DNA from: Steroidobacter gossypii
Lineage (GTDB): Bacteria > Pseudomonadota > Gammaproteobacteria > Steroidobacterales > Steroidobacteraceae
Assembly: GCF_016801985.1 (NCBI RefSeq)
Contig: NZ_JAEVLS010000004.1
Coordinates: 434,001-498,000 of the forward strand
Direction of reading: 5' to 3'
DNA length: 64,000 bases
How positions within the stretch are numbered: the stretch's first letter is position 1; the number at the start of each line of letters is the position of its first letter. Position numbers and translations under genes: made by a program. The notes beneath the pieces were generated by a model. It had not been told where the DNA came from. It worked only from the letters and a program-made list of their open reading frames with translations, and ran no database searches. Of the stretch, positions 1-64,000 are shown one piece after another.

Positions 1-741
1 GAGGAAGTCCATGTAAGGCGACACCAGCACGATGCCGTTCAGCGACACGTTGTGACGGGTCAGCAGATCGTAAGTCACGCCGCCGGTGCGAATGCCGCCG
101 TAGCTTTCGCCGATGATGAACTTCGGGCTGGCCCAGCGCTGGAATTCGCCCAGATAGCGCACGATGAAATCGGACACCGACCGGATGTCGTTGTCGACGC
201 CCCAGAACTGCTTGCCCTCGGCCTTGCCGACCGGGCGCGAAAAGCCGGTGCCGACCGGATCGATCAGCACCAGATCGGCGCGATCGAGGAAACTGTATTC
301 ATTGTCCACCAGCTTGAACGGACCGCGCGTATTGCTCTCGAGATCCTGGATCACGGCGCGACGCGGGCCGAGGATGCCCATGTGCAACCAGGCTGAGGCC
401 GAGCCCGGGCCGCCGTTGTATGCAAACACGATGGGCCGGGTGGTCGTGTCCTGGCCGGTGCGCACATACGAAGTGAAGCCGAACAGAGCGATCGGCTCGT
501 CCTTCTCATTCTTCATGAGCAGCGTGCCGGTCTTGGCCTCGTAGTCCACCGCCTTGCCGCCGATCCGGATCTGGTGTCGCGTGGTCCACACCTTGGGCTC
601 GGGCGCCGGCCTTTCCTGCTTTTCTTCCTGCTGTTTTTCCTGCTCCACCGGCAGCGTGGTCTGAGCGGCGCCGGCGAGTGTCGGCGTGGCGAGCGACAGG
701 AATGCAGCGAGTACAGCGACGAGGCGATAGTTGGTCATCAT
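1..741 (-). CDS. Serine carboxypeptidase-like protein (peptidase S10), 3'-truncated by window edge
   Basis: The first 247 codons are present; the reading frame runs off the left edge. Residues 1-25 form a signal peptide (MMTNYRLVAVLAAFLSLATP...), followed by a Glu/Lys/Gln-rich linker. Around residue 108 is the oxyanion-hole motif NGGPGSAS, and around residue 211 the nucleophile elbow GESYGG with the catalytic Ser; both are diagnostic of MEROPS S10. The Asp and His of the triad would lie in the missing C-terminal half (family members are about 450-520 aa). Expected role: secreted or periplasmic exopeptidase. Two consecutive ATG codons stand at the start. It is transcribed alone here, tail away from the neighbouring hydrolase. 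Confidence 0.9.
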   Translation of the reverse strand, partial: MMTNYRLVAVLAAFLSLATPTLAGAAQTTLPVEQEKQQEEKQERPAPEPKVWTTRHQIRIGGKAVDYEAKTGTLLMKNEKDEPIALFGFTSYVRTGQDTTTRPIVFAYNGGPGSASAWLHMGILGPRRAVIQDLESNTRGPFKLVDNEYSFLDRADLVLIDPVGTGFSRPVGKAEGKQFWGVDNDIRSVSDFIVRYLGEFQRWASPKFIIGESYGGIRTGGVTYDLLTRHNVSLNGIVLVSPYMDFL

Positions 742-893
742 GCATCCACCAGTCTTGCAACGGAGGGCGGCAAGTATAGGGCGACTGCCGCTGGGACACA
801 TGAAGGTTGTGTCAGACCTCGAAGCTGCTGCCGAGTGCCTGCACGGCGGCTCGGCAGTCCCCGTCCAGAATAGAGGATTTCGCGCAGCGTAAC

Positions 894-1754
894 TCAGCCT
901 TCCAGAAAATCGGTCACCGTCTGAATGAACTGCTCCGGTTGTTCGATGTTCGAAAGGTGCACCACCGGCAACACCACCAAACGGGCACCCGGAATCGCAG
1001 CGGCGATCGCCTCGCCATGGCTAGCCGCCGTGACCGTGTCATGGCGGCCAGCGATCACCAACGTGGGACGGTTGATGAGCGCAATCGTGCGACGCAGGTC
1101 AGCATCGCGCACCGCCGCCCAAGCGCCGGCAATGCCGTGACGGTCCGTCGCTAACAACATCGCGCGGAACTCCTTCACAACCGGCGCATCCGATTCCATC
1201 CACTGCGCAGGGAACCAGTTGCGAAGAAACATTTCGGCCGTTTCCTTCATGTCGGGCGCTTGCTCCACGGCGTGGATCGCCGCATCCCACTGCCTGGCCG
1301 GCCCGAGGTACGGCGAAGTGTTGGCGAGCACCAGCCGATCGATGCGCTCGGGCGAGTGAATACCCAACCATTGCCCAACGAAGCCGCCGAGCGAGAGCCC
1401 CAGAAAATGAGCTCGGTCGATCTGCAGCTCATCCATGAGCTCGATCACGTCACGTCCGAGACGGTCGAGCGAATACGCGCCGAGCGGCGCTCCCGATTTG
1501 CCATGACCGCGCGTGTCGTATCGAACCACGCGATAATTGCGCGCGAGGGCATCGATCTGCCCGTCCCACATATGCAGCGATGTGCCAATCGAGTTGGACA
1601 GGATGAGCACCGGCCGATCCGCCGGACCGTCGATGCGATAGGCCATGCGCATGCCGTCGCCGGTCGTGAAGAAAGATTCGGTGGAAGAATGCGCAGGCGA
1701 CCCGCTCAAAGCGGCAGTCGCGGCGATTGCGGTCAAGGCTGTTTTGAGGCTCAT
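894..1754 (-). CDS. Secreted alpha/beta hydrolase, PcaD (3-oxoadipate enol-lactonase)-like
   Basis: A 286-aa alpha/beta hydrolase. The nucleophile elbow LGLSLGG places the catalytic Ser near residue 121; a candidate acid is Asp near 239 (GRHDTV) and the His near 266 (VVHLSNIEQPEQF). The core, with YDTRGHGKS and the spacing of triad residues, resembles 3-oxoadipate enol-lactonases. The odd feature is an N-terminal signal peptide (about residues 1-23, ending SPAHS): PcaD itself is cytoplasmic, so a different, periplasmic ester or lactone substrate is likely. An AGGAG stands ahead of the ATG. It is divergent from a LysR gene, which probably controls it. Function beyond hydrolase is inference. 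Confidence 0.85.
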   Translation of the reverse strand: MSLKTALTAIAATAALSGSPAHSSTESFFTTGDGMRMAYRIDGPADRPVLILSNSIGTSLHMWDGQIDALARNYRVVRYDTRGHGKSGAPLGAYSLDRLGRDVIELMDELQIDRAHFLGLSLGGFVGQWLGIHSPERIDRLVLANTSPYLGPARQWDAAIHAVEQAPDMKETAEMFLRNWFPAQWMESDAPVVKEFRAMLLATDRHGIAGAWAAVRDADLRRTIALINRPTLVIAGRHDTVTAASHGEAIAAAIPGARLVVLPVVHLSNIEQPEQFIQTVTDFLEG

Positions 1755-1818
1755 CGAAACATCTCCTGGCTGGTCGTCGTGGGAAATCGTAGCCAGTCCG
1801 CTGTTCGATGGATATTAT

Positions 1819-1844
1819 TAACTTCGGACAGACTCTGTAACTTC
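1819..1844 (+). promoter_or_regulatory. Direct repeat TAACTTC x2 in the hydrolase/LysR divergent promoter region
   Basis: TAACTTC occurs at 1819-1825 and 1838-1844, a 19-bp period, within the 98-bp gap between the divergent hydrolase and LysR genes. Same-face repeats of this spacing could be regulator half-sites. No matched -35/-10 pair was assigned. Confidence 0.25.
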
Positions 1845-1852
1845 TTCTGACA

Positions 1853-2821
1853 ATGGCTCAGTTCACTCTCAACGAGCTTCAATGCTTCGACGCGGTAGTG
1901 CAGGCCGGCGCGTTTCAAGCGGCGGCCACACGTTTGCATCGATCCCATCCCGCGGTGTTTGCAGCCGTCGCGAAGCTCGAACAGCAACTTGGCGTGCAGC
2001 TGCTCGATCGCAGCGGCTATCGAGTTCAGCCCACCGAGGCGGGACGTTCGCTGCATCGTCGTGTGCAAGGGCTGCTACAGCTGGCCGAGGACGTGGGCAC
2101 GCATGCCAGACAGCTGGCCATGGGCGAAGAAACACAGCTCAGAGTGGTGCTCGGCGATCTGTGCCCGCGCCCCGCTCTGCTGGGACTGCTGAGCACGTTC
2201 TTCGCTCGCTTTCGTCAGACTCGCCTGCACCTGCACTTCGAGGCAGTCACCGGGCCGTGGGAGCGCCTGTTCGACGATGAGGCGGATCTCATCGTCCACC
2301 GCATCGACAAATCCGACGAGCGACTGGAGTGGATCGATCTGGGCAAAGTGACGCTGATCCCGGTCGCGGCGCCGGGCTTCTTGCCCTTCCCCGTGACAGC
2401 GACGATCGCGCCCGCGCAGATGCGCGATCTCACTCAGTGTGTGATTCGCGATACGACGCGGCGAGGTCCGGGCGAAAGTCACTACATCGTCGACGGCGCC
2501 CATCAATGCACCGTGGCCGATCACACCATGAAAAAGGAGCTGATCGTGCAGGGCATGGCCTGGGGCCATCTGCCGCGATTTCTGATCGAGGACGAGCTGC
2601 GCGACGGTCGCCTGGTGTCTCTCGCAGGTCGTCACTACCCCGGCGTAGTCGAAGATCTGGTGGTCGCACGCCGCGCCGATCGGCCGCATGGTCCCATCGC
2701 GAGCCGCCTGTGGTCGTACTTGCAGGAGCAAGCTCCGTCGGTGCGATCCCAACTCGCCCCCGCTCCGACTCGCGGTCGATCGGAGCCGCGCAGTCGCCGT
2801 CGAGTCAAACCTCGTCGATGA
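1853..2821 (+). CDS. LysR-family transcriptional regulator
   Basis: A 322-aa LysR-type regulator. Residues about 4-62 form the winged helix-turn-helix (LNELQCFDAVVQAGAFQAAATRLHRSHPAVFAAVAKLEQQLG), followed by a linker helix and a periplasmic-binding-like effector domain to about residue 290. The C-terminal 30 residues are Arg/Pro/Ser-rich and beyond the family's usual end. It is divergent from the secreted alpha/beta hydrolase with a 98-bp shared control region, the usual LysR arrangement, so that gene is the likely target. Effector unknown. It ends 3 bp from the stop of the convergent TetR gene. Confidence 0.9.
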   Translation: MAQFTLNELQCFDAVVQAGAFQAAATRLHRSHPAVFAAVAKLEQQLGVQLLDRSGYRVQPTEAGRSLHRRVQGLLQLAEDVGTHARQLAMGEETQLRVVLGDLCPRPALLGLLSTFFARFRQTRLHLHFEAVTGPWERLFDDEADLIVHRIDKSDERLEWIDLGKVTLIPVAAPGFLPFPVTATIAPAQMRDLTQCVIRDTTRRGPGESHYIVDGAHQCTVADHTMKKELIVQGMAWGHLPRFLIEDELRDGRLVSLAGRHYPGVVEDLVVARRADRPHGPIASRLWSYLQEQAPSVRSQLAPAPTRGRSEPRSRRRVKPRR

Positions 2822-2824
2822 CAG

Positions 2825-3448
2825 CTACTGCAGGTATCGCACGATGAGCCGCGTGGCCTCCTCTACCAGCGCGGCGAATACTTCTTCAGTAAACGATTGG
2901 GAGTGATGCAAGACCGCCGTGTGCGTCAACGCCTCGATCGAGGTCACGCAGACAAAGGTCGCCAGGTCGAGATCCACGACGCGGATCTCGCCGCGATGCC
3001 TCTCCAGGAAGGCTTTGAACAAGACGAAGTTCTCGCGATTGAAAACTTCCACGCTCTCGAGCTTGCCGGTGCGCGGCAACTGCTCGGCGAGCACGCGATG
3101 TAACTTCGGATCGATGCGATGCGCGTCGACCGCCATCGCTACCAGCCTGCGCACGGCTTGTTCCATCGGCAGATGCTCGACTGCCGCGAGCGTACCTTGC
3201 ACGAGCTCCATGGTTTGCCGAGTGTGGCGCTCGATGACTGCCGCAACCAGCGCCTCTTTGCTGGGAAAATATTGATAGAGCGAACCCACGCTTACGCCCG
3301 CCTGCTCGGCGATGCGATTGGTGCTGGCCTTATCGAAGCCCTCCTTGACCAGAATGCGAGCAGTCGCTTCCACCAGCGCATCCACAGTCGCGCGCGAACG
3401 CTCCTGAGAGGCGTGCTTTCTGGGCCTGGTAAGCGGTTTTCGCGCCAT
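2825..3448 (-). CDS. TetR/AcrR-family transcriptional regulator
   Basis: A 207-aa TetR-type repressor. A basic N-terminus (MARKPLTRPRKHASQERSR) leads into the helix-turn-helix at about residues 20-65 (ILVKEGFDKASTNRIAEQAGVSVGSLYQYFPSKEALVAAV), then an all-helical ligand domain. A GGAG lies 8 nt before the ATG. It is divergent from the DinB-like gene, and the gap carries a 22-bp near-perfect palindrome (3476-3497) of the size TetR dimers bind, so autoregulation plus control of the DinB-like gene is likely. Ligand not predictable. Confidence 0.9.
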   Translation of the reverse strand: MARKPLTRPRKHASQERSRATVDALVEATARILVKEGFDKASTNRIAEQAGVSVGSLYQYFPSKEALVAAVIERHTRQTMELVQGTLAAVEHLPMEQAVRRLVAMAVDAHRIDPKLHRVLAEQLPRTGKLESVEVFNRENFVLFKAFLERHRGEIRVVDLDLATFVCVTSIEALTHTAVLHHSQSFTEEVFAALVEEATRLIVRYLQ

Positions 3449-3475
3449 CGGCTGCGCTCCGGAATGCGAGTAGGC

Positions 3476-3497
3476 AATGCGAGCTATCGCTCGTATT
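3476..3497. promoter_or_regulatory. 22-bp palindrome, candidate TetR operator
   Basis: Half-sites AATGCGAGC (3476-3484) and GCTCGTATT (3489-3497) flank a 4-bp centre TATC; the arms match at 8 of 9 positions. A further partial copy of the left arm, AATGCGAGT, starts at 3463. The site lies between the TetR ATG (3448) and the DinB-like ATG (3538), where it could repress both. Confidence 0.55.
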
Positions 3498-3537
3498 CTG
3501 CACCCGTCCGCTGAAATGGCAACGGAGGACGAACGCC

Positions 3538-4023
3538 ATGTCTTTCAATCCCTACACGCAGCTCATCGATGTCAAACGCTGGGCAGATCGCGGCTTGTAC
3601 GACACGGTCCGGCAGAATCTCCCCCGGCTGACCAGCGAAGACCGGTGGATCATGCTTCGCATCCTCGATCACATCCATGCGGTCGACCGCATCTTCCAGC
3701 ATCACCTGCTGGGACTGCCGCACACGTTCAAGGCAGCGCGCTCCGAAACGATGCCCGAGCTGCCGGCGCTGGCGCAAAGCACGCAGGAAGTGGACGAGTG
3801 GTATTCCTTTTACGTGCGCAGCTTGTCGGATGACGATTTCCTGCAGCCGGTCGAATTCACTTTCACCAGCGGCAAGCAGGCGCGCATGACTCGCGGCGAA
3901 ATCCTTCTGCATGTATGCATGCACGGCAACTATCATCGCGGCAATGCCGGCGCACTGTTGCAGATGAGGGGCATGACGCCGAGCCGTGACTCGATCACGG
4001 ACTATATCGAGGAGGCGGCGTGA
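3538..4023 (+). CDS. DinB-family putative metal-dependent protein
   Basis: A 161-aa four-helix-bundle protein of the DinB/YfiT superfamily. The three metal-ligand histidines are visible: one in DHIHAVDRIFQHH (about residues 43-55) and two in HVCMHGNYHRGN (about 123-134), the latter being the hallmark DinB HxxxHRG segment. Family members include thiol transferases and bacillithiol/mycothiol-dependent enzymes, but most are uncharacterised; no substrate can be assigned. ACGGAGG precedes the ATG. Its divergent TetR neighbour probably regulates it, which suggests a stress- or xenobiotic-induced role. Confidence 0.85.
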   Translation: MSFNPYTQLIDVKRWADRGLYDTVRQNLPRLTSEDRWIMLRILDHIHAVDRIFQHHLLGLPHTFKAARSETMPELPALAQSTQEVDEWYSFYVRSLSDDDFLQPVEFTFTSGKQARMTRGEILLHVCMHGNYHRGNAGALLQMRGMTPSRDSITDYIEEAA

Positions 4024-4027
4024 TCGC

Positions 4028-4045
4028 TTGCTCAGGGATGAGCAA
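4028..4045. terminator. Weak hairpin between convergent DinB-like and ABC genes
   Basis: TTGCTC (4028-4033) pairs with GAGCAA (4040-4045) over a 6-nt loop and overlaps the stop codon of the ABC gene. No T-run follows on either strand, so termination is only a possibility. Confidence 0.25.
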
Positions 4046-6176
4046 TCACGAGCAGCGTCGGCGCTCGGGAGAGAGCACAACGCAAGCAACGATCCAGAGT
4101 GTCTGGATCCAGCGCTGCAAAACTCTCATCGAGCACGACCAGCTCGGCGCGCTGTAACAACGCGCGAGCCAGAAACAGGCGGCTGCGCTCGCCATGGGAA
4201 AGTTGCCAGCCGGTTTCGCCGACGATTTGCATCAGCCCCGAAGGCATGCGGTCGAGCAACTCGCCCAGACCGAGCTCACGGCAGAGCTCGTCGGCCTCCT
4301 CCAGATCCGACTCCTCGGGTGGCCAACGCCGGCCCATGAGCAAGTTGAAGGCGAACGTTCCGCTGAGTACGTGGTTCTCATGGAACTGCGGCGCGGCGGT
4401 GCTCAGCCGCCGCCACGTGTCGCCCCAAGTGTGCCGGTCGAGGCCGTCGAGCAACAGCAAGCCCGATTCCGGTTGACGCAGGCCGACCAGCAGGGAGGCC
4501 AGCGTCGACTTGCCACCGCCGGACGGCCCCTCGAGCAGGATGCGATCCTTGCGATGAATGGTGAAGTGACAACCGTCGATGACCGGCGCCGACTGCGGTC
4601 GCTGACGGTAGACGAGATCGCGTGCGTGCACCAACACTCTGGCCGACTCTGCAGACGATGGGCTCGGCTCTGCAGCGGCCGGCAGTGTGCCGGCAGAGTC
4701 GTCGCTCTCACTTGCTGCCGCGAATAGAGGTGCAACTTCCTTCGCCGCCACCGCAGCTCTCAGCAGCGAGGACAGGCCGACCGCGACCGAGCTCAGCGCA
4801 CGATGCGCCAGCAACACACCACCGAGCGCAATGGCAAGCCCCGTCGTCTCCGCAGCGCCTGAAACAAACGCGGGCGCAAGCCCCAGCAATCCGACAACGA
4901 GCCAGCCACGCGGGACACCCGCGGCGAGGGGAACGTATGCGCCATCGAAATCCTTCGAGGAAGTCACGTAGCGGTCGAGTTCGTGATCTTCGTCTTCGTG
5001 TCTGTGTTCGGCCGCCTGTTGAACCATGCGCGTACGGTGGCCAACCATACGCTCGATGAGATCGTGAGTCAGGCCGAGTCGAGCCTGGCTCCACTTGCGC
5101 AGCCGGACGTAATAGCGCTTCGCGAGGACGGCCGTGATGAGCAACCAGCCCAACAGCAACACTACGTGCCACGCGCCGCCTGCTCCCATTGCCAGCACCC
5201 ATGCCGCCAGCCCGAGCTCGATGCTCGCGATCAGCACGGCGAAGCCGCCGCTGAGCGCCATCGACTCCAAAGCCTCTGATTCGATCACACGGCTGAGCCA
5301 CTGGCCCGCGCCGCGTCGTCGCGCTTCTTCCATGCTTATTTTCAAAGCGCCTGACAGCAGCCGTTGTTTCAACAGCACCGCAGCCGCAATCGACAAGGTT
5401 CCCTGCAGCCAGCCCCCGGCCAGTCGCAGCGGCACGGTACCCAGCAACAGCAACACCCAGGCGAGCAGCCAGCCGGCGTCGAGCTGGCCCGCCAGAGCGC
5501 CACGTCCGATGAGGGACCAGCCGGCAATCTCCATAGCGAACAACGCCCCGAAGATCGCCAGCATCGCGACCAGACGGTCTGGCAGCCGCTGGTAAGCGAG
5601 TTGCTTCCAGAAACTTGCCGTGGTCGGGATCCTCAGCAGCCAACAGCCAGGCACGCGCTGCCCCGCCATGCGCTCCTGAATCAGCAGGCGCTTGATCTTT
5701 ACTCTGCGCCGGGGCGCGATGTTTGTTTGCTCCAGCAGCGCGTCTACATCCGCGATCACCGGCCGCTCCTGCTCGGCGCACAGCGACGCTTTCACCTGCT
5801 CGAGCGGGAACTCGACGATGCGCAGCTCACGATCCACCAACACCGCCATGCGCGCGCGAGAACGAAGCAGCAGCAAGAGCGAAGGCTCGCCGGATTCTGG
5901 TCCGTCGATCTCTCGATAGCGCAGCAGCGCAGGCCCGGCGCCACGCAGCAGTTCTTCGACTTCCGCCCCGCTCGCTTCGACGGGCTCAACTTCGATGCCC
6001 TGGCTCGCGCCCACATGCAGCAGCCAGCGATCGAAATCTTCGTGATCGGGCGAGCCTTGGAATGCGGGCATGGACGCAGTGGAGTGCGACGGTTTCATGC
6101 CAGCAAGACGCGCCAGCGAGGCAACCGCCTCGGGCATGCGGCTCACGGGCCACGCCAGTGCGGCGAGCTCACTCAT
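4032..6176 (-). CDS. ABC exporter, fused permease/ATPase with non-catalytic N-terminal domain (peptide export)
   Basis: A 714-aa half-transporter. Residues 1 to about 170 form a soluble domain without the Cys-Gly-Pro motif of C39 peptidases, so it may be a degenerate C39-like or NHLP-type domain. A membrane region follows (about 205-500, with segments such as LLAWVLLLLGTVPLRLAGGWL). The ATPase has Walker A GPSGGGKST near 554, signature LSHGERSRL near 664, Walker B LVVLDES, and stops right after the H-loop (LLVIAHP). Its ATG overlaps the end of the upstream C39-ABC gene by 8 bp, implying translational coupling. It is the last gene of the peptide operon and probably forms a heterodimer with the C39-ABC protein; that pairing is inferred. 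Confidence 0.85.
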   Translation of the reverse strand: MSELAALAWPVSRMPEAVASLARLAGMKPSHSTASMPAFQGSPDHEDFDRWLLHVGASQGIEVEPVEASGAEVEELLRGAGPALLRYREIDGPESGEPSLLLLLRSRARMAVLVDRELRIVEFPLEQVKASLCAEQERPVIADVDALLEQTNIAPRRRVKIKRLLIQERMAGQRVPGCWLLRIPTTASFWKQLAYQRLPDRLVAMLAIFGALFAMEIAGWSLIGRGALAGQLDAGWLLAWVLLLLGTVPLRLAGGWLQGTLSIAAAVLLKQRLLSGALKISMEEARRRGAGQWLSRVIESEALESMALSGGFAVLIASIELGLAAWVLAMGAGGAWHVVLLLGWLLITAVLAKRYYVRLRKWSQARLGLTHDLIERMVGHRTRMVQQAAEHRHEDEDHELDRYVTSSKDFDGAYVPLAAGVPRGWLVVGLLGLAPAFVSGAAETTGLAIALGGVLLAHRALSSVAVGLSSLLRAAVAAKEVAPLFAAASESDDSAGTLPAAAEPSPSSAESARVLVHARDLVYRQRPQSAPVIDGCHFTIHRKDRILLEGPSGGGKSTLASLLVGLRQPESGLLLLDGLDRHTWGDTWRRLSTAAPQFHENHVLSGTFAFNLLMGRRWPPEESDLEEADELCRELGLGELLDRMPSGLMQIVGETGWQLSHGERSRLFLARALLQRAELVVLDESFAALDPDTLDRCLRCALSRAPTLLVIAHP

Positions 6177-8901
6177 GGCCAGCGCTGCTCCGTGGAGTCA
6201 GAAACATTCGGCTCGACTCCTGCAATCGGCCGCCATCCAGTCGAATGCGACGCCACAGCGCCGCGCTCCAGACTCCTTGACGGAGCGCTTCTTCAACGTC
6301 GAGCAGATTGCGATAACGCGAGCCTGCGGCGAGCGCCAGCTCCTCGGGCCGACCATCCTCCACGATGCGGCCATTCTCAACCACCAGCACACGGGGAAAT
6401 GCTCTGGTTTCGCCGACATCGTGAGTCACGCAGATCAACGTCGCGTCCTGCCAGAAGCGGCGAACCTCGGTGAGATGCCGATGCCGCTGTTCGCGATCGA
6501 GACCTCTGAACGGCTCATCCAGCAACGCCAGGCGCACATTCCGTTGCCACATCGCTCGCGCGAGGCGCAATCGCTGACCTTCGCCTCCGGAGACTGAAGC
6601 GCCACCTTCCGCCAACACGGTCTGCAAACCCTGCGGCTGCCCGACGAGCATTCGGACCAGATCGGCGCTTTCCAGGATGTGCGTCAGTGTGGAGTGTGGC
6701 CCGGCGCTCGAGCTGTAGCGCAGATTCTCCAGGAGCGAGCGATTCCAGAGTTGAACCGCTGGATCGACCCACGCAGTCTCCCCACGAAGTTGCGACAGCC
6801 GTGCTGTAGTGAGCGCCACGCCATCGATGAAAACGGAACCGGCGGCAGCCTGATGCCAGCCCAGTAGCAACCCCAGCAGACTCGACTTGCCGGCCCCAGA
6901 CGGCCCGACGATGGCCACATGCTCACCGGGACGAATGCTCAAACAAACGTTCTGCAAGATCACGTGGCCAGCGGCGACCACGTCCACATCTTTCATTTCG
7001 ATGGCGATGGCCGTGGAGCGCTGCACCGGATGCGGTCCCGGCTTTCTCACGACGCCCGCCTCTGGCTGCTCCGGCGCTTTGATAGGCTCGAGCAGACGCA
7101 GGGCGACATTACGTTGCGCGGGATATTGAGCCACCAACGTCGCCAGGCTCTCGGCCAGTGTGGGCAGCTTCACCACCCAATAAACAAGCAACAGCAAACT
7201 GCCTGTGATGCCCGCCGATTCTATGTGTCGGAGCAGTAGCCAACCGGCCAGTGAGATACAAACCAACGATTGCAGCGCCTTCACCAAAAGAGTCGGACGC
7301 AGGACGCTGCGCGCGGCGCGAGCCCACTCGGTCAGTAAGCCCTCGTGCTCGCGTCGCACCGATCGTTCGGCGGAGTGCGTGCGGATGGGAACGATGCCCA
7401 GCAAAGCGTCCAGATAAAAACCATGCAAAGCGCCGGCGTGGCTGCGAGCGCGCATGTCCCGCTCGCTCAACATCGGCTGGGCCGCAATCAAGATGCCCAC
7501 GGCAAGAATGGCGATGGCAGCCGCGAGCGGCAGACTTTGCACATCGATAACTGCGATGCCCACCAGAGTGAACATCAACTCCCACCCCACTCTCACCATT
7601 CGAACTGCGAGGTCCGGCAGCTGGCGCGAGAGATAGATACTGTGCGCGCGCTCGGCCACGTCTGAAATGGGCCGGCTCTGGAAATACCGATCGCTGAGCC
7701 GCGGCAGTTTTTCAAGCAGCAGCAGGCGCAGGCGGGATTCGAGCCGCCGCCCAAGACGCAACGACTCTTCCACGATCGGGAATTCGAATACCCATAGCAG
7801 CGTGGTGAAACATAGCAAGGCTGCGAACGCGACGGCGCGCTGACTGGCGACGCTCAGATCCTGCGCGACCTCGAACAGACCGCGAAACAGCAGTGCTTCC
7901 ATGATTAGCGCGCCGACAGCAAAGCCCAGTGCCGCGAGCAGCGCTGCAGGCGTGAGCACACCATCGGCTCGTATCATGCTCCACAGCTCGCGCATCGGGT
8001 GCACGGCGCGCTCGGTAAGCGCCGCGCGAAGTTCTGGTATCAGTTGCTCGGCTCCCGGAGTGGATGGCAATCGCCCGCGTATTCGCATTAACACGGCGCC
8101 ACGCAGCAGCAGCTCTTCGCCGCCGGAATCTGCCATCGGCAACACTGCCCAATACAGCAGTGGGATGGCTTTGCATGTTCCCGGCGCTTCCTCCGCGCTA
8201 CGCGCGACCAGCGTTTCGAGCAATTCGATTGCTTGCTCTCCGCGCCGGACGCCATCTCCAGCGGTCAGTGCGCCGAGCAACCGCGTCGCCGCGTCTACTG
8301 TCGCCATTGCGTACCAGTGATTCTTCTGCGTGGCGCGCGCGACGATATCGTTCGCTTTCGCTGGCGAGGCGCCGAGCGCTCGAAGCCGGCCGATCATGAT
8401 TTGGACGGTCTCGCCCGACACCGCCCATTCGTGCCAATCGGCGGCAGGCACACGCAGCCGATGGGGAAACAATTCACCGGTAAGGCGACGACAGGTCGTC
8501 CACCGCCGCCCGACCGCTGGGTCCATCACCTGCAACCACCGGCCATGCCGCCGCCACACGATCACGAAGTGGGTCATGCCATTGGGATGCTTGATCGTGA
8601 CCATCGCCGGCAACGCATTCGCCTCCGGCACCCACAGATAATCCCTGGGCAACATCACCTGCTCGGCATCCAGACCCAGCTGGCGCGCGACGCCCTCGAT
8701 CATGTCGATGGAGGTGCCGTCGATCGAGGTCTGACAGGCCTCGCGCAGCCGCCCATAGCTGGCCGGAATGTGAAATCCTTCCAGCAAACATTTGAGCGCC
8801 GCCGGCCCGCAATCCATGGCCGAGGTCTGGATCACTTCGGGCACCCACCAGCGGCGGCGGGGCTTGAGCAGACGTTCCTTGATGGCGGGCCAGAAACTCA
8901 C
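6169..8901 (-). CDS. C39 peptidase-containing ABC exporter (bacteriocin-type processing/secretion)
   Basis: A 910-aa protein. Residues about 20-160 are a C39 cysteine peptidase with all catalytic residues: Cys31 in MDCGPAALKC, His111 in MTHFVIVWR and Asp127 in MDPAVG. An unusual soluble segment of roughly 170 residues (about 160-330) separates it from the membrane domain. The ATPase shows Walker A VGPSGAGKSS near 669, signature VSGGEGQRLRLARA near 772 and LALLDEPFRGLD. C39 exporters cut leader peptides after a Gly-Gly-type site and export the product. The GTG start overlaps the TGA of the HlyD-like gene (GTGA), so they are co-translated. Likely substrates are the two micro-peptides encoded just upstream. 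Confidence 0.92.
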   Translation of the reverse strand: MSFWPAIKERLLKPRRRWWVPEVIQTSAMDCGPAALKCLLEGFHIPASYGRLREACQTSIDGTSIDMIEGVARQLGLDAEQVMLPRDYLWVPEANALPAMVTIKHPNGMTHFVIVWRRHGRWLQVMDPAVGRRWTTCRRLTGELFPHRLRVPAADWHEWAVSGETVQIMIGRLRALGASPAKANDIVARATQKNHWYAMATVDAATRLLGALTAGDGVRRGEQAIELLETLVARSAEEAPGTCKAIPLLYWAVLPMADSGGEELLLRGAVLMRIRGRLPSTPGAEQLIPELRAALTERAVHPMRELWSMIRADGVLTPAALLAALGFAVGALIMEALLFRGLFEVAQDLSVASQRAVAFAALLCFTTLLWVFEFPIVEESLRLGRRLESRLRLLLLEKLPRLSDRYFQSRPISDVAERAHSIYLSRQLPDLAVRMVRVGWELMFTLVGIAVIDVQSLPLAAAIAILAVGILIAAQPMLSERDMRARSHAGALHGFYLDALLGIVPIRTHSAERSVRREHEGLLTEWARAARSVLRPTLLVKALQSLVCISLAGWLLLRHIESAGITGSLLLLVYWVVKLPTLAESLATLVAQYPAQRNVALRLLEPIKAPEQPEAGVVRKPGPHPVQRSTAIAIEMKDVDVVAAGHVILQNVCLSIRPGEHVAIVGPSGAGKSSLLGLLLGWHQAAAGSVFIDGVALTTARLSQLRGETAWVDPAVQLWNRSLLENLRYSSSAGPHSTLTHILESADLVRMLVGQPQGLQTVLAEGGASVSGGEGQRLRLARAMWQRNVRLALLDEPFRGLDREQRHRHLTEVRRFWQDATLICVTHDVGETRAFPRVLVVENGRIVEDGRPEELALAAGSRYRNLLDVEEALRQGVWSAALWRRIRLDGGRLQESSRMFLTPRSSAGHE

Positions 8902-10082
8902 GATGTGGACTCGCGAGCCTGCCCCATTTGCGCCGGTCGCGACATTCGTTGGCCCGCCGCTCGCAAGGCCAGCACGAGCGGAGTCGTGCGCTCGACGGCC
9001 ACTTCCACTGAGCCCGGCAACCCGTGCTGTAACAATCGCGGATCCTGACCCGGCTCAGGCGTCAACTCGACCCGGATGCGACCGCCGCGAATCTCGCTGG
9101 CCATCCGCTCGACCTTGAGCGCCAGCGTGCCAAACTGCGCCCAAGGAAAACCATCGAGCCGCATGCGGGCAGCTTGCCCCGGCACAACCCGTCCCATGAC
9201 CTGCTCGGGAACGAACTCCGCGACCACTCGCAGATTTCCCGAGGGCACGACGCTGCCGAGCACGCCGCCCTCATCGACGAATGCGCCCACATCCAACTGT
9301 GGAGCTTCTCCGATCACACCATCCACGGGCGCACGAATGATGTGCTTCTCGATGTCCTGGCGCAGACGCGCGATGGCTGCCTTCGTCAGTTCGCTCGCCC
9401 CTTTCAATTCTGCGACTTGGCGTCGCAATGCTTCGAGCGAGGCGCTGCGCTCACTCGCCTTGCCGTAGGCGTCTGCCTCGAGGCGCTTGATCTCGAATGA
9501 CAACGCGTCGGCGGCTGAACGCGCCTTCACCGCTTCGGCACGTGCGCGCAACTGCTCGATCTCCGCGACGCGACCGGAAGCGCTGAGCTGCGAAAGTCGG
9601 CGAACATTCTCATCGGCGAAGTTTGCTGTTGCTAGCGCCTCCTGATAGCGCGCCCGCGCATGTTCGACTGCACTGGCGGTCACTCGCTGCGCTTGTTCCG
9701 CCGCCTTCTGCTCGTCGGCGAGCTGTTTCTCCAGCGCCTGCAATTGCGGTGGAATGGCCTCGAGCCGCGCTTCTTCCTCGGCGAGCCGAAGTCGCTCGCT
9801 GCTGGCGTCGAACTCGACCAGCACCTCGCCGGCCTTGACCTGCCGGCCAAGCCGCACCGACGTCGACTGAATCTTCGCTGGCAATAGCGCCGCGATCGGA
9901 TGCGCCGCCTGCGCCACTTCGAGCCGCGCCGACGTCGACAGCTCGTAGGTAGTCACACTCGCGAACGACAGCCAGCCCAACCACGCGAGCAGCAGCGCCG
10001 CCACCAGTCCCCAGATGATCAAGGCATAGCGCGAGCTGTCATTCGCCAGGGAACGGCAGGTGCGCATGAAAGAAGTAGCCAT
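8898..10082 (-). CDS. HlyD-family periplasmic adaptor (membrane fusion) protein
   Basis: About 394 aa from the ATG at 10082 (MATSFMRTC...). A single membrane anchor lies near residues 20-45 (YALIIWGLVAALLLAWLGWLS), then a lipoyl half, a long coiled coil rich in Ala/Glu/Arg (about 100-260), and the returning lipoyl and beta-barrel domains (HIIRAPVDGVIGEAPQLDVG). It should bridge the C39-ABC pump to an outer-membrane channel; no TolC gene lies in this operon. The open frame continues upstream to a TTG at 10196, but the conserved region starts at the chosen ATG. No clear ribosome site is visible for either. It follows the micro-peptide genes. Confidence 0.88.
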   Translation of the reverse strand: MATSFMRTCRSLANDSSRYALIIWGLVAALLLAWLGWLSFASVTTYELSTSARLEVAQAAHPIAALLPAKIQSTSVRLGRQVKAGEVLVEFDASSERLRLAEEEARLEAIPPQLQALEKQLADEQKAAEQAQRVTASAVEHARARYQEALATANFADENVRRLSQLSASGRVAEIEQLRARAEAVKARSAADALSFEIKRLEADAYGKASERSASLEALRRQVAELKGASELTKAAIARLRQDIEKHIIRAPVDGVIGEAPQLDVGAFVDEGGVLGSVVPSGNLRVVAEFVPEQVMGRVVPGQAARMRLDGFPWAQFGTLALKVERMASEIRGGRIRVELTPEPGQDPRLLQHGLPGSVEVAVERTTPLVLALRAAGQRMSRPAQMGQARESTS

Positions 10083-10195
10083 GACTAAAACATCGACTTG
10101 TGTCGATCGAATGGTCGACCGAAGGGGAAGCCGTCGCCACGACCCGCTGCCGGCGTGCGAACAATGGCGACGGTTCCGTTCCCTCGGAATCCGCA

Positions 10196-10213
10196 AGGAG
10201 CAACCGTGCTCCT
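10196..10213 (-). promoter_or_regulatory. Hairpin between micro-peptide 1 and the HlyD-like gene
   Basis: AGGAGCA and TGCTCCT form a perfect 7-bp stem with a 4-nt loop, 20 nt past the stop of the 23-aa peptide. No T-run follows, so it could be an RNA-stabilising 3' end or a leaky attenuator that makes peptide transcripts exceed exporter transcripts. Confidence 0.4.
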
Positions 10214-10233
10214 AAGTCATTCCCATTTAGGGA

Positions 10234-10305
10234 TTACGCTCCGCAGCGTCCGCCGCCGCTGCCCGGCGGGAGGATGCCTGCACGTACCTGAGTTTTGACC
10301 TTCAT
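10234..10305 (-). CDS. Micro-peptide 1 (23 aa), candidate RiPP or secreted peptide precursor
   Basis: An ORF of 23 codons. It begins MKVKTQVRAG, has a Pro/Gly middle (ILPPGS) and ends GGGRCGA. The start has a clear ribosome site (ACAGGAG, 8 nt before the ATG). It is a paralogue of the 27-aa peptide about 80 bp upstream: MKVKT, VRAG and GGGRCGA are identical while the middle differs in length and sequence, the pattern of a coding-level constraint at both ends. There is no aromatic residue and a single Cys near the C-terminus. Position between an unknown 618-aa protein and a C39-ABC/HlyD export system marks it as the likely cargo. Processing at the Gly-Gly before RCGA or after RAG is possible. 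I do not recognise a named family. Confidence 0.75.
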   Translation of the reverse strand: MKVKTQVRAGILPPGSGGGRCGA

Positions 10306-10350
10306 GGTCGTTCTCCTGTCATGGCGTTCCGTGCCCATCGCACGTGGATC

Positions 10351-10369
10351 GGCCAGCCCCATGCTGGCC
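10351..10369 (-). promoter_or_regulatory. Hairpin upstream of micro-peptide 1
   Basis: GGCCAGC and GCTGGCC make a perfect 7-bp stem with a 5-nt loop, 45 nt ahead of the 23-aa ORF. The same element, with one base pair exchanged in both arms, precedes the 27-aa ORF. It also lies 17 nt downstream of that upstream ORF, so it could act on either gene. Confidence 0.5.
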
Positions 10370-10386
10370 AGGTCAGTGGAGTGAGA

Positions 10387-10470
10387 TCAAGCGCCGCAGC
10401 GGCCGCCGCCCACGCCCGGGGAGATCGGCGCAACCAGCGCGCCGGCACGCACATGAGTTTTGACTTTCAT
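10387..10470 (-). CDS. Micro-peptide 2 (27 aa), candidate RiPP or secreted peptide precursor
   Basis: An ORF of 27 codons starting MKVKTHVRAG, with a middle ALVAPISPGV and the same C-terminal GGGRCGA as its 23-aa paralogue. The ribosome site ACAGGAG stands 9 nt before the ATG. It lies 91 nt after the stop of the 618-aa gene and is the first of the two peptide genes to be transcribed. As in its paralogue, charge is concentrated in the first ten residues, the only Cys is third from the end, and there is no Tyr, Trp or Phe. It is too short for default gene finders. The role as precursor is inferred from the neighbouring C39 exporter and the pattern of conservation. Confidence 0.75.
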   Translation of the reverse strand: MKVKTHVRAGALVAPISPGVGGGRCGA

Positions 10471-10517
10471 GGCTATCGCTCCTGTCATTGCATTCCGTGC
10501 CCATCGCACGTAGATCC

Positions 10518-10536
10518 GGCCAACCCCACGTTGGCC
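10518..10536 (-). promoter_or_regulatory. Hairpin upstream of micro-peptide 2
   Basis: GGCCAAC and GTTGGCC form a perfect 7-bp stem around a 5-nt loop, 47 nt ahead of the 27-aa ORF. Relative to the copy at 10351-10369, a G-C pair is replaced by A-T in the stem, a compensated change that supports a folded RNA or a palindromic protein site. Confidence 0.5.
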
Positions 10537-10561
10537 GAGTCCGGTCGGCAGCCGCGCCGGA

Positions 10562-12418
10562 TCACGCGTGGATCCGTGGCGAAATATCGATCGCGTCGCC
10601 GGTGACGACGATGCGCAGCTGCAGTTGTTCCTCCAGGTCGTCCGTCAGATAAGGCAAGTGGCCACCCACTGTCGCAAGGTGCTCCGCCGTGTAGACCGCT
10701 TCGAGCAAGCGATAGTGGATGGCGAGGTCCGTTCCGGTGAGAGGCCGGGACGGAGGCTGCCGGCCCAGCAGCTGGTTGATGTTCTGCTGGATCTCGGCGC
10801 TGGCGCGGACGATCGCCTGTTCGCGTCGGAAGTAATCCATCAGCACCGCCGTCATGCGTGCGATGGCGGCATCGTCGGCGCCTCGGATCCCGTCGAAACG
10901 TCTCTTCAGTAAGGTGTGCAGCGAGGCGCCGGCTGCGGCATCGTTTCCTACCGCGATCGGGGCAATGCGCTCCTTGAGCGACTCGTCCACTTCCGTTGTA
11001 TGCAAAGCATTCGCAGATCGCGCATACATTTCGACATAGACCTGCTCGCGCTTCAGTCGTCGCTCCTCGGTGTTCTGACGCGTGAGCATGCGCAGGAACG
11101 TGAGACTGCGCTCCATGCGCTCCTGGAATGGCCGCGCGCGGTCGTCGGCCCATTCGGCCACGATGGGAACGAGTTGCTCGTAACTCCGAGTCATCGCCGG
11201 CCAACGGGAGAAAACGACGGAATACGCCTGCAGGCCGTGCAACACGTACTCGAAAACCTGGTCGAGGTCGTTGAGCGCTGCTTCCACCTCAGGCGCGAGC
11301 TCCACCGATGCGGCGTCCTCGATCTCCTGCCCGTCCATGATCACACGCAGGAACTCCTCGATCATCGCCCGCGGACCGGCGCAAACGCCGTGGTCCGAGA
11401 TGAAGATGTCATTACGCTCTGCGTAGGCATACAGCTCTGCGCTCGTCATCGGCGCGTGCAGAGGCAACGTCGGCTCGAGATCTTCGGAGAACAACATGTG
11501 ATGCATGACCATCCGCACGCCGTCGGTAACGCGGTACATCGACGAGAGCACTGGATGCAGCTGCCCGTTCTCGACCCGATCCTGAGCGCGCAGCATCAGA
11601 TAACCGGGTATCGACAGCACCAGCGCCGACAAACAATGCAGATCGCCTACGGTCCATTGCTGCCTGGCGCGCGGAAACTTCTGCAAATACACCTCACGTA
11701 CCCGCAGCAGCGCGACCATCATCTGTTTCCAATGCGCTCGCATGGACTTGAGCGCAGAAACATTCATCGGCCGCTCGTGTTGGTAGCGACTGCCGGCATG
11801 CGGACAGGCGCGCCATTCGGTGGGCACTTCTACCCGCAGCGCCTTCGGGAACACGTTGCCCTCACCGACCTGGCGACCTTCTGCATCCATAGCTACGTGC
11901 GGGATGCGATACAGCGGCAGCACCAGTTCCAGATAGCCGAGCTCCAGCGGCCGACCGGTCAGCTCCGGAATGAGCGCCTCGGCTTCCAGCCAGGTTCGAG
12001 GAACAGCGCATGGCGCAGGAGGCAGCGGCGAGGGTCTGGATGGCTCGCGCGATGCAGGCAGCTCCGGTTCGGCTTCGGCCGTCGCGCGCTGCAGGACGCC
12101 CTCATCGACGAGCTGTTCGAGCAACTCCCGGATGCGCGGCCATTCGTAATTCGGACCCCACGTCGTCGCTGTGCCAGCAATGAAGCGCGGCTGCTTCGCC
12201 AGGCCCTCGCCGAACTCGAACAGCTCCGGCTCGTCGAACGAGATTTCCTTATCCCCGTAGTAGAGCCGCAGCTCGGTGACGCCGCCCTCGCCCGTCACGT
12301 ACTGAGCGAAGACGCGCTTGTGCTTTGGAAAGATCAGCTCGTCATCGGCCCCGAGCCAGCCCGCTCCACGCTCCTGCCCCAGACTGTCCTGCACCGAACA
12401 GCTTTCGCGCGATTCCAT
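10562..12418 (-). CDS. Unrecognised 618-aa protein of the micro-peptide operon
   Basis: I do not recognise this family. The start at 12418 is chosen because AAAGGAG lies 9 nt before it; another ATG is 9 nt upstream. There is no signal peptide or membrane segment, so it is probably cytoplasmic. Residues about 35-105 could be a winged-helix-like unit ending WPRIRELLEQLVDEGVLQR. A Pro-rich linker follows, and the remaining 450 residues look almost wholly helical, with conserved-looking His clusters (DLHCLSALVLSIPGY, VRMVMHHMLF, FISDHGVC). It lies 46 bp after the di-heme gene and 91 bp before the first micro-peptide. A role in peptide modification or recognition is inference from context only. 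Confidence 0.7.
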   Translation of the reverse strand: MESRESCSVQDSLGQERGAGWLGADDELIFPKHKRVFAQYVTGEGGVTELRLYYGDKEISFDEPELFEFGEGLAKQPRFIAGTATTWGPNYEWPRIRELLEQLVDEGVLQRATAEAEPELPASREPSRPSPLPPAPCAVPRTWLEAEALIPELTGRPLELGYLELVLPLYRIPHVAMDAEGRQVGEGNVFPKALRVEVPTEWRACPHAGSRYQHERPMNVSALKSMRAHWKQMMVALLRVREVYLQKFPRARQQWTVGDLHCLSALVLSIPGYLMLRAQDRVENGQLHPVLSSMYRVTDGVRMVMHHMLFSEDLEPTLPLHAPMTSAELYAYAERNDIFISDHGVCAGPRAMIEEFLRVIMDGQEIEDAASVELAPEVEAALNDLDQVFEYVLHGLQAYSVVFSRWPAMTRSYEQLVPIVAEWADDRARPFQERMERSLTFLRMLTRQNTEERRLKREQVYVEMYARSANALHTTEVDESLKERIAPIAVGNDAAAGASLHTLLKRRFDGIRGADDAAIARMTAVLMDYFRREQAIVRASAEIQQNINQLLGRQPPSRPLTGTDLAIHYRLLEAVYTAEHLATVGGHLPYLTDDLEEQLQLRIVVTGDAIDISPRIHA

Positions 12419-12464
12419 TGCGTGCATCTCCTTTGCGTGTGAGCGGCTGGCTGCGGGCTTACGG

Positions 12465-14681
12465 CTATTGCGCCGGCGTACATTCTCCGATCGGGGTGAA
12501 GATGGCGTCGTTCGGATCCAGGTCGAGGAATGTCTGCAACGGCTGCCAGGAGCCGAACGCCCCGACGGCTTCGATCTGAATCCTGCCGTCGGTGTCGAAG
12601 CCATCTTCGGCCAGGCGCAGTTCCGGATGATCGAACGGCGCCATGCGATGTTTAACCCGCGCGTCGGTCAGTGACAGCATGAAGGCGACCAGTTGCTGTT
12701 CCTGCGCGGCGCTCAAGCCGAGCGGTACGATGCTCTTGTCCAGCTCACGGCCGTTCAAGCGACAGAAATTGCCGCCGCGGTTGTAGAACTGCACCACCTG
12801 GCGCAGCGTGGCCACGCCGCCATTGTGAAAGTAAGGTCCGGTCAGCTCGACATTGCGCAGGCCAGGCGTCTTGAAGGCCCCATCCACCGCGATGCGCTGA
12901 AAGGCCGGCAGAATGGGCTCGCTCGGCTCGCACACGCCATTGTTGTTGGCATCCTGGCAAACGTCGCTGCCGAGATCCTCATCGGTGGCCAGCAGCTGAT
13001 CGTTGCCGATGATGGGGAACGTCATCGGCAACAGCTCCAGACGCTCGAACAAAGCCTGGCGCGAATACGCGAGCGGATAGCCGTTCAGATCGTTGCCGCC
13101 GCGACCGAGATCGTCCGTGGCCGGCGTCACGCCGATGTTATAAAAGCCGACGTCATACAGCGCCACGCCCTGGCCCATGGCCATCGCTCGAATGACGCCC
13201 TTGCCGCTTTGCGCCTCCCGCACCGACGCCTTGGTCAACTCCGGGCCGGCATGACAATCGATGCACTTGCCTTCGTTGACGAACAGATTCAAGCCCGCCA
13301 GCTCCTGCTTGCCGAAGCCGTAATTGAAAAGGCCGGTCTCCATCCACAGATCGAACGGCGTCAGGTCGGACACCAAGGTCGATTCGTACAGTGCGACCGC
13401 GAGCCCGAAGAACAATCCAAAGTTCGCCTCCATCTGAGTGAACGAATCGACACTCGGCGTGGGTAGCGCGATCATGTCCGGCGAATTCCAGTAGCGCTCA
13501 TGGAACGCGCGCTTGATCAACGATTCATACGAAGTCTTCAGGCCATGCGCGGTGACGTTCGACAAGGGACCGAGCACCGAGTCGAGCCGATGGACCCTTT
13601 GCAAGCCGAGCGGCACGAGTCGTTTGCCCTCCGGTGAACGCCGTAACAGTTTCACGCCGATCTCGGCGAGCGAGCGTGCGTTGCCGTGCGCCGGGCTGCC
13701 GTAGGACATCTCCACGAAACTCACCGGCGCATCCATGGCCTGCGAAGCGAGACTCGCGTTATCGAGCGCGACGATCTCTTGCACCAGGCCCTGACCGGCG
13801 CGATTTACATACACCCTGGCTCGCAGATCCTGTGCGCCGAAAGCGCTCTTGCCGTTGAAGTGAGGATTGGCGCGACCGTCCCAGAAATTGGTGAAGTTGA
13901 ATACAGCGTTGATGACCGACGGCGCGTTTCGCGGCTCCACGCGCCGCACGTTGCGCCCGCCGACGTGCCAAGTGGGATCGGGAAGCAGCGTGCCGGCATC
14001 GAACACGGAGCCGGGCCGCACACCGTCGAAGAACGTGAACAGCGTGCCCATCGAAGAAATGATGTCGTTGCTGTTGTTATTGCCGGGAAGCACCCGGCCG
14101 TCGGGCGCGCGATAGTACTGCTCGATGGATTTGATGAGCGGAAAATCCTCACGCGTGATCTTTTCATTCGGTTGTCGCGTCTCGAAATTCAGATCGGCGT
14201 TGATGGGCGCCAGGTAATAGCCGATCACGTCGTCGATGCGATCGTCGACGACCGTGAGCCGATCGGGATTGAATTGATTCTTGGTCCGCACGTCGGCGCC
14301 GGCGTGGTAGTGACAGCTGGCGCAGGCCATCAGCCCGTCGCTGCCGAGCTGCATGTCCCAGAACAAGGCCTTGCCCAACTGCACGGCCACCTTGCGATTC
14401 TTGACGAACTCGTCGAGCTGTCGAGGCAGCGGCACCCCTTTGTCGTTACGCACCGCCCGACGCAGCGAATCCAGGCCCAGCGCCCGCGCCTGCTGTGGCG
14501 TTCGTATCGTCGTGATCGCGGTCGGCGATCCGCCGCCCGGGCCATTGTTTTGTGCCGGCGTGTTCGCGGCCCAGCACATCGCGGCGCAGCCGGCGCCGAT
14601 CAGTACGATGCGAGTGTGCCGCAGGATTCGAAAAAAAAGCGAGGAAGACGGCGTTGAATTCACGCCAGCCGAGCGATCCAT
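12465..14681 (-). CDS. Secreted di-heme MauG/RoxA-like cytochrome c peroxidase-family protein
   Basis: A 738-aa exported protein with an N-terminal membrane/signal segment (about residues 15-42). Two heme c sites are present: C120-A-S-C-H124 (GLMACASCHYHAG) and CIDCH near 470-475 (GKCIDCHAGPELTKAS). The later segment VELTGPYFHNGGVATLRQVVQFYNRGG is characteristic of the CcpA/MauG superfamily. It is much longer than bacterial cytochrome c peroxidases (about 330-380 aa) and nearer in size and layout to RoxA-type di-heme oxygenases. An Asp/Asn-rich stretch DANNNGVCEPSE resembles a calcium loop. It heads the operon of the 618-aa protein, micro-peptides and exporter. Chemistry could be peroxidase, oxygenase or protein-modifying oxidation. 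Confidence 0.85.
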   Translation of the reverse strand: MDRSAGVNSTPSSSLFFRILRHTRIVLIGAGCAAMCWAANTPAQNNGPGGGSPTAITTIRTPQQARALGLDSLRRAVRNDKGVPLPRQLDEFVKNRKVAVQLGKALFWDMQLGSDGLMACASCHYHAGADVRTKNQFNPDRLTVVDDRIDDVIGYYLAPINADLNFETRQPNEKITREDFPLIKSIEQYYRAPDGRVLPGNNNSNDIISSMGTLFTFFDGVRPGSVFDAGTLLPDPTWHVGGRNVRRVEPRNAPSVINAVFNFTNFWDGRANPHFNGKSAFGAQDLRARVYVNRAGQGLVQEIVALDNASLASQAMDAPVSFVEMSYGSPAHGNARSLAEIGVKLLRRSPEGKRLVPLGLQRVHRLDSVLGPLSNVTAHGLKTSYESLIKRAFHERYWNSPDMIALPTPSVDSFTQMEANFGLFFGLAVALYESTLVSDLTPFDLWMETGLFNYGFGKQELAGLNLFVNEGKCIDCHAGPELTKASVREAQSGKGVIRAMAMGQGVALYDVGFYNIGVTPATDDLGRGGNDLNGYPLAYSRQALFERLELLPMTFPIIGNDQLLATDEDLGSDVCQDANNNGVCEPSEPILPAFQRIAVDGAFKTPGLRNVELTGPYFHNGGVATLRQVVQFYNRGGNFCRLNGRELDKSIVPLGLSAAQEQQLVAFMLSLTDARVKHRMAPFDHPELRLAEDGFDTDGRIQIEAVGAFGSWQPLQTFLDLDPNDAIFTPIGECTPAQ

Positions 14682-15191
14682 GCTGATGACTCCACGGGTT
14701 AGTTATTGTCGATGTGAATATTTGTTGTCTGATATCGCCGGATATTCAAAACCCCGAAACAATCGTTCTCGTTGCCTCGTCAAGTCCTCGAATCATCGAG
14801 GGGCGACTCTACAGCGAGCGCAAATCAGAATCCACGTCTGTGTCGTTCGTCACAATAGTACTTGAGTACCGAAAACGAACGCTTACAGCAAGCACGAAGA
14901 ATGGTTGTATACGACGGGTAGGACGTCGCGGCAGATTTGGCGAAGTGACAAGTTCGCAAATGGATGTTTGTACTGCCGACGCATGCGAGGGATCGTTGGC
15001 CGCTGCGATCAGCAAACGAATGTCGACGGACGCGCGCCCGGCGACGACACGACCATCAGTTCGAAGTAGGCGCCGTTGACCAGTTTTGGAGTTGACGCTG
15101 AGCGTCGCCTGGTCGGATGGAACGATTCTCGCTCAGTTCGGGCTGGCGCGCCGGGTTGGGTCGGCGTCGGTAGGGACGTCGCCAGCGCGGG
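14682..15191. other. 510-bp gene-free region upstream of the micro-peptide operon
   Basis: No convincing gene. AT content is visibly higher than in the flanks, as expected of a promoter region. Two inverted repeats stand out: ATATC-GCCG-GATAT at 14732-14745, about 50 bp before the di-heme gene start, and GTACT-TG-AGTAC at 14858-14869. Either could be an operator. A 68-codon frame on the minus strand (14809-15015) has no ribosome site or recognisable protein. No confident -35/-10 pair was assigned. Confidence 0.4.
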
Positions 15192-15515
15192 CTAGAACTG
15201 CATGATCTCCGCCGCCACCACCTCCACCTTGGAGGCGCAGCCGAGGGCGCGAGAGGCGCCGGGCGCCAGGATGAACTCTTCCTGCATGTCCTTGGCGCCG
15301 GTGGCCGCCCAGCGAACCACGACCTTGATGCTCAGGTAGGTGTGTTGACTGGTCACTACCCAGGAGTGATTGAACTCATCGCACTGACGGTCCGAGACCG
15401 GCTTGACGAAATCGGTGGCCGCAGGCTCCTGAGCCGTGCTCAGCGCCGGCAGAATCATCCCGAAAGTCAGCACCGCGGACGACCACAGCCGCGTGCCCCC
15501 CTTGATCTTTTGCAT
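15192..15515 (-). CDS. Small secreted hypothetical protein (107 aa)
   Basis: A 107-aa protein with a signal peptide (about residues 1-28, ending LSTAQ). The mature part is about 80 residues with Cys near positions 44 and 92 that could form a disulfide (RQCDEFNHSW and ALGCASK), suggesting a small beta-rich periplasmic domain. I do not recognise the family. It is single, with 174 bp to the efflux operon on one side and the 510-bp gap on the other. A GC-rich inverted repeat lies just ahead of the gene (near 15528-15540). Confidence 0.6.
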   Translation of the reverse strand: MQKIKGGTRLWSSAVLTFGMILPALSTAQEPAATDFVKPVSDRQCDEFNHSWVVTSQHTYLSIKVVVRWAATGAKDMQEEFILAPGASRALGCASKVEVVAAEIMQF

Positions 15516-15689
15516 AGTGCGTCCTTTTCGCGCGGTCCGCGCAAATGAGACAGCTCGTTATCCAACTTGTGTGCAGGATGGGCCGCGGCGGGCCCTCCTG
15601 CCTGCTACTTTCCTCACAATTATGGAAATCCGCAAGGGGCATGGCCTGATTACTGTGAACCCGTGAACCCGACGGGCGTGAAGCGACGC

Positions 15690-17135
15690 TCACTCGGTGG
15701 ATAACGTGGACGCACCATAATCCCAGCCGCCGCCGAGCGCACGAACGAGTGCGATGTCCAACGAAAGTCGGCGCGCCCGATCGGCGCTCAGGGCGCGCTG
15801 GCTCACCAGCAGGCGGTCTTCTGCGATCAGCACCGACTGCAGATCGGCAGCGCCCGCCGTGAAGCGCGAACGAGCCAGCGCCAGCGCTCGTTCGTTGGCG
15901 GTCACCGCCCTCTCCTCTTCGCTCAGCCGGGACGCGACCGCGCGTTGCTGAATCAGCGCATCCGAGACTTCCTGAAGGGCGCGACTCAAGGTCGCGTCAT
16001 AGCTCGCTACAGCTGCATCGTATTCGGCGCGAGCCACACGATAGCCGCCGGCGCGTCGTCCGCCGTCGAAGATGGGCAGGCTGATGGCGGGACCGATCGA
16101 GCCCGCGGTCGAGCCGGTGGCGAAGACGTTGTCGAGCCCGAGCGCCTGCTGCCCGAAGGCCGCGACCAGATTTACATTCGGCCGAAACCGGGCGACCGCG
16201 ACGTCGATGCGGCGAGAGGCCGCTTCGGCTCGCCAGCGGGCAGCGACCAGATCCGGCCGCCTGCCGATCAACTCCGCCCGCAGATCCCCCGGCAAACTCA
16301 CATTGCCCTGGGCGCGCGCGGTGGGCCGGGCGATTTCCAGGCCTCGATCAGGACCTGCACCGATGAGCGCGGCGATCCGGTTACGTGTAAGAGCGATGCG
16401 TTCGTCGGCGTCAATGAGCTGCGCTCGTGCGGTGGGCGGTCCCGCCTCGGCCTGGCGCAGATCGGCCTCCGAGTCGTAACCGTACTGGTGACGCCGTGCT
16501 ACCAGATGCAACGTCTGTTCTCGCACCATCAGCGTGCGCTCGAGAACGTCACGGTCGGCGTAAAGGGCGCTGAGCTGAGCGTAGGCATCCGCAATTGCGG
16601 AGGTCAGCAGCAGGCGCGTCGCGGCCAGGTCTGCTTCGACGGCGCGGTTTTCCCCAACCGCGGCGGCGAGCGCTGCACGGTTGCCGCCCCAGAAATCCAA
16701 CGCGAAACTGGCGTCATAACCGATCCTGCCGCTGTCGTTCCATCCGTGGAGCGCAGGCGGCGTCGGCAGACCCGTGTTGTAACTGGGCTTGGCGTAGGCA
16801 GCGCTCGCGCCCAGCGCGACGTTGGGTTGTAACGCCGCTCCGGCCACTTGCGCCAACCCTTCCGCTCGGAGCAGACGAGCTCGCGCCATGGCCATGGTCG
16901 GGGAGTCGCGCAGGCCCTCTTCGATCAGCCGTTCGAGCTGTTCGTCGCCGAACGCTTGCCACCATCGTTCGGCGGGCCACTCGCCCATCGAGTCCACGTT
17001 CAGACTCTGCTCCGTCACATAGGAGTCGACCGAGGGAATGCCGCGCTTATCTCCCAAATCGGGTATGAAAGCGCACGCAGTGAGGGTGAGGCCCAGCAGC
17101 GCGACGCTGCTGGCCTTAACTAACGGTGTCCTCAT
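15690..17135 (-). CDS. Outer-membrane efflux lipoprotein, OprM/NodT family
   Basis: About 481 aa from the ATG at 17135. Residues 1-20 are a lipoprotein signal with lipobox LTAC (MRTPLVKASSVALLGLTLTAC), followed by the TolC-like tandem repeats typical of the RND/EmrAB outer channel (SYVTEQSLNVDSMGEWPAERWWQAFGDEQL, then long helical hairpins). The longer frame to 17231 lacks the signal peptide. It overlaps the upstream adaptor gene by 20 bp and completes a three-gene MFS-type tripartite efflux operon. Substrate unknown. Confidence 0.92.
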   Translation of the reverse strand: MRTPLVKASSVALLGLTLTACAFIPDLGDKRGIPSVDSYVTEQSLNVDSMGEWPAERWWQAFGDEQLERLIEEGLRDSPTMAMARARLLRAEGLAQVAGAALQPNVALGASAAYAKPSYNTGLPTPPALHGWNDSGRIGYDASFALDFWGGNRAALAAAVGENRAVEADLAATRLLLTSAIADAYAQLSALYADRDVLERTLMVREQTLHLVARRHQYGYDSEADLRQAEAGPPTARAQLIDADERIALTRNRIAALIGAGPDRGLEIARPTARAQGNVSLPGDLRAELIGRRPDLVAARWRAEAASRRIDVAVARFRPNVNLVAAFGQQALGLDNVFATGSTAGSIGPAISLPIFDGGRRAGGYRVARAEYDAAVASYDATLSRALQEVSDALIQQRAVASRLSEEERAVTANERALALARSRFTAGAADLQSVLIAEDRLLVSQRALSADRARRLSLDIALVRALGGGWDYGASTLSTE

Positions 17136-18258
17136 CTGCGGCCTCCTCAGCCAGGTCCGACTTCGGCAGCTCGCATCCGAACGCGCCGGAGAACCATCCC
17201 AACACGCCGCGATGGGCGCGGCCATCAGCATGCGATCCGATGGCGATCATGGGCTGCGCCGACATCCCGCCCGCCAACCGTTCGAGCCCGGGCTGCGCCG
17301 GGTCGAGCAGAATGCGCACGGTGAAGCGTCGAACGATCTTGGTGAAATTGCCGGTGGCGTTGTCCGGCGGCAGCAGCGCGAACTCCGAGCCGCTGGCGCC
17401 GGAAACACTTTCCACGCTTCCGCAGTACGCGAGATCCCGGACCGCGTCGACCTCGATGCGCACACGATCGCCGGGCCGCACGCGGGAGATCTGCGTCTCG
17501 CGAAGATGCGCCTCGACCCATAGATCCTGCGTCGGAGCTACAGCCATGAGTCGCGCACTCGCGATCACAAACTCGCCAACTCGAACGTTGCGGCCTGCGA
17601 TGAGCCCTTCGCGCGGCGCTCGGATGGTGGTCGCTTCCAGATCGTTGCGGGCTCGGAAGAGCTTGGCCTCGGCGCCGTGCATTGCGGCCCAAACCGGCTC
17701 TCTTTGCGCGGCAATGACATCGAGCTGATTCCGAGCGAACTTCGCCTGGGCAGTGGCTTGGTCCACCGCGGCCCGGGCCCGAACGTGTTCCGCCGCTGCC
17801 GCGTCGTAAATCGAACGGCTCACTCCACCTTCTTCGACGAGCGCAGACGCTCGGACAAACTCTTCTTCCGCACGACGCAACTGAGCGGATGCGCTCGCGA
17901 CGGCCGCATCGGCAACGCGAATCTGCGATTGCTGGAGCCGCTCCTGCGCATCGATCTGGATCAAAGCTGCGCGCTGCTGAGCGACGCTCGCCTCCGCATC
18001 GCGCCGTGCCGCTTCGAAATCTCGCGGGTCGATGCGGGCGAGCACCTGGCCCGGCTCGACGCGCTGATTGTTCTCGGTCAGCACCTCGCTGACGTAGCCG
18101 GGCACTTTGGTTGAAACAAACGTGAGGTCGCCCTTGATATAGGCGTTGTCGGTTTGTTCGAACGGCGTCACGCCGTGCCACAGCGCGTAACCGAAGAAGA
18201 TCACGAGGGCGGCGCCGATCACCACCCCGCCCGCGGTCGTGAGACGTTTGACGGTCAT
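17116..18258 (-). CDS. emrA-like: EmrA-like HlyD-family efflux adaptor
   Basis: About 380 aa from the ATG at 18258, which overlaps the MFS gene stop as ATGA. A single N-terminal transmembrane helix (residues about 10-30) is followed by the EmrA-typical FEQTDNAYIKGDLTFVSTKVPGYV, a coiled-coil hairpin, and the returning lipoyl segment TIRAPREGLIAGRNVRVGEFV. It connects the inner-membrane DHA2 transporter to the outer channel. The very C-terminus (about the last 45 residues, acidic, ending DEDTVS) extends past the usual family end and overlaps the start of the next gene. Confidence 0.9.
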   Translation of the reverse strand: MTVKRLTTAGGVVIGAALVIFFGYALWHGVTPFEQTDNAYIKGDLTFVSTKVPGYVSEVLTENNQRVEPGQVLARIDPRDFEAARRDAEASVAQQRAALIQIDAQERLQQSQIRVADAAVASASAQLRRAEEEFVRASALVEEGGVSRSIYDAAAAEHVRARAAVDQATAQAKFARNQLDVIAAQREPVWAAMHGAEAKLFRARNDLEATTIRAPREGLIAGRNVRVGEFVIASARLMAVAPTQDLWVEAHLRETQISRVRPGDRVRIEVDAVRDLAYCGSVESVSGASGSEFALLPPDNATGNFTKIVRRFTVRILLDPAQPGLERLAGGMSAQPMIAIGSHADGRAHRGVLGWFSGAFGCELPKSDLAEEAADEDTVS

Positions 18259-19820
18259 GCCAGACTCCTCTCGCGAGGCAGCGCCGGAAGCGCCCAGACA
18301 AGGATCGCCGCTAACGCGAGTGCCACGGCGGTAATGAAGAAAGCGTCTTGATAGGCCAGCGTGTAGGCCTGTCTGGCCGCGCCCTGAGCGAGCCCCGCGA
18401 ATGCTCCGCGCTGAACACCTGAGATGTCCGGTATCCATGAGCCGAGCATCCGTCCCATGGCAGCTAGTCTTTCAACGGCAATGGGCTCGAGGCTGGTGAC
18501 CGACTCGCTCAAGCTCGACCAATGAAACTTCTGTCGTTCAACCACCGCGTGGGTCGTGAGCGCGAGCCCACCGACGAGACCGAACGTTCGGGCGACGTTG
18601 AATGCGATCCCGCGCGAGGGGCCATCCTGCAAAGTCGCACCGAAGACTGCGTAACGCATGGTCGCGACGGAAAACAACGCCTGGCCCGCCCCCGCCAATG
18701 CAAGGGGCAGAATGAATTCATTGCCCGCCCATTCCGATGTGATCTGCACACAGATGGCCGCGGCGATGGCAATCGCCGCCAATCCGAGCGACAGCGGAAT
18801 TCGCGGATCCGACTTCGCGGTCAACCAATAGGCCACCGGCGTGGTGAGCAACGTCCCCAACGCCATCACCAGCATGAGGTCGCCGAGCTGCTCGGTGCGA
18901 AAGCCCTGCAGTCGCGCGAGATATTGCGGCCCGATGAACACGGCCAGCAGCGTGCCGAAGCGAAATATCACCTGCAGTACCAGCACGCCTGAGAACGTCG
19001 GGCTGCTGAAGATCGAAAACGCCAGCAGCGGACGTTGTGCCAGCCGCATGTTATGAATCGCGAAGCCGATGCTCAGCAGGCCGCAGATAAGACTGGCGGT
19101 GATCCACCACTTCTCGAACCAGAAGCGGCGCTCGCCTTCGGAAAGAAAGATCACGATCAGGCCGAGCCCGATCGAGAGCAGCACGAACCCCGGCCAGTCG
19201 AAGCTCTTGAGCAACGAGAGATTGCCTCGCTCGCCGCGCAGTACGAGGAACGCCAGCCCGGTGTAGATCGCACCGAGAATGGCTTGTGAGATGAATAAGG
19301 CGCGCCAGCCGCCGATCGCGACCAAAGTCTCCGCCGTCCAGGCCGAGAGGCCCAAGCTGACGGTCGTCGCGAACGCGAACAACGTAAGTCCTTCGAATTG
19401 CCCTTTACCTGGCGGCAGGCTCGTGAGCGCGATCAACATCATCAGCAGCGGCAGCGCCCCGCCGAAGAATCCTTGCGCAAAACGGCCGACGAAGATCCAC
19501 GGCAGGCTCACGCCCACGCCAATCGCGAAGCTTGTGAGTACCAAGCCGAGCCCGAAGATCAGCATGGCCCGACGGCGGCCCAGGGCACCCGCCACGGCCA
19601 CGGCCGCCGGCAATCCCACCAACACACCGACGTTATAAAGAGTCACGATCCAGCTGGCTTCGTCCGCGCTGGCCGACAGGCCGCCGCTCACGTCCGGCAT
19701 GGAAAGGATCACTGCGAGCGGCATGGTCGCGCCGACCACCGCACCGAAGGTGCTGACCGCGATCGCACCCCAAGGAGGGCTCGGGGGGCGGTTTTGGCGA
19801 GTGTCGGCCAGAGACATCAC
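18255..19820 (-). CDS. emrB-like: EmrB/QacA-type MFS multidrug transporter (DHA2)
   Basis: A 521-aa protein with about 14 predicted membrane segments. The DHA2 features are present: LPLAVILSMPDVSGGLSASADEASWIVTLYNVG in the first helices and a proton-coupling-type loop VAGALGRRRAMLIFGLGL. It is the first gene of the efflux operon, with a 4-bp overlap into the adaptor gene. A 95-bp gap separates it from the TonB receptor upstream; no local repressor gene is adjacent. Expected function is proton-driven export of toxic compounds through the EmrA-OprM-like partners. Confidence 0.92.
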   Translation of the reverse strand: MMSLADTRQNRPPSPPWGAIAVSTFGAVVGATMPLAVILSMPDVSGGLSASADEASWIVTLYNVGVLVGLPAAVAVAGALGRRRAMLIFGLGLVLTSFAIGVGVSLPWIFVGRFAQGFFGGALPLLMMLIALTSLPPGKGQFEGLTLFAFATTVSLGLSAWTAETLVAIGGWRALFISQAILGAIYTGLAFLVLRGERGNLSLLKSFDWPGFVLLSIGLGLIVIFLSEGERRFWFEKWWITASLICGLLSIGFAIHNMRLAQRPLLAFSIFSSPTFSGVLVLQVIFRFGTLLAVFIGPQYLARLQGFRTEQLGDLMLVMALGTLLTTPVAYWLTAKSDPRIPLSLGLAAIAIAAAICVQITSEWAGNEFILPLALAGAGQALFSVATMRYAVFGATLQDGPSRGIAFNVARTFGLVGGLALTTHAVVERQKFHWSSLSESVTSLEPIAVERLAAMGRMLGSWIPDISGVQRGAFAGLAQGAARQAYTLAYQDAFFITAVALALAAILVWALPALPRERSLA

Positions 19821-19915
19821 GGCAGCGAACCTCGATGGAGGATGCTGCCATGGTGTGTGACGGGTGCGCCGGTTTCTTGATCAGCCCGGCGCTTTGTTGA
19901 ACGATCGCACCGATC

Positions 19916-22321
19916 TCAGAAAGATTTGTTCACCGTCAGGCCGTAGGTGCGCGGATCACCGGGCTGGCCCACCACCAGACCGGTGCTGCCCGATTGGGTG
20001 GCCAGGAACTCGAAGTAGTCCTCCTCGAAGGCGTTGCGAACCCAGCCATAAACATTCCAACCGCCGGCGCGGATCCCCGCTCGGAAATTCGCGAGCGAAT
20101 AACCCTCGATATCGGTGTAGCGCGAGCGCGATGGGTTGGAAGAGAACTTGGAGCGATAGCTGCCGTCGAACGCGAAGTAGCCGCCGCCGTCAGCGCCCAG
20201 TAACGGCAGGTCGAAGTCGTACTCGAGCCCATACGAGAACGCCGTCTTGGAAACGCCCGGCAGCCACTGGCCCGAGATATCGCAGAACGGCGGGCTGAAG
20301 CCGCCCGGCGTGCCTGGCGCGCTTGGCGGATTCGCGGCGCTCGCGGTGGTGCCGCCGGAGAGTTCGGGCGGGCACGGTGCATTGGGGAACTTCGTGTACT
20401 CGTGATCCGTGAACGCGCCGTTCACATACAAGTTCAGGCCATCGAGCGGCTGCACGGAAATATCCAGCTCCACGCCTCTGACCCGGATCTCGTCGGCATT
20501 CGCGAGATAGCCTCGGATCACGTTCGCCTGGCTGTTGGTCACGGTGGCTTGATAGTCCGAGATCTCGGTCGAGAAGGCCGCCAGATTCACCGTCGCCTTG
20601 CGATTGAACAGCTGGCTCTTCAGTCCGCCTTCGTAGTGATGAACGCGCTCCGGATCGACCGTCTGCACCGCCGTGATCGGCTGGCTATTGGCGTCGAGCG
20701 GCAAGCCGGACAGATTGATGCCGCCCGATTTGAAGGAGCGCGCATAGGTCACATAGCCGAGCACGCTGTCGCTGAGGTCGTAGGACACGGTGAAGTCGCC
20801 CGACACATTGGTGTCGCTGAACTCTGGCGTGTAGTTCTGCGGAGCCAGCACGCCCAATTGGGCCGCGGTCAACGGCGTGTTGGTCGCATTGGTCACGGTA
20901 GCGATGTACTTGCCATCCTTCTTGTCGTAGTTCACGCGCAGACCAGGTTGCAGGCGCAGCTTGTCGGAGACGTGCCAGGTGAGCTGACCGAAAGCCGCGA
21001 CGCTGGTGTTCTTCAAGCCGATGTCGTTTTCGGCACGCAGTCCGTTCAGAATGTCTGGATTGTTGGCGTTGGCGCCACTCAACAGCCAGCGGCTGGCCAG
21101 TGGCCCCTGCTCCTGCACGCCGGCGGTATCCACTGTCTGATAGAAGCCATACAGCCCGACCACGTAATCCAGTTGCTCTCCGCTCGCAGCGAATCGCAGT
21201 TCCTGCGACCACTGCCGCTGCTCCGACGGGTTCTGCGAAACCGTGGTGATGGGCAAGCCGATGAAGTCGCGATCGTTGGCCGGACCCCAATCCCATTTAC
21301 GAAACGCCGACACGGAGGTGAGCCGCCCCGGCCCGATATCCCATTCGACCAGCGCCGATGCGCCAGCAAAGATCTGCTCGGCCGACAGTTCCGCGTCCAG
21401 ATCGGTCACGCGATCGAACGGATCCGTGCTCGGCACCTCGTAGTTCGAAGCTTCCGCAAGCGCGGCGTATTGTCGAGCCAGCGCCCGCTGCGTCGACCCG
21501 GTGCGAACATACAGCTGGCCGTAACCCAGCGGATCCTGACGGGTGTAGTCGGCCGACAGCGTGATGCCGAGCGTGCTGCTCGGCTGGATCAGCACCTGAC
21601 CTTTGAAGCCGAGATTGTCGAGCTCGTTGATATGCTGCCCGGTGGCGACGTTATAAATCGTTCCATCGCGGGAGGTGTACGAGCCGCTCAAGCGGCCGGC
21701 GACGGTATCGCCGATCAACGGACCGGTGATCGACGCCTTGCTTTGCAGATAACCAAGATCGCCGGTAGTGATCTCGGCCCGCCCTTCCGGTTCGAAGCTC
21801 GGCTTGCGCGTAGTCACATTGATCGCGCCGGCGGTCGTGTTCTTGCCGTACAGCGTGCCCTGCGGACCGCGCAGAATTTCGATCTGATCCACATCGAGGA
21901 AGTCGAACGTCGCGGTCGCGGCGCGGGAGTAATACACCTGGTCGATATAGATGCCGACGCCTTGCTCGATGCCGTCGTTGGTAAGACCGAATGGCGCACC
22001 CAGACCGCGAATATTCACCGCCGAATTGCGCGGGTTGCTGGAATAGAACTGCACCGACGGCTGCAGCTGCTGCAGCTTGCCGACATTGAAGGAGCCGGTG
22101 TTTTCGATCGTGTCCGCATTCAATACGGCGATCGCCACCGGTACATCCTGCACGGCCTCCTCGCGTCGCCGCGCAGTGACCATCACGCTCTCGATGGTCT
22201 GCTGCGCCTGAGCGCCAGGGTCTGCATCGGCAGCGTGAGATTGATGAGGCACGGCCGTCGCCAGTACCGCGCCGATGGCGGCGGCGAGCTGCAACGAGCC
22301 GAGAATTCCAGACGAGCGCAT
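19916..22321 (-). CDS. TonB-dependent outer-membrane receptor
   Basis: About 801 aa from the ATG at 22321 (MRSSGILGS...). A signal peptide ends near residue 30 (SHAADADPG), then a TonB-box-like segment (IESVMVTARRREEAVQDVPVAIAVL), a plug domain with LRGPQGTLYGKNTTAGAINVTTRKPSFE, and a beta-barrel ending in the expected C-terminal Phe (TVNKSF). This is the IroN/FhuE-like class abundant in sphingomonads and Steroidobacter relatives, which takes up siderophores, oligosaccharides or aromatic compounds. It lies just downstream of a winged-helix/TPR regulator in the same orientation, which may control it. Substrate unknown. Confidence 0.92.
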   Translation of the reverse strand: MRSSGILGSLQLAAAIGAVLATAVPHQSHAADADPGAQAQQTIESVMVTARRREEAVQDVPVAIAVLNADTIENTGSFNVGKLQQLQPSVQFYSSNPRNSAVNIRGLGAPFGLTNDGIEQGVGIYIDQVYYSRAATATFDFLDVDQIEILRGPQGTLYGKNTTAGAINVTTRKPSFEPEGRAEITTGDLGYLQSKASITGPLIGDTVAGRLSGSYTSRDGTIYNVATGQHINELDNLGFKGQVLIQPSSTLGITLSADYTRQDPLGYGQLYVRTGSTQRALARQYAALAEASNYEVPSTDPFDRVTDLDAELSAEQIFAGASALVEWDIGPGRLTSVSAFRKWDWGPANDRDFIGLPITTVSQNPSEQRQWSQELRFAASGEQLDYVVGLYGFYQTVDTAGVQEQGPLASRWLLSGANANNPDILNGLRAENDIGLKNTSVAAFGQLTWHVSDKLRLQPGLRVNYDKKDGKYIATVTNATNTPLTAAQLGVLAPQNYTPEFSDTNVSGDFTVSYDLSDSVLGYVTYARSFKSGGINLSGLPLDANSQPITAVQTVDPERVHHYEGGLKSQLFNRKATVNLAAFSTEISDYQATVTNSQANVIRGYLANADEIRVRGVELDISVQPLDGLNLYVNGAFTDHEYTKFPNAPCPPELSGGTTASAANPPSAPGTPGGFSPPFCDISGQWLPGVSKTAFSYGLEYDFDLPLLGADGGGYFAFDGSYRSKFSSNPSRSRYTDIEGYSLANFRAGIRAGGWNVYGWVRNAFEEDYFEFLATQSGSTGLVVGQPGDPRTYGLTVNKSF

Positions 22322-22446
22322 AAACTTCCCCAGTTGTTTCTTGTGCGTGCGCCGGCAGCGCAACGCCCGAACATCTTAGGGGGCATGCCATAAAGGATCA
22401 GTCGCGACGGGGTTATATCGGAGTCACCGCCACGGCCGATGCGGTT

Positions 22447-24300
22447 CTAAAAACAGCGTAGCAACTCGCCACGGAGCACACAGTTGTCCGGTGGTCCGTA
22501 CTGGCGCCAATAGCCGAACAACCCAAGTCGCGCGAGCAGGGGTTGGAAGTGTGAACTATCGCGGAACGGCCGCATTTCTTCGAGCCACAGAATGCCCCAC
22601 CCGCCGCCGATGACGCCCGAAGGAGTCATGTGATCCAGCGCGCGTTGCGCGACCTCGTAGGCCGCTTCCACCGCCCCGAGCGTCGTGAACCAGACCATCA
22701 AGCGTTGCGCAGTCGGCAGATCCAGATCCTGCGGGCGCAGGTTCTCCTGCCACGCTTGCAGTGCCATGATGGCTCGTTCGCAACGTGATCGATCGGACTG
22801 CGCTCGATAAAAAGCCTGGACGGCGTCGAAGCCGCCCGCCTCGCGCGATGCCGGCGACAGTGTTTCCGCCAGTTGCCGTGCCGCCTCCGAGAAGTGGCCC
22901 TGGTTAGTCGCAATCCGTGCGCGCGCTTCGTGAACTGCAGCGAGGCTGGTGGGATAGCCGTTCGCGACGGCGATGTCGATCCATTTGTCTACGTCCGCGC
23001 TCTCGCCATTGAGCAACCTCTGCGTACCCAGTTGGAGCGCAAGCGCGGGCGATGCAGGCGCCAGTGCATATGCGTGCTCGATCTCAGTCAGCGCCTGGCG
23101 CTCGTGTCCGACCTGACGCGCGATATAGACAGCATGAAAAGCAAGTGTGTCGGGATTATTGGCCGTCATGGCCAGCGCTTTGCGCAACCGGCCTTCGGCA
23201 TCGACCCATCGGCCATAACATGCGTCGATCAATCCGAGCACTCCGTGCGCTCGCGATACTGAAGGATCGAGCTCGAGGGCGTGCCTGGCGTCGCGCTCTG
23301 CCTCGTGCAGCAGCTTTGACGAGCACCCGTCATTGATCACTCTATATGCTCGAGTCTCCGCGACGGCATACCAGGCGCGCGCGAATTCAGGATCTCTCGT
23401 AACTGCCCGCTCCAGCAGCTGTATCGCTGCGTCGAGATTGCCCTCGGTAGGCTGAGCGCGCAACGCCATGGCTTGCAGATACAGATGATAAGCATCGAGA
23501 TGACGCGTCGGCGCCATGCGTCTCGTGCTGCCCATGGTGAAATGACCTACGATTGCATCGACGATAGCGACCGTGAGCTCGTCTTGCATTCCGGAGAGAT
23601 CTTCGCCGCTGCAATCGTAGCTCTCCGACCAGAGATGACGGCCGGTGCGTCCGTCGACGAACTGCGCGGTGACTCGGATGCGATCGCCGGCGCGGCGGAT
23701 GCTGCCTTCCAGCACAGCGTCCACTTCCAGCTCGCGCGCGATCTGACGCACGTCCAACTGCCGGTCTTTGAAAGCGAAGGTGGATGTTCGCGAGGCTACA
23801 TCCAACCACCGCACACGCGCCGAGGTGTTGATCAGTTCCTCCGCCATCGCCTCGCCCAGATAGCCGCGTGCAGGATCGCCGGTCAGATTCGCGAACGGCA
23901 GGATGGCGATGGAGATGCGCATCTGTCCGTCCGCTGGAAGGACGCGACTTGCCGACTCCGTGGACTGGTCAACCGCTCGAACTTCGGCAACGAATCGGTA
24001 ACCGCGACCGGGCACGGTGACGATGTAGCGATATTCTCCCGGCCGCTCGCCCAGCACTCGCCGCAGCAGGGAGATGTTCTGATTGAGACTGTTCTCCTCG
24101 ACCACCACATGAGGCCAGATTGCCTTCAACAGTGTGGCCTTGTTCAACAGTTGCCCGGGATGCTGCACCAGATACAGCAGCGTATCGAAAGCTCTGGAGG
24201 TGAGCGGCAACATATGAGCGCCGCTCTTGAGCAACAGCAACCGCTGCGCCGCGTCGAGACGAAAATCGCCAAACTCGTAGATCACGCGTTCGGGCGCCAT
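22447..24300 (-). CDS. Winged-helix (OmpR/CadC-type) regulator with TolB-like and TPR domains
   Basis: A 617-aa protein. Residues about 5-100 are an OmpR-type winged helix (YEFGDFRLDAAQRLLLL, ENSLNQNISLLRRVLGERPGEYRYIVTVPGRGYRF). Residues about 130-260 match the TolB-N/adenylate-cyclase-associated domain (ISIAILPFANLTGDPARGYLGEAMAEELIN, VDAVLEGSIRRAGDRIRVTAQFVDGRTGRHLW). The rest is TPR-like helical pairs. No membrane helix is evident between the domains, unlike CadC. Such proteins are one-component regulators; the adjacent TonB receptor is the natural target, though that is inference. Confidence 0.85.
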   Translation of the reverse strand: MAPERVIYEFGDFRLDAAQRLLLLKSGAHMLPLTSRAFDTLLYLVQHPGQLLNKATLLKAIWPHVVVEENSLNQNISLLRRVLGERPGEYRYIVTVPGRGYRFVAEVRAVDQSTESASRVLPADGQMRISIAILPFANLTGDPARGYLGEAMAEELINTSARVRWLDVASRTSTFAFKDRQLDVRQIARELEVDAVLEGSIRRAGDRIRVTAQFVDGRTGRHLWSESYDCSGEDLSGMQDELTVAIVDAIVGHFTMGSTRRMAPTRHLDAYHLYLQAMALRAQPTEGNLDAAIQLLERAVTRDPEFARAWYAVAETRAYRVINDGCSSKLLHEAERDARHALELDPSVSRAHGVLGLIDACYGRWVDAEGRLRKALAMTANNPDTLAFHAVYIARQVGHERQALTEIEHAYALAPASPALALQLGTQRLLNGESADVDKWIDIAVANGYPTSLAAVHEARARIATNQGHFSEAARQLAETLSPASREAGGFDAVQAFYRAQSDRSRCERAIMALQAWQENLRPQDLDLPTAQRLMVWFTTLGAVEAAYEVAQRALDHMTPSGVIGGGWGILWLEEMRPFRDSSHFQPLLARLGLFGYWRQYGPPDNCVLRGELLRCF

Positions 24301-24626
24301 GCAGATCGGCCAGCAGCACGATTAAGAATCTCACAAGCCCGGCGTCCGTACCCACGGCCGATTCTAACCCCGGGTTGCGCGCGATCAACTGCACCAGCGT
24401 CGCATGGCTCGCGCCGGTCGCAGCAACCAGCGCTTTGCTGACGGGCTTAGCCCGACCGCTCATGCATTGCGTTAGAGCAATTCGCGCCTCGTTTTATCAT
24501 TTGAGCGTCACAACGAATTCACAAATATTCAACCCGTTTCCAAAGCGGATTCAGCGCGCGCCCTCCAAGTTAGCCCCGCGGCCGGCCACCGCGCCGGCGC
24601 CAATGGGGTCAAACAGGAGCAAGCAC
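24301..24626. other. 326-bp gene-free region between divergent regulator and UrcA genes
   Basis: This holds the upstream regions of the TPR regulator (minus) and the UrcA gene (plus). An open plus-strand frame runs through it into UrcA, but no start in it has a ribosome site. The stretch around 24490-24545 is AT-richer than its surroundings and probably carries the UrcA promoter. No other element recognised. Confidence 0.4.
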
Positions 24627-24977
24627 ATGCGTTCACTCTTCGTAAAATCGGTCGCGGCATTGTCCTTGGGCACGGCGCTGCTCGGCCATTCCGTTCTGGC
24701 AAATTCCGATCATCGCATCGAAACCGTGGTTGCCGTGCCGAGCGTCAAAGTCAGCTACCGCGATCTGGATATTTCCAAACCGTGGGGCCTCGAGGTCCTC
24801 TACTCGCGCATCCAGCACGCTGCGCGCGGCGTCTGCTCTCTCGATCAAACGCCTCGGGAATTGGCTCGCGCGCACGTGGCGCGGACCTGTTATCGAGCGG
24901 CCATCGATAACGCCGTGAATCAAATCAACCGACCGATGCTCACCTCGCTACATCGAGCCAAGAGCAAGCATGTGTAG
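24627..24977 (+). CDS. UrcA-family secreted protein
   Basis: A 116-aa protein with a signal peptide (about residues 1-27, MRSLFVKSVAALSLGTALLG...). The core has the UrcA hallmarks: VKVSYRDLDISKPWGLEVLYSRI followed by the paired cysteines of AARGVCSL and ARTCYRAAIDNAVNQIN, likely disulfide-bonded in the periplasm. The family is common in sphingomonads and Steroidobacter/Xanthomonad relatives and has no established biochemical function. The ATG is chosen for AGGAG 8 nt upstream. A strong terminator follows. Confidence 0.85.
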   Translation: MRSLFVKSVAALSLGTALLGHSVLANSDHRIETVVAVPSVKVSYRDLDISKPWGLEVLYSRIQHAARGVCSLDQTPRELARAHVARTCYRAAIDNAVNQINRPMLTSLHRAKSKHV

Positions 24978-25000
24978 GGATGGAGTTCACAGCGCCACCG

Positions 25001-25040
25001 AGCAAGGGCGGATGACATCGGCGTCATCCGCCCCGTTGCT
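25001..25040. terminator. Bidirectional terminator hairpin between UrcA and deacetylase genes
   Basis: GGGCGGATGAC (25006-25016) pairs perfectly with GTCATCCGCCC (25023-25033) over a 6-nt loop; outer AGCAA (25001-25005) pairs with TTGCT (25036-25040). It lies between convergent stops. The plus strand continues GTCTTCTC, only mildly T-rich. Confidence 0.7.
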
Positions 25041-25060
25041 GTCTTCTCTGCGCGTGAACG

Positions 25061-25981
25061 TTATTTCCACACTTGCCGACGAGCGAATTCGCGCTCCAGC
25101 TCCGCTTCGTTCTCCCAGCGGCGGGTCGGACCTTCATAGCCGTTGGCGGTGGCCAGGGCGATGATGCGGCCTTGACCCAACAGCAGCGTGTCCGGCTCCA
25201 TCGTGGCGATGGGGTCGAGGAACGCCTGCTCCGGGCTGATGATCTTCCAGCCTTTGTCCCGCAGGTGATTCACCAGGTCGCCAAGGTAGAGCGCGGCCAG
25301 ATCGTTTTCATGAAGCAACAGGACATGTCGCGGCGAACGGCCCAGCTGGCTGCGCGCGACCTGGTCGTAGAATTCGACGCTGTCGGTGAGCAGGTCCACA
25401 TACGCCGCGCGCAGCCGGTCGAAATCGATCTTCTTGCCGGCTTGCAGGGCGGCTTGAAACATCCGGTCCATGTGAAAGTCGTAAGTGTCGACGGTGACGT
25501 AACCGGCGCGATATCCGAGTTTTTGCAACTCGCCGCGCATCCGGTCGCGCACCTCCACGGTGAGCCCTTCGTGCAAGAAGGGAAACCTGAACCAGGGACG
25601 GTAGTTGGGGAACGCGCTCAACACCTGCGCCGCCTGCTGAATATCGGCCAGGAACGCATCGACGCCGACCTTGTGCAAATCCGCGTGTGAATGCGTGTGG
25701 TTGGCCACCAAATGTCCGGCCCGGACATACGCCTGGATGCGCTCGGCGCCGGCCGCATCCATGCGCCCCGAGTTACAGAAGAACATCACCTGCTCCACGC
25801 GGGCCTGCGCCAGCGTTTCGATCAGTTTAGCGGTGCGCGCGGGAGCGTAGAAATGAAGAGTGTCCGGGCGAGGCGCATCGTCGATGGTGATAGCGATCGA
25901 TCGCGTTTCCTCGCCCGTCGCCAACGCGGACATGGCCGCGAGCATGCAAAACACCAGCAACTGTTTGATCATCCGCCGCAC
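25061..25981 (-). CDS. Secreted polysaccharide deacetylase-like (NodB-fold) protein
   Basis: A 306-aa protein with a signal peptide (about residues 1-23). The NodB-homology motifs are present: the paired Asp in ITIDDAPRPDT, the metal site HTHSHADLH, and the catalytic-face segment WFRFPFLHEG. The later motif LLLHENDLAALYLGDLVNHLRDKGWKIISPEQA is typical of the peptidoglycan/xylan deacetylase clade. It is probably periplasmic and acts on an N- or O-acetylated polymer; whether it has catalytic activity cannot be decided from sequence. It stands alone between convergent UrcA and divergent GntP genes. Confidence 0.88.
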   Translation of the reverse strand: MRRMIKQLLVFCMLAAMSALATGEETRSIAITIDDAPRPDTLHFYAPARTAKLIETLAQARVEQVMFFCNSGRMDAAGAERIQAYVRAGHLVANHTHSHADLHKVGVDAFLADIQQAAQVLSAFPNYRPWFRFPFLHEGLTVEVRDRMRGELQKLGYRAGYVTVDTYDFHMDRMFQAALQAGKKIDFDRLRAAYVDLLTDSVEFYDQVARSQLGRSPRHVLLLHENDLAALYLGDLVNHLRDKGWKIISPEQAFLDPIATMEPDTLLLGQGRIIALATANGYEGPTRRWENEAELEREFARRQVWK

Positions 25982-26095
25982 TCCGTGGCCGATCCGGGAG
26001 CCCCATAGTATTACTCAAAGTATTGCCACAGGCGCTGCAGATTGTCAGTATCCGGCGCTCGTACGGATCGCCGCATCACTCGAACAGGGTTTCAC

Positions 26096-26161
26096 ATGGC
26101 TGCTGACTCACCGTCGACCAACGCAAACATGGACCGGGATCGCTGGGCGTCGGTGGCATGA
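26096..26161 (+). CDS. Possible 21-codon leader ORF overlapping the GntP start
   Basis: ATG at 26096 opens a 21-codon frame (MAADSPSTNANM...) whose stop overlaps the permease start as ATGA. The permease ATG itself has no good ribosome site, so coupled translation from this small frame would explain its start. A weak AGGG lies upstream. No conservation can be judged here. Confidence 0.25.
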   Translation: MAADSPSTNANMDRDRWASVA

Positions 26162-27468
26162 CCCTGCTGAGCATTGCCGCGGCCGTCGGCATTCTCATCC
26201 TTCTGATCGCGGCCGGGCGGGTACCGCCGTTCGTCGCGTTCATCATCTCGGCCCTCGCCGCGGCGCTGATGCTGGGCCTGCCGCTGGAACAGATCCCCAA
26301 GAGCATCGAAATCGGCATCGGCGGCATGCTGGGCCCGCTGTCCATCATCATCGTGCTCGGCGCAATGTTCGGCAAACTGATCGCCGACAGCGGCGCGGCC
26401 GAGCGCATCTCGCAGTCGCTGATCCGGCTGTTCGGCGAGCGGCGCATCCCGCTGGCCATGGCGCTGACCGGTTTCATCGTCGGCATCCCGCTGTTCTATA
26501 ACGTCGGCTTCGTGCTGATGGTGCCGCTGATCTTCTCGGTGGTTTATCGCTCCAAGTTGCCGGCGCTGTATGTGGGCATCCCCATGCTGGCGGGCCTGTC
26601 GATCTCGCACGGGTTCCTGCCGCCGCATCCTTCGCCGGCCGCGCTGGTGAATCAGTTCGGCGCCGACATGGGCGTGACGCTGCTCTATGGTTTGCTGGTC
26701 GGCGTGCCGACGCTGCTGATCGCAGGTCCGGTGTTCGCGCTCTCGCTGCGCAAGGTCGAAGTCACCTGGCCGTCCTTTTTCAAGCCCACCGAATTGAGCG
26801 AGGCCAACCTGCCGAGCACCGCCAACAGCTTCATATGCGCGCTGTTGCCGGTCTTTCTGATCGCGAGCGCCACCGTGTTGTCGTATGCGGACCTGGCGCC
26901 GCGGACGCGTGCAGTCGTGACATTCATCGGCGATCCGATGATCGGCCTGTTGCTGTCGCTGGCCATCGGCACCTGGACGCTGGGTGTCGCGCGCGGCATG
27001 CCGATGAAGCAATTGATGACTGGCTATGGCGAGGCGGTACGTGACATCGCAGCCATCCTGCTCATCATCGCCGGCGCCGGCGCGCTGAAACAGATTTTCG
27101 TGGACAGCGGCGCGAACAACGACCTCGGCGCCTTGCTGGCGAATCTGCCGATTCATCCGCTGGTGCTGGGCTGGCTGGTCGCGCTGGTGATCCGTATCGC
27201 GCTCGGCTCCGCCACAGTCGCGGGCCTGACCGCCGCCGGCATCGTGGCGCCGCTGGTTCAAGCCACCGGCGTGGATCCCAACTGGATGGTGCTTGCGGTC
27301 GGCGCGGGCAGTCTCATGTGCTCGCACATCAACGACTCGGGCTTCTGGATGTGCAAGGAGTATTTCAATCTGAGCCTGGCGGATACGTTCCGTTCCTGGT
27401 CGGTGATGGAAACCATCGTCGGCTCGGTGGGACTGGTGCTGATCCTGTTGTTCAGCCCCTGGCTGTAG
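26158..27468 (+). CDS. GntP-family gluconate/sugar-acid:H+ symporter
   Basis: A 436-aa integral membrane protein with about 12-14 hydrophobic segments. GntP-family features are visible: GMLGPLSIIIVLGAMFGKLIADSGAAERIS, the conserved HGFLPPHPSPAALVNQF, ALGSATVAGLTAAGIVAPL and SHINDSGFWMCKEYFNLS near the C-terminus. Family members import D-gluconate, idonate or related sugar acids. It is followed by a GntR/FCD regulator and a GH127 glycosidase, suggesting the transport step of a local sugar-acid or arabinoside utilisation unit. The exact substrate is not predictable. Confidence 0.93.
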   Translation: MTLLSIAAAVGILILLIAAGRVPPFVAFIISALAAALMLGLPLEQIPKSIEIGIGGMLGPLSIIIVLGAMFGKLIADSGAAERISQSLIRLFGERRIPLAMALTGFIVGIPLFYNVGFVLMVPLIFSVVYRSKLPALYVGIPMLAGLSISHGFLPPHPSPAALVNQFGADMGVTLLYGLLVGVPTLLIAGPVFALSLRKVEVTWPSFFKPTELSEANLPSTANSFICALLPVFLIASATVLSYADLAPRTRAVVTFIGDPMIGLLLSLAIGTWTLGVARGMPMKQLMTGYGEAVRDIAAILLIIAGAGALKQIFVDSGANNDLGALLANLPIHPLVLGWLVALVIRIALGSATVAGLTAAGIVAPLVQATGVDPNWMVLAVGAGSLMCSHINDSGFWMCKEYFNLSLADTFRSWSVMETIVGSVGLVLILLFSPWL

Positions 27469-27570
27469 GCGCGGTCCGCGGCGGCCGGACGCCGCGGGAC
27501 GGTTCGGGTATGATCGTCTACGGTATCCCTTCGGGGCCGCGAACCCACCGTCGTCTCCTCATCGTCCCTC

Positions 27571-28227
27571 ATGTCCACGAGCATCGTTGTCCGCACGCTG
27601 TCCGATCGCGTGTTCGAAGTGGTCCGGGAACAGATCCTCCAGGGCCGATTGCGCAATGGCGAGCCCATCCGCCAGGACGCGCTGGCCACGGAGCTCGGCA
27701 TCAGCAAGATTCCGCTGCGTGAGGCCCTGGCGCGCCTCGAACAGGAAGGGCTGCTGATCAATCACCCCAACCGGGGCTATTACGTTCAGCCGATGTCGCG
27801 CGAACAGGTCGATGAAATCTACGCACTGCGCCTTTCCATCGAGCCTCAAGCGGCCGCTTACGCCTCGCAGGTGGCAACCGACGACGACCGCGCGCACGCC
27901 ACGTCCGCGTTCACCGCGCTCGACACCGCCGCTCACAGCAATCTCACGGCCGTCGCGGTCCGCAACCGTGAGTTTCATATCGCGTTGGTGGAGCCCGGTC
28001 GCAAAGTCCTGACCACGCAATTGGTCGAGCGCCTCGCCGTTCTCGCCGAGCGTTATGTGATCGCGCATCTCGCGCCGGCCGGTCGCGACGCGCGCGCTCA
28101 TGTCGAGCATCGGGCGCTGTTCGACGCCTGGCTGGAGCGCGACAAGCGCCAGGTGGAGAAGCTGTTGAAGGAGCACATCCAGGGCACGCTCAAGGACCTG
28201 CGAGCCCAGCTCAAGAACGGCGCCTGA
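27571..28227 (+). CDS. GntR-family (FadR/FCD subgroup) regulator
   Basis: A 218-aa protein with an N-terminal winged helix (residues about 8-75: LSDRVFEVVREQILQGRLRNGEPIRQDALATELGISKIPLREALARLEQEGLL) and a C-terminal all-helical FCD ligand domain with metal-binding His in ALVEPGRK...HLAPAGRDARAHVEHRALFDAW. Regulators of this group bind sugar acids or other small carboxylates. It stands between the GntP permease and GH127 genes; a 15-bp perfect palindrome lies 14 bp after its stop and ahead of GH127, the likely operator. Confidence 0.92.
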   Translation: MSTSIVVRTLSDRVFEVVREQILQGRLRNGEPIRQDALATELGISKIPLREALARLEQEGLLINHPNRGYYVQPMSREQVDEIYALRLSIEPQAAAYASQVATDDDRAHATSAFTALDTAAHSNLTAVAVRNREFHIALVEPGRKVLTTQLVERLAVLAERYVIAHLAPAGRDARAHVEHRALFDAWLERDKRQVEKLLKEHIQGTLKDLRAQLKNGA

Positions 28228-28240
28228 CGCCATCGATCCA

Positions 28241-28255
28241 GGTATATCGTATACC
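28241..28255. promoter_or_regulatory. Perfect palindrome GGTATA-TCG-TATACC, candidate GntR operator
   Basis: Six-bp arms around a 3-bp centre, located between the GntR stop (28227) and the GH127 start (28308). GntR/FCD regulators such as UxuR, ExuR and FadR recognise GGT...ACC-type palindromes, so this fits the adjacent regulator. A looser GGTATG...GGTATC arrangement lies upstream of the GntR gene near 27507-27527. Confidence 0.55.
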
Positions 28256-28307
28256 ATCGCGACCTGAGCAGGTGTATCCTCGGACGCCTGCACGTGAAGG
28301 AGTAGCG

Positions 28308-30698
28308 ATGACCCGACTCCCGCTGTTCACCGATCGACGCGCCCTGCTCAAAGGCGCGGCCGCTGGCGCTCTGTGCGCCGGCCTGCCCTGGGCCCATAGC
28401 TGGGCGAACTCTGAAGTGCTGCCCACCCGCGCCAAACCGCTGCCGCTGGGTGATGTGCGTCTGTTGCCCTCGCCGTTCGCGGACGCGGTCGAAGGGAATC
28501 GCAAATATCTATTGCAGCTTGAGCCGGACCGGCTGTTGCACAACTTCCGCAAGTTCGCCGGCCTCACGCCCAAGGGCGAAGCGTATGGCGGCTGGGAAGC
28601 CGACACCATCGCCGGCCATACCCTCGGCCATTATCTGTCGGCGCTGGCGTTGGTTCATGCGCAGACCGGCGAGCCCGAAGCGAAACAGCGCGCGGAATAT
28701 ATCGTCGCGGAGCTGGCGGAGGTGCAGGCCAAACAAGGCGACGGTTACGTCGCGGGCTTCACGCGCAAGCGCAAGGACGGCACCATCGTCGATGGCAAAG
28801 AGATCTTTCCCGAGATCATGCGCGGCGAGATCCGCTCGGCCGGCTTCGACCTGAACGGCTGCTGGGTGCCGTTATACAACTGGCACAAACTGTTCGCCGG
28901 CCTGTTCGATGTAGACACATACTGCGGCGGCAATGCGCGTGCGATCGGCGTCGCGGTCGGCCTCGGCGGCTACATCGAGAAAGTCATGGCCGCGCTGAAC
29001 GAGGAACAGCTGCAAACCGTGCTCGACTGCGAGCACGGCGGCATCAACGAAAGCTTCGCGGAGCTGTACGCACGCACCAACGACCGGCGCTGGCTGCAAC
29101 TGGCCGAACGGATTTATCACAAACGAGTGCTCGACCCGCTGGCCGCCCAGCGTGACGAGCTGGCCCTGCGCCACGCCAACACTCAGATTCCGAAGCTGAT
29201 CGGGCTGGCGCGCCTGCACGAGATCACCGGCAAGCCGGAGCAAGCGACCGCGGCCCGCTTCTTCTGGAAGACCGTGACCACCGACCACAGCTACGTGATC
29301 GGCGGCAATTCGGATCGCGAGTATTTTTCCGAGCCTCGCACCGTTGCCCGGCATATCACCGAGCAGACCTGCGAAGCCTGCAACACCTACAACATGTTGA
29401 AGCTGACGCGTCATCTGTATGCGTGGGCACCGTCAGGGTCGCTGTTCGATTATTACGAACGCGCGCACCTCAATCACATCCTGGCGCATCAGGATCCAGC
29501 CACCGGCATGTTCACTTACATGACGCCGCTGATGTCGGGCGCCAGGCGCGAGTTCTCTTCACCGACCGACAGTTTCTGGTGTTGCGTGGGCTCGGGCATG
29601 GAGAGCCACGCCAAGCATGGCGACTCGATCTGGTGGCAGGCCGAGGACATGCTGCTGATCAACTTGTTCATTCCCTCGCGCGCGACGTGGCAGGCGCGCG
29701 GCGCGCAGTTCGAAATGACCACTCGATATCCGTATGAAGGCGCGGTCAACGTCAAGGTCGCCGGATTGAAGAAGGCGCAGAAGTTTGCCGTCGCGTTGCG
29801 CGTCCCTGGCTGGGCCAAAGACGCGCAGTTGAGCGTCAACGGCAAACCCGTCGAAGCGAGCAACGACGCCGGCTATCTGATCGTTCGTCGTCGCTGGCGC
29901 GAAGGTGATGCGTTGGCATTTACCTTGCCTCTGGAGTTGCGGCTCGAAGCAACGCCAGGCGACGACAAGACCATCGCCTTTTTGCACGGACCGATGGTGC
30001 TGGCCGCGGATCTCGGCCCGGTCGACCAGCCCTTCGAAGCCGCGGCGCCGGCCCTGGTGGGCGCCGATCTGCTTGCGGGTTTCAAACCGGTGGAGCCACA
30101 ACAGGCCATCTATCGAGCCGACACCATAGCGCGCCCCACGGCGCTCACCTTCTCGCCGTTCTACAAGAACTATCACCGACGCAGCGCTGTTTACTTCCGC
30201 CGGTTCACCGATGCTGAGTGGGTCCATGAAGAGCGGGCCTTCAAGGCCGAACAGGCGCGCCTGAAAGAGCTCGCCGCCCGCTCGGTCGACGTGATGCATC
30301 TGGGCGAGATGCAGCCGGAGCGCGATCACGAGCTCACATCGGAAATTTCTTATCCCGTGGTCTATCGCGGCCGGCATGGTCGCGACGCGCGCACTGGCGG
30401 CTTCTTCCAGTTCCGCATGAAAGTCCGACCGGGTCCGCTGATTCTGCAAGCGACCTACTGGGCCGACGAGCGCGCTCGCAAGTTTCACATTCTGGTCGAC
30501 GGCCAGCGCATCGCCACGCAGAGTTTGCGTCCGGACAAGCCGGTGTTCTTCGATGTCGATTATGAGATTCCCGAAGCGCTCACGCGCGGCAAGGACAGCG
30601 TACTGGTGCGGTTCGAGCCGGAGCCCGGCAACACCGCGGGTCCCGTATTCGGCTGCCGTATCTACACCCAGCAGGCGAATGCGACTGCGCCGATCTGA
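28308..30698 (+). CDS. GH127-family glycosidase (beta-L-arabinofuranosidase-like), exported
   Basis: A 796-aa protein, with a twin-arginine-like or long signal (TDRRALLKGAAAGALCAGLPWAHSWA). The catalytic barrel carries GH127/DUF1680 hallmarks: GGWEADTIAGHTLGHYLSALALVHAQTG, the Glu-Cys cluster EQTCEACNTYNMLKLTRHL near 352, and the paired Cys in FWCCVGSGMESHAKHGD near 424. In HypBA1 the corresponding Glu and Cys residues bind zinc and a Cys is the nucleophile. A C-terminal beta domain follows. AAGGAG lies ahead of the ATG. Likely releases L-arabinofuranose or a related sugar; other GH127 specificities exist. Confidence 0.9.
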   Translation: MTRLPLFTDRRALLKGAAAGALCAGLPWAHSWANSEVLPTRAKPLPLGDVRLLPSPFADAVEGNRKYLLQLEPDRLLHNFRKFAGLTPKGEAYGGWEADTIAGHTLGHYLSALALVHAQTGEPEAKQRAEYIVAELAEVQAKQGDGYVAGFTRKRKDGTIVDGKEIFPEIMRGEIRSAGFDLNGCWVPLYNWHKLFAGLFDVDTYCGGNARAIGVAVGLGGYIEKVMAALNEEQLQTVLDCEHGGINESFAELYARTNDRRWLQLAERIYHKRVLDPLAAQRDELALRHANTQIPKLIGLARLHEITGKPEQATAARFFWKTVTTDHSYVIGGNSDREYFSEPRTVARHITEQTCEACNTYNMLKLTRHLYAWAPSGSLFDYYERAHLNHILAHQDPATGMFTYMTPLMSGARREFSSPTDSFWCCVGSGMESHAKHGDSIWWQAEDMLLINLFIPSRATWQARGAQFEMTTRYPYEGAVNVKVAGLKKAQKFAVALRVPGWAKDAQLSVNGKPVEASNDAGYLIVRRRWREGDALAFTLPLELRLEATPGDDKTIAFLHGPMVLAADLGPVDQPFEAAAPALVGADLLAGFKPVEPQQAIYRADTIARPTALTFSPFYKNYHRRSAVYFRRFTDAEWVHEERAFKAEQARLKELAARSVDVMHLGEMQPERDHELTSEISYPVVYRGRHGRDARTGGFFQFRMKVRPGPLILQATYWADERARKFHILVDGQRIATQSLRPDKPVFFDVDYEIPEALTRGKDSVLVRFEPEPGNTAGPVFGCRIYTQQANATAPI

Positions 30699-30776
30699 GG
30701 GCGCGCTGGCCTACTCGCTTGTCTGTGTCGCCCGCCTCGTGGTCAGCTAGAGCTGCGCCTGACTGCGGCGTCACGG

Positions 30777-31508
30777 ATGAGCGAGATGGCAATCAAACTA
30801 CTGACCCTGAACATCGAAGCCGACCGGCATCTGGCGCGGGTTGGCCACATGCTGACCGAACACCGGCCGGACATCGTGTGTTTGCAGGAGGTGTTGGAGC
30901 CCGATTGCGAGCGCCTCGCAGCGAGCGGCGGCTATGAAGTGAAATATGCCGTGTCAGGCCGGGTCGATATGCCGGGCAGCGAGTGCCACTGGGGCGTGGC
31001 CGTGCTGTCGAGACTGCCGGTCACTCGGCAGATCGTCAGCCACTATTCCGAGGATGCAAGCATTCGACTGCTGCACAAGCCGAACGATGCCCGCCGCGTG
31101 CTGCTCGTCACCGAACTGGAACACCAGGGCCAGCCATACCGGATCGCCACCACGCATTTCACGTGGACGCCGGACGGCATGATCAACGACGAGCAGAAGG
31201 CGGACTTCATCCGCCTGCAACGAGTACTGGCGGGCTACCCGGACTATGTGTTGTGCGGCGATTTCAACGCGCCCCGCGGGGCAGAGATGTTCGGCAAGTT
31301 CCTGGCCGAGCTGAACCTGATCGATCACTTGCCTGCGAATGTCACCTCCACGCTCGATCCGCAGTGGCATCGACTTGGCAACATCGAGCTGGTCGTCGAC
31401 ACGATCTTCTCGACCGCGCATTACCAGGCGATACAAACGCGAGTGTTGGAAGGGATCAGCGATCACAAAGGAATCATGGCGCTGATCGAGCGGCGCGGCT
31501 CACGCTGA
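30777..31508 (+). CDS. Endonuclease/exonuclease/phosphatase-fold protein
   Basis: A 243-aa protein with all core EEP motifs: LTLNIEAD, the metal Glu in IVCLQEVLEP, the THF segment, GDFNAPRG and the C-terminal SDHKGIMA. No signal peptide. The family covers DNases, sphingomyelinases, inositol-phosphate phosphatases and other phosphodiesterases; substrate is undetermined. A second in-frame ATG at 30786 (MAIKLLTLN) is equally plausible as start. It converges on the beta-helix protein gene across a terminator hairpin. Confidence 0.85.
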   Translation: MSEMAIKLLTLNIEADRHLARVGHMLTEHRPDIVCLQEVLEPDCERLAASGGYEVKYAVSGRVDMPGSECHWGVAVLSRLPVTRQIVSHYSEDASIRLLHKPNDARRVLLVTELEHQGQPYRIATTHFTWTPDGMINDEQKADFIRLQRVLAGYPDYVLCGDFNAPRGAEMFGKFLAELNLIDHLPANVTSTLDPQWHRLGNIELVVDTIFSTAHYQAIQTRVLEGISDHKGIMALIERRGSR

Positions 31509-31528
31509 ATGCGCGGGCCGAAGCAGAT

Positions 31529-31550
31529 GAGTGGCCTTCCCTGGCCACTC
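31529..31550. terminator. Bidirectional terminator between EEP and beta-helix genes
   Basis: GAGTGGCC (31529-31536) and GGCCACTC (31543-31550) form a perfect 8-bp stem with a 6-nt loop between convergent stop codons. The plus strand continues CGGACCTTATT; no long T-run. Confidence 0.55.
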
Positions 31551-31569
31551 CGGACCTTATTGGAACGAG

Positions 31570-32859
31570 TTAATTGCAGCGACCGGTGTAGCCGGCCCAG
31601 AACGTGGGCTCGGAGAAACCGAAAGCCAGCGACGAGCCCGACAGCAGGCCCGCGTTGTCCGTGCAGGCGTACTGAATCGCGTTGAAGTCACTGGGCGCGA
31701 CCACGGACTGGTTCTGGGCATGTGCGGGATTGCCGAAGCAGGCGCCGGTGTACTCGCCACCGACGACCACGTCGGTGAAGTTGCCATCGGTGCCCTGCTG
31801 CAAACGGAACGGCACGCCCACGCTCGGAGCCGCATTGGCATACGCCACCGTGACGCCAAACACGCTGCCATTCGACACGGGGGTGGCCGCGAAGTTGGAG
31901 GCGTTGTTCGACAGCTCGAAAGCGTTGCTGGAGCCGTTCTTCTGGAGCGCGTACACGAACGACAGATCGCCCTGGAAGCCCTGATCCCAATCGATGGAAT
32001 CGCCGCCGGCGCAGGTCAGCCACACGCGCTCGAGGTTCGCATCGCCGCCCACCAGGCGCAGCGCATCGTCCTTGCTGTTGTGAATGTGAACTTCGGCGAG
32101 ATAGGTCTCCCTGCTCACGCCGTACAGCGCCAGGCCGCTGAGATGGTCACTATGATGGGACTGGCTAGCGCCGGCTTCGGCGATCACCACGTATTCCAGC
32201 GAGCCGCTGGAAACATTGTCCCAACTGGCCGTGCTCACTTCGTCGATGTAGCCGCCGAAATAGTACGGCTGCTTGTAACCGCCCGCGACGGCGGCCTCGT
32301 CGGCCTGCTTGCCAAACCGATGGCGGCGCAGCTCCGGCATCACGCACTCGGCGCCGACGCTGCTATTGCAGGCGTTGCTGCTATCCCAGCTCGACAGGAT
32401 CACGCCGCCCCACTCGCCCGTGCCGGTGGTGTTGCCATCGAGCGATGAGAACACGACGGGCGCGACATCGCTGCCGATGGCGAACAACTGAGCTCCGCGG
32501 GAAATCACCAGCGCCGAACGAGGCGCACCGGCCACCTGGGCGCCGGCCTGGATTTCGAGCACGGTCGGCACGGCCGTCTCTGGCGTCTTGCCCGCTTTGT
32601 AACCGTCGCCCACCGTCACCACCGACGGCAGCGTCCACAAGATCTTGGTCCCGGAAACGGTGGCCGGCAGGGTCACGGTGCCAGCGACGGCGATGTCGGC
32701 CGGCAGATCGCAGCGGCGATAGGTGCTGCCGTTCCAGCTCACCGAGCCGCGGTGGATGCCGTTGGCGTTGCATTTCGCATCCAGACCGAGATCCACGGCC
32801 CAGGCGCTGGATGCGGTCAGGCTGACCGCGGCCGCGGCCAATAATCTGAGCTTCATCAT
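31570..32859 (-). CDS. Secreted single-unit beta-helix-like protein A
   Basis: A 429-aa exported protein (signal peptide about residues 1-22, ending SSAWA). The mature start LGLDAKC...RRCDLPADIAV has two Cys that may pair. The body is rich in short V/I-G-N-x turns characteristic of right-handed parallel beta-helices (ILWTLPSVVTVGDGYKAG, PVVFSSLDGNTTGTGEWGGVILSSW, LTLYGVS-like LALYGVSRETYLAEVHIHNS). It carries WLTCAGGDSIDWDQGFQGDL. It is a close paralogue of the next gene upstream. Both resemble one unit of the 1500-aa lipoprotein. I do not know a named family; it is likely a periplasmic or surface-released partner of the TonB receptor in this locus. Confidence 0.75.
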   Translation of the reverse strand: MMKLRLLAAAAVSLTASSAWAVDLGLDAKCNANGIHRGSVSWNGSTYRRCDLPADIAVAGTVTLPATVSGTKILWTLPSVVTVGDGYKAGKTPETAVPTVLEIQAGAQVAGAPRSALVISRGAQLFAIGSDVAPVVFSSLDGNTTGTGEWGGVILSSWDSSNACNSSVGAECVMPELRRHRFGKQADEAAVAGGYKQPYYFGGYIDEVSTASWDNVSSGSLEYVVIAEAGASQSHHSDHLSGLALYGVSRETYLAEVHIHNSKDDALRLVGGDANLERVWLTCAGGDSIDWDQGFQGDLSFVYALQKNGSSNAFELSNNASNFAATPVSNGSVFGVTVAYANAAPSVGVPFRLQQGTDGNFTDVVVGGEYTGACFGNPAHAQNQSVVAPSDFNAIQYACTDNAGLLSGSSLAFGFSEPTFWAGYTGRCN

Positions 32860-32890
32860 GTTCTCCTGAATTTTGCTTGGCTCGAGAAGA

Positions 32891-32914
32891 CCGCCCGGCC
32901 AATCGGCCGGGCGG
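32891..32914 (-). terminator. Strong hairpin between the two single-unit beta-helix genes
   Basis: CCGCCCGGCC and GGCCGGGCGG form a 10-bp GC-rich stem with a 4-nt loop, followed on the minus strand by TCTTCT. It may terminate or attenuate transcription between the two paralogous genes, giving protein B a higher level than A. Confidence 0.65.
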
Positions 32915-32950
32915 CAATCCAGATCCGCTGATGTGATTTGTTATTGACGA

Positions 32951-34228
32951 TTAGTTACAAGTGCCCGGGTACGCCGTCCAGAACGTGTTGTTCGGGAAGC
33001 CCGTGGGCGCCGTCGAGGACGGCGGCAGCAGGCTCAGGTTGTCGTTGCAGGCGTACTCGAAGTTCGTGAAGTCGCTCGCGGACACGGCGTCCACCGCACC
33101 CGAAGAGAAGCAGGCGCCCGTGTAGGCGCTGCCGATCACGACGTTGCTGAAGGTTCCACCGCTGCCCTCCTTCAGATCGAAGGGCGTATCGACCGCGGGC
33201 GAGCCGTCAGTGAACAGGATCGAGACATTCGACACGTTGGCGTCCGCCACCGGCGTGGCCGAGAAGTTGTTGGGATTGTTGGCCAGCTCGAAGGCGTGGT
33301 CGGCGCCATCGCGTTGCAGGATGTTGACGTTGCTGAGCGCACCGTGGAAGCCGTAGTCCCAGTCCACGCTGTCGTCGCCAGCGCAGCTGATCCACAGGTT
33401 GGCCACGTCGACGTCGCCACCGAAGAACTCGATGCCGTCGTCATCGTTGTTGTGGATGTGCACGTTGGCGATCGAGGTCTCGCTGCTGACACCGTACAGG
33501 GTCAGGCCGTTGATCTCGTCGCCGGTGTTGGAGTTCGGATCCGGATCGCCGTCGATGTCGACGTTGACCGCGTGGCCGCCTTCGGCGATCACCGCGAAAC
33601 GCAGCGTGCCGCTGGAAACATTGTCCCAGCTGGGGGTGGTCGCCTCGTTGACATAGCCGCCATAGAAGAACTGGCCCTGGCTGATGCCTTCCATGGTGCA
33701 TTCGCCGCCGGTGTTGCACTCGTTTGTGTTGTCCCAGCTCGACAGGATGACTCCGCCCCACTCGGCCGTGCCGGTGTAGTTGTTGTCCAGCGACGAGAAC
33801 ACGATCGGGTTGGCGGCGGTGCCGGCGGCGTTGATGCGCGCGCCGCGGGTGATCACGAGGGCGGAGTTCGCGATGGCGCCGGCAATACGCGCGCCGGCGG
33901 CGATCGTCAGTTGCGTGTTGGCAGCCGTGCTCGGGGTGCGGCCTGCCTGATTGCCATTGCCCACCACCACGACGCTCGGCAGCGTCCACAGGATGGGCGT
34001 GCCGGACACGGTGGCTGGCAGAGTGATGGTCGGATCGGCGGGGTTGGTGGTGACGATATCGGCGGGCAGATCGCAGCGACGACGGTTGCCGTCGGGGGTC
34101 GCAACCATGCCCTGATCGGTGCCGTTGAGGGCGCAAGTCGCGTCCAGGCCGAGGTTCGCGGCGCCCGCCTGGAAAGCGACGGAGCCGAGGGTCGCGGCCA
34201 CAGCCGCAGCCAACAGTTTCAGCTTCAT
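32951..34228 (-). CDS. Secreted single-unit beta-helix-like protein B
   Basis: About 425 aa from the ATG at 34228, which has AAGGAG 8 nt upstream. Signal peptide about residues 1-24 (MKLKLLAAAVAATLGSVAFQ). The mature part parallels its downstream paralogue throughout: LGLDATC, RRCDLPADIV, ILWTLPSVVVVGNGNQAGRTP, EWGGVILSSWDNTNECN, SSWDNVSSGTL-type SWDNVSSGTLRFAVIAEGG, LTLYGVSSET, WISCAGDDSVDWDYGFHGAL and a C-terminal Cys. An insertion rich in Asp and Asn (DIDGDPDPNSNTGDE) suggests calcium binding. The longer frame reaching 34402 lacks a signal and ribosome site. Part of the ECF/FecR/TonB locus. Confidence 0.78.
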   Translation of the reverse strand: MKLKLLAAAVAATLGSVAFQAGAANLGLDATCALNGTDQGMVATPDGNRRRCDLPADIVTTNPADPTITLPATVSGTPILWTLPSVVVVGNGNQAGRTPSTAANTQLTIAAGARIAGAIANSALVITRGARINAAGTAANPIVFSSLDNNYTGTAEWGGVILSSWDNTNECNTGGECTMEGISQGQFFYGGYVNEATTPSWDNVSSGTLRFAVIAEGGHAVNVDIDGDPDPNSNTGDEINGLTLYGVSSETSIANVHIHNNDDDGIEFFGGDVDVANLWISCAGDDSVDWDYGFHGALSNVNILQRDGADHAFELANNPNNFSATPVADANVSNVSILFTDGSPAVDTPFDLKEGSGGTFSNVVIGSAYTGACFSSGAVDAVSASDFTNFEYACNDNLSLLPPSSTAPTGFPNNTFWTAYPGTCN

Positions 34229-34636
34229 ACAAACACTCCTTGATAGTCCATCCATTGACGATCGGACTCCGACATCGCAGATCGCTCGACATCCCGAACC
34301 CGATCGAGACTTACTGACATCGCAACATCCATCCAAACATTCCAAGGCCATCGCATCACGGCGACGAGCGCGCCATTGCGTCGTAGCCGCCGACGGCCGC
34401 ATCGACTCGTAAGTCGAATTGCATGCCTTTCGATGAGGCGCAGTGAGACTGCACGCGCACCATGACGCCGCGATAACAGAAACATTAAACCGGATGAAAT
34501 ACCGAGTGGACGTTGACCGGGCAACAGGTACGCCCAGGCACTATCTCCACCGATGCGCGAGAGAATATTTCGAGGAACGTCAGCGAGCGGCACGGCACGG
34601 GGCCATCCTTGGCCCGAGACTGGTGGGATCCGCTGC
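34229..34636. other. 408-bp gap between protein B and the 1500-aa lipoprotein gene
   Basis: No convincing gene. A 122-codon minus-strand frame (34225-34593) has basic, low-complexity composition and no ribosome site. The region probably carries an independent promoter for proteins B and A; an AT-richer patch lies near 34475-34510. No terminator hairpin was identified after the lipoprotein stop. Confidence 0.4.
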
Positions 34637-37600
34637 TTAGAAAGGTTTGATCCAGTAGTCGGCGGCGCCGAGATAATCGGTCACTTGCAGGAACTGCAGA
34701 TCGGCCGCCGGCGCGGACGACAGGTCGAGCATCACGTGCCCGTAGTCGTCGATCGCCTGCTGAACGGGATAGCGGCGGTCGGATTCGAACTCGATCGCGA
34801 TCGGATCCGGCCCGAACAGATCGACGAAGCTCTGCTCGGACGCGGCAAAGTCATACCACTGGCCGAACAGCGATTGCGTCGAGCTCCAATAGCCATTGTC
34901 GACACCCGCCATTCCGGCCAACGTCACTTCCGCGTTGTCGCTCAGGCTCTCGCAAGTCGCCGCCAACTGACGCACCACGAACTCGCCCGCGGCGAGGCGT
35001 GCTGCAACGCTCGCGTCCAGCTTGAAACAGAAGTCGGTCGACAACTGGTCGACGGTGCCGCTGTCCGTGCCGAGCGCGGCGTGTGACAGGAACAATCCGC
35101 TGCCGCCACCGACTTCGATCAGACTCGAATCGATGCTTCCGGACATCGTGCCAGACGAGGCATCTCGTTCGTAGCTGAGCAAAGTGAGATTGGCGATGGT
35201 CGGCATGGAGCGCGGCAGATCGTCCTCATGGCCCGGCTCGCCGTTCGCCCCGCGCAGCAGCGGCACGAAGTAGTCGCGGCCGTTCGCTGAAATGCGGCGC
35301 TCCTGCCCGTCCGAAAGCTGCAGCAGCTGGCCATAGATGTATTGCAAGCTGCCGCGGTAGCCGTGATTCCAGCGAATCAGAGTGCCCGGCTTGGCGCTGC
35401 CATAGGGATCGTCATGGAATGGATTGACCATTCGCGCCTGCAGCTCGCGAATGTTCAGCCGCCCACCTTCCAGAGTGACCAGGGCGGCCTCGCCGATCTG
35501 ATCGCTCGGATAGGCAGCGATGGGAGCGTAGCGCAATCCTTCCATGGAGCCGGCCACGCTGTTGAAGCGCAACGACCCTCCGACCATGCGGAGATGGCGG
35601 ATTTCGACGCTCATATATTCATCGTCGTACCCGCCGTGGCGGCCGAACTCCCCGGCGATGTTACAGACCTGAGCGCCGGGCTCCGCCGTGGCGGCCTCGG
35701 GGCACTGGTTGTTGCGGGCAAAGCCGTCCACCACGATGCCGCGCCAGGGCAAAGTCAGAGTGAAGGCGTAGTCGGCCCAATAGGGAGTGTTGTTGGAATT
35801 GCCCAGTGGCGCATACGGCACGTAGTCGCCGGAATATCCGCCGAAGCCGTCGTCGATCACCGCAGGCAGAGTGAGATCGAACGCATCCGGCTCGCGAGGA
35901 CCGAACATGCTCACCGGACCGGCGCCTGCAAGCTGGGCGCAGTCTCCAAACGTGTGAGATTCGTAAGAACAAACCTCGTCGGCCACCATCGACTCACCGA
36001 GAATGCGCAGCCGAGCGCCGCGAGTGACGTGCAGACCGCTGTTCGCGTCCGCCGCCATGACCCACGTGCCGGGCTGCATCGTCAGCTCGACGGGATTGGC
36101 TTTGAGCGCCGCCTCTTCCGCCGGATCCATCAGCTCGCGCGCGCCGTCGCCTACGGTCACCATGCCGTCGAGCAGCCAGATCGTGGGCACGGGCAGATGC
36201 TCCCAAGTCACCGACCCTTCCACGCCGTATCTGCTGCCGTTTTCGGTGACGAGGACTCTGCCGCCGCTCGCCACCGCCCCGGCGTCAGCGCCCGTATAGG
36301 GCGTGAGCTCCAGATCTTCGGATACCTGGGCGGGCAGGCTGCAGACTTTGTAATTGAGATAGATGTCGCCGAAATAGCCGTAGCTCTGCAAGGGAGCCAT
36401 CACTTGCGAGAACGTATATTCGTAGTCGTCGTCGAGGAACCCTTTGCCGTCACACTCGGGCGATAGCCGCATGCCCAGCCCGCTCCAGTTGCGGTACCAG
36501 CCGTCCTCGGCATTGGCGACGGCGCCCCAATAGCCGGCGTTGGCATTCAGATGATTCGCGGCGTCGCCGGCCAGTCCCAGGTTGATGTGAGTGGCAGTGG
36601 CCGGCAGGCTCGAATTGGTGGGCAGATAGTTCTCGTCGAGCTGCGGATCCATCTCGTAAACCGTGGCGGAGTGCGCCACGGCGTAGCCGTAGTCGAAACC
36701 GCCGTCCTCGGCATCCGCGGCCAGCGTTCCTGCACAGTTCAGCACCACGTCGTTCATGGCGATCTGCTGAGGGTCGCTCGTTTGCAGCGCCGCCGTGGCG
36801 GCGTCGTCGATATCGAGACAACTCGCGAAGCCGGTGACGATACTGTTGTACAACAGCAATCCCGAACCCTGCTCCAGCAGGATGGCATTGGCCTGACCGG
36901 CGCCCACGACCGTCACATTCGCCAGCGTCGGCCGTGAGCGCGGCGTGGTGTCGTGATTGGCGCCGTCGTTGCGACCGAGCAGCGCATTGGCGGCGCCGGT
37001 CACGCCGCCAGTGAGCAGACCGTACTGGATCGTGCCACGATAGCCGCGCTCCCAGACCAGTTGCTCGCCGCGGTTTTCAGTCAGCAGCAAATGTTTGATA
37101 TTGGCGCGGCCGCCGTGCAACGCCAGGCCGACGCCGGTCGAATCGATGATCTGCAGATGATCGATCGCGGCGCCCGGGCCGACTTCGTGGAGCTGCAGCG
37201 CAGGCTGGCCTGCGCCAGCCTGCATCACTCGCAGGTATTCGATGGTGAGTCGACGATCGCCCGCATGGGCGCAGAGACCAGCGCTCGAACCACCCTGGCA
37301 AGTCAGACCATCTATTCCGTTGACGCGCACTCCGCCCCAGGCGCCGGCGTCATCTCCCGGCAGTAGCGCAATCTCCACCGGAGCAGTCACATTGCCATCG
37401 ACGATCCAATGCACACCCGGTTGCACCGTCAGGCTGGCGCCGCCCCGCGCATAGATGGGCGTGCGGGCCGGAATGCCGAAGAATTTCGGCGCAGCCAGCG
37501 CTGCCAGCTGCTGCGTCTCGCTGAGTTGGGCGAAGTCCGCGCCGAGGCTCACGGCGCCGCTCAACACCCAGGCGAATGCGCCGTCGTTGAAACTGCCGCT

Positions 37601-39139
37601 CAAGCGTGCATTGCTGTCGATGGTGCCGCTGAGCTCACAGAGCCGGTAGGTCGTGCGCCCCACCGTGACGGTCTGTGTCTCTGGCAGCAGCGTGCCAATC
37701 CCCAGGCAGTCCGGATAGATCAGACGCAGGTTGTGCAGATCGTAAGCGTCGAACGGACCATCGATGATGTCTCGGCCGCCCTGCAGCTCATTGGTGGGTC
37801 CCCAGTTCGCATAGGCCGAGATCAGCTCGGCGTTGCTCACCATCAAGTCCGGGTTGAGATCCGGGCTGGCCTCGTAATAGTTGCTGCTCGCTTGGGCGAG
37901 CGCCGCGGCGGTAACGCGGGCGGCATGGTCGACGCCGTCCTCCGCTGCCGTAGTCGGTTGCAGGCAGCCGAAGGCCACCGCGGTCAACGTGGCGCTGGCG
38001 GTGGCGTCGAGTTGCAGACAGCTGCGGAAGTTCTGCACCAATACGTTGGTCAAGTCGACGTGACCGCCTTGCAAAGCGATCGCAAGGCCCGCGGTGAAAT
38101 TGCGGTCGATCAGCGAAATGCCGCTGAGATCGACATCTCCGCCGATGCCACGCAGCGCCGGCTGATCCGACTGGCCGTGATAGAACACGCCTTTGATGCC
38201 GCCGCCGAAGTCGTGATGCCAGTAAACCGCACTGCCTTGCGCGTTCTGTGCCGCGAGATGCAGATTCGCCGCGCCAGCGATCGTCCCGAAGTAACCGCCA
38301 TTGATCTCGATGGCGGTGCCCGCGGTATCGAAGGCGCTGATCTTTTGCGGCCGATCATAGGTAAGGGGAGCATTCAGCACGACCGCGGCCGGCAACGGTG
38401 CGCCACCGCTGACCGCACCGCCCGCCTCGCTGACCGAACCTTCGAATCCGAGCTTGGTCTGGCGAGTGAAGTCGCTCGAGGGCAGGATGGTTTGCCCGAT
38501 GACGTGGATGCGAGCGTCGGCGCTCGACAGACCGCCATAGTAACCATGCGCTCCGGCGATGTTACAAAAGCTGCTCGGGCTGGTGTTCGCGGGACAGTCG
38601 GGATGCGAGCCGATGCTGTTGACCACGATGCCGGCCCACTCGCCGTTGCCCTCGAGGTTTTCGTCCTGCGAGACCACGTCGGCCTGGAAGTAGCCGTTTC
38701 GATGCACGATGATCATCGAACCCGCAGTAGCTCGTAGCAATGCGCCGGTCGGCACGCTCAAGCGCGCGAACTCTCCTTTCACGAATTCATCGAGCGACGC
38801 ATACGTGCGGCTGTCGCCGATCTCGAGCTTGCCATCGAGCAGCCACGCGAGCGGCTGATATCGATGGCTTGACTTCAGATCGATCTGCGCGCCGCCGCGA
38901 ACCTGGCCGGCGGTGATGCGGCAGACCTGCGTCGCCACCCCGTCGATCATCATGGGCTCGGCCGGCGTGCCCAGCACGGTGCCGTCGACCAGCTCGCATT
39001 GCTCGAGCCCGAGGTCGTTGGAGGCCGGCTGCGCCGGCTTCGAGCCATCGCTGCCGCATGCGCCGAGCAGCGCAGCCAGCAATGCAATCAACACAATCCG
39101 TCCAGTGCCGAGAACGGCAGAAACGAGACCGCACACCAT
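34637..39139 (-). CDS. Giant (1500-aa) lipoprotein built from three beta-helix-like units
   Basis: Signal peptide with lipobox LLGACGS near residues 22-28, so membrane-anchored. Three units follow, each starting with a Cys-containing segment (LGLEQCELVDGT near 44; DCLGIGTLLPETQ near 475; PECDGKGFLDDD near 890) and each holding a WLLDGxLxIGD-like strand, a beta-helical body and a shared aromatic motif: YWHHDFGGGIKG near 308, VWERGYRGTIQYG near 693 and IRWNHGYRGSLQYIYG near 1258. The same motif occurs once in each neighbouring single-unit protein. It lies 63 bp after the TonB receptor gene in the same direction, so it may be the surface-exposed binding partner of that receptor. Family name unknown to me. 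Confidence 0.75.
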   Translation of the reverse strand: MVCGLVSAVLGTGRIVLIALLAALLGACGSDGSKPAQPASNDLGLEQCELVDGTVLGTPAEPMMIDGVATQVCRITAGQVRGGAQIDLKSSHRYQPLAWLLDGKLEIGDSRTYASLDEFVKGEFARLSVPTGALLRATAGSMIIVHRNGYFQADVVSQDENLEGNGEWAGIVVNSIGSHPDCPANTSPSSFCNIAGAHGYYGGLSSADARIHVIGQTILPSSDFTRQTKLGFEGSVSEAGGAVSGGAPLPAAVVLNAPLTYDRPQKISAFDTAGTAIEINGGYFGTIAGAANLHLAAQNAQGSAVYWHHDFGGGIKGVFYHGQSDQPALRGIGGDVDLSGISLIDRNFTAGLAIALQGGHVDLTNVLVQNFRSCLQLDATASATLTAVAFGCLQPTTAAEDGVDHAARVTAAALAQASSNYYEASPDLNPDLMVSNAELISAYANWGPTNELQGGRDIIDGPFDAYDLHNLRLIYPDCLGIGTLLPETQTVTVGRTTYRLCELSGTIDSNARLSGSFNDGAFAWVLSGAVSLGADFAQLSETQQLAALAAPKFFGIPARTPIYARGGASLTVQPGVHWIVDGNVTAPVEIALLPGDDAGAWGGVRVNGIDGLTCQGGSSAGLCAHAGDRRLTIEYLRVMQAGAGQPALQLHEVGPGAAIDHLQIIDSTGVGLALHGGRANIKHLLLTENRGEQLVWERGYRGTIQYGLLTGGVTGAANALLGRNDGANHDTTPRSRPTLANVTVVGAGQANAILLEQGSGLLLYNSIVTGFASCLDIDDAATAALQTSDPQQIAMNDVVLNCAGTLAADAEDGGFDYGYAVAHSATVYEMDPQLDENYLPTNSSLPATATHINLGLAGDAANHLNANAGYWGAVANAEDGWYRNWSGLGMRLSPECDGKGFLDDDYEYTFSQVMAPLQSYGYFGDIYLNYKVCSLPAQVSEDLELTPYTGADAGAVASGGRVLVTENGSRYGVEGSVTWEHLPVPTIWLLDGMVTVGDGARELMDPAEEAALKANPVELTMQPGTWVMAADANSGLHVTRGARLRILGESMVADEVCSYESHTFGDCAQLAGAGPVSMFGPREPDAFDLTLPAVIDDGFGGYSGDYVPYAPLGNSNNTPYWADYAFTLTLPWRGIVVDGFARNNQCPEAATAEPGAQVCNIAGEFGRHGGYDDEYMSVEIRHLRMVGGSLRFNSVAGSMEGLRYAPIAAYPSDQIGEAALVTLEGGRLNIRELQARMVNPFHDDPYGSAKPGTLIRWNHGYRGSLQYIYGQLLQLSDGQERRISANGRDYFVPLLRGANGEPGHEDDLPRSMPTIANLTLLSYERDASSGTMSGSIDSSLIEVGGGSGLFLSHAALGTDSGTVDQLSTDFCFKLDASVAARLAAGEFVVRQLAATCESLSDNAEVTLAGMAGVDNGYWSSTQSLFGQWYDFAASEQSFVDLFGPDPIAIEFESDRRYPVQQAIDDYGHVMLDLSSAPAADLQFLQVTDYLGAADYWIKPF

Positions 39140-39202
39140 GGTTCGATATTCCCTTTGCCTGAAGCGTTCGATGTTTGTTGGCGAATGAATGGCCAGAATG
39201 TC

Positions 39203-42200
39203 TCAGAAGGTGTAGCTCACCTTGAGCTTGGCGCGCCGGCCCGGGTCGAACTTCAGATAGGGCAGACCGTAGCCTTCGTACTCGAGGTTGCGCTCGGAGC
39301 CCAGCACGTTGTCCATGCTCAGCAGCACGCTCCAGTTCGGGCCGAAGTTCTTTTGATAGATCAGCTTCAGATCCTCGTAGGGTTGCTCGTACACGTTGTT
39401 CCTGATGGCCGCGGCGCCTTCGGCGGCAGTGACGATGGCGAGCTCCTCGCCGCGGCGGCTATAGACCACTGTGAACTGTTGCTGGGTGGCGAAGTGGTCG
39501 TAGCCGAGCTGCACGTTGATCAGATAATCCGGCTGACCTTGCAGCGGCCGGTTCGGATCGTATTCACGCGTATCCGACGGCAGATTGACCTCGGAGTTGA
39601 TGTCCGTGTAGCTCGCCTGCACGAACAGCTCGTGATCGGCGCCGAAAGAAAACACCTGACGCAGGTCGAGCTCCCAGCCGTCGACGCTCGCCGAGGAAAC
39701 ATTGTCGAAGGTGTAATACTGGTATTCCTCGCTCTCGCCGAGAAAGGTGTTTTCGATCGCGTTCTCGAGGTCCTTGGTGTACCAGGCCAGCGTGATCGAC
39801 TGGTCCTCGCCCGGGTACCATTCCAGCCGAACGTCGTAGTTTTTGATTTCCGCCGGCCGCAGTCTCGGATTGCCTTGATACTGCTCGAGCGTGTCGTAGT
39901 CCGTGAACGTGCGCGGCACGATCTCGAAGACTTCCGGCCAGCTGACGGTATCGCCATAACCCAGGCGCAGCTGCCATTGCGGGTTGAAGCGATAGGTGAC
40001 CGATAGCGAAGCCAGATCGTACTGCTCGTCGAGCAGACTCACGAGCGGCTCGAGCGTGTACTCGTAAGTATCCGCCTCGATCTCGAAGGTTTCCCGCCGC
40101 ATGCCGAAGCTGGCGCGAACTTTCTCCAGGATGTCGACGTCCGCCATCAGATAGACCGCGTCGGTCTGCTGCTCGACGCGATAACTGTCTCCGCTCCAAC
40201 CGATGTCGTCGGCGGGATCCACGCCATACACCTGCAACGCCACGCAGGTGTTGGCGCCCTGGCCTGCGCACAGGTTGTCTCGATTGAACAGGCCGCTCGG
40301 TTGCGAGCTTTCCAGCTCTTGCAGGGTCAGATCGCCCGCCGCCAGCTGCTGCCAGTGGTAGTACCAGGAATACTCGTAGCCATCGCGCTCGCGATCGAGC
40401 AGATAGAAGCCGCCCTGCAACTTCGCCGACAGCGAGGCATTCTCCACCAGCGGCAAGCTCAGATCGGCGCGATAACCGGTGCTGCGCTCCTGCATCGCCT
40501 CCCACTCGAAGCGATTGTTGTTGTCTCCGCCCCGCAATTGCGCCGAAGCGAACTGGTCGGTGGAGGTCCAGGTATAGCGCTTGGAGTCCGGCCGGTCGAA
40601 CTCGCCCCTGGCGCGCATCGCCAGCCAATCCACCGTCAGGCCGCCGAGCCGGTCGAACTCGTGCTTGCCCCACAGTTGACTGCTCCACAGCTGCTCCTCG
40701 ACCCAATCGATGCCGTAGGCATAGGAGAAATCGTTGTTGGGGTTGAACAGCACGTTGCCGTTCTCGTCCAGCGTGATCTCGGGATCGTAAGCACGCTCCA
40801 CCGAGTTGAGCGAATGACGCAGCAGCATGTTGTTCAGGCCCACCTCGTGGGCCTCCGCGGGTTGCCACACGAAGTTCAGCATGGCGCTGGCGTCGATGAT
40901 GTTGTTGCTGTCCCAGGTATCGTTGTAGCTGGAGATTTCCGAGCCCACGTCGATCACCTGGCCGTTCTCGTCCAGCTCGAGGTCGCGGCTGAACCGATAG
41001 TTCTCGATGTCGCGATTGGTCCAGCGATTCGAATAGCGCACGGCGCCGATGACGCCCGCCGATTGTTCGCCGAAGTACCAGCGATAGCCGCCGGATATAT
41101 CGAGCGTGCCGTTGAGATTGGACTCGCCTACGTTGATGTCTGGATGTCGGATCGAAGCCGCCGCGGCGATCTGCTGGTCCGGACTCAGGGGATAATCCGC
41201 CGAGCCATCGTTTCGATAGTACGTATCCTTGATCGCGGCGAGCTCGGCCGGAAGCGCGCGTGCGCCATCGTCGCGGCCCAGCCAGTCGCGCTCGCCGCCC
41301 TCCACACGCAACACGTCGTCGTCGACATCGTCCCAGAAGTCCAGCGAAGTCGAGATCTTCAGGAATGGCTCGTCCGGCACGGCCTTGGTGCGCATGGCGA
41401 TGTGACCGGCCGTGGCCGTGGCGGGCACGTCGGGACTGGCCGTTTTCTGCAGCGCCAGCGCTTCCATGATCGAGGTCGGGAAGATGTCCATCGCCAGGTC
41501 GCGCCGGCCCGGATCCGTGTTCGGCAGGATCGCGTTGTTGAAATAGACGGATTGATAGCGGCTCTTCATGCCGCGCACCACGGCGTAACGGCCTTCTTCG
41601 AGACTGACGCCGACGATGCGAGTGAGCGCGGTGCTGATGGTGCTGTCGTCGAAGCGCGCGATCTGGCCGAAGTCGATCGTATCGATCACGCCGGCAGCGG
41701 TGCGTTCGAGATCGATGGCGCGCTCGGTATAGCGCGCCGCCGTCACCTCGACACTCTCGATCACCTCTGGCTGCTCGCTCGTGACCGCGGCGGGCGCCGG
41801 TTGCAACTTCAGCTCCAGCTCCAGCGCCAGGTCGGCAGCCACTTTGACATTCGCCACCGTCTGCGCGCCGTACTCTGGATGATCCAGGCGCAGCTGATGC
41901 TCGCCCGCTGGAAGCGTCATCTCGAAGCGACCGAATCGATCGGTGGTGGTTCTGAATTCCGTGCCCACGATCGTGACCTGCGCATTGCGCACGGGCACCT
42001 GGTCATCGGCTCGCAGCACCTGGCCTCGCACCGCGCCGAGCACGCCAGCAGGCTGTTCGAGATCGATGACCAGAGCGCCGCCTTGTTCGCGCGCACGCAA
42101 GCCCGTGCCTTTCAACAAGGCCCCGATAGCCTCCGCAGTGGTCGCATCGCCGGTGAAACCTGGGGATTGTTTTCCTTCGGTCAATCTTCCCGAGGCGGTG

Positions 42201-42373
42201 ACTGTGACATCGGCCTGACGTGAAAACTCCTCGAGCGCGCTCGCCAGCGGCTGCGCGCTCACGGAGAAACTCATCACCTTCTGTTCCTGAGCGTGGGCAG
42301 GCGAAGCGAACGGAACGGCAAGCAACGACAAAGGCGCGACCATGGCGGTCGCCGTAAACAATAGTGATCTCAT
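39203..42373 (-). CDS. TonB-dependent transducer/receptor with STN and carboxypeptidase-regulatory-like domains
   Basis: A 1056-aa receptor. Signal peptide to about residue 28 (SPAHAQ). Residues about 35-110 are an STN domain (ALEEFSRQADVTVTASGRL, EAIGALLKGTGLRAREQGGALVI), the signalling module that contacts FecR. Then comes a carboxypeptidase-regulatory-like beta domain (VRGQVLRADDQVPVRNAQVTIVGTEF), the plug (VIDTIDFGQIARFDDSTISTALTRIVGV) and a barrel ending LKVSYTF with C-terminal Phe. The FecR and sigma genes lie directly upstream, so this is a cell-surface signalling receptor. The barrel class resembles those used for large oligosaccharides or proteins rather than ferric citrate. Confidence 0.92.
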   Translation of the reverse strand: MRSLLFTATAMVAPLSLLAVPFASPAHAQEQKVMSFSVSAQPLASALEEFSRQADVTVTASGRLTEGKQSPGFTGDATTAEAIGALLKGTGLRAREQGGALVIDLEQPAGVLGAVRGQVLRADDQVPVRNAQVTIVGTEFRTTTDRFGRFEMTLPAGEHQLRLDHPEYGAQTVANVKVAADLALELELKLQPAPAAVTSEQPEVIESVEVTAARYTERAIDLERTAAGVIDTIDFGQIARFDDSTISTALTRIVGVSLEEGRYAVVRGMKSRYQSVYFNNAILPNTDPGRRDLAMDIFPTSIMEALALQKTASPDVPATATAGHIAMRTKAVPDEPFLKISTSLDFWDDVDDDVLRVEGGERDWLGRDDGARALPAELAAIKDTYYRNDGSADYPLSPDQQIAAAASIRHPDINVGESNLNGTLDISGGYRWYFGEQSAGVIGAVRYSNRWTNRDIENYRFSRDLELDENGQVIDVGSEISSYNDTWDSNNIIDASAMLNFVWQPAEAHEVGLNNMLLRHSLNSVERAYDPEITLDENGNVLFNPNNDFSYAYGIDWVEEQLWSSQLWGKHEFDRLGGLTVDWLAMRARGEFDRPDSKRYTWTSTDQFASAQLRGGDNNNRFEWEAMQERSTGYRADLSLPLVENASLSAKLQGGFYLLDRERDGYEYSWYYHWQQLAAGDLTLQELESSQPSGLFNRDNLCAGQGANTCVALQVYGVDPADDIGWSGDSYRVEQQTDAVYLMADVDILEKVRASFGMRRETFEIEADTYEYTLEPLVSLLDEQYDLASLSVTYRFNPQWQLRLGYGDTVSWPEVFEIVPRTFTDYDTLEQYQGNPRLRPAEIKNYDVRLEWYPGEDQSITLAWYTKDLENAIENTFLGESEEYQYYTFDNVSSASVDGWELDLRQVFSFGADHELFVQASYTDINSEVNLPSDTREYDPNRPLQGQPDYLINVQLGYDHFATQQQFTVVYSRRGEELAIVTAAEGAAAIRNNVYEQPYEDLKLIYQKNFGPNWSVLLSMDNVLGSERNLEYEGYGLPYLKFDPGRRAKLKVSYTF

Positions 42374-42524
42374 TCCCCAGGGACCTTGGTTGCGAATTAC
42401 AGGGTCTTCCGAGGAAACACGATCCAGACGTTCGGCTATTTCAGCCTGGCGCTCGATGTCATGGAAAATTCACAAAGAGCCGACTCGCAACAGCGCATAG
42501 CCCAAGAGGCTCATGGCTGAAACA

Positions 42525-43544
42525 CTAAGGCTGCTCGCGTCGGCGGATCGAGATCGCAGCTGCTGAATGAACGATGGTTACCGGCTCGGTGGCGGCGATG
42601 CCCGCCAGCATCTGATCGACGTTCTCGGCGCGAAACATGGTCGTGATGCGCAGGTCTGCGAGCGCCTCGTCCTCGATGACGATCTTTTTGATCCGATATC
42701 GATTGACGTCCGCGACGATGTCCTCGAGCCGGGCATTGCGATAACTGAACCGGCCCTCGCGCCAGCCCAGCACCCGCTGACTGTCGAATTCGACGACAGC
42801 GCCGAACTCGCCATTCGCCAGCACCGTGAGCTGCTGACCGCCGGTGAGCTGCACGCTGCGTGGTTTCGTGAGATCGGAAACCGTGACATGACCATGCGTC
42901 ACCGACACTGTGACCGAGCTCGGACCTTTCAGAACATCGAAGGCGGTACCGTGAACGCGCACATCGATATCGCCTGCCGAGACGACGAACGGGCGAGTCT
43001 CGTCTCTTGACACGTCGAAATACGCGCCGCCGCGCTCGATAGTCACATTCCGCTCGTCGCTGGACATGGAACTGGAGATCGCGGAGTCGGCGCGCAGCAC
43101 GAGCTTCGAACCGTCGGTCAGGTCGAGCTCGCGAATCTCTCCGATCTGGGTGGTAAATAAATGCTGTTCGGCGCGCGATCTCATCTGCAATGTGGCCAAG
43201 GCCACAACCGCCGTGACTGCAACGATCAACCCCGCCGCCATCCGCAACGAACTTGCTCTGTGCAGGACTTCACGCCAACGAGCCGGCTTGGCGGCATCCG
43301 CCGGCACCCGGGCCGCCGGGTCAGCCGGTTCGTCCTCGATATGAGGCACACGGTCCAGGGACGTCCACAGCTCGTTCAGGCTTTGAAACGCCGCGCGGTG
43401 CTCGGAGCTGGCCGCGAGCCAGTCCTGGAAGCCCGCGCGCTCCTGTTCGGTGATCTCGCCGGAATAGATATGAGCCAGCCATTGCCGCGCCCGTGCGTCG
43501 ATATCGTCACGGCGCGCCTGCAGTTGCGGGTCGACGTTAGTCAT
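42525..43544 (-). CDS. FecR-family anti-sigma factor
   Basis: About 339 aa from the ATG at 43544, which overlaps the sigma gene by 8 bp. Cytoplasmic N-terminus with the DUF4880-type segment ARQWLAHIYSGEITEQERAGFQDWLAASSEHRAAFQSLNELW, a transmembrane helix near residues 100-120 (MAAGLIVAVTAVVALATL), and a periplasmic FecR domain (EIRELDLTDGSKLVLRADSAIS, VRVHGTAFDVLKGPSSVTVSVTHGHV, GQQLTVLANGEF) ending in an STN-like segment (IVIEDEALADLRITTMFRAENVDQML). It holds the ECF sigma factor until the STN-receptor signals. Confidence 0.92.
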   Translation of the reverse strand: MTNVDPQLQARRDDIDARARQWLAHIYSGEITEQERAGFQDWLAASSEHRAAFQSLNELWTSLDRVPHIEDEPADPAARVPADAAKPARWREVLHRASSLRMAAGLIVAVTAVVALATLQMRSRAEQHLFTTQIGEIRELDLTDGSKLVLRADSAISSSMSSDERNVTIERGGAYFDVSRDETRPFVVSAGDIDVRVHGTAFDVLKGPSSVTVSVTHGHVTVSDLTKPRSVQLTGGQQLTVLANGEFGAVVEFDSQRVLGWREGRFSYRNARLEDIVADVNRYRIKKIVIEDEALADLRITTMFRAENVDQMLAGIAATEPVTIVHSAAAISIRRREQP

Positions 43545-44127
43545 GGCCCAGGTACTCTCGCATGGCGGTCTGGAGTACACCAAGCGCAGCCTGAAGCGTG
43601 CGGCTGATGTCGGCCTTGCTCCACCCGCACGCGTCCCGAATCTGCTCAAATGTCTCACCTCTGAGCCGGCTCCTGATCAGCACCTCACGCTGTTTGGGCG
43701 TGAGCGTCGCCATCGCCCGTTCCGTCACGGCGATGCATTCCCTCGTTTCATAGACGTTCGAGGGCGTGATCCGATCCAGCTGCTCGAGCCCCTGCGGCGC
43801 CAGTTGCTGTTCGATGATTGCAGTGGCGCGCACGATATGTCGTCGGCGATCCCGGCCGGCATTGATGGCGATGCGAAACAGGAACGAGGCGGGATCGTCC
43901 AGGCGCGCGGCGTCGGCATACTCGATCAACTTGGTGAACGCCGTCTGGGCCAGATCTTCCGGCTCCGGCGGGCCGTTGCCGAACACCTTGCGCAAGCGGG
44001 TGCACAGATGTTTCCAATGATCGCGATACAGCCGCTCGACCAGCGTGAGTCGGGCGGGCTCGAGCTGCTTGTCGGCCTCCTCGACCGAAGCAACCGCAGC
44101 GACCGGCTTGAAGCGCCTGACGTTCAT
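43537..44127 (-). CDS. ECF sigma factor (FecI-like)
   Basis: A 196-aa sigma-70-family ECF factor. Region 2 is at about residues 30-95 (LYRDHWKHLCTRLRKVFGNGPPEPEDLAQTAFTKLIEY) and region 4 at about 135-190 (AMATLTPKQREVLIRSRLRGETFEQIRDACGWSKADISRTLQAAL). Coupled to the FecR gene by an 8-bp overlap. Expected to drive transcription of the TonB receptor and probably the beta-helix genes when the ligand is bound. Confidence 0.93.
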   Translation of the reverse strand: MNVRRFKPVAAVASVEEADKQLEPARLTLVERLYRDHWKHLCTRLRKVFGNGPPEPEDLAQTAFTKLIEYADAARLDDPASFLFRIAINAGRDRRRHIVRATAIIEQQLAPQGLEQLDRITPSNVYETRECIAVTERAMATLTPKQREVLIRSRLRGETFEQIRDACGWSKADISRTLQAALGVLQTAMREYLGHD

Positions 44128-44241
44128 GTGCGCGCATACCTTCCTTGCCGGCTGACACAGCGTCTCGAGAGTGATTGTTTTATGCCGCGACCGCTCACTG
44201 TAGTCGGGCTATGTTGCAACTCCGTGGCAAAACGCGACAAG

Positions 44242-44264
44242 GCTCGCTGAACGATTCAGCGAGC
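44242..44264 (-). terminator. Terminator hairpin after the SMP-30 gene
   Basis: GCTCGCTGAA and TTCAGCGAGC make a perfect 10-bp stem with a 3-nt loop, 23 nt past the stop of the minus-strand SMP-30 gene. The RNA continues CTTGTCGCGTTTTGCC, with a short T-run. Confidence 0.65.
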
Positions 44265-44287
44265 GACGTGAGTGGACATAAGTTGGA

Positions 44288-45298
44288 TCACCAGCCTTTG
44301 ACCTTGATGCGTACGCGCGCCAGGTTCTTGTCGGCGGTTATATAAAGCGTGCTGCCGTCGTCGCCGAAGGCCACGTTCGCGGTCGGCACACCGGTGGCGA
44401 GCGTGCCCAGGTGCTTGCCGGCTGACGAGTACACCAGCACGCCGCCCGGACCGGTGGCCCAGATCGTGCCGTCGCGACTCACTTTCATGCCGTCGGGCAA
44501 GCCCGGCTTCTTGGCCTGCGCCGCCGGCGTCGCATCGAAAAACACCTTGCCGGCGCCGAGCGTGCCGTCGCCCTGCACGGGATAGGCCATGACGATGGCT
44601 TTGTTGGGATCGGAGTTGGCGACGTACAACGTTTGCTCGTCCGGCGAGAACGCGAGTCCATTGGGCCGGCTCAGCTCACGCGTGAGCAAGGTCAGCTCGC
44701 CATTCGCGCGCAGTCGATACACGCCCTGGAACTCCAGCTCCTTGGCCGGATCGTCCGCCCCCTTGGGCAAGCCGTACGGCGGATCGGTGAAATAAACATC
44801 CCCGTTCGACTTGATCACCAGATCATTGGGGCTGTTGAGTCGCTTGCCCTGGTAGCGATCCGCCAGGGTGACGAACTTGCCGTCGCTCCATCTGGCTATG
44901 CGCCGATCGCCGTGCTGGCACATGATCAGCTCGCCGGCTTGATTGAACGTCAATCCATTCGAGCCGGGCTCGCGGCCCGTGAATGGCGTCGTGCCGGTGT
45001 AACCGGAAGGCTGCAGGAATTGTTTCAGGCCGCCAGCCTCGGACCATTCCCAGATCATGTTGCGAGGGATGTCCGAGAACAGCACGCGGCGGTTCGGCGC
45101 ATCCCACACCGGACCTTCCGACCACTCGAATCTACGCTCCACGAGCAATTCGACCACGGCGCCCGGTTCGACCAGCCGATCGAACGCCGGATCGAGCCGC
45201 TCGATCTTGCCGAGCGCCTGAACTTCTTTCGCCATCAACGCCTCGCACGACAGAAACGATAAGCCAAGCGTCAATGCTAACAGCGTGCGACGGTGCAT
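44288..45298 (-). CDS. Secreted SMP-30/gluconolactonase-like protein
   Basis: About 336 aa from the ATG at 45298. Signal peptide about residues 1-24 (MHRRTLLALTLGLSFLSCEA). The six-bladed propeller motifs are present: the metal Glu in FEWSEGPVWD, the Asn in NDLVIKSNGDVYFTDPPYGLP, and the ligand Asp/Asn of ELSRPNGLAFSPDEQTLYV and PDGMKVSRDG. Family members hydrolyse sugar-acid lactones such as gluconolactone or xylonolactone. Periplasmic location could link to the sugar-acid permease of this window, but they are 17 kb apart. Confidence 0.9.
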   Translation of the reverse strand: MHRRTLLALTLGLSFLSCEALMAKEVQALGKIERLDPAFDRLVEPGAVVELLVERRFEWSEGPVWDAPNRRVLFSDIPRNMIWEWSEAGGLKQFLQPSGYTGTTPFTGREPGSNGLTFNQAGELIMCQHGDRRIARWSDGKFVTLADRYQGKRLNSPNDLVIKSNGDVYFTDPPYGLPKGADDPAKELEFQGVYRLRANGELTLLTRELSRPNGLAFSPDEQTLYVANSDPNKAIVMAYPVQGDGTLGAGKVFFDATPAAQAKKPGLPDGMKVSRDGTIWATGPGGVLVYSSAGKHLGTLATGVPTANVAFGDDGSTLYITADKNLARVRIKVKGW

Positions 45299-45379
45299 CG
45301 GAGCGGGTCCTGTCGTGGGTGGGAACCGTTCATACCGGATTCCCGCCCGGCGTTGCAACTTTTTGCCGACTTTTTCCGG

Positions 45380-46489
45380 TTAGGCCGCGCGCGCCGACCG
45401 ATGGCGCTCGGCGTTGTCCAGATCCGCGATGGGCGACAGCAGCCTGGAATCGAAGTCCTCGATCGCCTGCCCCGCCGCCACGCGACGCGGCCAGTCGGGA
45501 TGCGTCAGCGCCCCGCGGCCGAGCGACACCAGATCCGCCTCGCCGCGTTCGAGCAGGCCCTCGGCTTGGGTCGGATCGTGCAACGAGCCATTCGCGATCA
45601 CCGGAACCGTGACATTCATTCTGGCGAGCGCCGCCAGACTCGGTCCCTGCTCGAAGGCGGGCTGCCAGGCTCGGAACTCGGTCGTGTGCAGATAATCGAT
45701 CGGCAGGCGACCCAAGGCGCCGAAGATTGCGGTCGCCTGCTGCTCGCCGCCACGCCACTTATGAACCAAGTCATTGACCTTGCCTTGTGAAATGCGCAGG
45801 CCCACGGCGAACGCTGGTCCCACAGCGGCACGGACGGCTTGCACGGCTTCGACGATCAATCGCAGCCGGCCCTCGATCCCGCCTCCATAGCCATCGTTAC
45901 GAAGATTGACGCCTTCGGTGAGAAACTGATCCAGCAAATATCCGTTCGCGCCATGGATCTCGACGCCATCGAATCCGGCTTGCTGCGCCATCAGCGCCGC
46001 ATTGGCGAAACCATTCAGCGCTTCGGCGATCTCACTTGCAGACATCGCGGCAGGCACGCGGTACGGGCCATCGCCTCGATACAGGGACAACTGCTGTCCC
46101 TTCGGCCGCAGCGCTGACGGGCCTCGAGTGTCGTTTCTATAGATGTTTCCCTGTGACAGCGCACCCGCATGCATGAGTTGAGCAAATATCCGGCCGCCGC
46201 ATGCATGCACGCCCGCGACGATTGCTCGCCACGCATCTCGCTGAGCCGAGTCGGTCAGACCCGGCTGGTGCAGATAGCCTTGCGAATAAGCCTGATCCGT
46301 GTAGATGCCTTCAGTGATCACAAGACCGAAGCCACCCTCAGCGAAGCCTGCGTAGTACTGCGCCATTTGTTGAGTTGGGCGACCGTCGGCAGTGGCGCTC
46401 ACTCGCGTCATTGGAGCGACGGCGATACGATTGCGCAGTGTGACCGCGCCAATCTCGATGGGAGTAAAAAGCGACATGCGATTACTCAC
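45380..46489 (-). CDS. NADH:flavin oxidoreductase / old yellow enzyme family
   Basis: A 369-aa TIM-barrel FMN oxidoreductase. Visible family motifs: LRNRIAVAPMTRVSATADGRPT, ITEGIYTD, the substrate-binding AQLMHAGALSQGN, and EIHGANGYLLDQFLTEGVNLRNDGYGGGIEGRLRL. OYE enzymes reduce activated C=C bonds with NAD(P)H. The GTG start at 46489 overlaps the RidA stop as GTGA; an ATG at 46477 is the alternative. Co-transcribed with RidA; the divergent LysR gene is the likely regulator. Confidence 0.92.
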   Translation of the reverse strand: MSNRMSLFTPIEIGAVTLRNRIAVAPMTRVSATADGRPTQQMAQYYAGFAEGGFGLVITEGIYTDQAYSQGYLHQPGLTDSAQRDAWRAIVAGVHACGGRIFAQLMHAGALSQGNIYRNDTRGPSALRPKGQQLSLYRGDGPYRVPAAMSASEIAEALNGFANAALMAQQAGFDGVEIHGANGYLLDQFLTEGVNLRNDGYGGGIEGRLRLIVEAVQAVRAAVGPAFAVGLRISQGKVNDLVHKWRGGEQQATAIFGALGRLPIDYLHTTEFRAWQPAFEQGPSLAALARMNVTVPVIANGSLHDPTQAEGLLERGEADLVSLGRGALTHPDWPRRVAAGQAIEDFDSRLLSPIADLDNAERHRSARAA

Positions 46490-46878
46490 CCCTGCGACGT
46501 CCGGACCGCCGCGATGGCTTCGATCTCGATCAGCGCCTCGGGGTCGTACAGTGCTTTTATTTCCGCGATGGTGTCGGCGGGATAGGGCTCGGTGAAGAAC
46601 TTACGGCGCAGCTCGACCACTTGCCGGAAGTTGCTCATATCCGTGACGAAGATGGTCACCTTGATCACATCCCGCAAACTCGATCCACCCGCTTCCAATG
46701 CGCGGCGCAGATTGGCGAAGGCCTGCTCGCCCTGCGCGCGAAAGCCACCAGGCACAATCTTGCCGTCGTCGCCCGCGCCCGCCTGACCTGAAATGAACAG
46801 CAGGTTGCCGAACTTGATTCCTTGCGAAAGCAGGAACGGCGCGTAGTTGTCGGGTTGAGTCATGACACGTTCCAACAT
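46486..46878 (-). CDS. RidA-family (YjgF/YER057c/UK114) protein
   Basis: About 130 aa from the ATG at 46878 (GGAG 9 nt upstream). The body matches RidA: GNLLFISGQAGAGDDGKIVPGGFRAQGEQAFANLRRALEAGGSSLRDVIKVTIFVTDM. The Arg of RidA that binds the imine carboxylate is normally in ...PARTTV...; here the corresponding end is PADTIAEIKALYDPEALIEIEAIA, lacking that Arg, so this is likely a RidA-fold relative of the Rid1-7 subgroups with a different or lost deaminase activity. First gene of the OYE operon. Confidence 0.85.
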   Translation of the reverse strand: MLERVMTQPDNYAPFLLSQGIKFGNLLFISGQAGAGDDGKIVPGGFRAQGEQAFANLRRALEAGGSSLRDVIKVTIFVTDMSNFRQVVELRRKFFTEPYPADTIAEIKALYDPEALIEIEAIAAVRTSQG

Positions 46879-46956
46879 GATTCGATCTCCTCGCTTCCGT
46901 GGCCGTATCGCCACGCCGTTGAAGATGCGGCCGGACCGCGAAATCGACAAACTCCA

Positions 46957-46979
46957 AATTCTCAGGCATAAGGTGAATT
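46957..46979. promoter_or_regulatory. Inverted repeat AATTC-N13-GAATT, candidate LysR site
   Basis: A 23-bp dyad between the divergent RidA (46878) and LysR (46997) starts. Location and size fit a LysR regulator-binding site controlling both directions. Confidence 0.4.
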
Positions 46980-46996
46980 CAACTCAGCCATGAGAC

Positions 46997-47884
46997 ATGC
47001 GCCGACTTCCTCCCCTCTCCGCGCTGCGCGCCTTCGAAGCCGCCGCCCGACACGGTAGCTTCAAACGAGCGGCCAGCGAGCTTGCCGTCACGCCGACCGC
47101 GATCAGCCATCAGATCCGCGCGCTCGAGGAATTCACCGGGCTGACGCTGTTCAAGCGTGACACTCGCAAAGTGGTGCTCACCGAAGCCGGTGCGCAGCTC
47201 TATCCGGTGCTGCGCGACGGCTTCGACGAATTCGAACGGACCTTGGAGCGCCTCGCGCCCGCCACCGGCAGAGCGCAAGTGACGATCTCCGCCACCAGCG
47301 CCTTCACAGCGCACTGGCTGGTCCCGCGCATGCATCGCTTTCACGCGCTCCACCCGGAGATCGATCTGCATCTGCAGGCGTCCGAGCAGGTGGTCGACCT
47401 GGTGGAAGCAAACGTCGATATCGCAATCCGCTACGGCACCGGGCCGTATGCAAACGTTGCCGTCGAGACCTTGTTCGCCGATGGCTTCGCGCCCGTGGCC
47501 CATCCCACTCTGGGCGTGAGCTCACCGGCGGATCTCGACAAGGTGACGCTGATCCATTTCGAATGGAAAAAAGCGCACCCGCTCAACCCCACCTGGGATC
47601 GCTGGTTCGCTGAAGCAAAACTGCCGGGCCCCTCTGCCGCCGGACAATTGCGGTTCTCCGACGAAGGACACGCCATTCAAGCCGCACTCGCGGCGCAAGG
47701 TGTGGCCTTGCTGAGCCTGGTGCTGGTGGAGCACGAGCTCGCATCGGGCCGCCTGGTGCGACCTTTCGGCCCGACGGTGGCCGGCCATACTTATCATCTG
47801 GTCACCAGGTCCGATCGCACTCCATCCTCGCCGGTGCGCGCAGTCGCGGACTGGCTCCGCTCCCAGGCGCGCTCGTCACGATAA
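46997..47884 (+). CDS. LysR-family regulator, GcvA-like
   Basis: A 295-aa regulator. N-terminal winged helix (RRLPPLSALRAFEAAARHGSFKRAASELAVTPTAISHQIRALEEFTGLTLFKRDTRKVVLTEAG), and a GcvA-type effector domain with VTISATSAFTAHWLVPRMHRFHALHPEIDLHLQAS and DLVEANVDIAIRYGTGPY. Divergent from the RidA/OYE operon, its likely target. Effector unknown. Confidence 0.92.
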   Translation: MRRLPPLSALRAFEAAARHGSFKRAASELAVTPTAISHQIRALEEFTGLTLFKRDTRKVVLTEAGAQLYPVLRDGFDEFERTLERLAPATGRAQVTISATSAFTAHWLVPRMHRFHALHPEIDLHLQASEQVVDLVEANVDIAIRYGTGPYANVAVETLFADGFAPVAHPTLGVSSPADLDKVTLIHFEWKKAHPLNPTWDRWFAEAKLPGPSAAGQLRFSDEGHAIQAALAAQGVALLSLVLVEHELASGRLVRPFGPTVAGHTYHLVTRSDRTPSSPVRAVADWLRSQARSSR

Positions 47885-47924
47885 GCAGATCGAGCTGTGA
47901 TACTTCCCCGGGTCGGCCGTATAA

Positions 47925-48479
47925 ATGAGCATGAGCCTGGCACAGCTATTCATGGACCGCGCGTCGGGAGGGCGCCCGAGCAGGGAGGTGGACTGGGACG
48001 CGGCCTATCGGGATCAGCTGCCTCGCGTCTATAACTATCTTCGCTTTCGCCTCGGCAGCGACGCCGACGCCGAAGAATTGACGTCTCGCACCTTCGAAAA
48101 GGCGTGGCGCAGCCGGACTTTGTACCGGCGCGATCTCGCCGGCTTTTCGACCTGGCTGTTCACCATCGCGCAGAACCTGGCCATCGACCACCTGCGAGCG
48201 CACCGCCCTCATCTGCCCTTGGAGGCCGCGCTCGAAGTGGTGAGCGCCGAGTCGCCGCACGACCAGGCCGAGCGCGATTCCAACCTGGCGCGACTGGCCG
48301 TGCTGATGGAGCGGCTTTCGCCACGCGACCGGGAAGTCGTGGCGCTGAAATACGGCGCCGATCTGAGTAATCGCGACATTGCTCGCCTCACCGGCCTGAG
48401 TGAATCGAACGTCGGCACGCTGCTCCATCGCGCGGTTCGTGAACTGCGCTCGGGCTGGGAGTCGCCGGAGAAGCCATGA
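47925..48479 (+). CDS. ECF-type RNA polymerase sigma factor
   Basis: A 184-aa ECF sigma factor. Region 2: YRDQLPRVYNYLRFRLGSDADAEELTSRTFEKAWRSR; region 4: LAVLMERLSPRDREVVALKYGADLSNRDIARLTGLSESNVGTLLHRAVREL. A second ATG six bases in is an alternative start. Overlaps the next gene by ATGA, so it is paired with it; that membrane protein is the candidate anti-sigma. Confidence 0.92.
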   Translation: MSMSLAQLFMDRASGGRPSREVDWDAAYRDQLPRVYNYLRFRLGSDADAEELTSRTFEKAWRSRTLYRRDLAGFSTWLFTIAQNLAIDHLRAHRPHLPLEAALEVVSAESPHDQAERDSNLARLAVLMERLSPRDREVVALKYGADLSNRDIARLTGLSESNVGTLLHRAVRELRSGWESPEKP

Positions 48480-49879
48480 ACGATGATTTTCTGCGACGCG
48501 CGTGGCGGCGACCGCCCGCTACATTCGAACGGCAGCTCAGAGAACGACTGCGACAGCAGGAGCTCGCCTCGCCGCCGCGGCGAAGACCGACGTGGACCGT
48601 GCTGATCGCCTCGGTGCTCATTGGCGGCTCTGCGCTGGCGACGGTCACTTATCTCACAGTGAAACATCTCTCGTCGGTGTCGCGCACCGCTGAAGTGCAA
48701 GCGACAAGCGAGACGGTCGCGCCTCTCGCCCGCTCCGCCAGGAATGCGAGTGGCGCCTGGTATTCGACAGGTCCGGCAGCTTCGGCCACGCTGTCTGGAG
48801 AGCGGCAGCAAACATCGGCAACATCGGTACGAGATGCAGCCGGCGCTGCCATCGATGCCCGTGATTCCGATCCGTCCATAGCCGATTCATCTTCGACCGG
48901 CGCTCCCTCCAGTACATCGATTGCATCGTCGAGCGCGGAATCGGTGGGCGACAGGTCGGTGCGAGTGGCGCTGACGCCGGAACTCGCGGTGCTTTCCGAC
49001 GGGATCACGGCTTCGATCCGGTACCGGGCGCAAGCACGCGCCGAGATCACCAGTGCAGATGACGCGCTCAAAGGTTTATGCGCAGACGCGGATGAACTGC
49101 CACGGTGGGATGTCGCCCTCGTGTCCCGTCGCATCCATCGTGATGAGTTGAACGCCTGCAAATCCGGGCTACGCGAAGCGAAGCTGGGTCACATGGCGAT
49201 GGTGATCACCGGGGCCAAGGCCGGCAACAAGATGCGACTCTCCGCCGACACCATCGCGCTAGCGCTGCTGAAAAGAGTGCCGGCGCCGGACGATCCGGAC
49301 CGGCTCATCGACAATCCTTACACCGACTGGAATCAGATCGACCGCTCGCTGGAACGCCGTCGCATCGAAGTGTCCGGACCGCCGCGGGACTCGCAACACT
49401 TCCTCCTGTTCGCCGCGACCATTCTGGAGCCGGCGTGCGAGCGGATCCGAGCCTTACAAACCGGCGACTCGACCGCATACCGCGAGAACTGTCACACGCT
49501 GCGCGACGATGGCGTCTACAAAGAGGCGGCCTGGGACATCACTTTCGTCGGCCAGCGATTGTGGGCCGATCCAAACATCGTGGCCGTCATCGACTATTCG
49601 TTCTATTCGGCCAACAGCGCCGATCTGCTCGGCAGCATGCTGAACGGCCCGGCCCCGACCCCGAGCACCATCATGGACGGCAGTTATCCCGGCGCGCGCA
49701 CGCTTTATCTCTATGTGAGCCCGATACGCATCAGAAACATTCGCGAGGTGAGCGGGTTCGTCGACGACTACCTGCGGCGACGGGACTACACCCACCATCG
49801 ATGGATCATTCCCAGCTCACTGGTGGAACAACTGCGACCTTACGAGCCGCTGCCGCTGTCCGAAATCGAATTCGAATGA
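48476..49879 (+). CDS. Putative membrane anti-sigma / PstS-like substrate-binding fusion protein
   Basis: A 467-aa protein coupled to the ECF sigma gene. Residues 1-40 are cytoplasmic and Arg-rich (DDFLRRAWRRPPATFERQLRERLRQQ); a transmembrane helix follows (about 41-60, WTVLIASVLIGGSALATVTYLTV). A Ser/Thr/Ala-rich linker to about residue 160 leads into a periplasmic-binding-protein-like domain with PstS-type features (LTPELAVLSDGITASIRYRA... DADELPRWDVALVSRRIHRDEL, MVITGAKAGNKMRLSADTIALAL, IEVSGPPRDSQHFLLFAATILEPACERIR). A sensor that links periplasmic ligand binding to sigma release is the simplest reading. Ligand unknown; a lone PstS-like protein is the alternative. Confidence 0.7.
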   Translation: MNDDFLRRAWRRPPATFERQLRERLRQQELASPPRRRPTWTVLIASVLIGGSALATVTYLTVKHLSSVSRTAEVQATSETVAPLARSARNASGAWYSTGPAASATLSGERQQTSATSVRDAAGAAIDARDSDPSIADSSSTGAPSSTSIASSSAESVGDRSVRVALTPELAVLSDGITASIRYRAQARAEITSADDALKGLCADADELPRWDVALVSRRIHRDELNACKSGLREAKLGHMAMVITGAKAGNKMRLSADTIALALLKRVPAPDDPDRLIDNPYTDWNQIDRSLERRRIEVSGPPRDSQHFLLFAATILEPACERIRALQTGDSTAYRENCHTLRDDGVYKEAAWDITFVGQRLWADPNIVAVIDYSFYSANSADLLGSMLNGPAPTPSTIMDGSYPGARTLYLYVSPIRIRNIREVSGFVDDYLRRRDYTHHRWIIPSSLVEQLRPYEPLPLSEIEFE

Positions 49880-49895
49880 GCCAATGGAGTCTGTC

Positions 49896-50513
49896 ATGAC
49901 ACGCATGTTTCCTGGAACCCTCGCTGCACTCGTGTTGGCATTTACGCCACTGGAGGCCAACGCACAGTCCGACTCTGCAGACCCGAACACTGTGCCGATC
50001 GCGACGGTGCTCGCCGCGGTCGCCAAGAGCAGCGGCAAGAAATTCTTCGTAGATCCGAGAGTCACCGGTGACGTGCTGCTGCTTCAGGCCAAGCCCGACA
50101 CGCTCAGCTACGACGATTTGCTCATGCTTCTGCAAGTTCATGGCTTCACCGCCGTGACGACTGGCGACTACGTGCGCGTGATCCCGGACGCCGGCGTGCG
50201 TCATATGGCGCTCCCGGTCGCGGACAGCGACAACTTTCGGCCAGCGGAGTACGTCACCAAGGTCATCGCCGTGAAGCACATTCCTGCGGCCATGCTGGTG
50301 CCGACACTGCGTCCTCTGCTGCCGCAGCAGGCACATCTCGTTGCCCTTCCCTGCGTCAACCGCCTGATCGTGGCCGATACCTTCGGCAACGTGCAACGAA
50401 TCGAACAGGTGATCCAGTCGCTCGATCGCGGCGAGCCCTATACACCGCCGCAATGCTCGACCACCGAGCCAGCCCCAGCACCCGCCAGGTCCGCCAAATC
50501 CGGCAAGGAATGA
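49896..50513 (+). CDS. Secreted protein with a secretin-type short (N0-like) domain
   Basis: About 205 aa from the ATG at 49896, which has GGAG 6 nt upstream. Signal peptide about residues 1-24. The mature part resembles the N0/N1 domains of type II/III secretins: IATVLAAVAKSSGKKFFVDPRVTGDVLLLQ...LSYDDLLMLLQVHGFTAVTTGDYVRVIPD, then VTKVIAVKHIPAAMLVPTLRPLLPQQAHLVALPCVNRLIVADTFGNVQRIEQVIQSLD, as in GspD. The pore-forming secretin domain is absent. It lies 16 bp after the PstS-like fusion gene and is probably co-transcribed. It could be a periplasmic adaptor or sensing partner. Confidence 0.8.
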   Translation: MTRMFPGTLAALVLAFTPLEANAQSDSADPNTVPIATVLAAVAKSSGKKFFVDPRVTGDVLLLQAKPDTLSYDDLLMLLQVHGFTAVTTGDYVRVIPDAGVRHMALPVADSDNFRPAEYVTKVIAVKHIPAAMLVPTLRPLLPQQAHLVALPCVNRLIVADTFGNVQRIEQVIQSLDRGEPYTPPQCSTTEPAPAPARSAKSGKE

Positions 50514-50545
50514 TGGCGAACGCCTGAAGGGCAAGCGTTGTACCC

Positions 50546-50578
50546 CGCGCCGTGCGCAACCTCCTCGAGCACGGCGCG
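50546..50578. terminator. Bidirectional terminator hairpin
   Basis: CGCGCCGTGC (50546-50555) and GCACGGCGCG (50569-50578) form a perfect 10-bp stem between the convergent secretin-domain and cupin genes; loop of 13 nt, no clear T-run. Confidence 0.6.
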
Positions 50579-50583
50579 CGTCT

Positions 50584-51045
50584 CTATCGGGCTTTGACGA
50601 ACTCGGTCTTGGTTGGGCCGATCGACTCGATCTGCACGATGGTCGGCTCCGGGCCGGTCGACTGAAAATGCGCCACCTGCGCCGGCAGCCGGTACATGCT
50701 GCCGGGGCCATAGCTCAACAGCGCTTTCTCGTCGTAGTCATGGCCGAACCCCAGCTTCCACTCGCCGGAGATGACGGTGTAGGTTCGCGGCTCCGGATGG
50801 GTATGCGGCATGAACCGGGCGCGAGGCGGTAGTTTCACTCTGACGACGAGCGGGCCCGGACGATCCAGCGCGCCGACCAGCACCGCGAACTCCGCGCCTT
50901 GCATCGCCGGATGCGGTCGCCATGGCACCTGTTCCGGCCGCACCTCGATGAATCCCTCGGGTGCGCCGACGTTTGTCGCCGCATGCACCAGCGAGGTCAC
51001 GAACATTCCTAACAGCAGTGCTTTCGTTACAACGGACCTGCGCAT
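50584..51045 (-). CDS. Secreted cupin-fold protein
   Basis: About 153 aa from the ATG at 51045, preceded by GGAGGTGA. Signal peptide about residues 1-22. The single-domain cupin motif is clear: LPPRARFMPHTHPEPRTYTVISGEWKLGFGHDYDE (first metal site with two His and a Glu) and GSMYRLPAQVAHFQSTGPEPTIVQIESIGP (second). Small periplasmic cupins of this type often act on or bind small organic molecules; no function can be assigned. Confidence 0.85.
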   Translation of the reverse strand: MRRSVVTKALLLGMFVTSLVHAATNVGAPEGFIEVRPEQVPWRPHPAMQGAEFAVLVGALDRPGPLVVRVKLPPRARFMPHTHPEPRTYTVISGEWKLGFGHDYDEKALLSYGPGSMYRLPAQVAHFQSTGPEPTIVQIESIGPTKTEFVKAR

Positions 51046-51238
51046 CAACGTCACCTCCATTGACCCAAGATTGCCTGACGCAGTGTACCGCGCCTGCCCC
51101 ATGGGCTCGGCTGTGTGGTCGATGTTGGTAAGGCCTGGTCGTAGCCCCGATGGGTCGGACGGCCGATATTGCCGGGGCAACGGCAGTCCTATGCTCGAGA
51201 CCACTGCTTAAAGCATCGCGACTGCCCAGGAACCTGCC

Positions 51239-51397
51239 ATGCAAGCCTTCATCGCCGCCACTGTCGCCACCACCACCCACGGTTCGCCCGCCTGGTTGAA
51301 GATCGCCGCCCGAGGCGCCTTCCTGCTGTCTTTTCTTACCGGAGCAACCTGGGCGACTGTGTCGTGGCTGGCGCTGCGCGGCTTCGAGACTCTGTAA
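51239..51397 (+). CDS. Small membrane protein (52 aa)
   Basis: A 52-codon ORF with AGGA 8 nt before the ATG. Residues about 27-49 (AFLLSFLTGATWATVSWLAL) form one hydrophobic, Trp-containing helix after a polar N-terminus with a single basic patch (WLKIAARG), so the N-terminus is probably cytoplasmic. It lies between the cupin (minus) and AraC (minus) genes on the opposite strand. The function is unknown, and whether it is expressed cannot be told from the sequence. Confidence 0.45.
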   Translation: MQAFIAATVATTTHGSPAWLKIAARGAFLLSFLTGATWATVSWLALRGFETL

Positions 51398-51412
51398 GTA
51401 TCTTTCTGACGC

Positions 51413-51862
51413 TCAGTTCAAAGCACCGACCGCTTGCGTGCGCCGAAGGTACTCGCGTGGCGGCACGCCGATCAGGCGACGGAAGGTGCGCGTGAAATGG
51501 CTCTGATCGCAAAAGCCGAGCGCCGCGGCCACGGCACAGATCGAAGTGTCACCGCGCACCAATAAAGATTGACTGCGCGCGATGCGCGCCCTCATCAAGA
51601 ACTCCATCGGACTGTGCCCGGTGGTCACACGAAACAATCGGGCGAAATGAAAGCGGCTGACCGCCGCGCTGGCCGCGATCTCCGCGAGCGTCAACCGTTT
51701 GCCGAGGTTGGCTTCCATGAAAGTCAGCGCCCGTTGTAACGCTCGCGGGCTCAGACCGTGAGCGCGGGGGGAGGCATCCTCGGCGGCCACCCAGCGCGAG
51801 CGCGCCGGGCTCGGATTCGTCAACACGCCCTGAATGTTCGCGTGAATGTTCTGAATGTTCAT
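51413..51862 (-). CDS. AraC-family regulator (DNA-binding domain only)
   Basis: A 149-aa protein consisting of a short N-terminal tail and the two-helix-turn-helix AraC domain at about residues 40-140 (LTFMEANLGKRLTLAEIAASAAVSRFHFARLFRVTTGHSPMEFLMRARIARSQSLL, ICAVAAALGFCDQSHFTRTFRRLIGVPPREYL). No effector-binding domain is present, so it resembles SoxS/MarA/Rob-type activators. Its own control and targets are not evident; the alginate-export-type porin lies upstream in the same direction after 193 bp. Confidence 0.9.
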   Translation of the reverse strand: MNIQNIHANIQGVLTNPSPARSRWVAAEDASPRAHGLSPRALQRALTFMEANLGKRLTLAEIAASAAVSRFHFARLFRVTTGHSPMEFLMRARIARSQSLLVRGDTSICAVAAALGFCDQSHFTRTFRRLIGVPPREYLRRTQAVGALN

Positions 51863-52055
51863 CGCAGATCACCCTTGCTGCCGATGCCGTCATGCTGAAG
51901 GTCCGCAGCTTGTCAAAAAACCCCCTTGCGGGCGGCCAGGCGCTCACCCATTCGAGGTAATGACAAGCTATTACGCGTCCTCGTGTGGCCGCATGTTGCC
52001 GCCGGCAGCGGGGGCAGTCTTGGACGATCGGGACATCAGTCGACCGCATTGAACG

Positions 52056-53459
52056 TCAAAACGTGGTCATGGCCGACGCGTAGAAATAAGTGCTGTCGCC
52101 CTCCGATGGTGCATTCGGTGCGTGCTCCAGGAAGTGGCCGTGGGCGAGATGGGCGCCGCCGACTTCCAACACCAGATTGCCAGGGCGGGCGTTGTATTGA
52201 AGCAGCCACTCGAGTTGATGGCCGACGAAACTCCCGGAATCGCCGCTCGGGTCCTGCAATCGGGCCGTGGTGTATTGATCGCGATCGCTCGCCAGCCACA
52301 CCGCTCGATAGCCGAACATCCCCGCCACTTTCGGTAGCGGCTTGGCTTCAACCCGCAGGCCCGGAGAATTGATGTTGCTGCGAGCGAGCGCTCCATAGAT
52401 TCCGGTGTGTCCGAAGTCGAAGCGTCGCGAGCCGTACAGGGTGTCGAAACGGTTGTTCTCGTTATCCGTCGGATCTTCGTCGCCGCTCGCGTAGTCGTAA
52501 GAGAGCTCCAGGCGTGGAGACATTCTGGCGCGCCAGGTATAGCCGATCTCGCCGTGGAAGAAACCGGCGCGGTGCTGGAGATCGTTTCTATCGGCGGCCG
52601 CCGTGGTCAGCCGCGACGTGCCGAACTGATAGGCCGCTTCCGTCTCGAAGTCCCAGGATTGCGCGGCGGGCCTTCTGATGAGCCGAAAGCCCGGCGTATA
52701 AATATCTCGATCCGCCGCCGCGATGCCGGGCTGATCGCGCGAGCGCAACCCGAACCAGTAAGCCTCCGCGGTGGCGTGACCGACTGTCTCGGGAACTGCG
52801 CCGAACACACCCCACAGCGACACATCCGAGCTTTCGCGATCGAGCTCGTGGTCGTTGTCGAGCAAGGATTGCAAATCGGCAGGCCTGCGTTGCACGGGCA
52901 GTACATAGAAGGCACGCAACTCTTGTCCAACGGCGCCCTTCCACAGCGCGTGCACGCCCGTGTACGAATTCGTGGTGTTTCTGAAATTGTTGCGTGAAAC
53001 GAGCCGGCGCCCGCCCGGGTCGATGGTCATGCGACCGGCGCTCACATCCAGGCGGCCGCCCGGGGTAAACGCGTCGTTGAAGCGCATCCCCACCAACGCT
53101 TGCAGCGGCTCGAGCGTATTGACCGAGTCGGTGCCAATCGCGCTCCTGGAGTCGGCAAGACGTTGGCGCGAATCCTCCAACTCGAGCTGCGCGTAGAACG
53201 TATCCGTCGCGATGCGCGCACTCAGCAGCAGATGGCTGACGAAGATCTCATCGGAACCGCTGGCGTTGGCGCGGTAGGGATGGCTCAACGTTTCATAGCG
53301 AGCGCGATAGCTGCCTCCGATGCTGAGCCATTCCGGGGCGGCGAGCGCCTGTTCGAGACGCCAGGGCGTCGTGTCCTCCGCGGCGCTCGCCGCCCCCGTC
53401 CATCCAGTGGCCAATGCGATCGATGCAACACCGAAACGCAGCCCGCTTTCGCCGACCAT
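52056..53459 (-). CDS. Alginate-export-family outer-membrane protein (AlgE-like porin)
   Basis: About 467 aa from the ATG at 53459 (MVGESGLRFGVASIALATGWTGAASA signal). The barrel shows the alginate_exp family pattern: LSIGGSYRARYETLSHPYR, LLLSARIATDTFYAQLELEDSRQ, RNNFRNTTNSYTGVHALW, LELSYDYASGDEDPTDNENNRFDTLYGSRRF and a C-terminal aromatic (SAMTTF). The family covers AlgE-like channels and related selective porins. No alginate biosynthesis genes are adjacent, so a sugar- or aromatic-acid-uptake porin is as likely. Confidence 0.85.
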   Translation of the reverse strand: MVGESGLRFGVASIALATGWTGAASAAEDTTPWRLEQALAAPEWLSIGGSYRARYETLSHPYRANASGSDEIFVSHLLLSARIATDTFYAQLELEDSRQRLADSRSAIGTDSVNTLEPLQALVGMRFNDAFTPGGRLDVSAGRMTIDPGGRRLVSRNNFRNTTNSYTGVHALWKGAVGQELRAFYVLPVQRRPADLQSLLDNDHELDRESSDVSLWGVFGAVPETVGHATAEAYWFGLRSRDQPGIAAADRDIYTPGFRLIRRPAAQSWDFETEAAYQFGTSRLTTAAADRNDLQHRAGFFHGEIGYTWRARMSPRLELSYDYASGDEDPTDNENNRFDTLYGSRRFDFGHTGIYGALARSNINSPGLRVEAKPLPKVAGMFGYRAVWLASDRDQYTTARLQDPSGDSGSFVGHQLEWLLQYNARPGNLVLEVGGAHLAHGHFLEHAPNAPSEGDSTYFYASAMTTF

Positions 53460-53569
53460 AGTCTGTCTCGCCAAGTCCGCCGCTGTATACGGCACAACAT
53501 AGCGATTATCGCGCGTTCTGCGCGACAAAACCGTGATGCGCGGCGGATCGTGGCCGGACTACGGCGCGA

Positions 53570-54094
53570 TCAAGGCATCGTTTCGTAACGGATGTTGGCG
53601 ATCGAGTACTTCAGGTCGCTCACGCAGCTCCAGAATCCACCCACCGCGGGGTGCAGACCCAACTGGGCGCAGGACAGCTCGGCACGCTCGTCCTGTTGCG
53701 CCTGGCTCATGCTGAAATACGACTGCCAGGGCTGAGCCTCGGGCACCGAGGCGAGCCGCAATCCTGCGCCGTCGGCACGGACCGTTGCCCGCCGGGTCGT
53801 CACAACGCACTTCGCGTGCTCTGCAGTCCCACGCGTCAAGCCTTGTTGTTCGCATGACTGATCGGCCTGCGCCGTCAGTTGAGCGTCCTGCAGCCTTCGC
53901 ATGGTGTCCGCAAGACTGCCGCCACATGCTTCGAACTCGGGCCCGACCCGCAGCCCCATGATCTGCTGGCAGGTCTGCCGCACCATCGTGGCGCTGCCAT
54001 CGTCCAGGCCGTAGTTGCTCGGGAAGCTGGCGCAGCCGAGCAATCCGAAAGCGGGAGCGATCAGCGCGGCTTTGGCGATCGATCGAATCAACAT
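53570..54094 (-). CDS. Cysteine-containing lipoprotein, unknown function
   Basis: A 174-aa protein with lipobox LLGC at about residues 18-21 (MLIRSIAKAALIAPAFGLLGC). The mature part has six Cys (QTCQQI, EACGG, DQSCEQQ, AKCVV, LSCAQ, WSCVSD), consistent with three disulfides, and mostly helical character. I do not recognise the family. It shares orientation with the following small protein, with 47 bp between. Confidence 0.65.
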   Translation of the reverse strand: MLIRSIAKAALIAPAFGLLGCASFPSNYGLDDGSATMVRQTCQQIMGLRVGPEFEACGGSLADTMRRLQDAQLTAQADQSCEQQGLTRGTAEHAKCVVTTRRATVRADGAGLRLASVPEAQPWQSYFSMSQAQQDERAELSCAQLGLHPAVGGFWSCVSDLKYSIANIRYETMP

Positions 54095-54141
54095 GATGGG
54101 TTTCCTATCGGAGGTCGGTATCGAGCCGGTGCTCGCCCTGA

Positions 54142-54438
54142 TCAGTCACCGCTCTTGCTGGAGGGGCTCTCGGTCTCCCGAGAGCCTTTGGACATCGCCT
54201 CACCGTCGCAGACGGTGACCTCACGCTCTTCGAAGCGCGCCTGTCGCGCCGGCCGGGGTCCTTTCGGCCACACAGCGACACGCTTGGTTTCCTGACGGCA
54301 GGACGGGTTGGCGCTGCGATCGGTTGCCTGCGCGGCGCTCGTCATCAATCCGCCGCACAGGCCGAGCACAGCGAGGCTGGTCGAGAGCGCGGTTCGGAAC
54401 GACGCACGATGACCCTGGGCACGATGCTTTGTGTTCAT
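54142..54438 (-). CDS. Small secreted hypothetical protein (98 aa)
   Basis: A 98-aa protein from the ATG at 54438, which has AGGAG 7 nt upstream. A signal peptide (residues about 1-40, TALSTSLAVLGLCGGLMTSAAQA) precedes a short mature part rich in Arg, Lys, Glu and Ser with two Cys (NPSCRQET and VTVCDG). Seems intrinsically flexible. Unknown family. Located 23 bp after the SulP gene start, on the same strand, so transcribed downstream of nothing obvious. Confidence 0.5.
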   Translation of the reverse strand: MNTKHRAQGHRASFRTALSTSLAVLGLCGGLMTSAAQATDRSANPSCRQETKRVAVWPKGPRPARQARFEEREVTVCDGEAMSKGSRETESPSSKSGD

Positions 54439-54461
54439 GCTTGCTCCTAACGAATGTTTGC

Positions 54462-56012
54462 TCACGCCGTCGCGACTTCCAGCAGACGACGATGCAGGTT
54501 GCTGGCGTGCTGGTGATCCACACCCGCCACTTCCAGCTGCGTGCCGGCCTTGCGGCGCCGCTGAATCCAGTCGGCGAGCACTTCGGCGCAGGTGTGATCC
54601 AGCTGCGCGAGTCCCGCAAGATTCAGGCGCACGCGGCTGTCGCGCGGCAGGTTGTCCAGAATGTTGGTGAGGCCCGGCAGGCTCAGGAACGTCGCGCGCC
54701 CCTGCAGCTGCAGCTCGACGTGCGCGTCATGACGATCGACCTGCACGTCCAGCTTCAGATTGCGCAGGTGAGGCAGCAGCTCGACCAGCGACAACACCAG
54801 GCCGGTGAGCACGCCGGTCAACAAGTCGGTGGTGACCACCATGAACAGTGTGCTGGCCCAGATCAGCGCGGGCATCACGCCGTAGTGCTGGTAGAGATGT
54901 TTTACGTGATCCAGGCTCACCAGACGCCAGCCGGTCACCACCAGCACGCCAGCGAGCGAGGCCATCGGAATCTCACGCAACAACCACGGCAGGCCGAGCA
55001 CGAACGCCAGGATCCAGACGCCGTGCATGATGGTAGAGGCGCGCGTCATCGCTCCCGCCTGCACGTTCGCCGAGCTACGCACGATGACGCCGGTCATCGG
55101 CAGTGCGCCGACGGCGCCACACAGGAAGTTGCCGACGCCCTGCGCACGCAGCTCCTTGTTGTAATCGGTGCGAACGCCGTCGTGCATGCGATCGACGGCC
55201 GCGGCCGATAGCAAGGTTTCGGCGCTGGCGATGAAGGCCACCGCCAGCGCGGTCGCGATGAACTGCGGACTCAGCAGATCGGTGAAGCCGGCCCAGGTCG
55301 GCCAGCTCAGGCTGGAGAAGATGGATTCAGGAACGTTGACGCGCGTGAGGTTCAGCTGCAGCCCGTACGCGACCAGCGTGGCGAGCACGACGCCGACCAG
55401 CGCGCCGGGAATCAGCCGCATGCTGGTGGGACGGAAACGTTCCCAAGCCAGCATCGAGAGGATGGTGATGATGCCGGCCGTGAAGGCGCTCGCAGTCGAG
55501 TGCGATTCGGTGAACAGCCGCCACAGCGAGACCGGAATGGCCAGCAGATTCTCCACGCCGTTGGGCTTGGGCAGATCGTCGAACAGCACATGGAACTGGC
55601 CGATCAGGATCAGGATGCCGATGCCCGCCAGCATGCCGTGCACGACCGCCGGCGAAATGGCGCGGAACCAGCCGCCGAGGCGCGCCACACCTGCGAAGAA
55701 CTGAATCGCGCCGGCTATCAACAGAATCGGACCCAACGCCATCATGCCGTACTGGCGCACCAGCTCGAACACGATGACGGCAAGGCCCGCAGCCGGGCCG
55801 CTGACCTGCAGTGGCGAGCCCGCGAGCGCACCGACGACGATGCCGCCGATGATGCCCGTGATCAGGCCCTTCTCCGGCGGCACGCCGGAGGCGACGGCAA
55901 TGCCCATGCACAAGGGCATCGCCACGAGAAACACCACGATCGACGCGGTCAAGTCGCGCACGAATACGTTCTGACGGGACAACGCTCCCGTCGGGCTGGT
56001 ACCCGAGGTCAT
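54462..56012 (-). CDS. SulP-family anion (probable bicarbonate/sulfate) transporter with STAS domain
   Basis: A 516-aa integral membrane protein. The SulP core shows VASGVPPEKGLITGIIGGIVVGALAGSPLQVSGPAAGL, and the C-terminal STAS domain (residues about 410-500) has FLSLPGLTNILDNLPRDSRVRLNLAGLAQLDHTCAEVLADWIQ. Its stop region precedes nothing on its strand; its start lies 11 bp after the stop of the beta-carbonic-anhydrase gene, so they form a pair. That pairing favours bicarbonate uptake, as in other SulP-CA loci, over sulfate. Confidence 0.9.
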   Translation of the reverse strand: MTSGTSPTGALSRQNVFVRDLTASIVVFLVAMPLCMGIAVASGVPPEKGLITGIIGGIVVGALAGSPLQVSGPAAGLAVIVFELVRQYGMMALGPILLIAGAIQFFAGVARLGGWFRAISPAVVHGMLAGIGILILIGQFHVLFDDLPKPNGVENLLAIPVSLWRLFTESHSTASAFTAGIITILSMLAWERFRPTSMRLIPGALVGVVLATLVAYGLQLNLTRVNVPESIFSSLSWPTWAGFTDLLSPQFIATALAVAFIASAETLLSAAAVDRMHDGVRTDYNKELRAQGVGNFLCGAVGALPMTGVIVRSSANVQAGAMTRASTIMHGVWILAFVLGLPWLLREIPMASLAGVLVVTGWRLVSLDHVKHLYQHYGVMPALIWASTLFMVVTTDLLTGVLTGLVLSLVELLPHLRNLKLDVQVDRHDAHVELQLQGRATFLSLPGLTNILDNLPRDSRVRLNLAGLAQLDHTCAEVLADWIQRRRKAGTQLEVAGVDHQHASNLHRRLLEVATA

Positions 56013-56023
56013 TTGTGACTACC

Positions 56024-56716
56024 TCAGGCGATGCGATCTAACGTCTGATGCGCAGCAAGCCGGGCGGCGTGCGGAAGCGCGATCGGCAGCGGCTGGTCGT
56101 CTCTGACCACGCTGAAATTTCCGCTCTCTCCGTCGAGCGCTTGAATGGCGCCCGTATGGATGTCGACATACCACCCGTGCAGAGCGAGCGTGCCGCGAGC
56201 GATGCCGGCGGCGACCGAAGGATGCGTGCGCAAATGCGCCAGCTGACAAACGACGTTCTCGAGGGTGAGCACGCGCAGACGATCTTTATGCGGCAGCTCC
56301 GGATAACAAGTGCGCACCACGCCTTCGGCGGCGTGCGAGTGACGCAACCAGGCAGCGACGTTGGGCATTGCATCGAGCGCGCCGGGCTTCAACAGCCCTT
56401 CCATCGCGCCGCAGCCCGAGTGGCCGCACACGATGATGTCGGTGACGCCGAGCGCGATCACGGCATATTCGACGGCCGAGGACACGCCACCGTTCATCTG
56501 TGCAAACGGCGGCACGATGTTGCCGGCATTGCGCGTGACGAACAGGTCGCCAGGCTCGGCTTGCAGGATGAGCTCCGGAACGATGCGCGAGTCCGCGCAC
56601 GAAATCATCAGAGCTTTGGGACTCTGGCCATTGGTGGCCAGGCGGTTGTACAGGTCGGCATGCCGTGCAAAGACATGCTTTTCGAACTTGAAAACGCGGC
56701 CAATGACTTCGTTCAT
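56024..56716 (-). CDS. can-like: Beta-type carbonic anhydrase
   Basis: A 230-aa beta-carbonic anhydrase. The zinc and active-site residues are present: CADSR (ALMISCADSRIVPE), and HxxC in CGHSGCGAMEGLLKPG. The GNAGN-type motif is here RNAGNIVPP. It interconverts CO2 and bicarbonate. Transcribed just before the SulP transporter, an arrangement that supplies or traps bicarbonate. Confidence 0.95.
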   Translation of the reverse strand: MNEVIGRVFKFEKHVFARHADLYNRLATNGQSPKALMISCADSRIVPELILQAEPGDLFVTRNAGNIVPPFAQMNGGVSSAVEYAVIALGVTDIIVCGHSGCGAMEGLLKPGALDAMPNVAAWLRHSHAAEGVVRTCYPELPHKDRLRVLTLENVVCQLAHLRTHPSVAAGIARGTLALHGWYVDIHTGAIQALDGESGNFSVVRDDQPLPIALPHAARLAAHQTLDRIA

Positions 56717-56810
56717 TCAACACCTCGACAGTGATACGAGGCCCGCCGACTCATCCAGCAGGGCCGATACAAGAGTGCCGAGGTTTTTTTTCCCGTCTGC
56801 AGCGGGTTCG

Positions 56811-58178
56811 TTACAAAGTGTTGCTGGGCAGAGCGCCGAGCTGAGTATTGGTGAGGCGCGCCGGCCAGGTCTGGCGGGGCAGCACGATTTGAGCGCACAG
56901 GCCGCCTTGCGGGCGATTGCTCAAGATCAGCTTGCCGCCCGCCGCGGCGATCGCACGCACCGCGATGGGAATGCCCAGGCCCACGCCGGAAGTGTTTCGT
57001 TGCCGCGCCGGGTCCAGGCGCTGAAACGGAATCAGCACGCGCTGCATATCCGCCTCCGGAATGCCAGGCCCGTCGTCCTCCACGAAAATGCGAATCACGC
57101 TGTCATCCACCGTAAATCTCACGGAGGCATGATCGCCGTACTGAACCGCATTGTTGGTGAGATTGCTCAAGGCGCGCTTGAACTCGACCAGTCGCAAAGT
57201 GGCGTCACAATGCTCCGGGCCTTCGTAGGTGATGTCGAAGCCGCGATCCTGCAGATCGTCGACCACGGTCGTGACCAGCACGGCGAGATCGACCAGCACC
57301 GGCTTCTCGGAATGATCGTCGCCGCGGAAGTAGGTCAGCAGCGAATCGAGCATCAGCTCCATTTCGTCCAGATCGTGCGTGAGCGTGTTGCGCATTTCCG
57401 CATCGTCGACGCAATCGACGCTCAGTCGCAGTCGCGCCAGCGGCGTTCGCAGATCGTGCCCGACCGCGGCCAACGCTTCGGTGCGGTCCTTGATCATGGT
57501 GACGATGCGAGTCTGCATGTCGTTATAGGCGCGGATGAGATGGCGGAATTCGGCCGGCCCCTGCTCCGGCAAGATGGACGAGTCGCCATAACCTACGCGC
57601 GTCACGGCTTGGGCCAACAAACCCAGCGGTCGCAGAATGACGCGCAGGGTCACCAGCGCGATGATCACCAGCGCGATCATCGGCAAACTGGCGATCAGGA
57701 TACCGCGCAGTTTCAGCGGCCATTTGCCCACCAGATCCTGCGCCCTGAAATGCAGCCAGGTGCCGTCGGAGAGTTGCAGCGAGCCGCTCACTTCGGTGGC
57801 CTCGCCCGGCGAGCCGAGATGCAGCCGCAGATCCTTGCCGGCCAGGCTCGGCTCCCACACCACCATCTGCCGGTGCATCTGGGTGAGCGCGTCGGAGCGT
57901 GCACCCGGCTCGATGGGCTGTCGAAACCAGCCGAGCTTGAAATGTTCGGTGGACGCGTATTCGACGATCCGCGCCCGTCGCGCCGGATCTTCACCCTCCA
58001 GCATTCTGGAGACGACCACGATGTGCTCGGAGGTGCGGCGCGCTTCTTCTTCTCGAATGCTGAAGCGACTGGTGCCCTCGTACACGAGGGTGTTGAGACT
58101 CAGGCCGATGACGCCCGTCAACGCGACCACCGCGAGCACGCGTCCGACTGCGCCGGGCGGAACCAGTTTGACGCGCAT
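56811..58178 (-). CDS. Sensor histidine kinase, EnvZ-like
   Basis: A 455-aa kinase. Two transmembrane helices (about residues 12-32 and 160-185) bracket a periplasmic sensor of about 130 residues. A HAMP follows (LRPLGLLAQAVTRVGYGDSS), then the H-box AAVGHDLRTPLARLRL (His near 242), N-box LSNLTNNAVQYGD, G1 VEDDGPGIPEADMQRVLIPF and G2 SGVGLGIPIAVRAI. Located one base after the response regulator stop; the two form an OmpR/EnvZ-type pair. Signal unknown. Confidence 0.93.
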   Translation of the reverse strand: MRVKLVPPGAVGRVLAVVALTGVIGLSLNTLVYEGTSRFSIREEEARRTSEHIVVVSRMLEGEDPARRARIVEYASTEHFKLGWFRQPIEPGARSDALTQMHRQMVVWEPSLAGKDLRLHLGSPGEATEVSGSLQLSDGTWLHFRAQDLVGKWPLKLRGILIASLPMIALVIIALVTLRVILRPLGLLAQAVTRVGYGDSSILPEQGPAEFRHLIRAYNDMQTRIVTMIKDRTEALAAVGHDLRTPLARLRLSVDCVDDAEMRNTLTHDLDEMELMLDSLLTYFRGDDHSEKPVLVDLAVLVTTVVDDLQDRGFDITYEGPEHCDATLRLVEFKRALSNLTNNAVQYGDHASVRFTVDDSVIRIFVEDDGPGIPEADMQRVLIPFQRLDPARQRNTSGVGLGIPIAVRAIAAAGGKLILSNRPQGGLCAQIVLPRQTWPARLTNTQLGALPSNTL

Positions 58179-58179
58179 A

Positions 58180-58890
58180 TCAGCCGTGCGTCACATCGGC
58201 CGTCAACATGTATCCGACACCGCGCACGGTGACGATCGGGGCCGATTGGCCGGCGCTCGACAGCTTGCGTCGCAGGCGGCTGACGAGCACGTCGATGCTG
58301 CGATCCGAGGAATCGCCGAGTCGGACGCGTGACAGCTCGATGAGCCGCTCACGCCCCAGCACACGCTGCGGACTGCCGATGAAGCTCGCGAGCAGATCGA
58401 ACTCGGCGCCGGTGAGCTCGATGCTGGCGCCGCTCGGCGAGAACACGGCGCGCCGACGCATGTCGACCGCCCAGCCCGCGAATTGCACTCTTTCGGGGCT
58501 CGAATCGCTGCTGCCGCTCTCCTGCGGGCGACGACGCAGCACGGCGCGCACTCGCGCGATCAGCTCACGCGTGCCGAAGGGTTTGGGAATGTAGTCGTCC
58601 GCGCCCAGCTCCAGCCCGATGACCCGGTCCGTCTCGTCCACCTTGGCGCTGATGAAAATGATGGGCACGTCGCCGCGCGTGCGAATCTCGCGGCACAGGT
58701 CGATGCCGTTCTTGCCAGGGAGCATCACGTCGAGAATGATCAGGTCGACCGGGCGCTGCTCGAGTGAATTCCACATCTCCGCCCCCGTGGAAGCCTGGAA
58801 AACGGCGAAGCCGTTTTGCTGAAGGGCGCGTGCAATCAGTACTCTAAGTCCCGGATCGTCCTCGACGACGAGGACAGCTGGCGCAGTCAT
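58180..58890 (-). CDS. OmpR-family response regulator
   Basis: A 236-aa regulator. Receiver domain with the acidic pair VVEDDPGLR, phospho-acceptor Asp near 55 (VDLIILDVMLPGKNG) and Lys in FISAKVDET; C-terminal winged helix (GAEFDLLASFIGSPQRVLGRERLIELSRVRLGDSSDRSIDVLVSRLRRKL). Transcribed first in the operon with the histidine kinase. Confidence 0.95.
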   Translation of the reverse strand: MTAPAVLVVEDDPGLRVLIARALQQNGFAVFQASTGAEMWNSLEQRPVDLIILDVMLPGKNGIDLCREIRTRGDVPIIFISAKVDETDRVIGLELGADDYIPKPFGTRELIARVRAVLRRRPQESGSSDSSPERVQFAGWAVDMRRRAVFSPSGASIELTGAEFDLLASFIGSPQRVLGRERLIELSRVRLGDSSDRSIDVLVSRLRRKLSSAGQSAPIVTVRGVGYMLTADVTHG

Positions 58891-59064
58891 GTGACGTTCA
58901 ACGGCTCATCCGCTCAATAGAAACCCGCACATCTAGCATGTTCGGACGCCGGTCCGTCAACCGGTTCGGACGCAAATCAGATTTTCGAGGGACCGGGGGA
59001 ACTTGCGCGACGGACCCCGGGTCTTAGAGCAGTTTGCGCACACTTCACCGCCCGATCCTGCAGC

Positions 59065-59949
59065 ATGTCGCTCAATCCCCGCCTCGGCACCGGCAGAATC
59101 CGCTCGCGCAACGACCATGCTGAGGCGCTCCATCGGGCCGAATGGTCGGGCTCGCAGCTGGTGTTCGACCACAGCCACTGGAGCTGCGAAGCCGCCGACC
59201 TGCGCTGGTCGGCCCCGCACCACTTGATCGTGCTCACCGAGAGCGGCACGACCGAGCGCACCAAAACCATCGCCGACGGCGAGCTGGTCTACGACGGCCG
59301 CGATCAACCCGGCGCGTTGACATTCGTACCCGCCAACGTCGAGCGCGTGGGCGCCTATCGGCACGCCCGACTCAACTACTCGGCGCTGTGGATTGCACCG
59401 AACCTGCAACTGGCGGGCTGTGACGATCCGTCCTCGCTGCCTGTTTTCATCAATCGCTCGGATGCTGTGATCCGCACCTTGCTTTGCTCGCTCAGCTCCG
59501 ACCTGTCGCGCGGCTTCAGACCTGAGACAGTCTATGTCGAGCACCTGGCGGCGTTGGTGTTGATGCGCATCCGTGCGATGGATGGCGCTAAATTGCACAC
59601 GCGACGTCATGGCAAGCTCGGTGCAAAGACTTTCGCCACCGTGCGCGACTACATCGAAACTCACATTGCCACGGACATCTCGTTGAGCGATCTGGCATCC
59701 CTGGTCGGCATGAAGGCAGATACGTTCGCGCGCCGTTTCAAGGCGACCACCGGATTGCCTCCTTATGCCTATGTTCTCGAACGGCGGACGCGTCGCGCGG
59801 CAGAGCTGCTCAGCCGGACCGACTTGCCCGTCAGCGTGGTGGCGCATTCGCTGGGCTACTCCAGTCAGAGTCACTTGACAGCCACGCTGCGTCGAACTCA
59901 TGGAGTGACGCCGCGCGCGTTGCGTGCAGCCCGCGATCCGGAAAACTGA
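59065..59949 (+). CDS. AraC-family transcriptional regulator
   Basis: A 294-aa regulator. An N-terminal cupin-like sensing domain of about 180 residues (HHLIVLTESGTTERTKTIADGELVYDGRDQPGALTFVPANVERVG) and a C-terminal AraC HTH (AVRDYIETHIATDISLSDLASLVGMKADTFARRFKATTGLPPYAYVLERRTRRAAELL, VVAHSLGYSSQSHLTATLRRTHGVTPRAL). It lies 79 bp upstream of the molybdenum-enzyme operon in the same direction and probably controls it. An overlapping minus-strand frame (58957-60111) is a shadow. Confidence 0.92.
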   Translation: MSLNPRLGTGRIRSRNDHAEALHRAEWSGSQLVFDHSHWSCEAADLRWSAPHHLIVLTESGTTERTKTIADGELVYDGRDQPGALTFVPANVERVGAYRHARLNYSALWIAPNLQLAGCDDPSSLPVFINRSDAVIRTLLCSLSSDLSRGFRPETVYVEHLAALVLMRIRAMDGAKLHTRRHGKLGAKTFATVRDYIETHIATDISLSDLASLVGMKADTFARRFKATTGLPPYAYVLERRTRRAAELLSRTDLPVSVVAHSLGYSSQSHLTATLRRTHGVTPRALRAARDPEN

Positions 59950-60028
59950 CAGTTTTCCGGTTTCCTGAAAGACACGCACCCCCGCGCGCTCGGACACTTG
60001 GCTCCGCCACTGATGCGGAGACCTTGAT

Positions 60029-60685
60029 ATGTCCGAGCAGGACGACAACGCCCTGTTGACTCGCCGTGCCCTGCTCGAAGGCAGCGCGGCAAGCGCCCTG
60101 CTGCTGACCACCGGGATGCCGTTGCGATCCGAAGCTGCGGCCGCCGATGAAGTTTCTTTCGCCGTTCACACGAACGTAGTCACATTGCGCATCAACGCGC
60201 ACGACTCGACGCTCAATCTCGATAGCCGGACGACGTTGCTGGACGTGCTGCGACATCAGCTCGGCCTGACCGGCGTCAAGAAAGGTTGCGACCATGGCCA
60301 GTGCGGCGCATGTACCGTGCTCGTCAATGGCCGGCGCATCAATGCGTGCCTCACGCTCGCCGTGATGCATGAGAACGACGAGATCACCACCATCGAAGGT
60401 CTCGCGTCCGGCGAGCGGCTCCATCCGCTGCAGTCGGCATTCATCGCGCACGACGGGTTTCAATGCGGCTATTGCACGCCGGGCCAGATCTGTTCGGCCG
60501 CCGGCATGCTCGAAGAAGCGCGTCGCGGCTGGCCGAGCCATGCGACGCACAACCTGTGCGCCGCCAATATTCCTTTGACCGATGAGGAAATCCGCGAGCG
60601 CATGAGCGGCAATCTATGCCGCTGCGCCGCCTATCCAAACATCGTGAAGGCCATCGCGGCGGCGGCGCACGAGGCGCGGCAATGA
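60029..60685 (+). CDS. paoA-like: Aldehyde/xanthine dehydrogenase 2Fe-2S subunit, Tat-exported (PaoA-like)
   Basis: A 218-aa protein with a twin-arginine signal ([19 protein letters not shown]). Both [2Fe-2S] clusters are visible: [21 protein letters not shown] and [14 protein letters not shown]...[13 protein letters not shown]. It closely follows the E. coli PaoA/YagT layout. ATGA overlap with the FAD subunit gene. The Tat signal means the complex assembles in the cytoplasm and acts in the periplasm. Confidence 0.93.
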
Positions 60686-61665
60686 AATCCTTCCTGTATG
60701 AGCGCGCCACAACCACACAGCAGGCGGTGGACGCGCTGGCCAAACGGCTGGACGCAAAGCTCATCGCAGGTGGCACCAATCTGCTCGATCTCATGAAGCT
60801 CGAGATCGAACAGCCCAGGCACCTCATCGATGTCAACTCGCTGCCGCTTTCGAGCATCGAGCCGTTGCCGGGCGGCGCACTGCGCATCGGCGCACTCGTT
60901 CGCAATAGCGATCTCGCGGCCGATTCGAGGATTCGGCGTGAGTATCCACTGCTAAGTCAGGCGCTGCTCGCCGGCGCGTCCGGTCAGATTCGTAACCAAG
61001 CGACGACCGCCGGTAACCTGCTACAACGAACGCGGTGTTATTACTTCTACGATCCGCGCATGCCGTGTAACAAGCGTGTTCCAGGCTCGGGCTGTGCGGC
61101 GCTGAACGGATTCAATCGCATCCATGCAGTGCTCGGCGCGAGCGACCACTGCATCGCGACGCATCCGTCGGATATGGCCGTTGCTATGACGGCGCTCGAC
61201 GCTCGAGTAGAGACTTTGAGCGCGGCAGGCGCCCGAAGCTTTCCGATCGATCAGCTGTATCGCCCTCCTGGAAGCACTCCACACGTCGAGACTTCGCTCG
61301 CTCAGGGCGAGATGATCACGAGCGTCACACTGCCACCTCCGCCGCCCGGCCGTCAGATGTACCGCAAGGTGCGCGATCGGGCGTCCTTCGCCTTTGCTCT
61401 GGTCGCCGTCGCTACAATCATCGACGCCGACAGTGTAGCAGTGCGTAACGCTCGAATCGCCTTTGGCGGCGTCGCGCCCAAACCCTGGCGCGGCATAGTC
61501 GCCGAGCAGGCACTTCTATCAGCACGCCCCTCGCGCGACGCGCTCGAACAGATCGCAGAGATCGCGCTTGCAGACGCAAGGTCGCAAAAACACAACGCAT
61601 TCAAAGTACCGTTGGCGAAACGCACTCTCATGCATGCGATCGCGGAGTCCACGCGCGATGGCTGA
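60682..61665 (+). CDS. paoB-like: FAD-binding subunit of molybdenum hydroxylase (PaoB-like)
   Basis: About 327 aa from the ATG at 60682. The FAD-binding segment [24 protein letters not shown] and the CO-dehydrogenase-flavoprotein-type C-terminus are present. A four-Cys segment, RCYYFYDP...[15 protein letters not shown]...[15 protein letters not shown], matches the additional [4Fe-4S] site known from PaoB, which distinguishes this subgroup from ordinary xanthine dehydrogenases. Lacks its own signal; exported with the Tat subunit. Confidence 0.92.
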
Positions 61666-61672
61666 AAGGAAC

Positions 61673-63844
61673 ATGACATCGAACGATCAGATCGCGAGCA
61701 AGAACGGTCCGGGATTTCAGCAGATCGGCCAGCCGCTCGACCGAATCGACGGGCGCGCTAAAGTGACCGGAGCTGCCAGATACGGTTATGAGCATATTGT
61801 CAGTGACAAATGCGCTTTCGGTTACATCTTGGGCGCCTCGATCGGCAGAGGCCGCATCGTAGCCATCGACGCCCAGGCGGCAACGAAATCTCCCGGCGTC
61901 CTGCTGGTCATGACGCACAAGAATGCCCCAGCGCAGGCTCGCTTTGGCGAGCCCACGACTGCGACACCTCGCGAAGTCTTCACCCGCCCCCGCCCCGTCC
62001 TCGGCGATGCGCATATTCGCTATTTCGACCAGCCGATTGCCCTGGTCGTGGGTGAAACCTTCGAGGCCGCACGCGCCGCGGCCGGATCGATCGACGTTCG
62101 CTATGAAAGGCTGCAAGGCGACTTCGAGCCCGAATTGTGCGCGGCGACCTATCGCCCGGAGCGAACCAATGCGGGGTTTGCAACGGACACCTCCGCTGGC
62201 GGTTTCGCCAAGGCCTTCGCGCAAGCGCCCGTCAAGGTCGATGCGACCTACACCACGGCGTTCGAAAGTCACAATCCCATGGAGCCGCATGCAGCCATCG
62301 CGCAGTGGGAAGGCGATCGGGTCACCATTTACACCGGAACGCAGACGCTTGCGAACGTGCGAGCGTGTGTCGCTGGCACGCTGCAGATCCCGCTCGATAG
62401 CGTCAGAGTCGTGAGTCCCTTCATCGGCGGCGGGTTCGGGTCCAAGCTCATTGCGCATGCCGACATCATGCTGGCTGCGCTTGCTGCGCGAGTCTTGCAA
62501 CGGCCAGTGAAAGTTGCGATGACACGGCAGCAGATGTTCGCTAACGCCGGCCATCGGCCCCTGTCGATTCAGCAGGTACGACTGGGCGCCGATCGCGACG
62601 GCAAACTTATCGCCATCGGTCACGAGGTGTGCTCTTCGACAGCTCGGTTCGAGGAATTTACCGAGCAAACCGGGGTGTTCACGCGCTCGCTCTACGCCGC
62701 CGATCATCGCGTGACGCGACACCGGCTGATGCGACTCGACACCAATCGTGGCGAATGGATGCGTGCGCCGGGCGAAGCGCCGGGCATGCTTGCTGTGGAG
62801 TCGGCAATGGATGAGCTCGCGCATGCTTTGCAACTCGATCCCATCGAACTGCGGATTCGTAACGAGCCCAATCTGGATGGAACGAGCCTGGATCCGGACC
62901 GCGGCATTCCCTTCTCGAGTCGCAATCTCATCGAATGCATGCGGCGCGGAGCTCGTTTGTTCGGATGGGAAAGACGCAGCGCTCGCCCCGGTGCAATTCG
63001 TGAGGGTCGCAAGCTCATCGGCCACGGGATGGCTGCGGCGATTCGTCCCAACTACATCGGCCCGAGTCGTGCTCGCGTCGTCCTGGAGCCTCGCGGGACG
63101 CTTCGAGTGCAGCTCGATATGACCGATATCGGCACAGGCACTTACACCATCCTGACGCAGATTGCGGCGGACGTGATGCAGATGCCTCCAGCCTCCATCA
63201 AGGTCGAGCTCGGTGACAGCCAGTTGCCAACGACCGCCGGATCCGGCGGCTCGTGGGGCGCGGCGAGCGCCGGCTCCGCTGTGCACGACGCGTGTACAAA
63301 GTTGAAGCGTCAGCTGCTGGATCTGCCCGGAATCCCGCCGGGCGGTTTGCAAGCCGAAGGGTCCGTCACCCGCAGTGCTGAATACGACCGCTACTCTCAA
63401 CACGCGTTCGGCGCTCACTTCGCCGAAGTTGCCGTCGATCTCGACACCGCGGAAATTCGCGTTCGCCGCATGCTCGGCGCCTTCGCCGCCGGCCGCATCT
63501 TGAATCCCAAGACGGCGCGATCGCAGATCGTCGGCGGAATGATCTGGGGCATCGGCGCGGCGCTGATGGAGCAGACCCTGCTCGATCCGCTTCATGGCGC
63601 CTTCATCAATCACGACCTCGCGGAATATCACATTCCGGTGAATGCGGACGTCGGGCAGATCGACACGGTCTTCATCGAGGAAGTCGACGAGCGCGCCAAT
63701 GTCTTCGGCAGCAAAGGCATCGGCGAGCTCGGCATCTGCGGCGCCGGCGCGGCAGTCGCCAATGCCGTCTTCAATGCAACCGGAATTCGAGTTCGCGAGT
63801 TCCCCATCACACTCGAGAAGTTGCTGCCGTTTCTTCCCGGCTGA
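61673..63844 (+). CDS. paoC-like: Molybdopterin-binding catalytic subunit (PaoC-like)
   Basis: About 723 aa from the ATG at 61673, which has AAGGA 5 nt upstream; ATG 61658 is a less likely start. Contains the MPT-binding PFIGGGFGSKL, the GSWGAASAGSAVHDA segment, and near the C-terminus GSKGIGELGICGAGAAVANAVFNATGIRVREFPIT with the catalytic Glu of the family. With the two preceding subunits it forms a periplasmic aldehyde or aromatic/heterocycle oxidoreductase. No maturation chaperone (PaoD-like) is seen within the window. Confidence 0.93.
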   Translation: MTSNDQIASKNGPGFQQIGQPLDRIDGRAKVTGAARYGYEHIVSDKCAFGYILGASIGRGRIVAIDAQAATKSPGVLLVMTHKNAPAQARFGEPTTATPREVFTRPRPVLGDAHIRYFDQPIALVVGETFEAARAAAGSIDVRYERLQGDFEPELCAATYRPERTNAGFATDTSAGGFAKAFAQAPVKVDATYTTAFESHNPMEPHAAIAQWEGDRVTIYTGTQTLANVRACVAGTLQIPLDSVRVVSPFIGGGFGSKLIAHADIMLAALAARVLQRPVKVAMTRQQMFANAGHRPLSIQQVRLGADRDGKLIAIGHEVCSSTARFEEFTEQTGVFTRSLYAADHRVTRHRLMRLDTNRGEWMRAPGEAPGMLAVESAMDELAHALQLDPIELRIRNEPNLDGTSLDPDRGIPFSSRNLIECMRRGARLFGWERRSARPGAIREGRKLIGHGMAAAIRPNYIGPSRARVVLEPRGTLRVQLDMTDIGTGTYTILTQIAADVMQMPPASIKVELGDSQLPTTAGSGGSWGAASAGSAVHDACTKLKRQLLDLPGIPPGGLQAEGSVTRSAEYDRYSQHAFGAHFAEVAVDLDTAEIRVRRMLGAFAAGRILNPKTARSQIVGGMIWGIGAALMEQTLLDPLHGAFINHDLAEYHIPVNADVGQIDTVFIEEVDERANVFGSKGIGELGICGAGAAVANAVFNATGIRVREFPITLEKLLPFLPG

Positions 63845-63859
63845 TTTCGGAGTCATGTC

Positions 63860-64000
63860 ATGCTGAATCGTCGCGCAGTGATGCAGGGCCTGGCGGCAAC
63901 GAGCTTGCTCGCCGGCGCTCGCAGCTGGAGCGAGCAACGGCCTTCCAGGCCCACAGGCTCGCAGGCCTGGAACGTCGAAGCCATCGCCTATCACGATCTC
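63860..64000 (+). CDS. Secreted protein start, 3'-truncated by window edge
   Basis: The first 47 codons of a gene that continues past the window. N-terminus has paired Arg and a hydrophobic stretch (LNRRAVMQGLAATSLLAGARS), consistent with a Tat or Sec signal. The visible mature start (NVEAIAYHDL) is too short to name a family. Starts 16 bp after the molybdenum-enzyme gene and may belong to its operon. Confidence 0.7.
   Translation, partial: MLNRRAVMQGLAATSLLAGARSWSEQRPSRPTGSQAWNVEAIAYHDL

Follow-up and report, generated by a model that had tools for sequence, protein, structure and literature searches.

Methanobactin precursors (MbnA) are 23 to 35 aa long with Lys/Arg-rich leaders, and some of their predicted cores begin RCAST; the available part of PMC3621798, which gives these features, also describes a core motif of C(G|A|S)(S|T) and the presence of MbnH in some methanobactin operons. 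A biarylitide-type precursor is described as the smallest reported in the accessible text of PMC12951456, so small size alone would set no record here. For PCAT exporters, the accessible section of PMC10885120 places hydrophobic recognition residues of the leader at -4, -7 and -12, and the C39 cut motifs given there are GG, GA or GS, not AG. The available text of PMC12710340 requires the fold order beta3-alpha3 of an RRE (RiPP recognition element), describes RREs fused to carbamoyltransferases and RRE-like folds fused to JmjC family PF08007, and notes uncharacterised domains as the fusion partners of many newly found RREs.

Here we analyzed a 64,000-nucleotide stretch of the Steroidobacter gossypii genome (the window), in which two tiny minus-strand ORFs, overlooked by gene finders, are likely precursors of a secreted, probably modified peptide. 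Translation recovered both ORFs, of 23 and 27 aa, where an earlier note on this DNA had placed them, together with the ACAGGAG ribosome site that it had claimed 5' of each ATG. Peptide 1 (MKVKTQVRAGILPPGSGGGRCGA, positions 10234-10305) would divide into the leader MKVKTQVRAG (10276-10305) and the core ILPPGSGGGRCGA (10237-10275), and peptide 2 (MKVKTHVRAGALVAPISPGVGGGRCGA, 10387-10470) into the leader MKVKTHVRAG (10441-10470) and the core ALVAPISPGVGGGRCGA (10390-10440); we infer this border after residue 10 from conservation within the family and from variants with Gly-Gly. Pfam and NCBIfam contain no family for the two peptides or for six others tested, and full-text literature searches with leader and core strings and with RiPP, MauG, RRE and leader terms, in a corpus that excludes most subscription journals and bioRxiv, returned no paper recognised as dealing with the family.

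The gene order on the minus strand is di-heme protein, 618-aa protein, peptide 2, peptide 1, HlyD, C39-ABC and second ABC protein, and all the neighbours but the second ABC protein are those that the earlier note had named. The MauG/MbnH-like di-heme protein (738 aa, 12465-14681) has CxxCH at residues 120 and 473 and an N-terminal export signal by eye. The 618-aa protein (U618, 10562-12418), our proposed core-modifying enzyme, has an AAAGGAG site before its ATG; in an AlphaFold2 model, residues 20-112 (12083-12361) form a predicted winged-helix domain of RRE type and residues 140-618 (10562-12001) the main, possibly catalytic, domain (pLDDT 91.9, pTM 0.92). On the other side of the peptides lie an HlyD-type adaptor (8898-10082, ATG start picked by eye), a C39 peptidase-ABC exporter (6169-8901) that contains the expected QTSAMDC...H...D residues and, we propose, would cleave off the leader and export the core, and its partner, a second ABC permease/ATPase (4032-6176). 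An outer-membrane efflux protein of OEP/TolC type (15690-17231, minus strand) is a possible outer channel for the peptide system, an assignment that we infer because the peptides of loci L115, L116, L121 and L123 have OEP genes nearby as well. An HlyD/MFS efflux pair and a TonB-dependent receptor adjoin the cluster (17116-22363, minus strand). Upstream of the di-heme gene is an orphan 107-aa ORF (15192-15515, minus strand) with an export signal by eye, no Pfam family and no relative among the fetched loci. Promoter and terminator scans of the DNA stayed at chance level.

A degenerate DNA motif for MK[VI]KTx[VI][KR]AG has two matches in the window and none in 100 dinucleotide-preserving shuffles, and the only matches to a slightly looser motif in the 7.1 Mb genome are the two window peptide sites. 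The two peptide units are a tandem duplication in which the upstream DNA aligns as well; aligned as DNA, the ORFs differ at 3/24, 3/24 and 10/24 of codon positions 1, 2 and 3, and the flanks at 24/90. In 84,980 species genomes, the degenerate motif gave 132 matches in 96 stretches, where about 7 would be expected by chance on a rough estimate from 36 bits. Nearly all of these matches (124/132) are ORFs of 130 aa or less, and a ribosome-site tetramer precedes 114 of the 124 (92%), against one of the eight longer or open frames and 15% (2930/19483) of all ATGs in the same loci. A few of the 124 short ORFs are clear strays, for instance in four Akkermansiaceae loci where the frame resembles a ribosomal protein. 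The hosts include Acidobacteria, Chloroflexi, Myxococcota, Planctomycetota, Nitrospira and Pseudomonadota. The peptides are often tandem, with seven strict matches in 8 kb in L015, and in four precursors a K[VI]KSxVKAG-like unit recurs ahead of further cores, as a recognition and cleavage unit would. Beyond the shared MK[VI]KTxV[KR]AG the cores diverge (NHNQ repeats, VNWG, GGNWGG, GCGSGGCM, SRCxG and others), and residues 1-10, MK[VI]KTxVR[AG]G, look like a leader when the sequences are set side by side.

For a comparison selected at the DNA level, the peptide gene of L186 with 80 nt on each side was searched against 15 loci of a third Myxococcus paralogue (below). The 19 hits over the ORF, query included, contain no gaps and all translate to MKIK[IL]HVRGGPKAR, with 11, 0 and 33 differences in 266 at codon positions 1, 2 and 3 (0.041, 0 and 0.124). 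The flanks differ at 343/2625 positions (0.131); the third position is thus about as variable as the flanks, and the second is unchanged. Judged by this pattern, the peptide ORFs are evolving as coding sequence. Short ORFs of this size do arise randomly, and the two window copies could owe their likeness to a tandem duplication with similar upstream DNA, so that the ORFs might be chance or non-coding and the conserved DNA something else; such an account is made very improbable by residues conserved from one phylum to another, by ribosome sites clearly more frequent than at random ATGs, and by the way the differences fall on the codon positions.

Homologues of U618 were found by all-against-all BLAST and a profile in 17 rows, representing 16 loci and the window, and U618 is present in all 18 genomes from which 19 peptide loci came, although 16 of these loci were already known with U618 and L091 belongs to the same genome as one of them, which leaves L060 and L073 as new tests. 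In L060 and L091 the Arg-Cys peptide is on a different contig from the single U618 of the genome, so U618 may act in trans. When 22 stretches were fetched around U618 and the window was added, a strict-motif peptide lay within 1.5 kb of U618 in 18 of 23, downstream in 16 and within 130 nt in 15. In all 43 U618 stretches, a leader-motif peptide by the relaxed pattern is present in 40, C39-ABC in 35, HlyD in 35, the second ABC in 34 and MauG in 11; for this count the leader pattern was widened after the first Myxococcus paralogues had been seen, and the ribosome-site list was wider than for the 114 of 124 above. The stretches are not independent, since 26 of the 43 are from Myxococcus and 15 of those belong to the third paralogue; the 17 outside Myxococcus (the window and L108-L123) have a peptide in 16, C39-ABC in 12 and MauG in 3. 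The earlier note had asked whether such an ORF stands beside the same flanking genes elsewhere, and the 40 of 43 answer this in the affirmative and support its proposal of candidate precursors of a peptide natural product. Of the three stretches without a peptide, L195 has one just past its end (L196) and L111 ends at a contig edge, and L181, with no leader peptide in 17.1 kb, is a real exception.

A search of the genus Myxococcus found U618 in 19 of 27 genomes, at 34 places, of which 26 were used (six as L124-L129 and 20 newly fetched) and eight were not. These 20 stretches were picked by U618 and not by the peptide; 18 contain a peptide and one more has it just beyond. Short exact peptide patterns had found no U618 relatives, a limit of sensitivity, because searches with peptide patterns and a profile then found many. 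In partly overlapping samples of 369 genomes (class) and 398 genomes (phylum) there was no other full U618, and the gene is therefore rare and scattered. The phylum sample yielded a single remote partial match (E 1.5e-24). An order sample (246 genomes) gave one remote relative (E 7.8e-16) and four weak partial matches, and a plasmid collection gave one. A protein group near some peptides (L116:4671-5864, L121:17054-18226, L091:1992-3209 and L037) contains a methyltransferase, by Pfam, in the one member tested (L116), and is a possible tailoring enzyme.

An R-x(0,1)-C core is present in 23 of 25 pattern peptides linked to U618 and in none of 89 unlinked peptides with a ribosome site, and at residue 8 of the leader 24 of the 25 have Arg, against 73 of the 89 with Lys, so that core and leader both track U618. 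The 82 distinct peptides of the 43 stretches, many of them Myxococcus near-copies, all have a core Arg, 77 have Cys and 75 have R-x(0,1)-C. The earlier note had seen a conserved C-terminus rather than only a leader, a view that does not extend beyond the window: family-wide it is the ten-residue leader that is conserved, and the C-terminal block shrinks to Arg-(x)-Cys. In L122, STRCGG occurs three times. The Myxococcus paralogues in L124 and L125 stand with 13 and 10 peptides such as MQIKTKVRGGPRGCGG..., with a leader ending in Gly-Gly. We noted 6 to 13 paralogous peptides per stretch in L124, L125, L192 and L193, which all start with PRxC but differ strongly in their tails, several closing with Q(I/L)P or a related sequence; to the eye, the tail seems to be diversifying. 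The third Myxococcus paralogue, in L128 and L129, goes with MKIKLHVRGGPKAR(A) and MKIKIHVRGGPKAR, peptides whose cores are four or five residues long. Peptides of 14-15 aa reading MKIK[IL]HVRGGPKAR(A/S) occur with their own U618 paralogue and exporter in L178, L182-L191, L194, L196, L128 and L129. Because this paralogue accompanies PKAR cores without Cys, Cys cannot be the sole target, and the four PKAR-type peptides without Cys make Arg the more constant candidate.

The leader also heads other cores in the absence of U618 in Acidobacteria, Chloroflexi, Myxococcota, Planctomycetota and Pseudomonadota. MK[VI]KTxVKAG leaders without U618 in the stretch were seen in L010, L015, L049, L061, L064, L068, L070, L072, L074, L075, L087, L090, L102, L103 and others; these peptides are 14-116 aa long, their cores include NHNQ repeats, VNWG, AWGT, GGNWGG and GCGSGGCM, several stand beside the same exporter, and each may be a separate uncharted peptide system. 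Near U618-free peptides we also noted, by eye, a Ser/Thr-kinase-like group (18 of the 96 pattern loci, for example L078 and L010) and an ECF sigma factor-like group (seven loci), many of these loci being in Acidobacteria.

The alignment of U618 comprises 19 full sequences (AlphaFold2 model, mean pLDDT 87.9), in which the invariant residues include R182, E186, C205, N219, R241 and C346 (GVCAGP). When three remote relatives are added, E164, R182, E186, R211, N219, R241, C346 and Y391 (window numbering) are invariant, and N188 and C205 nearly so. Pfam and NCBIfam gave no meaningful match for the window protein; over the 19 members, Pfam gave single-member matches only, at E 0.03 or worse, and the best of the stray NCBIfam matches, NF005367 (anthranilate synthase component II), was to 2 of 19 members at E 1.4e-4 and not to the window protein. 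Foldseek returned nothing at E <=0.001 for the full and main-domain models, which is no proof of a new fold, and the best structural match of the main domain (479 aa) had a Z of 4.9. For the proposed modifying enzyme, the searches here thus found no characterised relative. P450, heme-oxygenase-like and TDO-like identities were considered for U618. For the main domain as a possible heme-dependent aromatic oxygenase (TDO/IDO/PrnB), four IDO/TDO entries with Z 3.1-3.4 among unrelated rows are insufficient, and hhalign against six TDO sequences gave a probability of 0.2%. Twelve of the 19 members have Cys-Pro near the N-terminus, which we take to be a possible heme-regulatory motif; the window copy reads CSV. 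Main-domain relatives, stand-alone or fused, with no leader peptide noted, are at L132:8268-9359, L008:263-2203 and L009:11842-13284; the L009 protein is beside an NRPS-like gene (by eye), the L008 protein is fused to Acetyltransf_8, and the L132 protein is beside a weakly SBP56-like protein. These remote relatives leave the reaction unfixed, and the superfamily may extend beyond this pathway.

The N-terminal domain of U618 is predicted to be RRE-like. Its model has the beta3-alpha3 order (strands 37-42, 48-54 and 57-61, helices 64-75, 81-86 and 93-105), with extra short strands before it (27-29) and within it (78-80). Comparison by VIA-align with structures bearing an RRE gave Z 5.1-7.2, namely 7.2 for ThcOx, 6.9 for McbBCD, 6.4 for TbiB1, 6.4 for TigE and 5.2 for TruD, which we take to be RRE-bearing, and 6.4 for PbtF, whose entry is called an RRE in its title; Z below 8 can reflect a common arrangement. 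Other winged helices match equally well or better (MINA53 with Z 10, NO66 with up to 8.1 and GdmN with 7.7), so the RRE call rests on fold and neighbourhood.

C39-ABC/HlyD sets also export unmodified peptides, and the products might be of that bacteriocin or pheromone type, trimmed by C39, with U618 as a chaperone, immunity or regulatory partner; the lack of a recognisable enzyme family for U618 and the Myxococcus arrays with varied tails would suit such peptides. We consider this unlikely, as R-x(0,1)-C follows U618 in the manner of a substrate motif and U618 itself has the RRE-like domain, many invariant polar residues and an invariant Cys.

The Q, C, H and D of the C39 peptidase are present in the window exporter and in 13 of 13 exporters inspected (H and D read by eye). 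The 82 peptides depart from the PCAT rule of hydrophobic residues at -4, -7 and -12: position -4 is Val/Ile and -7 is Lys in all 82 (the search pattern allowed V/I/L/M and K/R), and -12 is absent. The residues at the proposed cut site are GG in 55 and AG in 27, the window peptides among the latter. No C39-ABC was found in eight of the 43 U618 stretches, two of which (L117 and L118) are contigs shorter than 7 kb. Another of the eight, L116, has both a subtilase and a methyltransferase close to its peptides. The best NCBIfam match of the window C39 protein is TIGR03796, and its score (192 bits) and that of HlyD (33.7) lie below the NHLM/NHLP cut-offs of 853.3 and 156.2.

The di-heme protein scores 65.7 against Pfam CCP_MauG, for which the threshold is 25.6, and 105 bits against MbnH (TIGR04039), well short of the cut-off of 362.85. 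Its homologues in 11 U618 stretches have two CxxCH every time, and in a U618 tree, from which 11 near-copies were left out, the MauG-linked genes occupy two separate parts, and the well-supported branches require a minimum of two changes. The earlier note had held that precursors this short match no recognised family; in the available text of PMC3621798 the MbnA precursors are equally short, and with their Lys/Arg-rich leaders, RCAST cores and the MbnH of some operons they raise the possibility that the peptide binds metal and acts like methanobactin. The di-heme protein of 11 of the 43 stretches would fit, as would a TonB receptor that is present in the window (19916-22363) and next to the peptide in L119. 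We nonetheless judge a methanobactin-like peptide to be quite improbable: Pfam matched none of the scanned window genes (894-22363) to MbnB (DUF692), the core motif of methanobactins in the available part of PMC3621798 is absent from the window cores, which end RCGA, the remaining 32 stretches have no di-heme gene, and most cores have one Cys and those of the PKAR type none.

We think it probable that the locus encodes a RiPP pathway in which U618 modifies the core, the C39 exporter cleaves and exports, and the MauG-like protein oxidises in some members. As far as comparison of sequences reaches, there is a leader family, selection on coding, a link between Arg-Cys cores and U618, and a frequent link to C39-ABC, HlyD and the second ABC protein; an encoded precursor with a conserved leader and a variable core stands next to a dedicated partner gene, as is required of a RiPP. 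In such a pathway, the RRE-like domain predicted at the N-terminus of U618 would hold the leader MKVKTxVRAG while the main domain, by a putative chemistry, modified the core at Arg or Arg-(x)-Cys, a target that we propose because every peptide in the U618 stretches has a core Arg and nearly all have Cys. The C39 domain would cut after Ala-Gly, or after Gly-Gly in the majority of Myxococcus peptides. Products of 13 and 17 residues would then leave through HlyD, both ABC proteins and an outer-membrane channel, and the exported MauG-like di-heme protein, where present, might further oxidise the product outside the cytoplasm. The product probably serves in competition, in signalling or to bind metal; the first two are the best fit to the tandem copies and their varied tails, of which one 20-kb Myxococcus stretch has 13.

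We incline, by a modest degree, to the stronger proposal that this is a new RiPP class, in which an RRE-guided enzyme whose fold was not recognised here acts on Arg-(x)-Cys, or on the Arg of PKAR, after a ten-residue leader of the double-glycine type. Because the same leader heads other cores without U618, a single export code may be shared by many uncharted families of peptides missed by annotation pipelines. If so, an uncharacterised peptide-modifying enzyme would be added, the substrate rule of Arg-(x)-Cys after MKxKTxVRxG would make the chemistry directly testable, and a simple search string would become available for precursors of 14-60 aa dropped by length filters; the rule that C39 exporters require hydrophobic contacts at -7 and -12 of the leader would be challenged. 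The presence of U618 in so many of the Myxococcus genomes searched means that culturable hosts are at hand.

Among known systems, double-glycine/PCAT export (ComA, LahT and PCAT1) shares with this locus the C39 residues, Gly-Gly before the core in most peptides and the hydrophobic -4; it differs in that the leader here has 10 residues with Lys at -7, no -12 and, in the window and the other peptides of the 27, Ala-Gly. NHLM/NHLP dual-ABC export (TIGR03796, TIGR03797 and TIGR03794) has the same set of C39-ABC, second ABC and HlyD, although the scores here are far below cut-off and the leader is not of the long NHLP or Nif11 type. Methanobactin operons are alike in precursor length, in the Arg-Cys of some cores, in an MbnH-like di-heme protein and in a nearby TonB receptor; they are unlike in core motif, in the MbnB not found here and, in the accessible text of PMC3621798, in an exporter of the MATE type. 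Biarylitides and myxarylin also have very small precursors, and a myxobacterial member, but are P450-based. RiPPs with RRE-fused enzymes (the RRE-Finder families, as presented in the available sections of PMC12710340) likewise have a beta3-alpha3 domain fused to a putative modifier beside short precursors, whereas the main domain of U618 falls in no family found here and the leader has only 10 residues. As a RiPP the system is of a known kind; its U618 enzyme and its leader are a new variation on it, and it could count as a new class once the modification is known.
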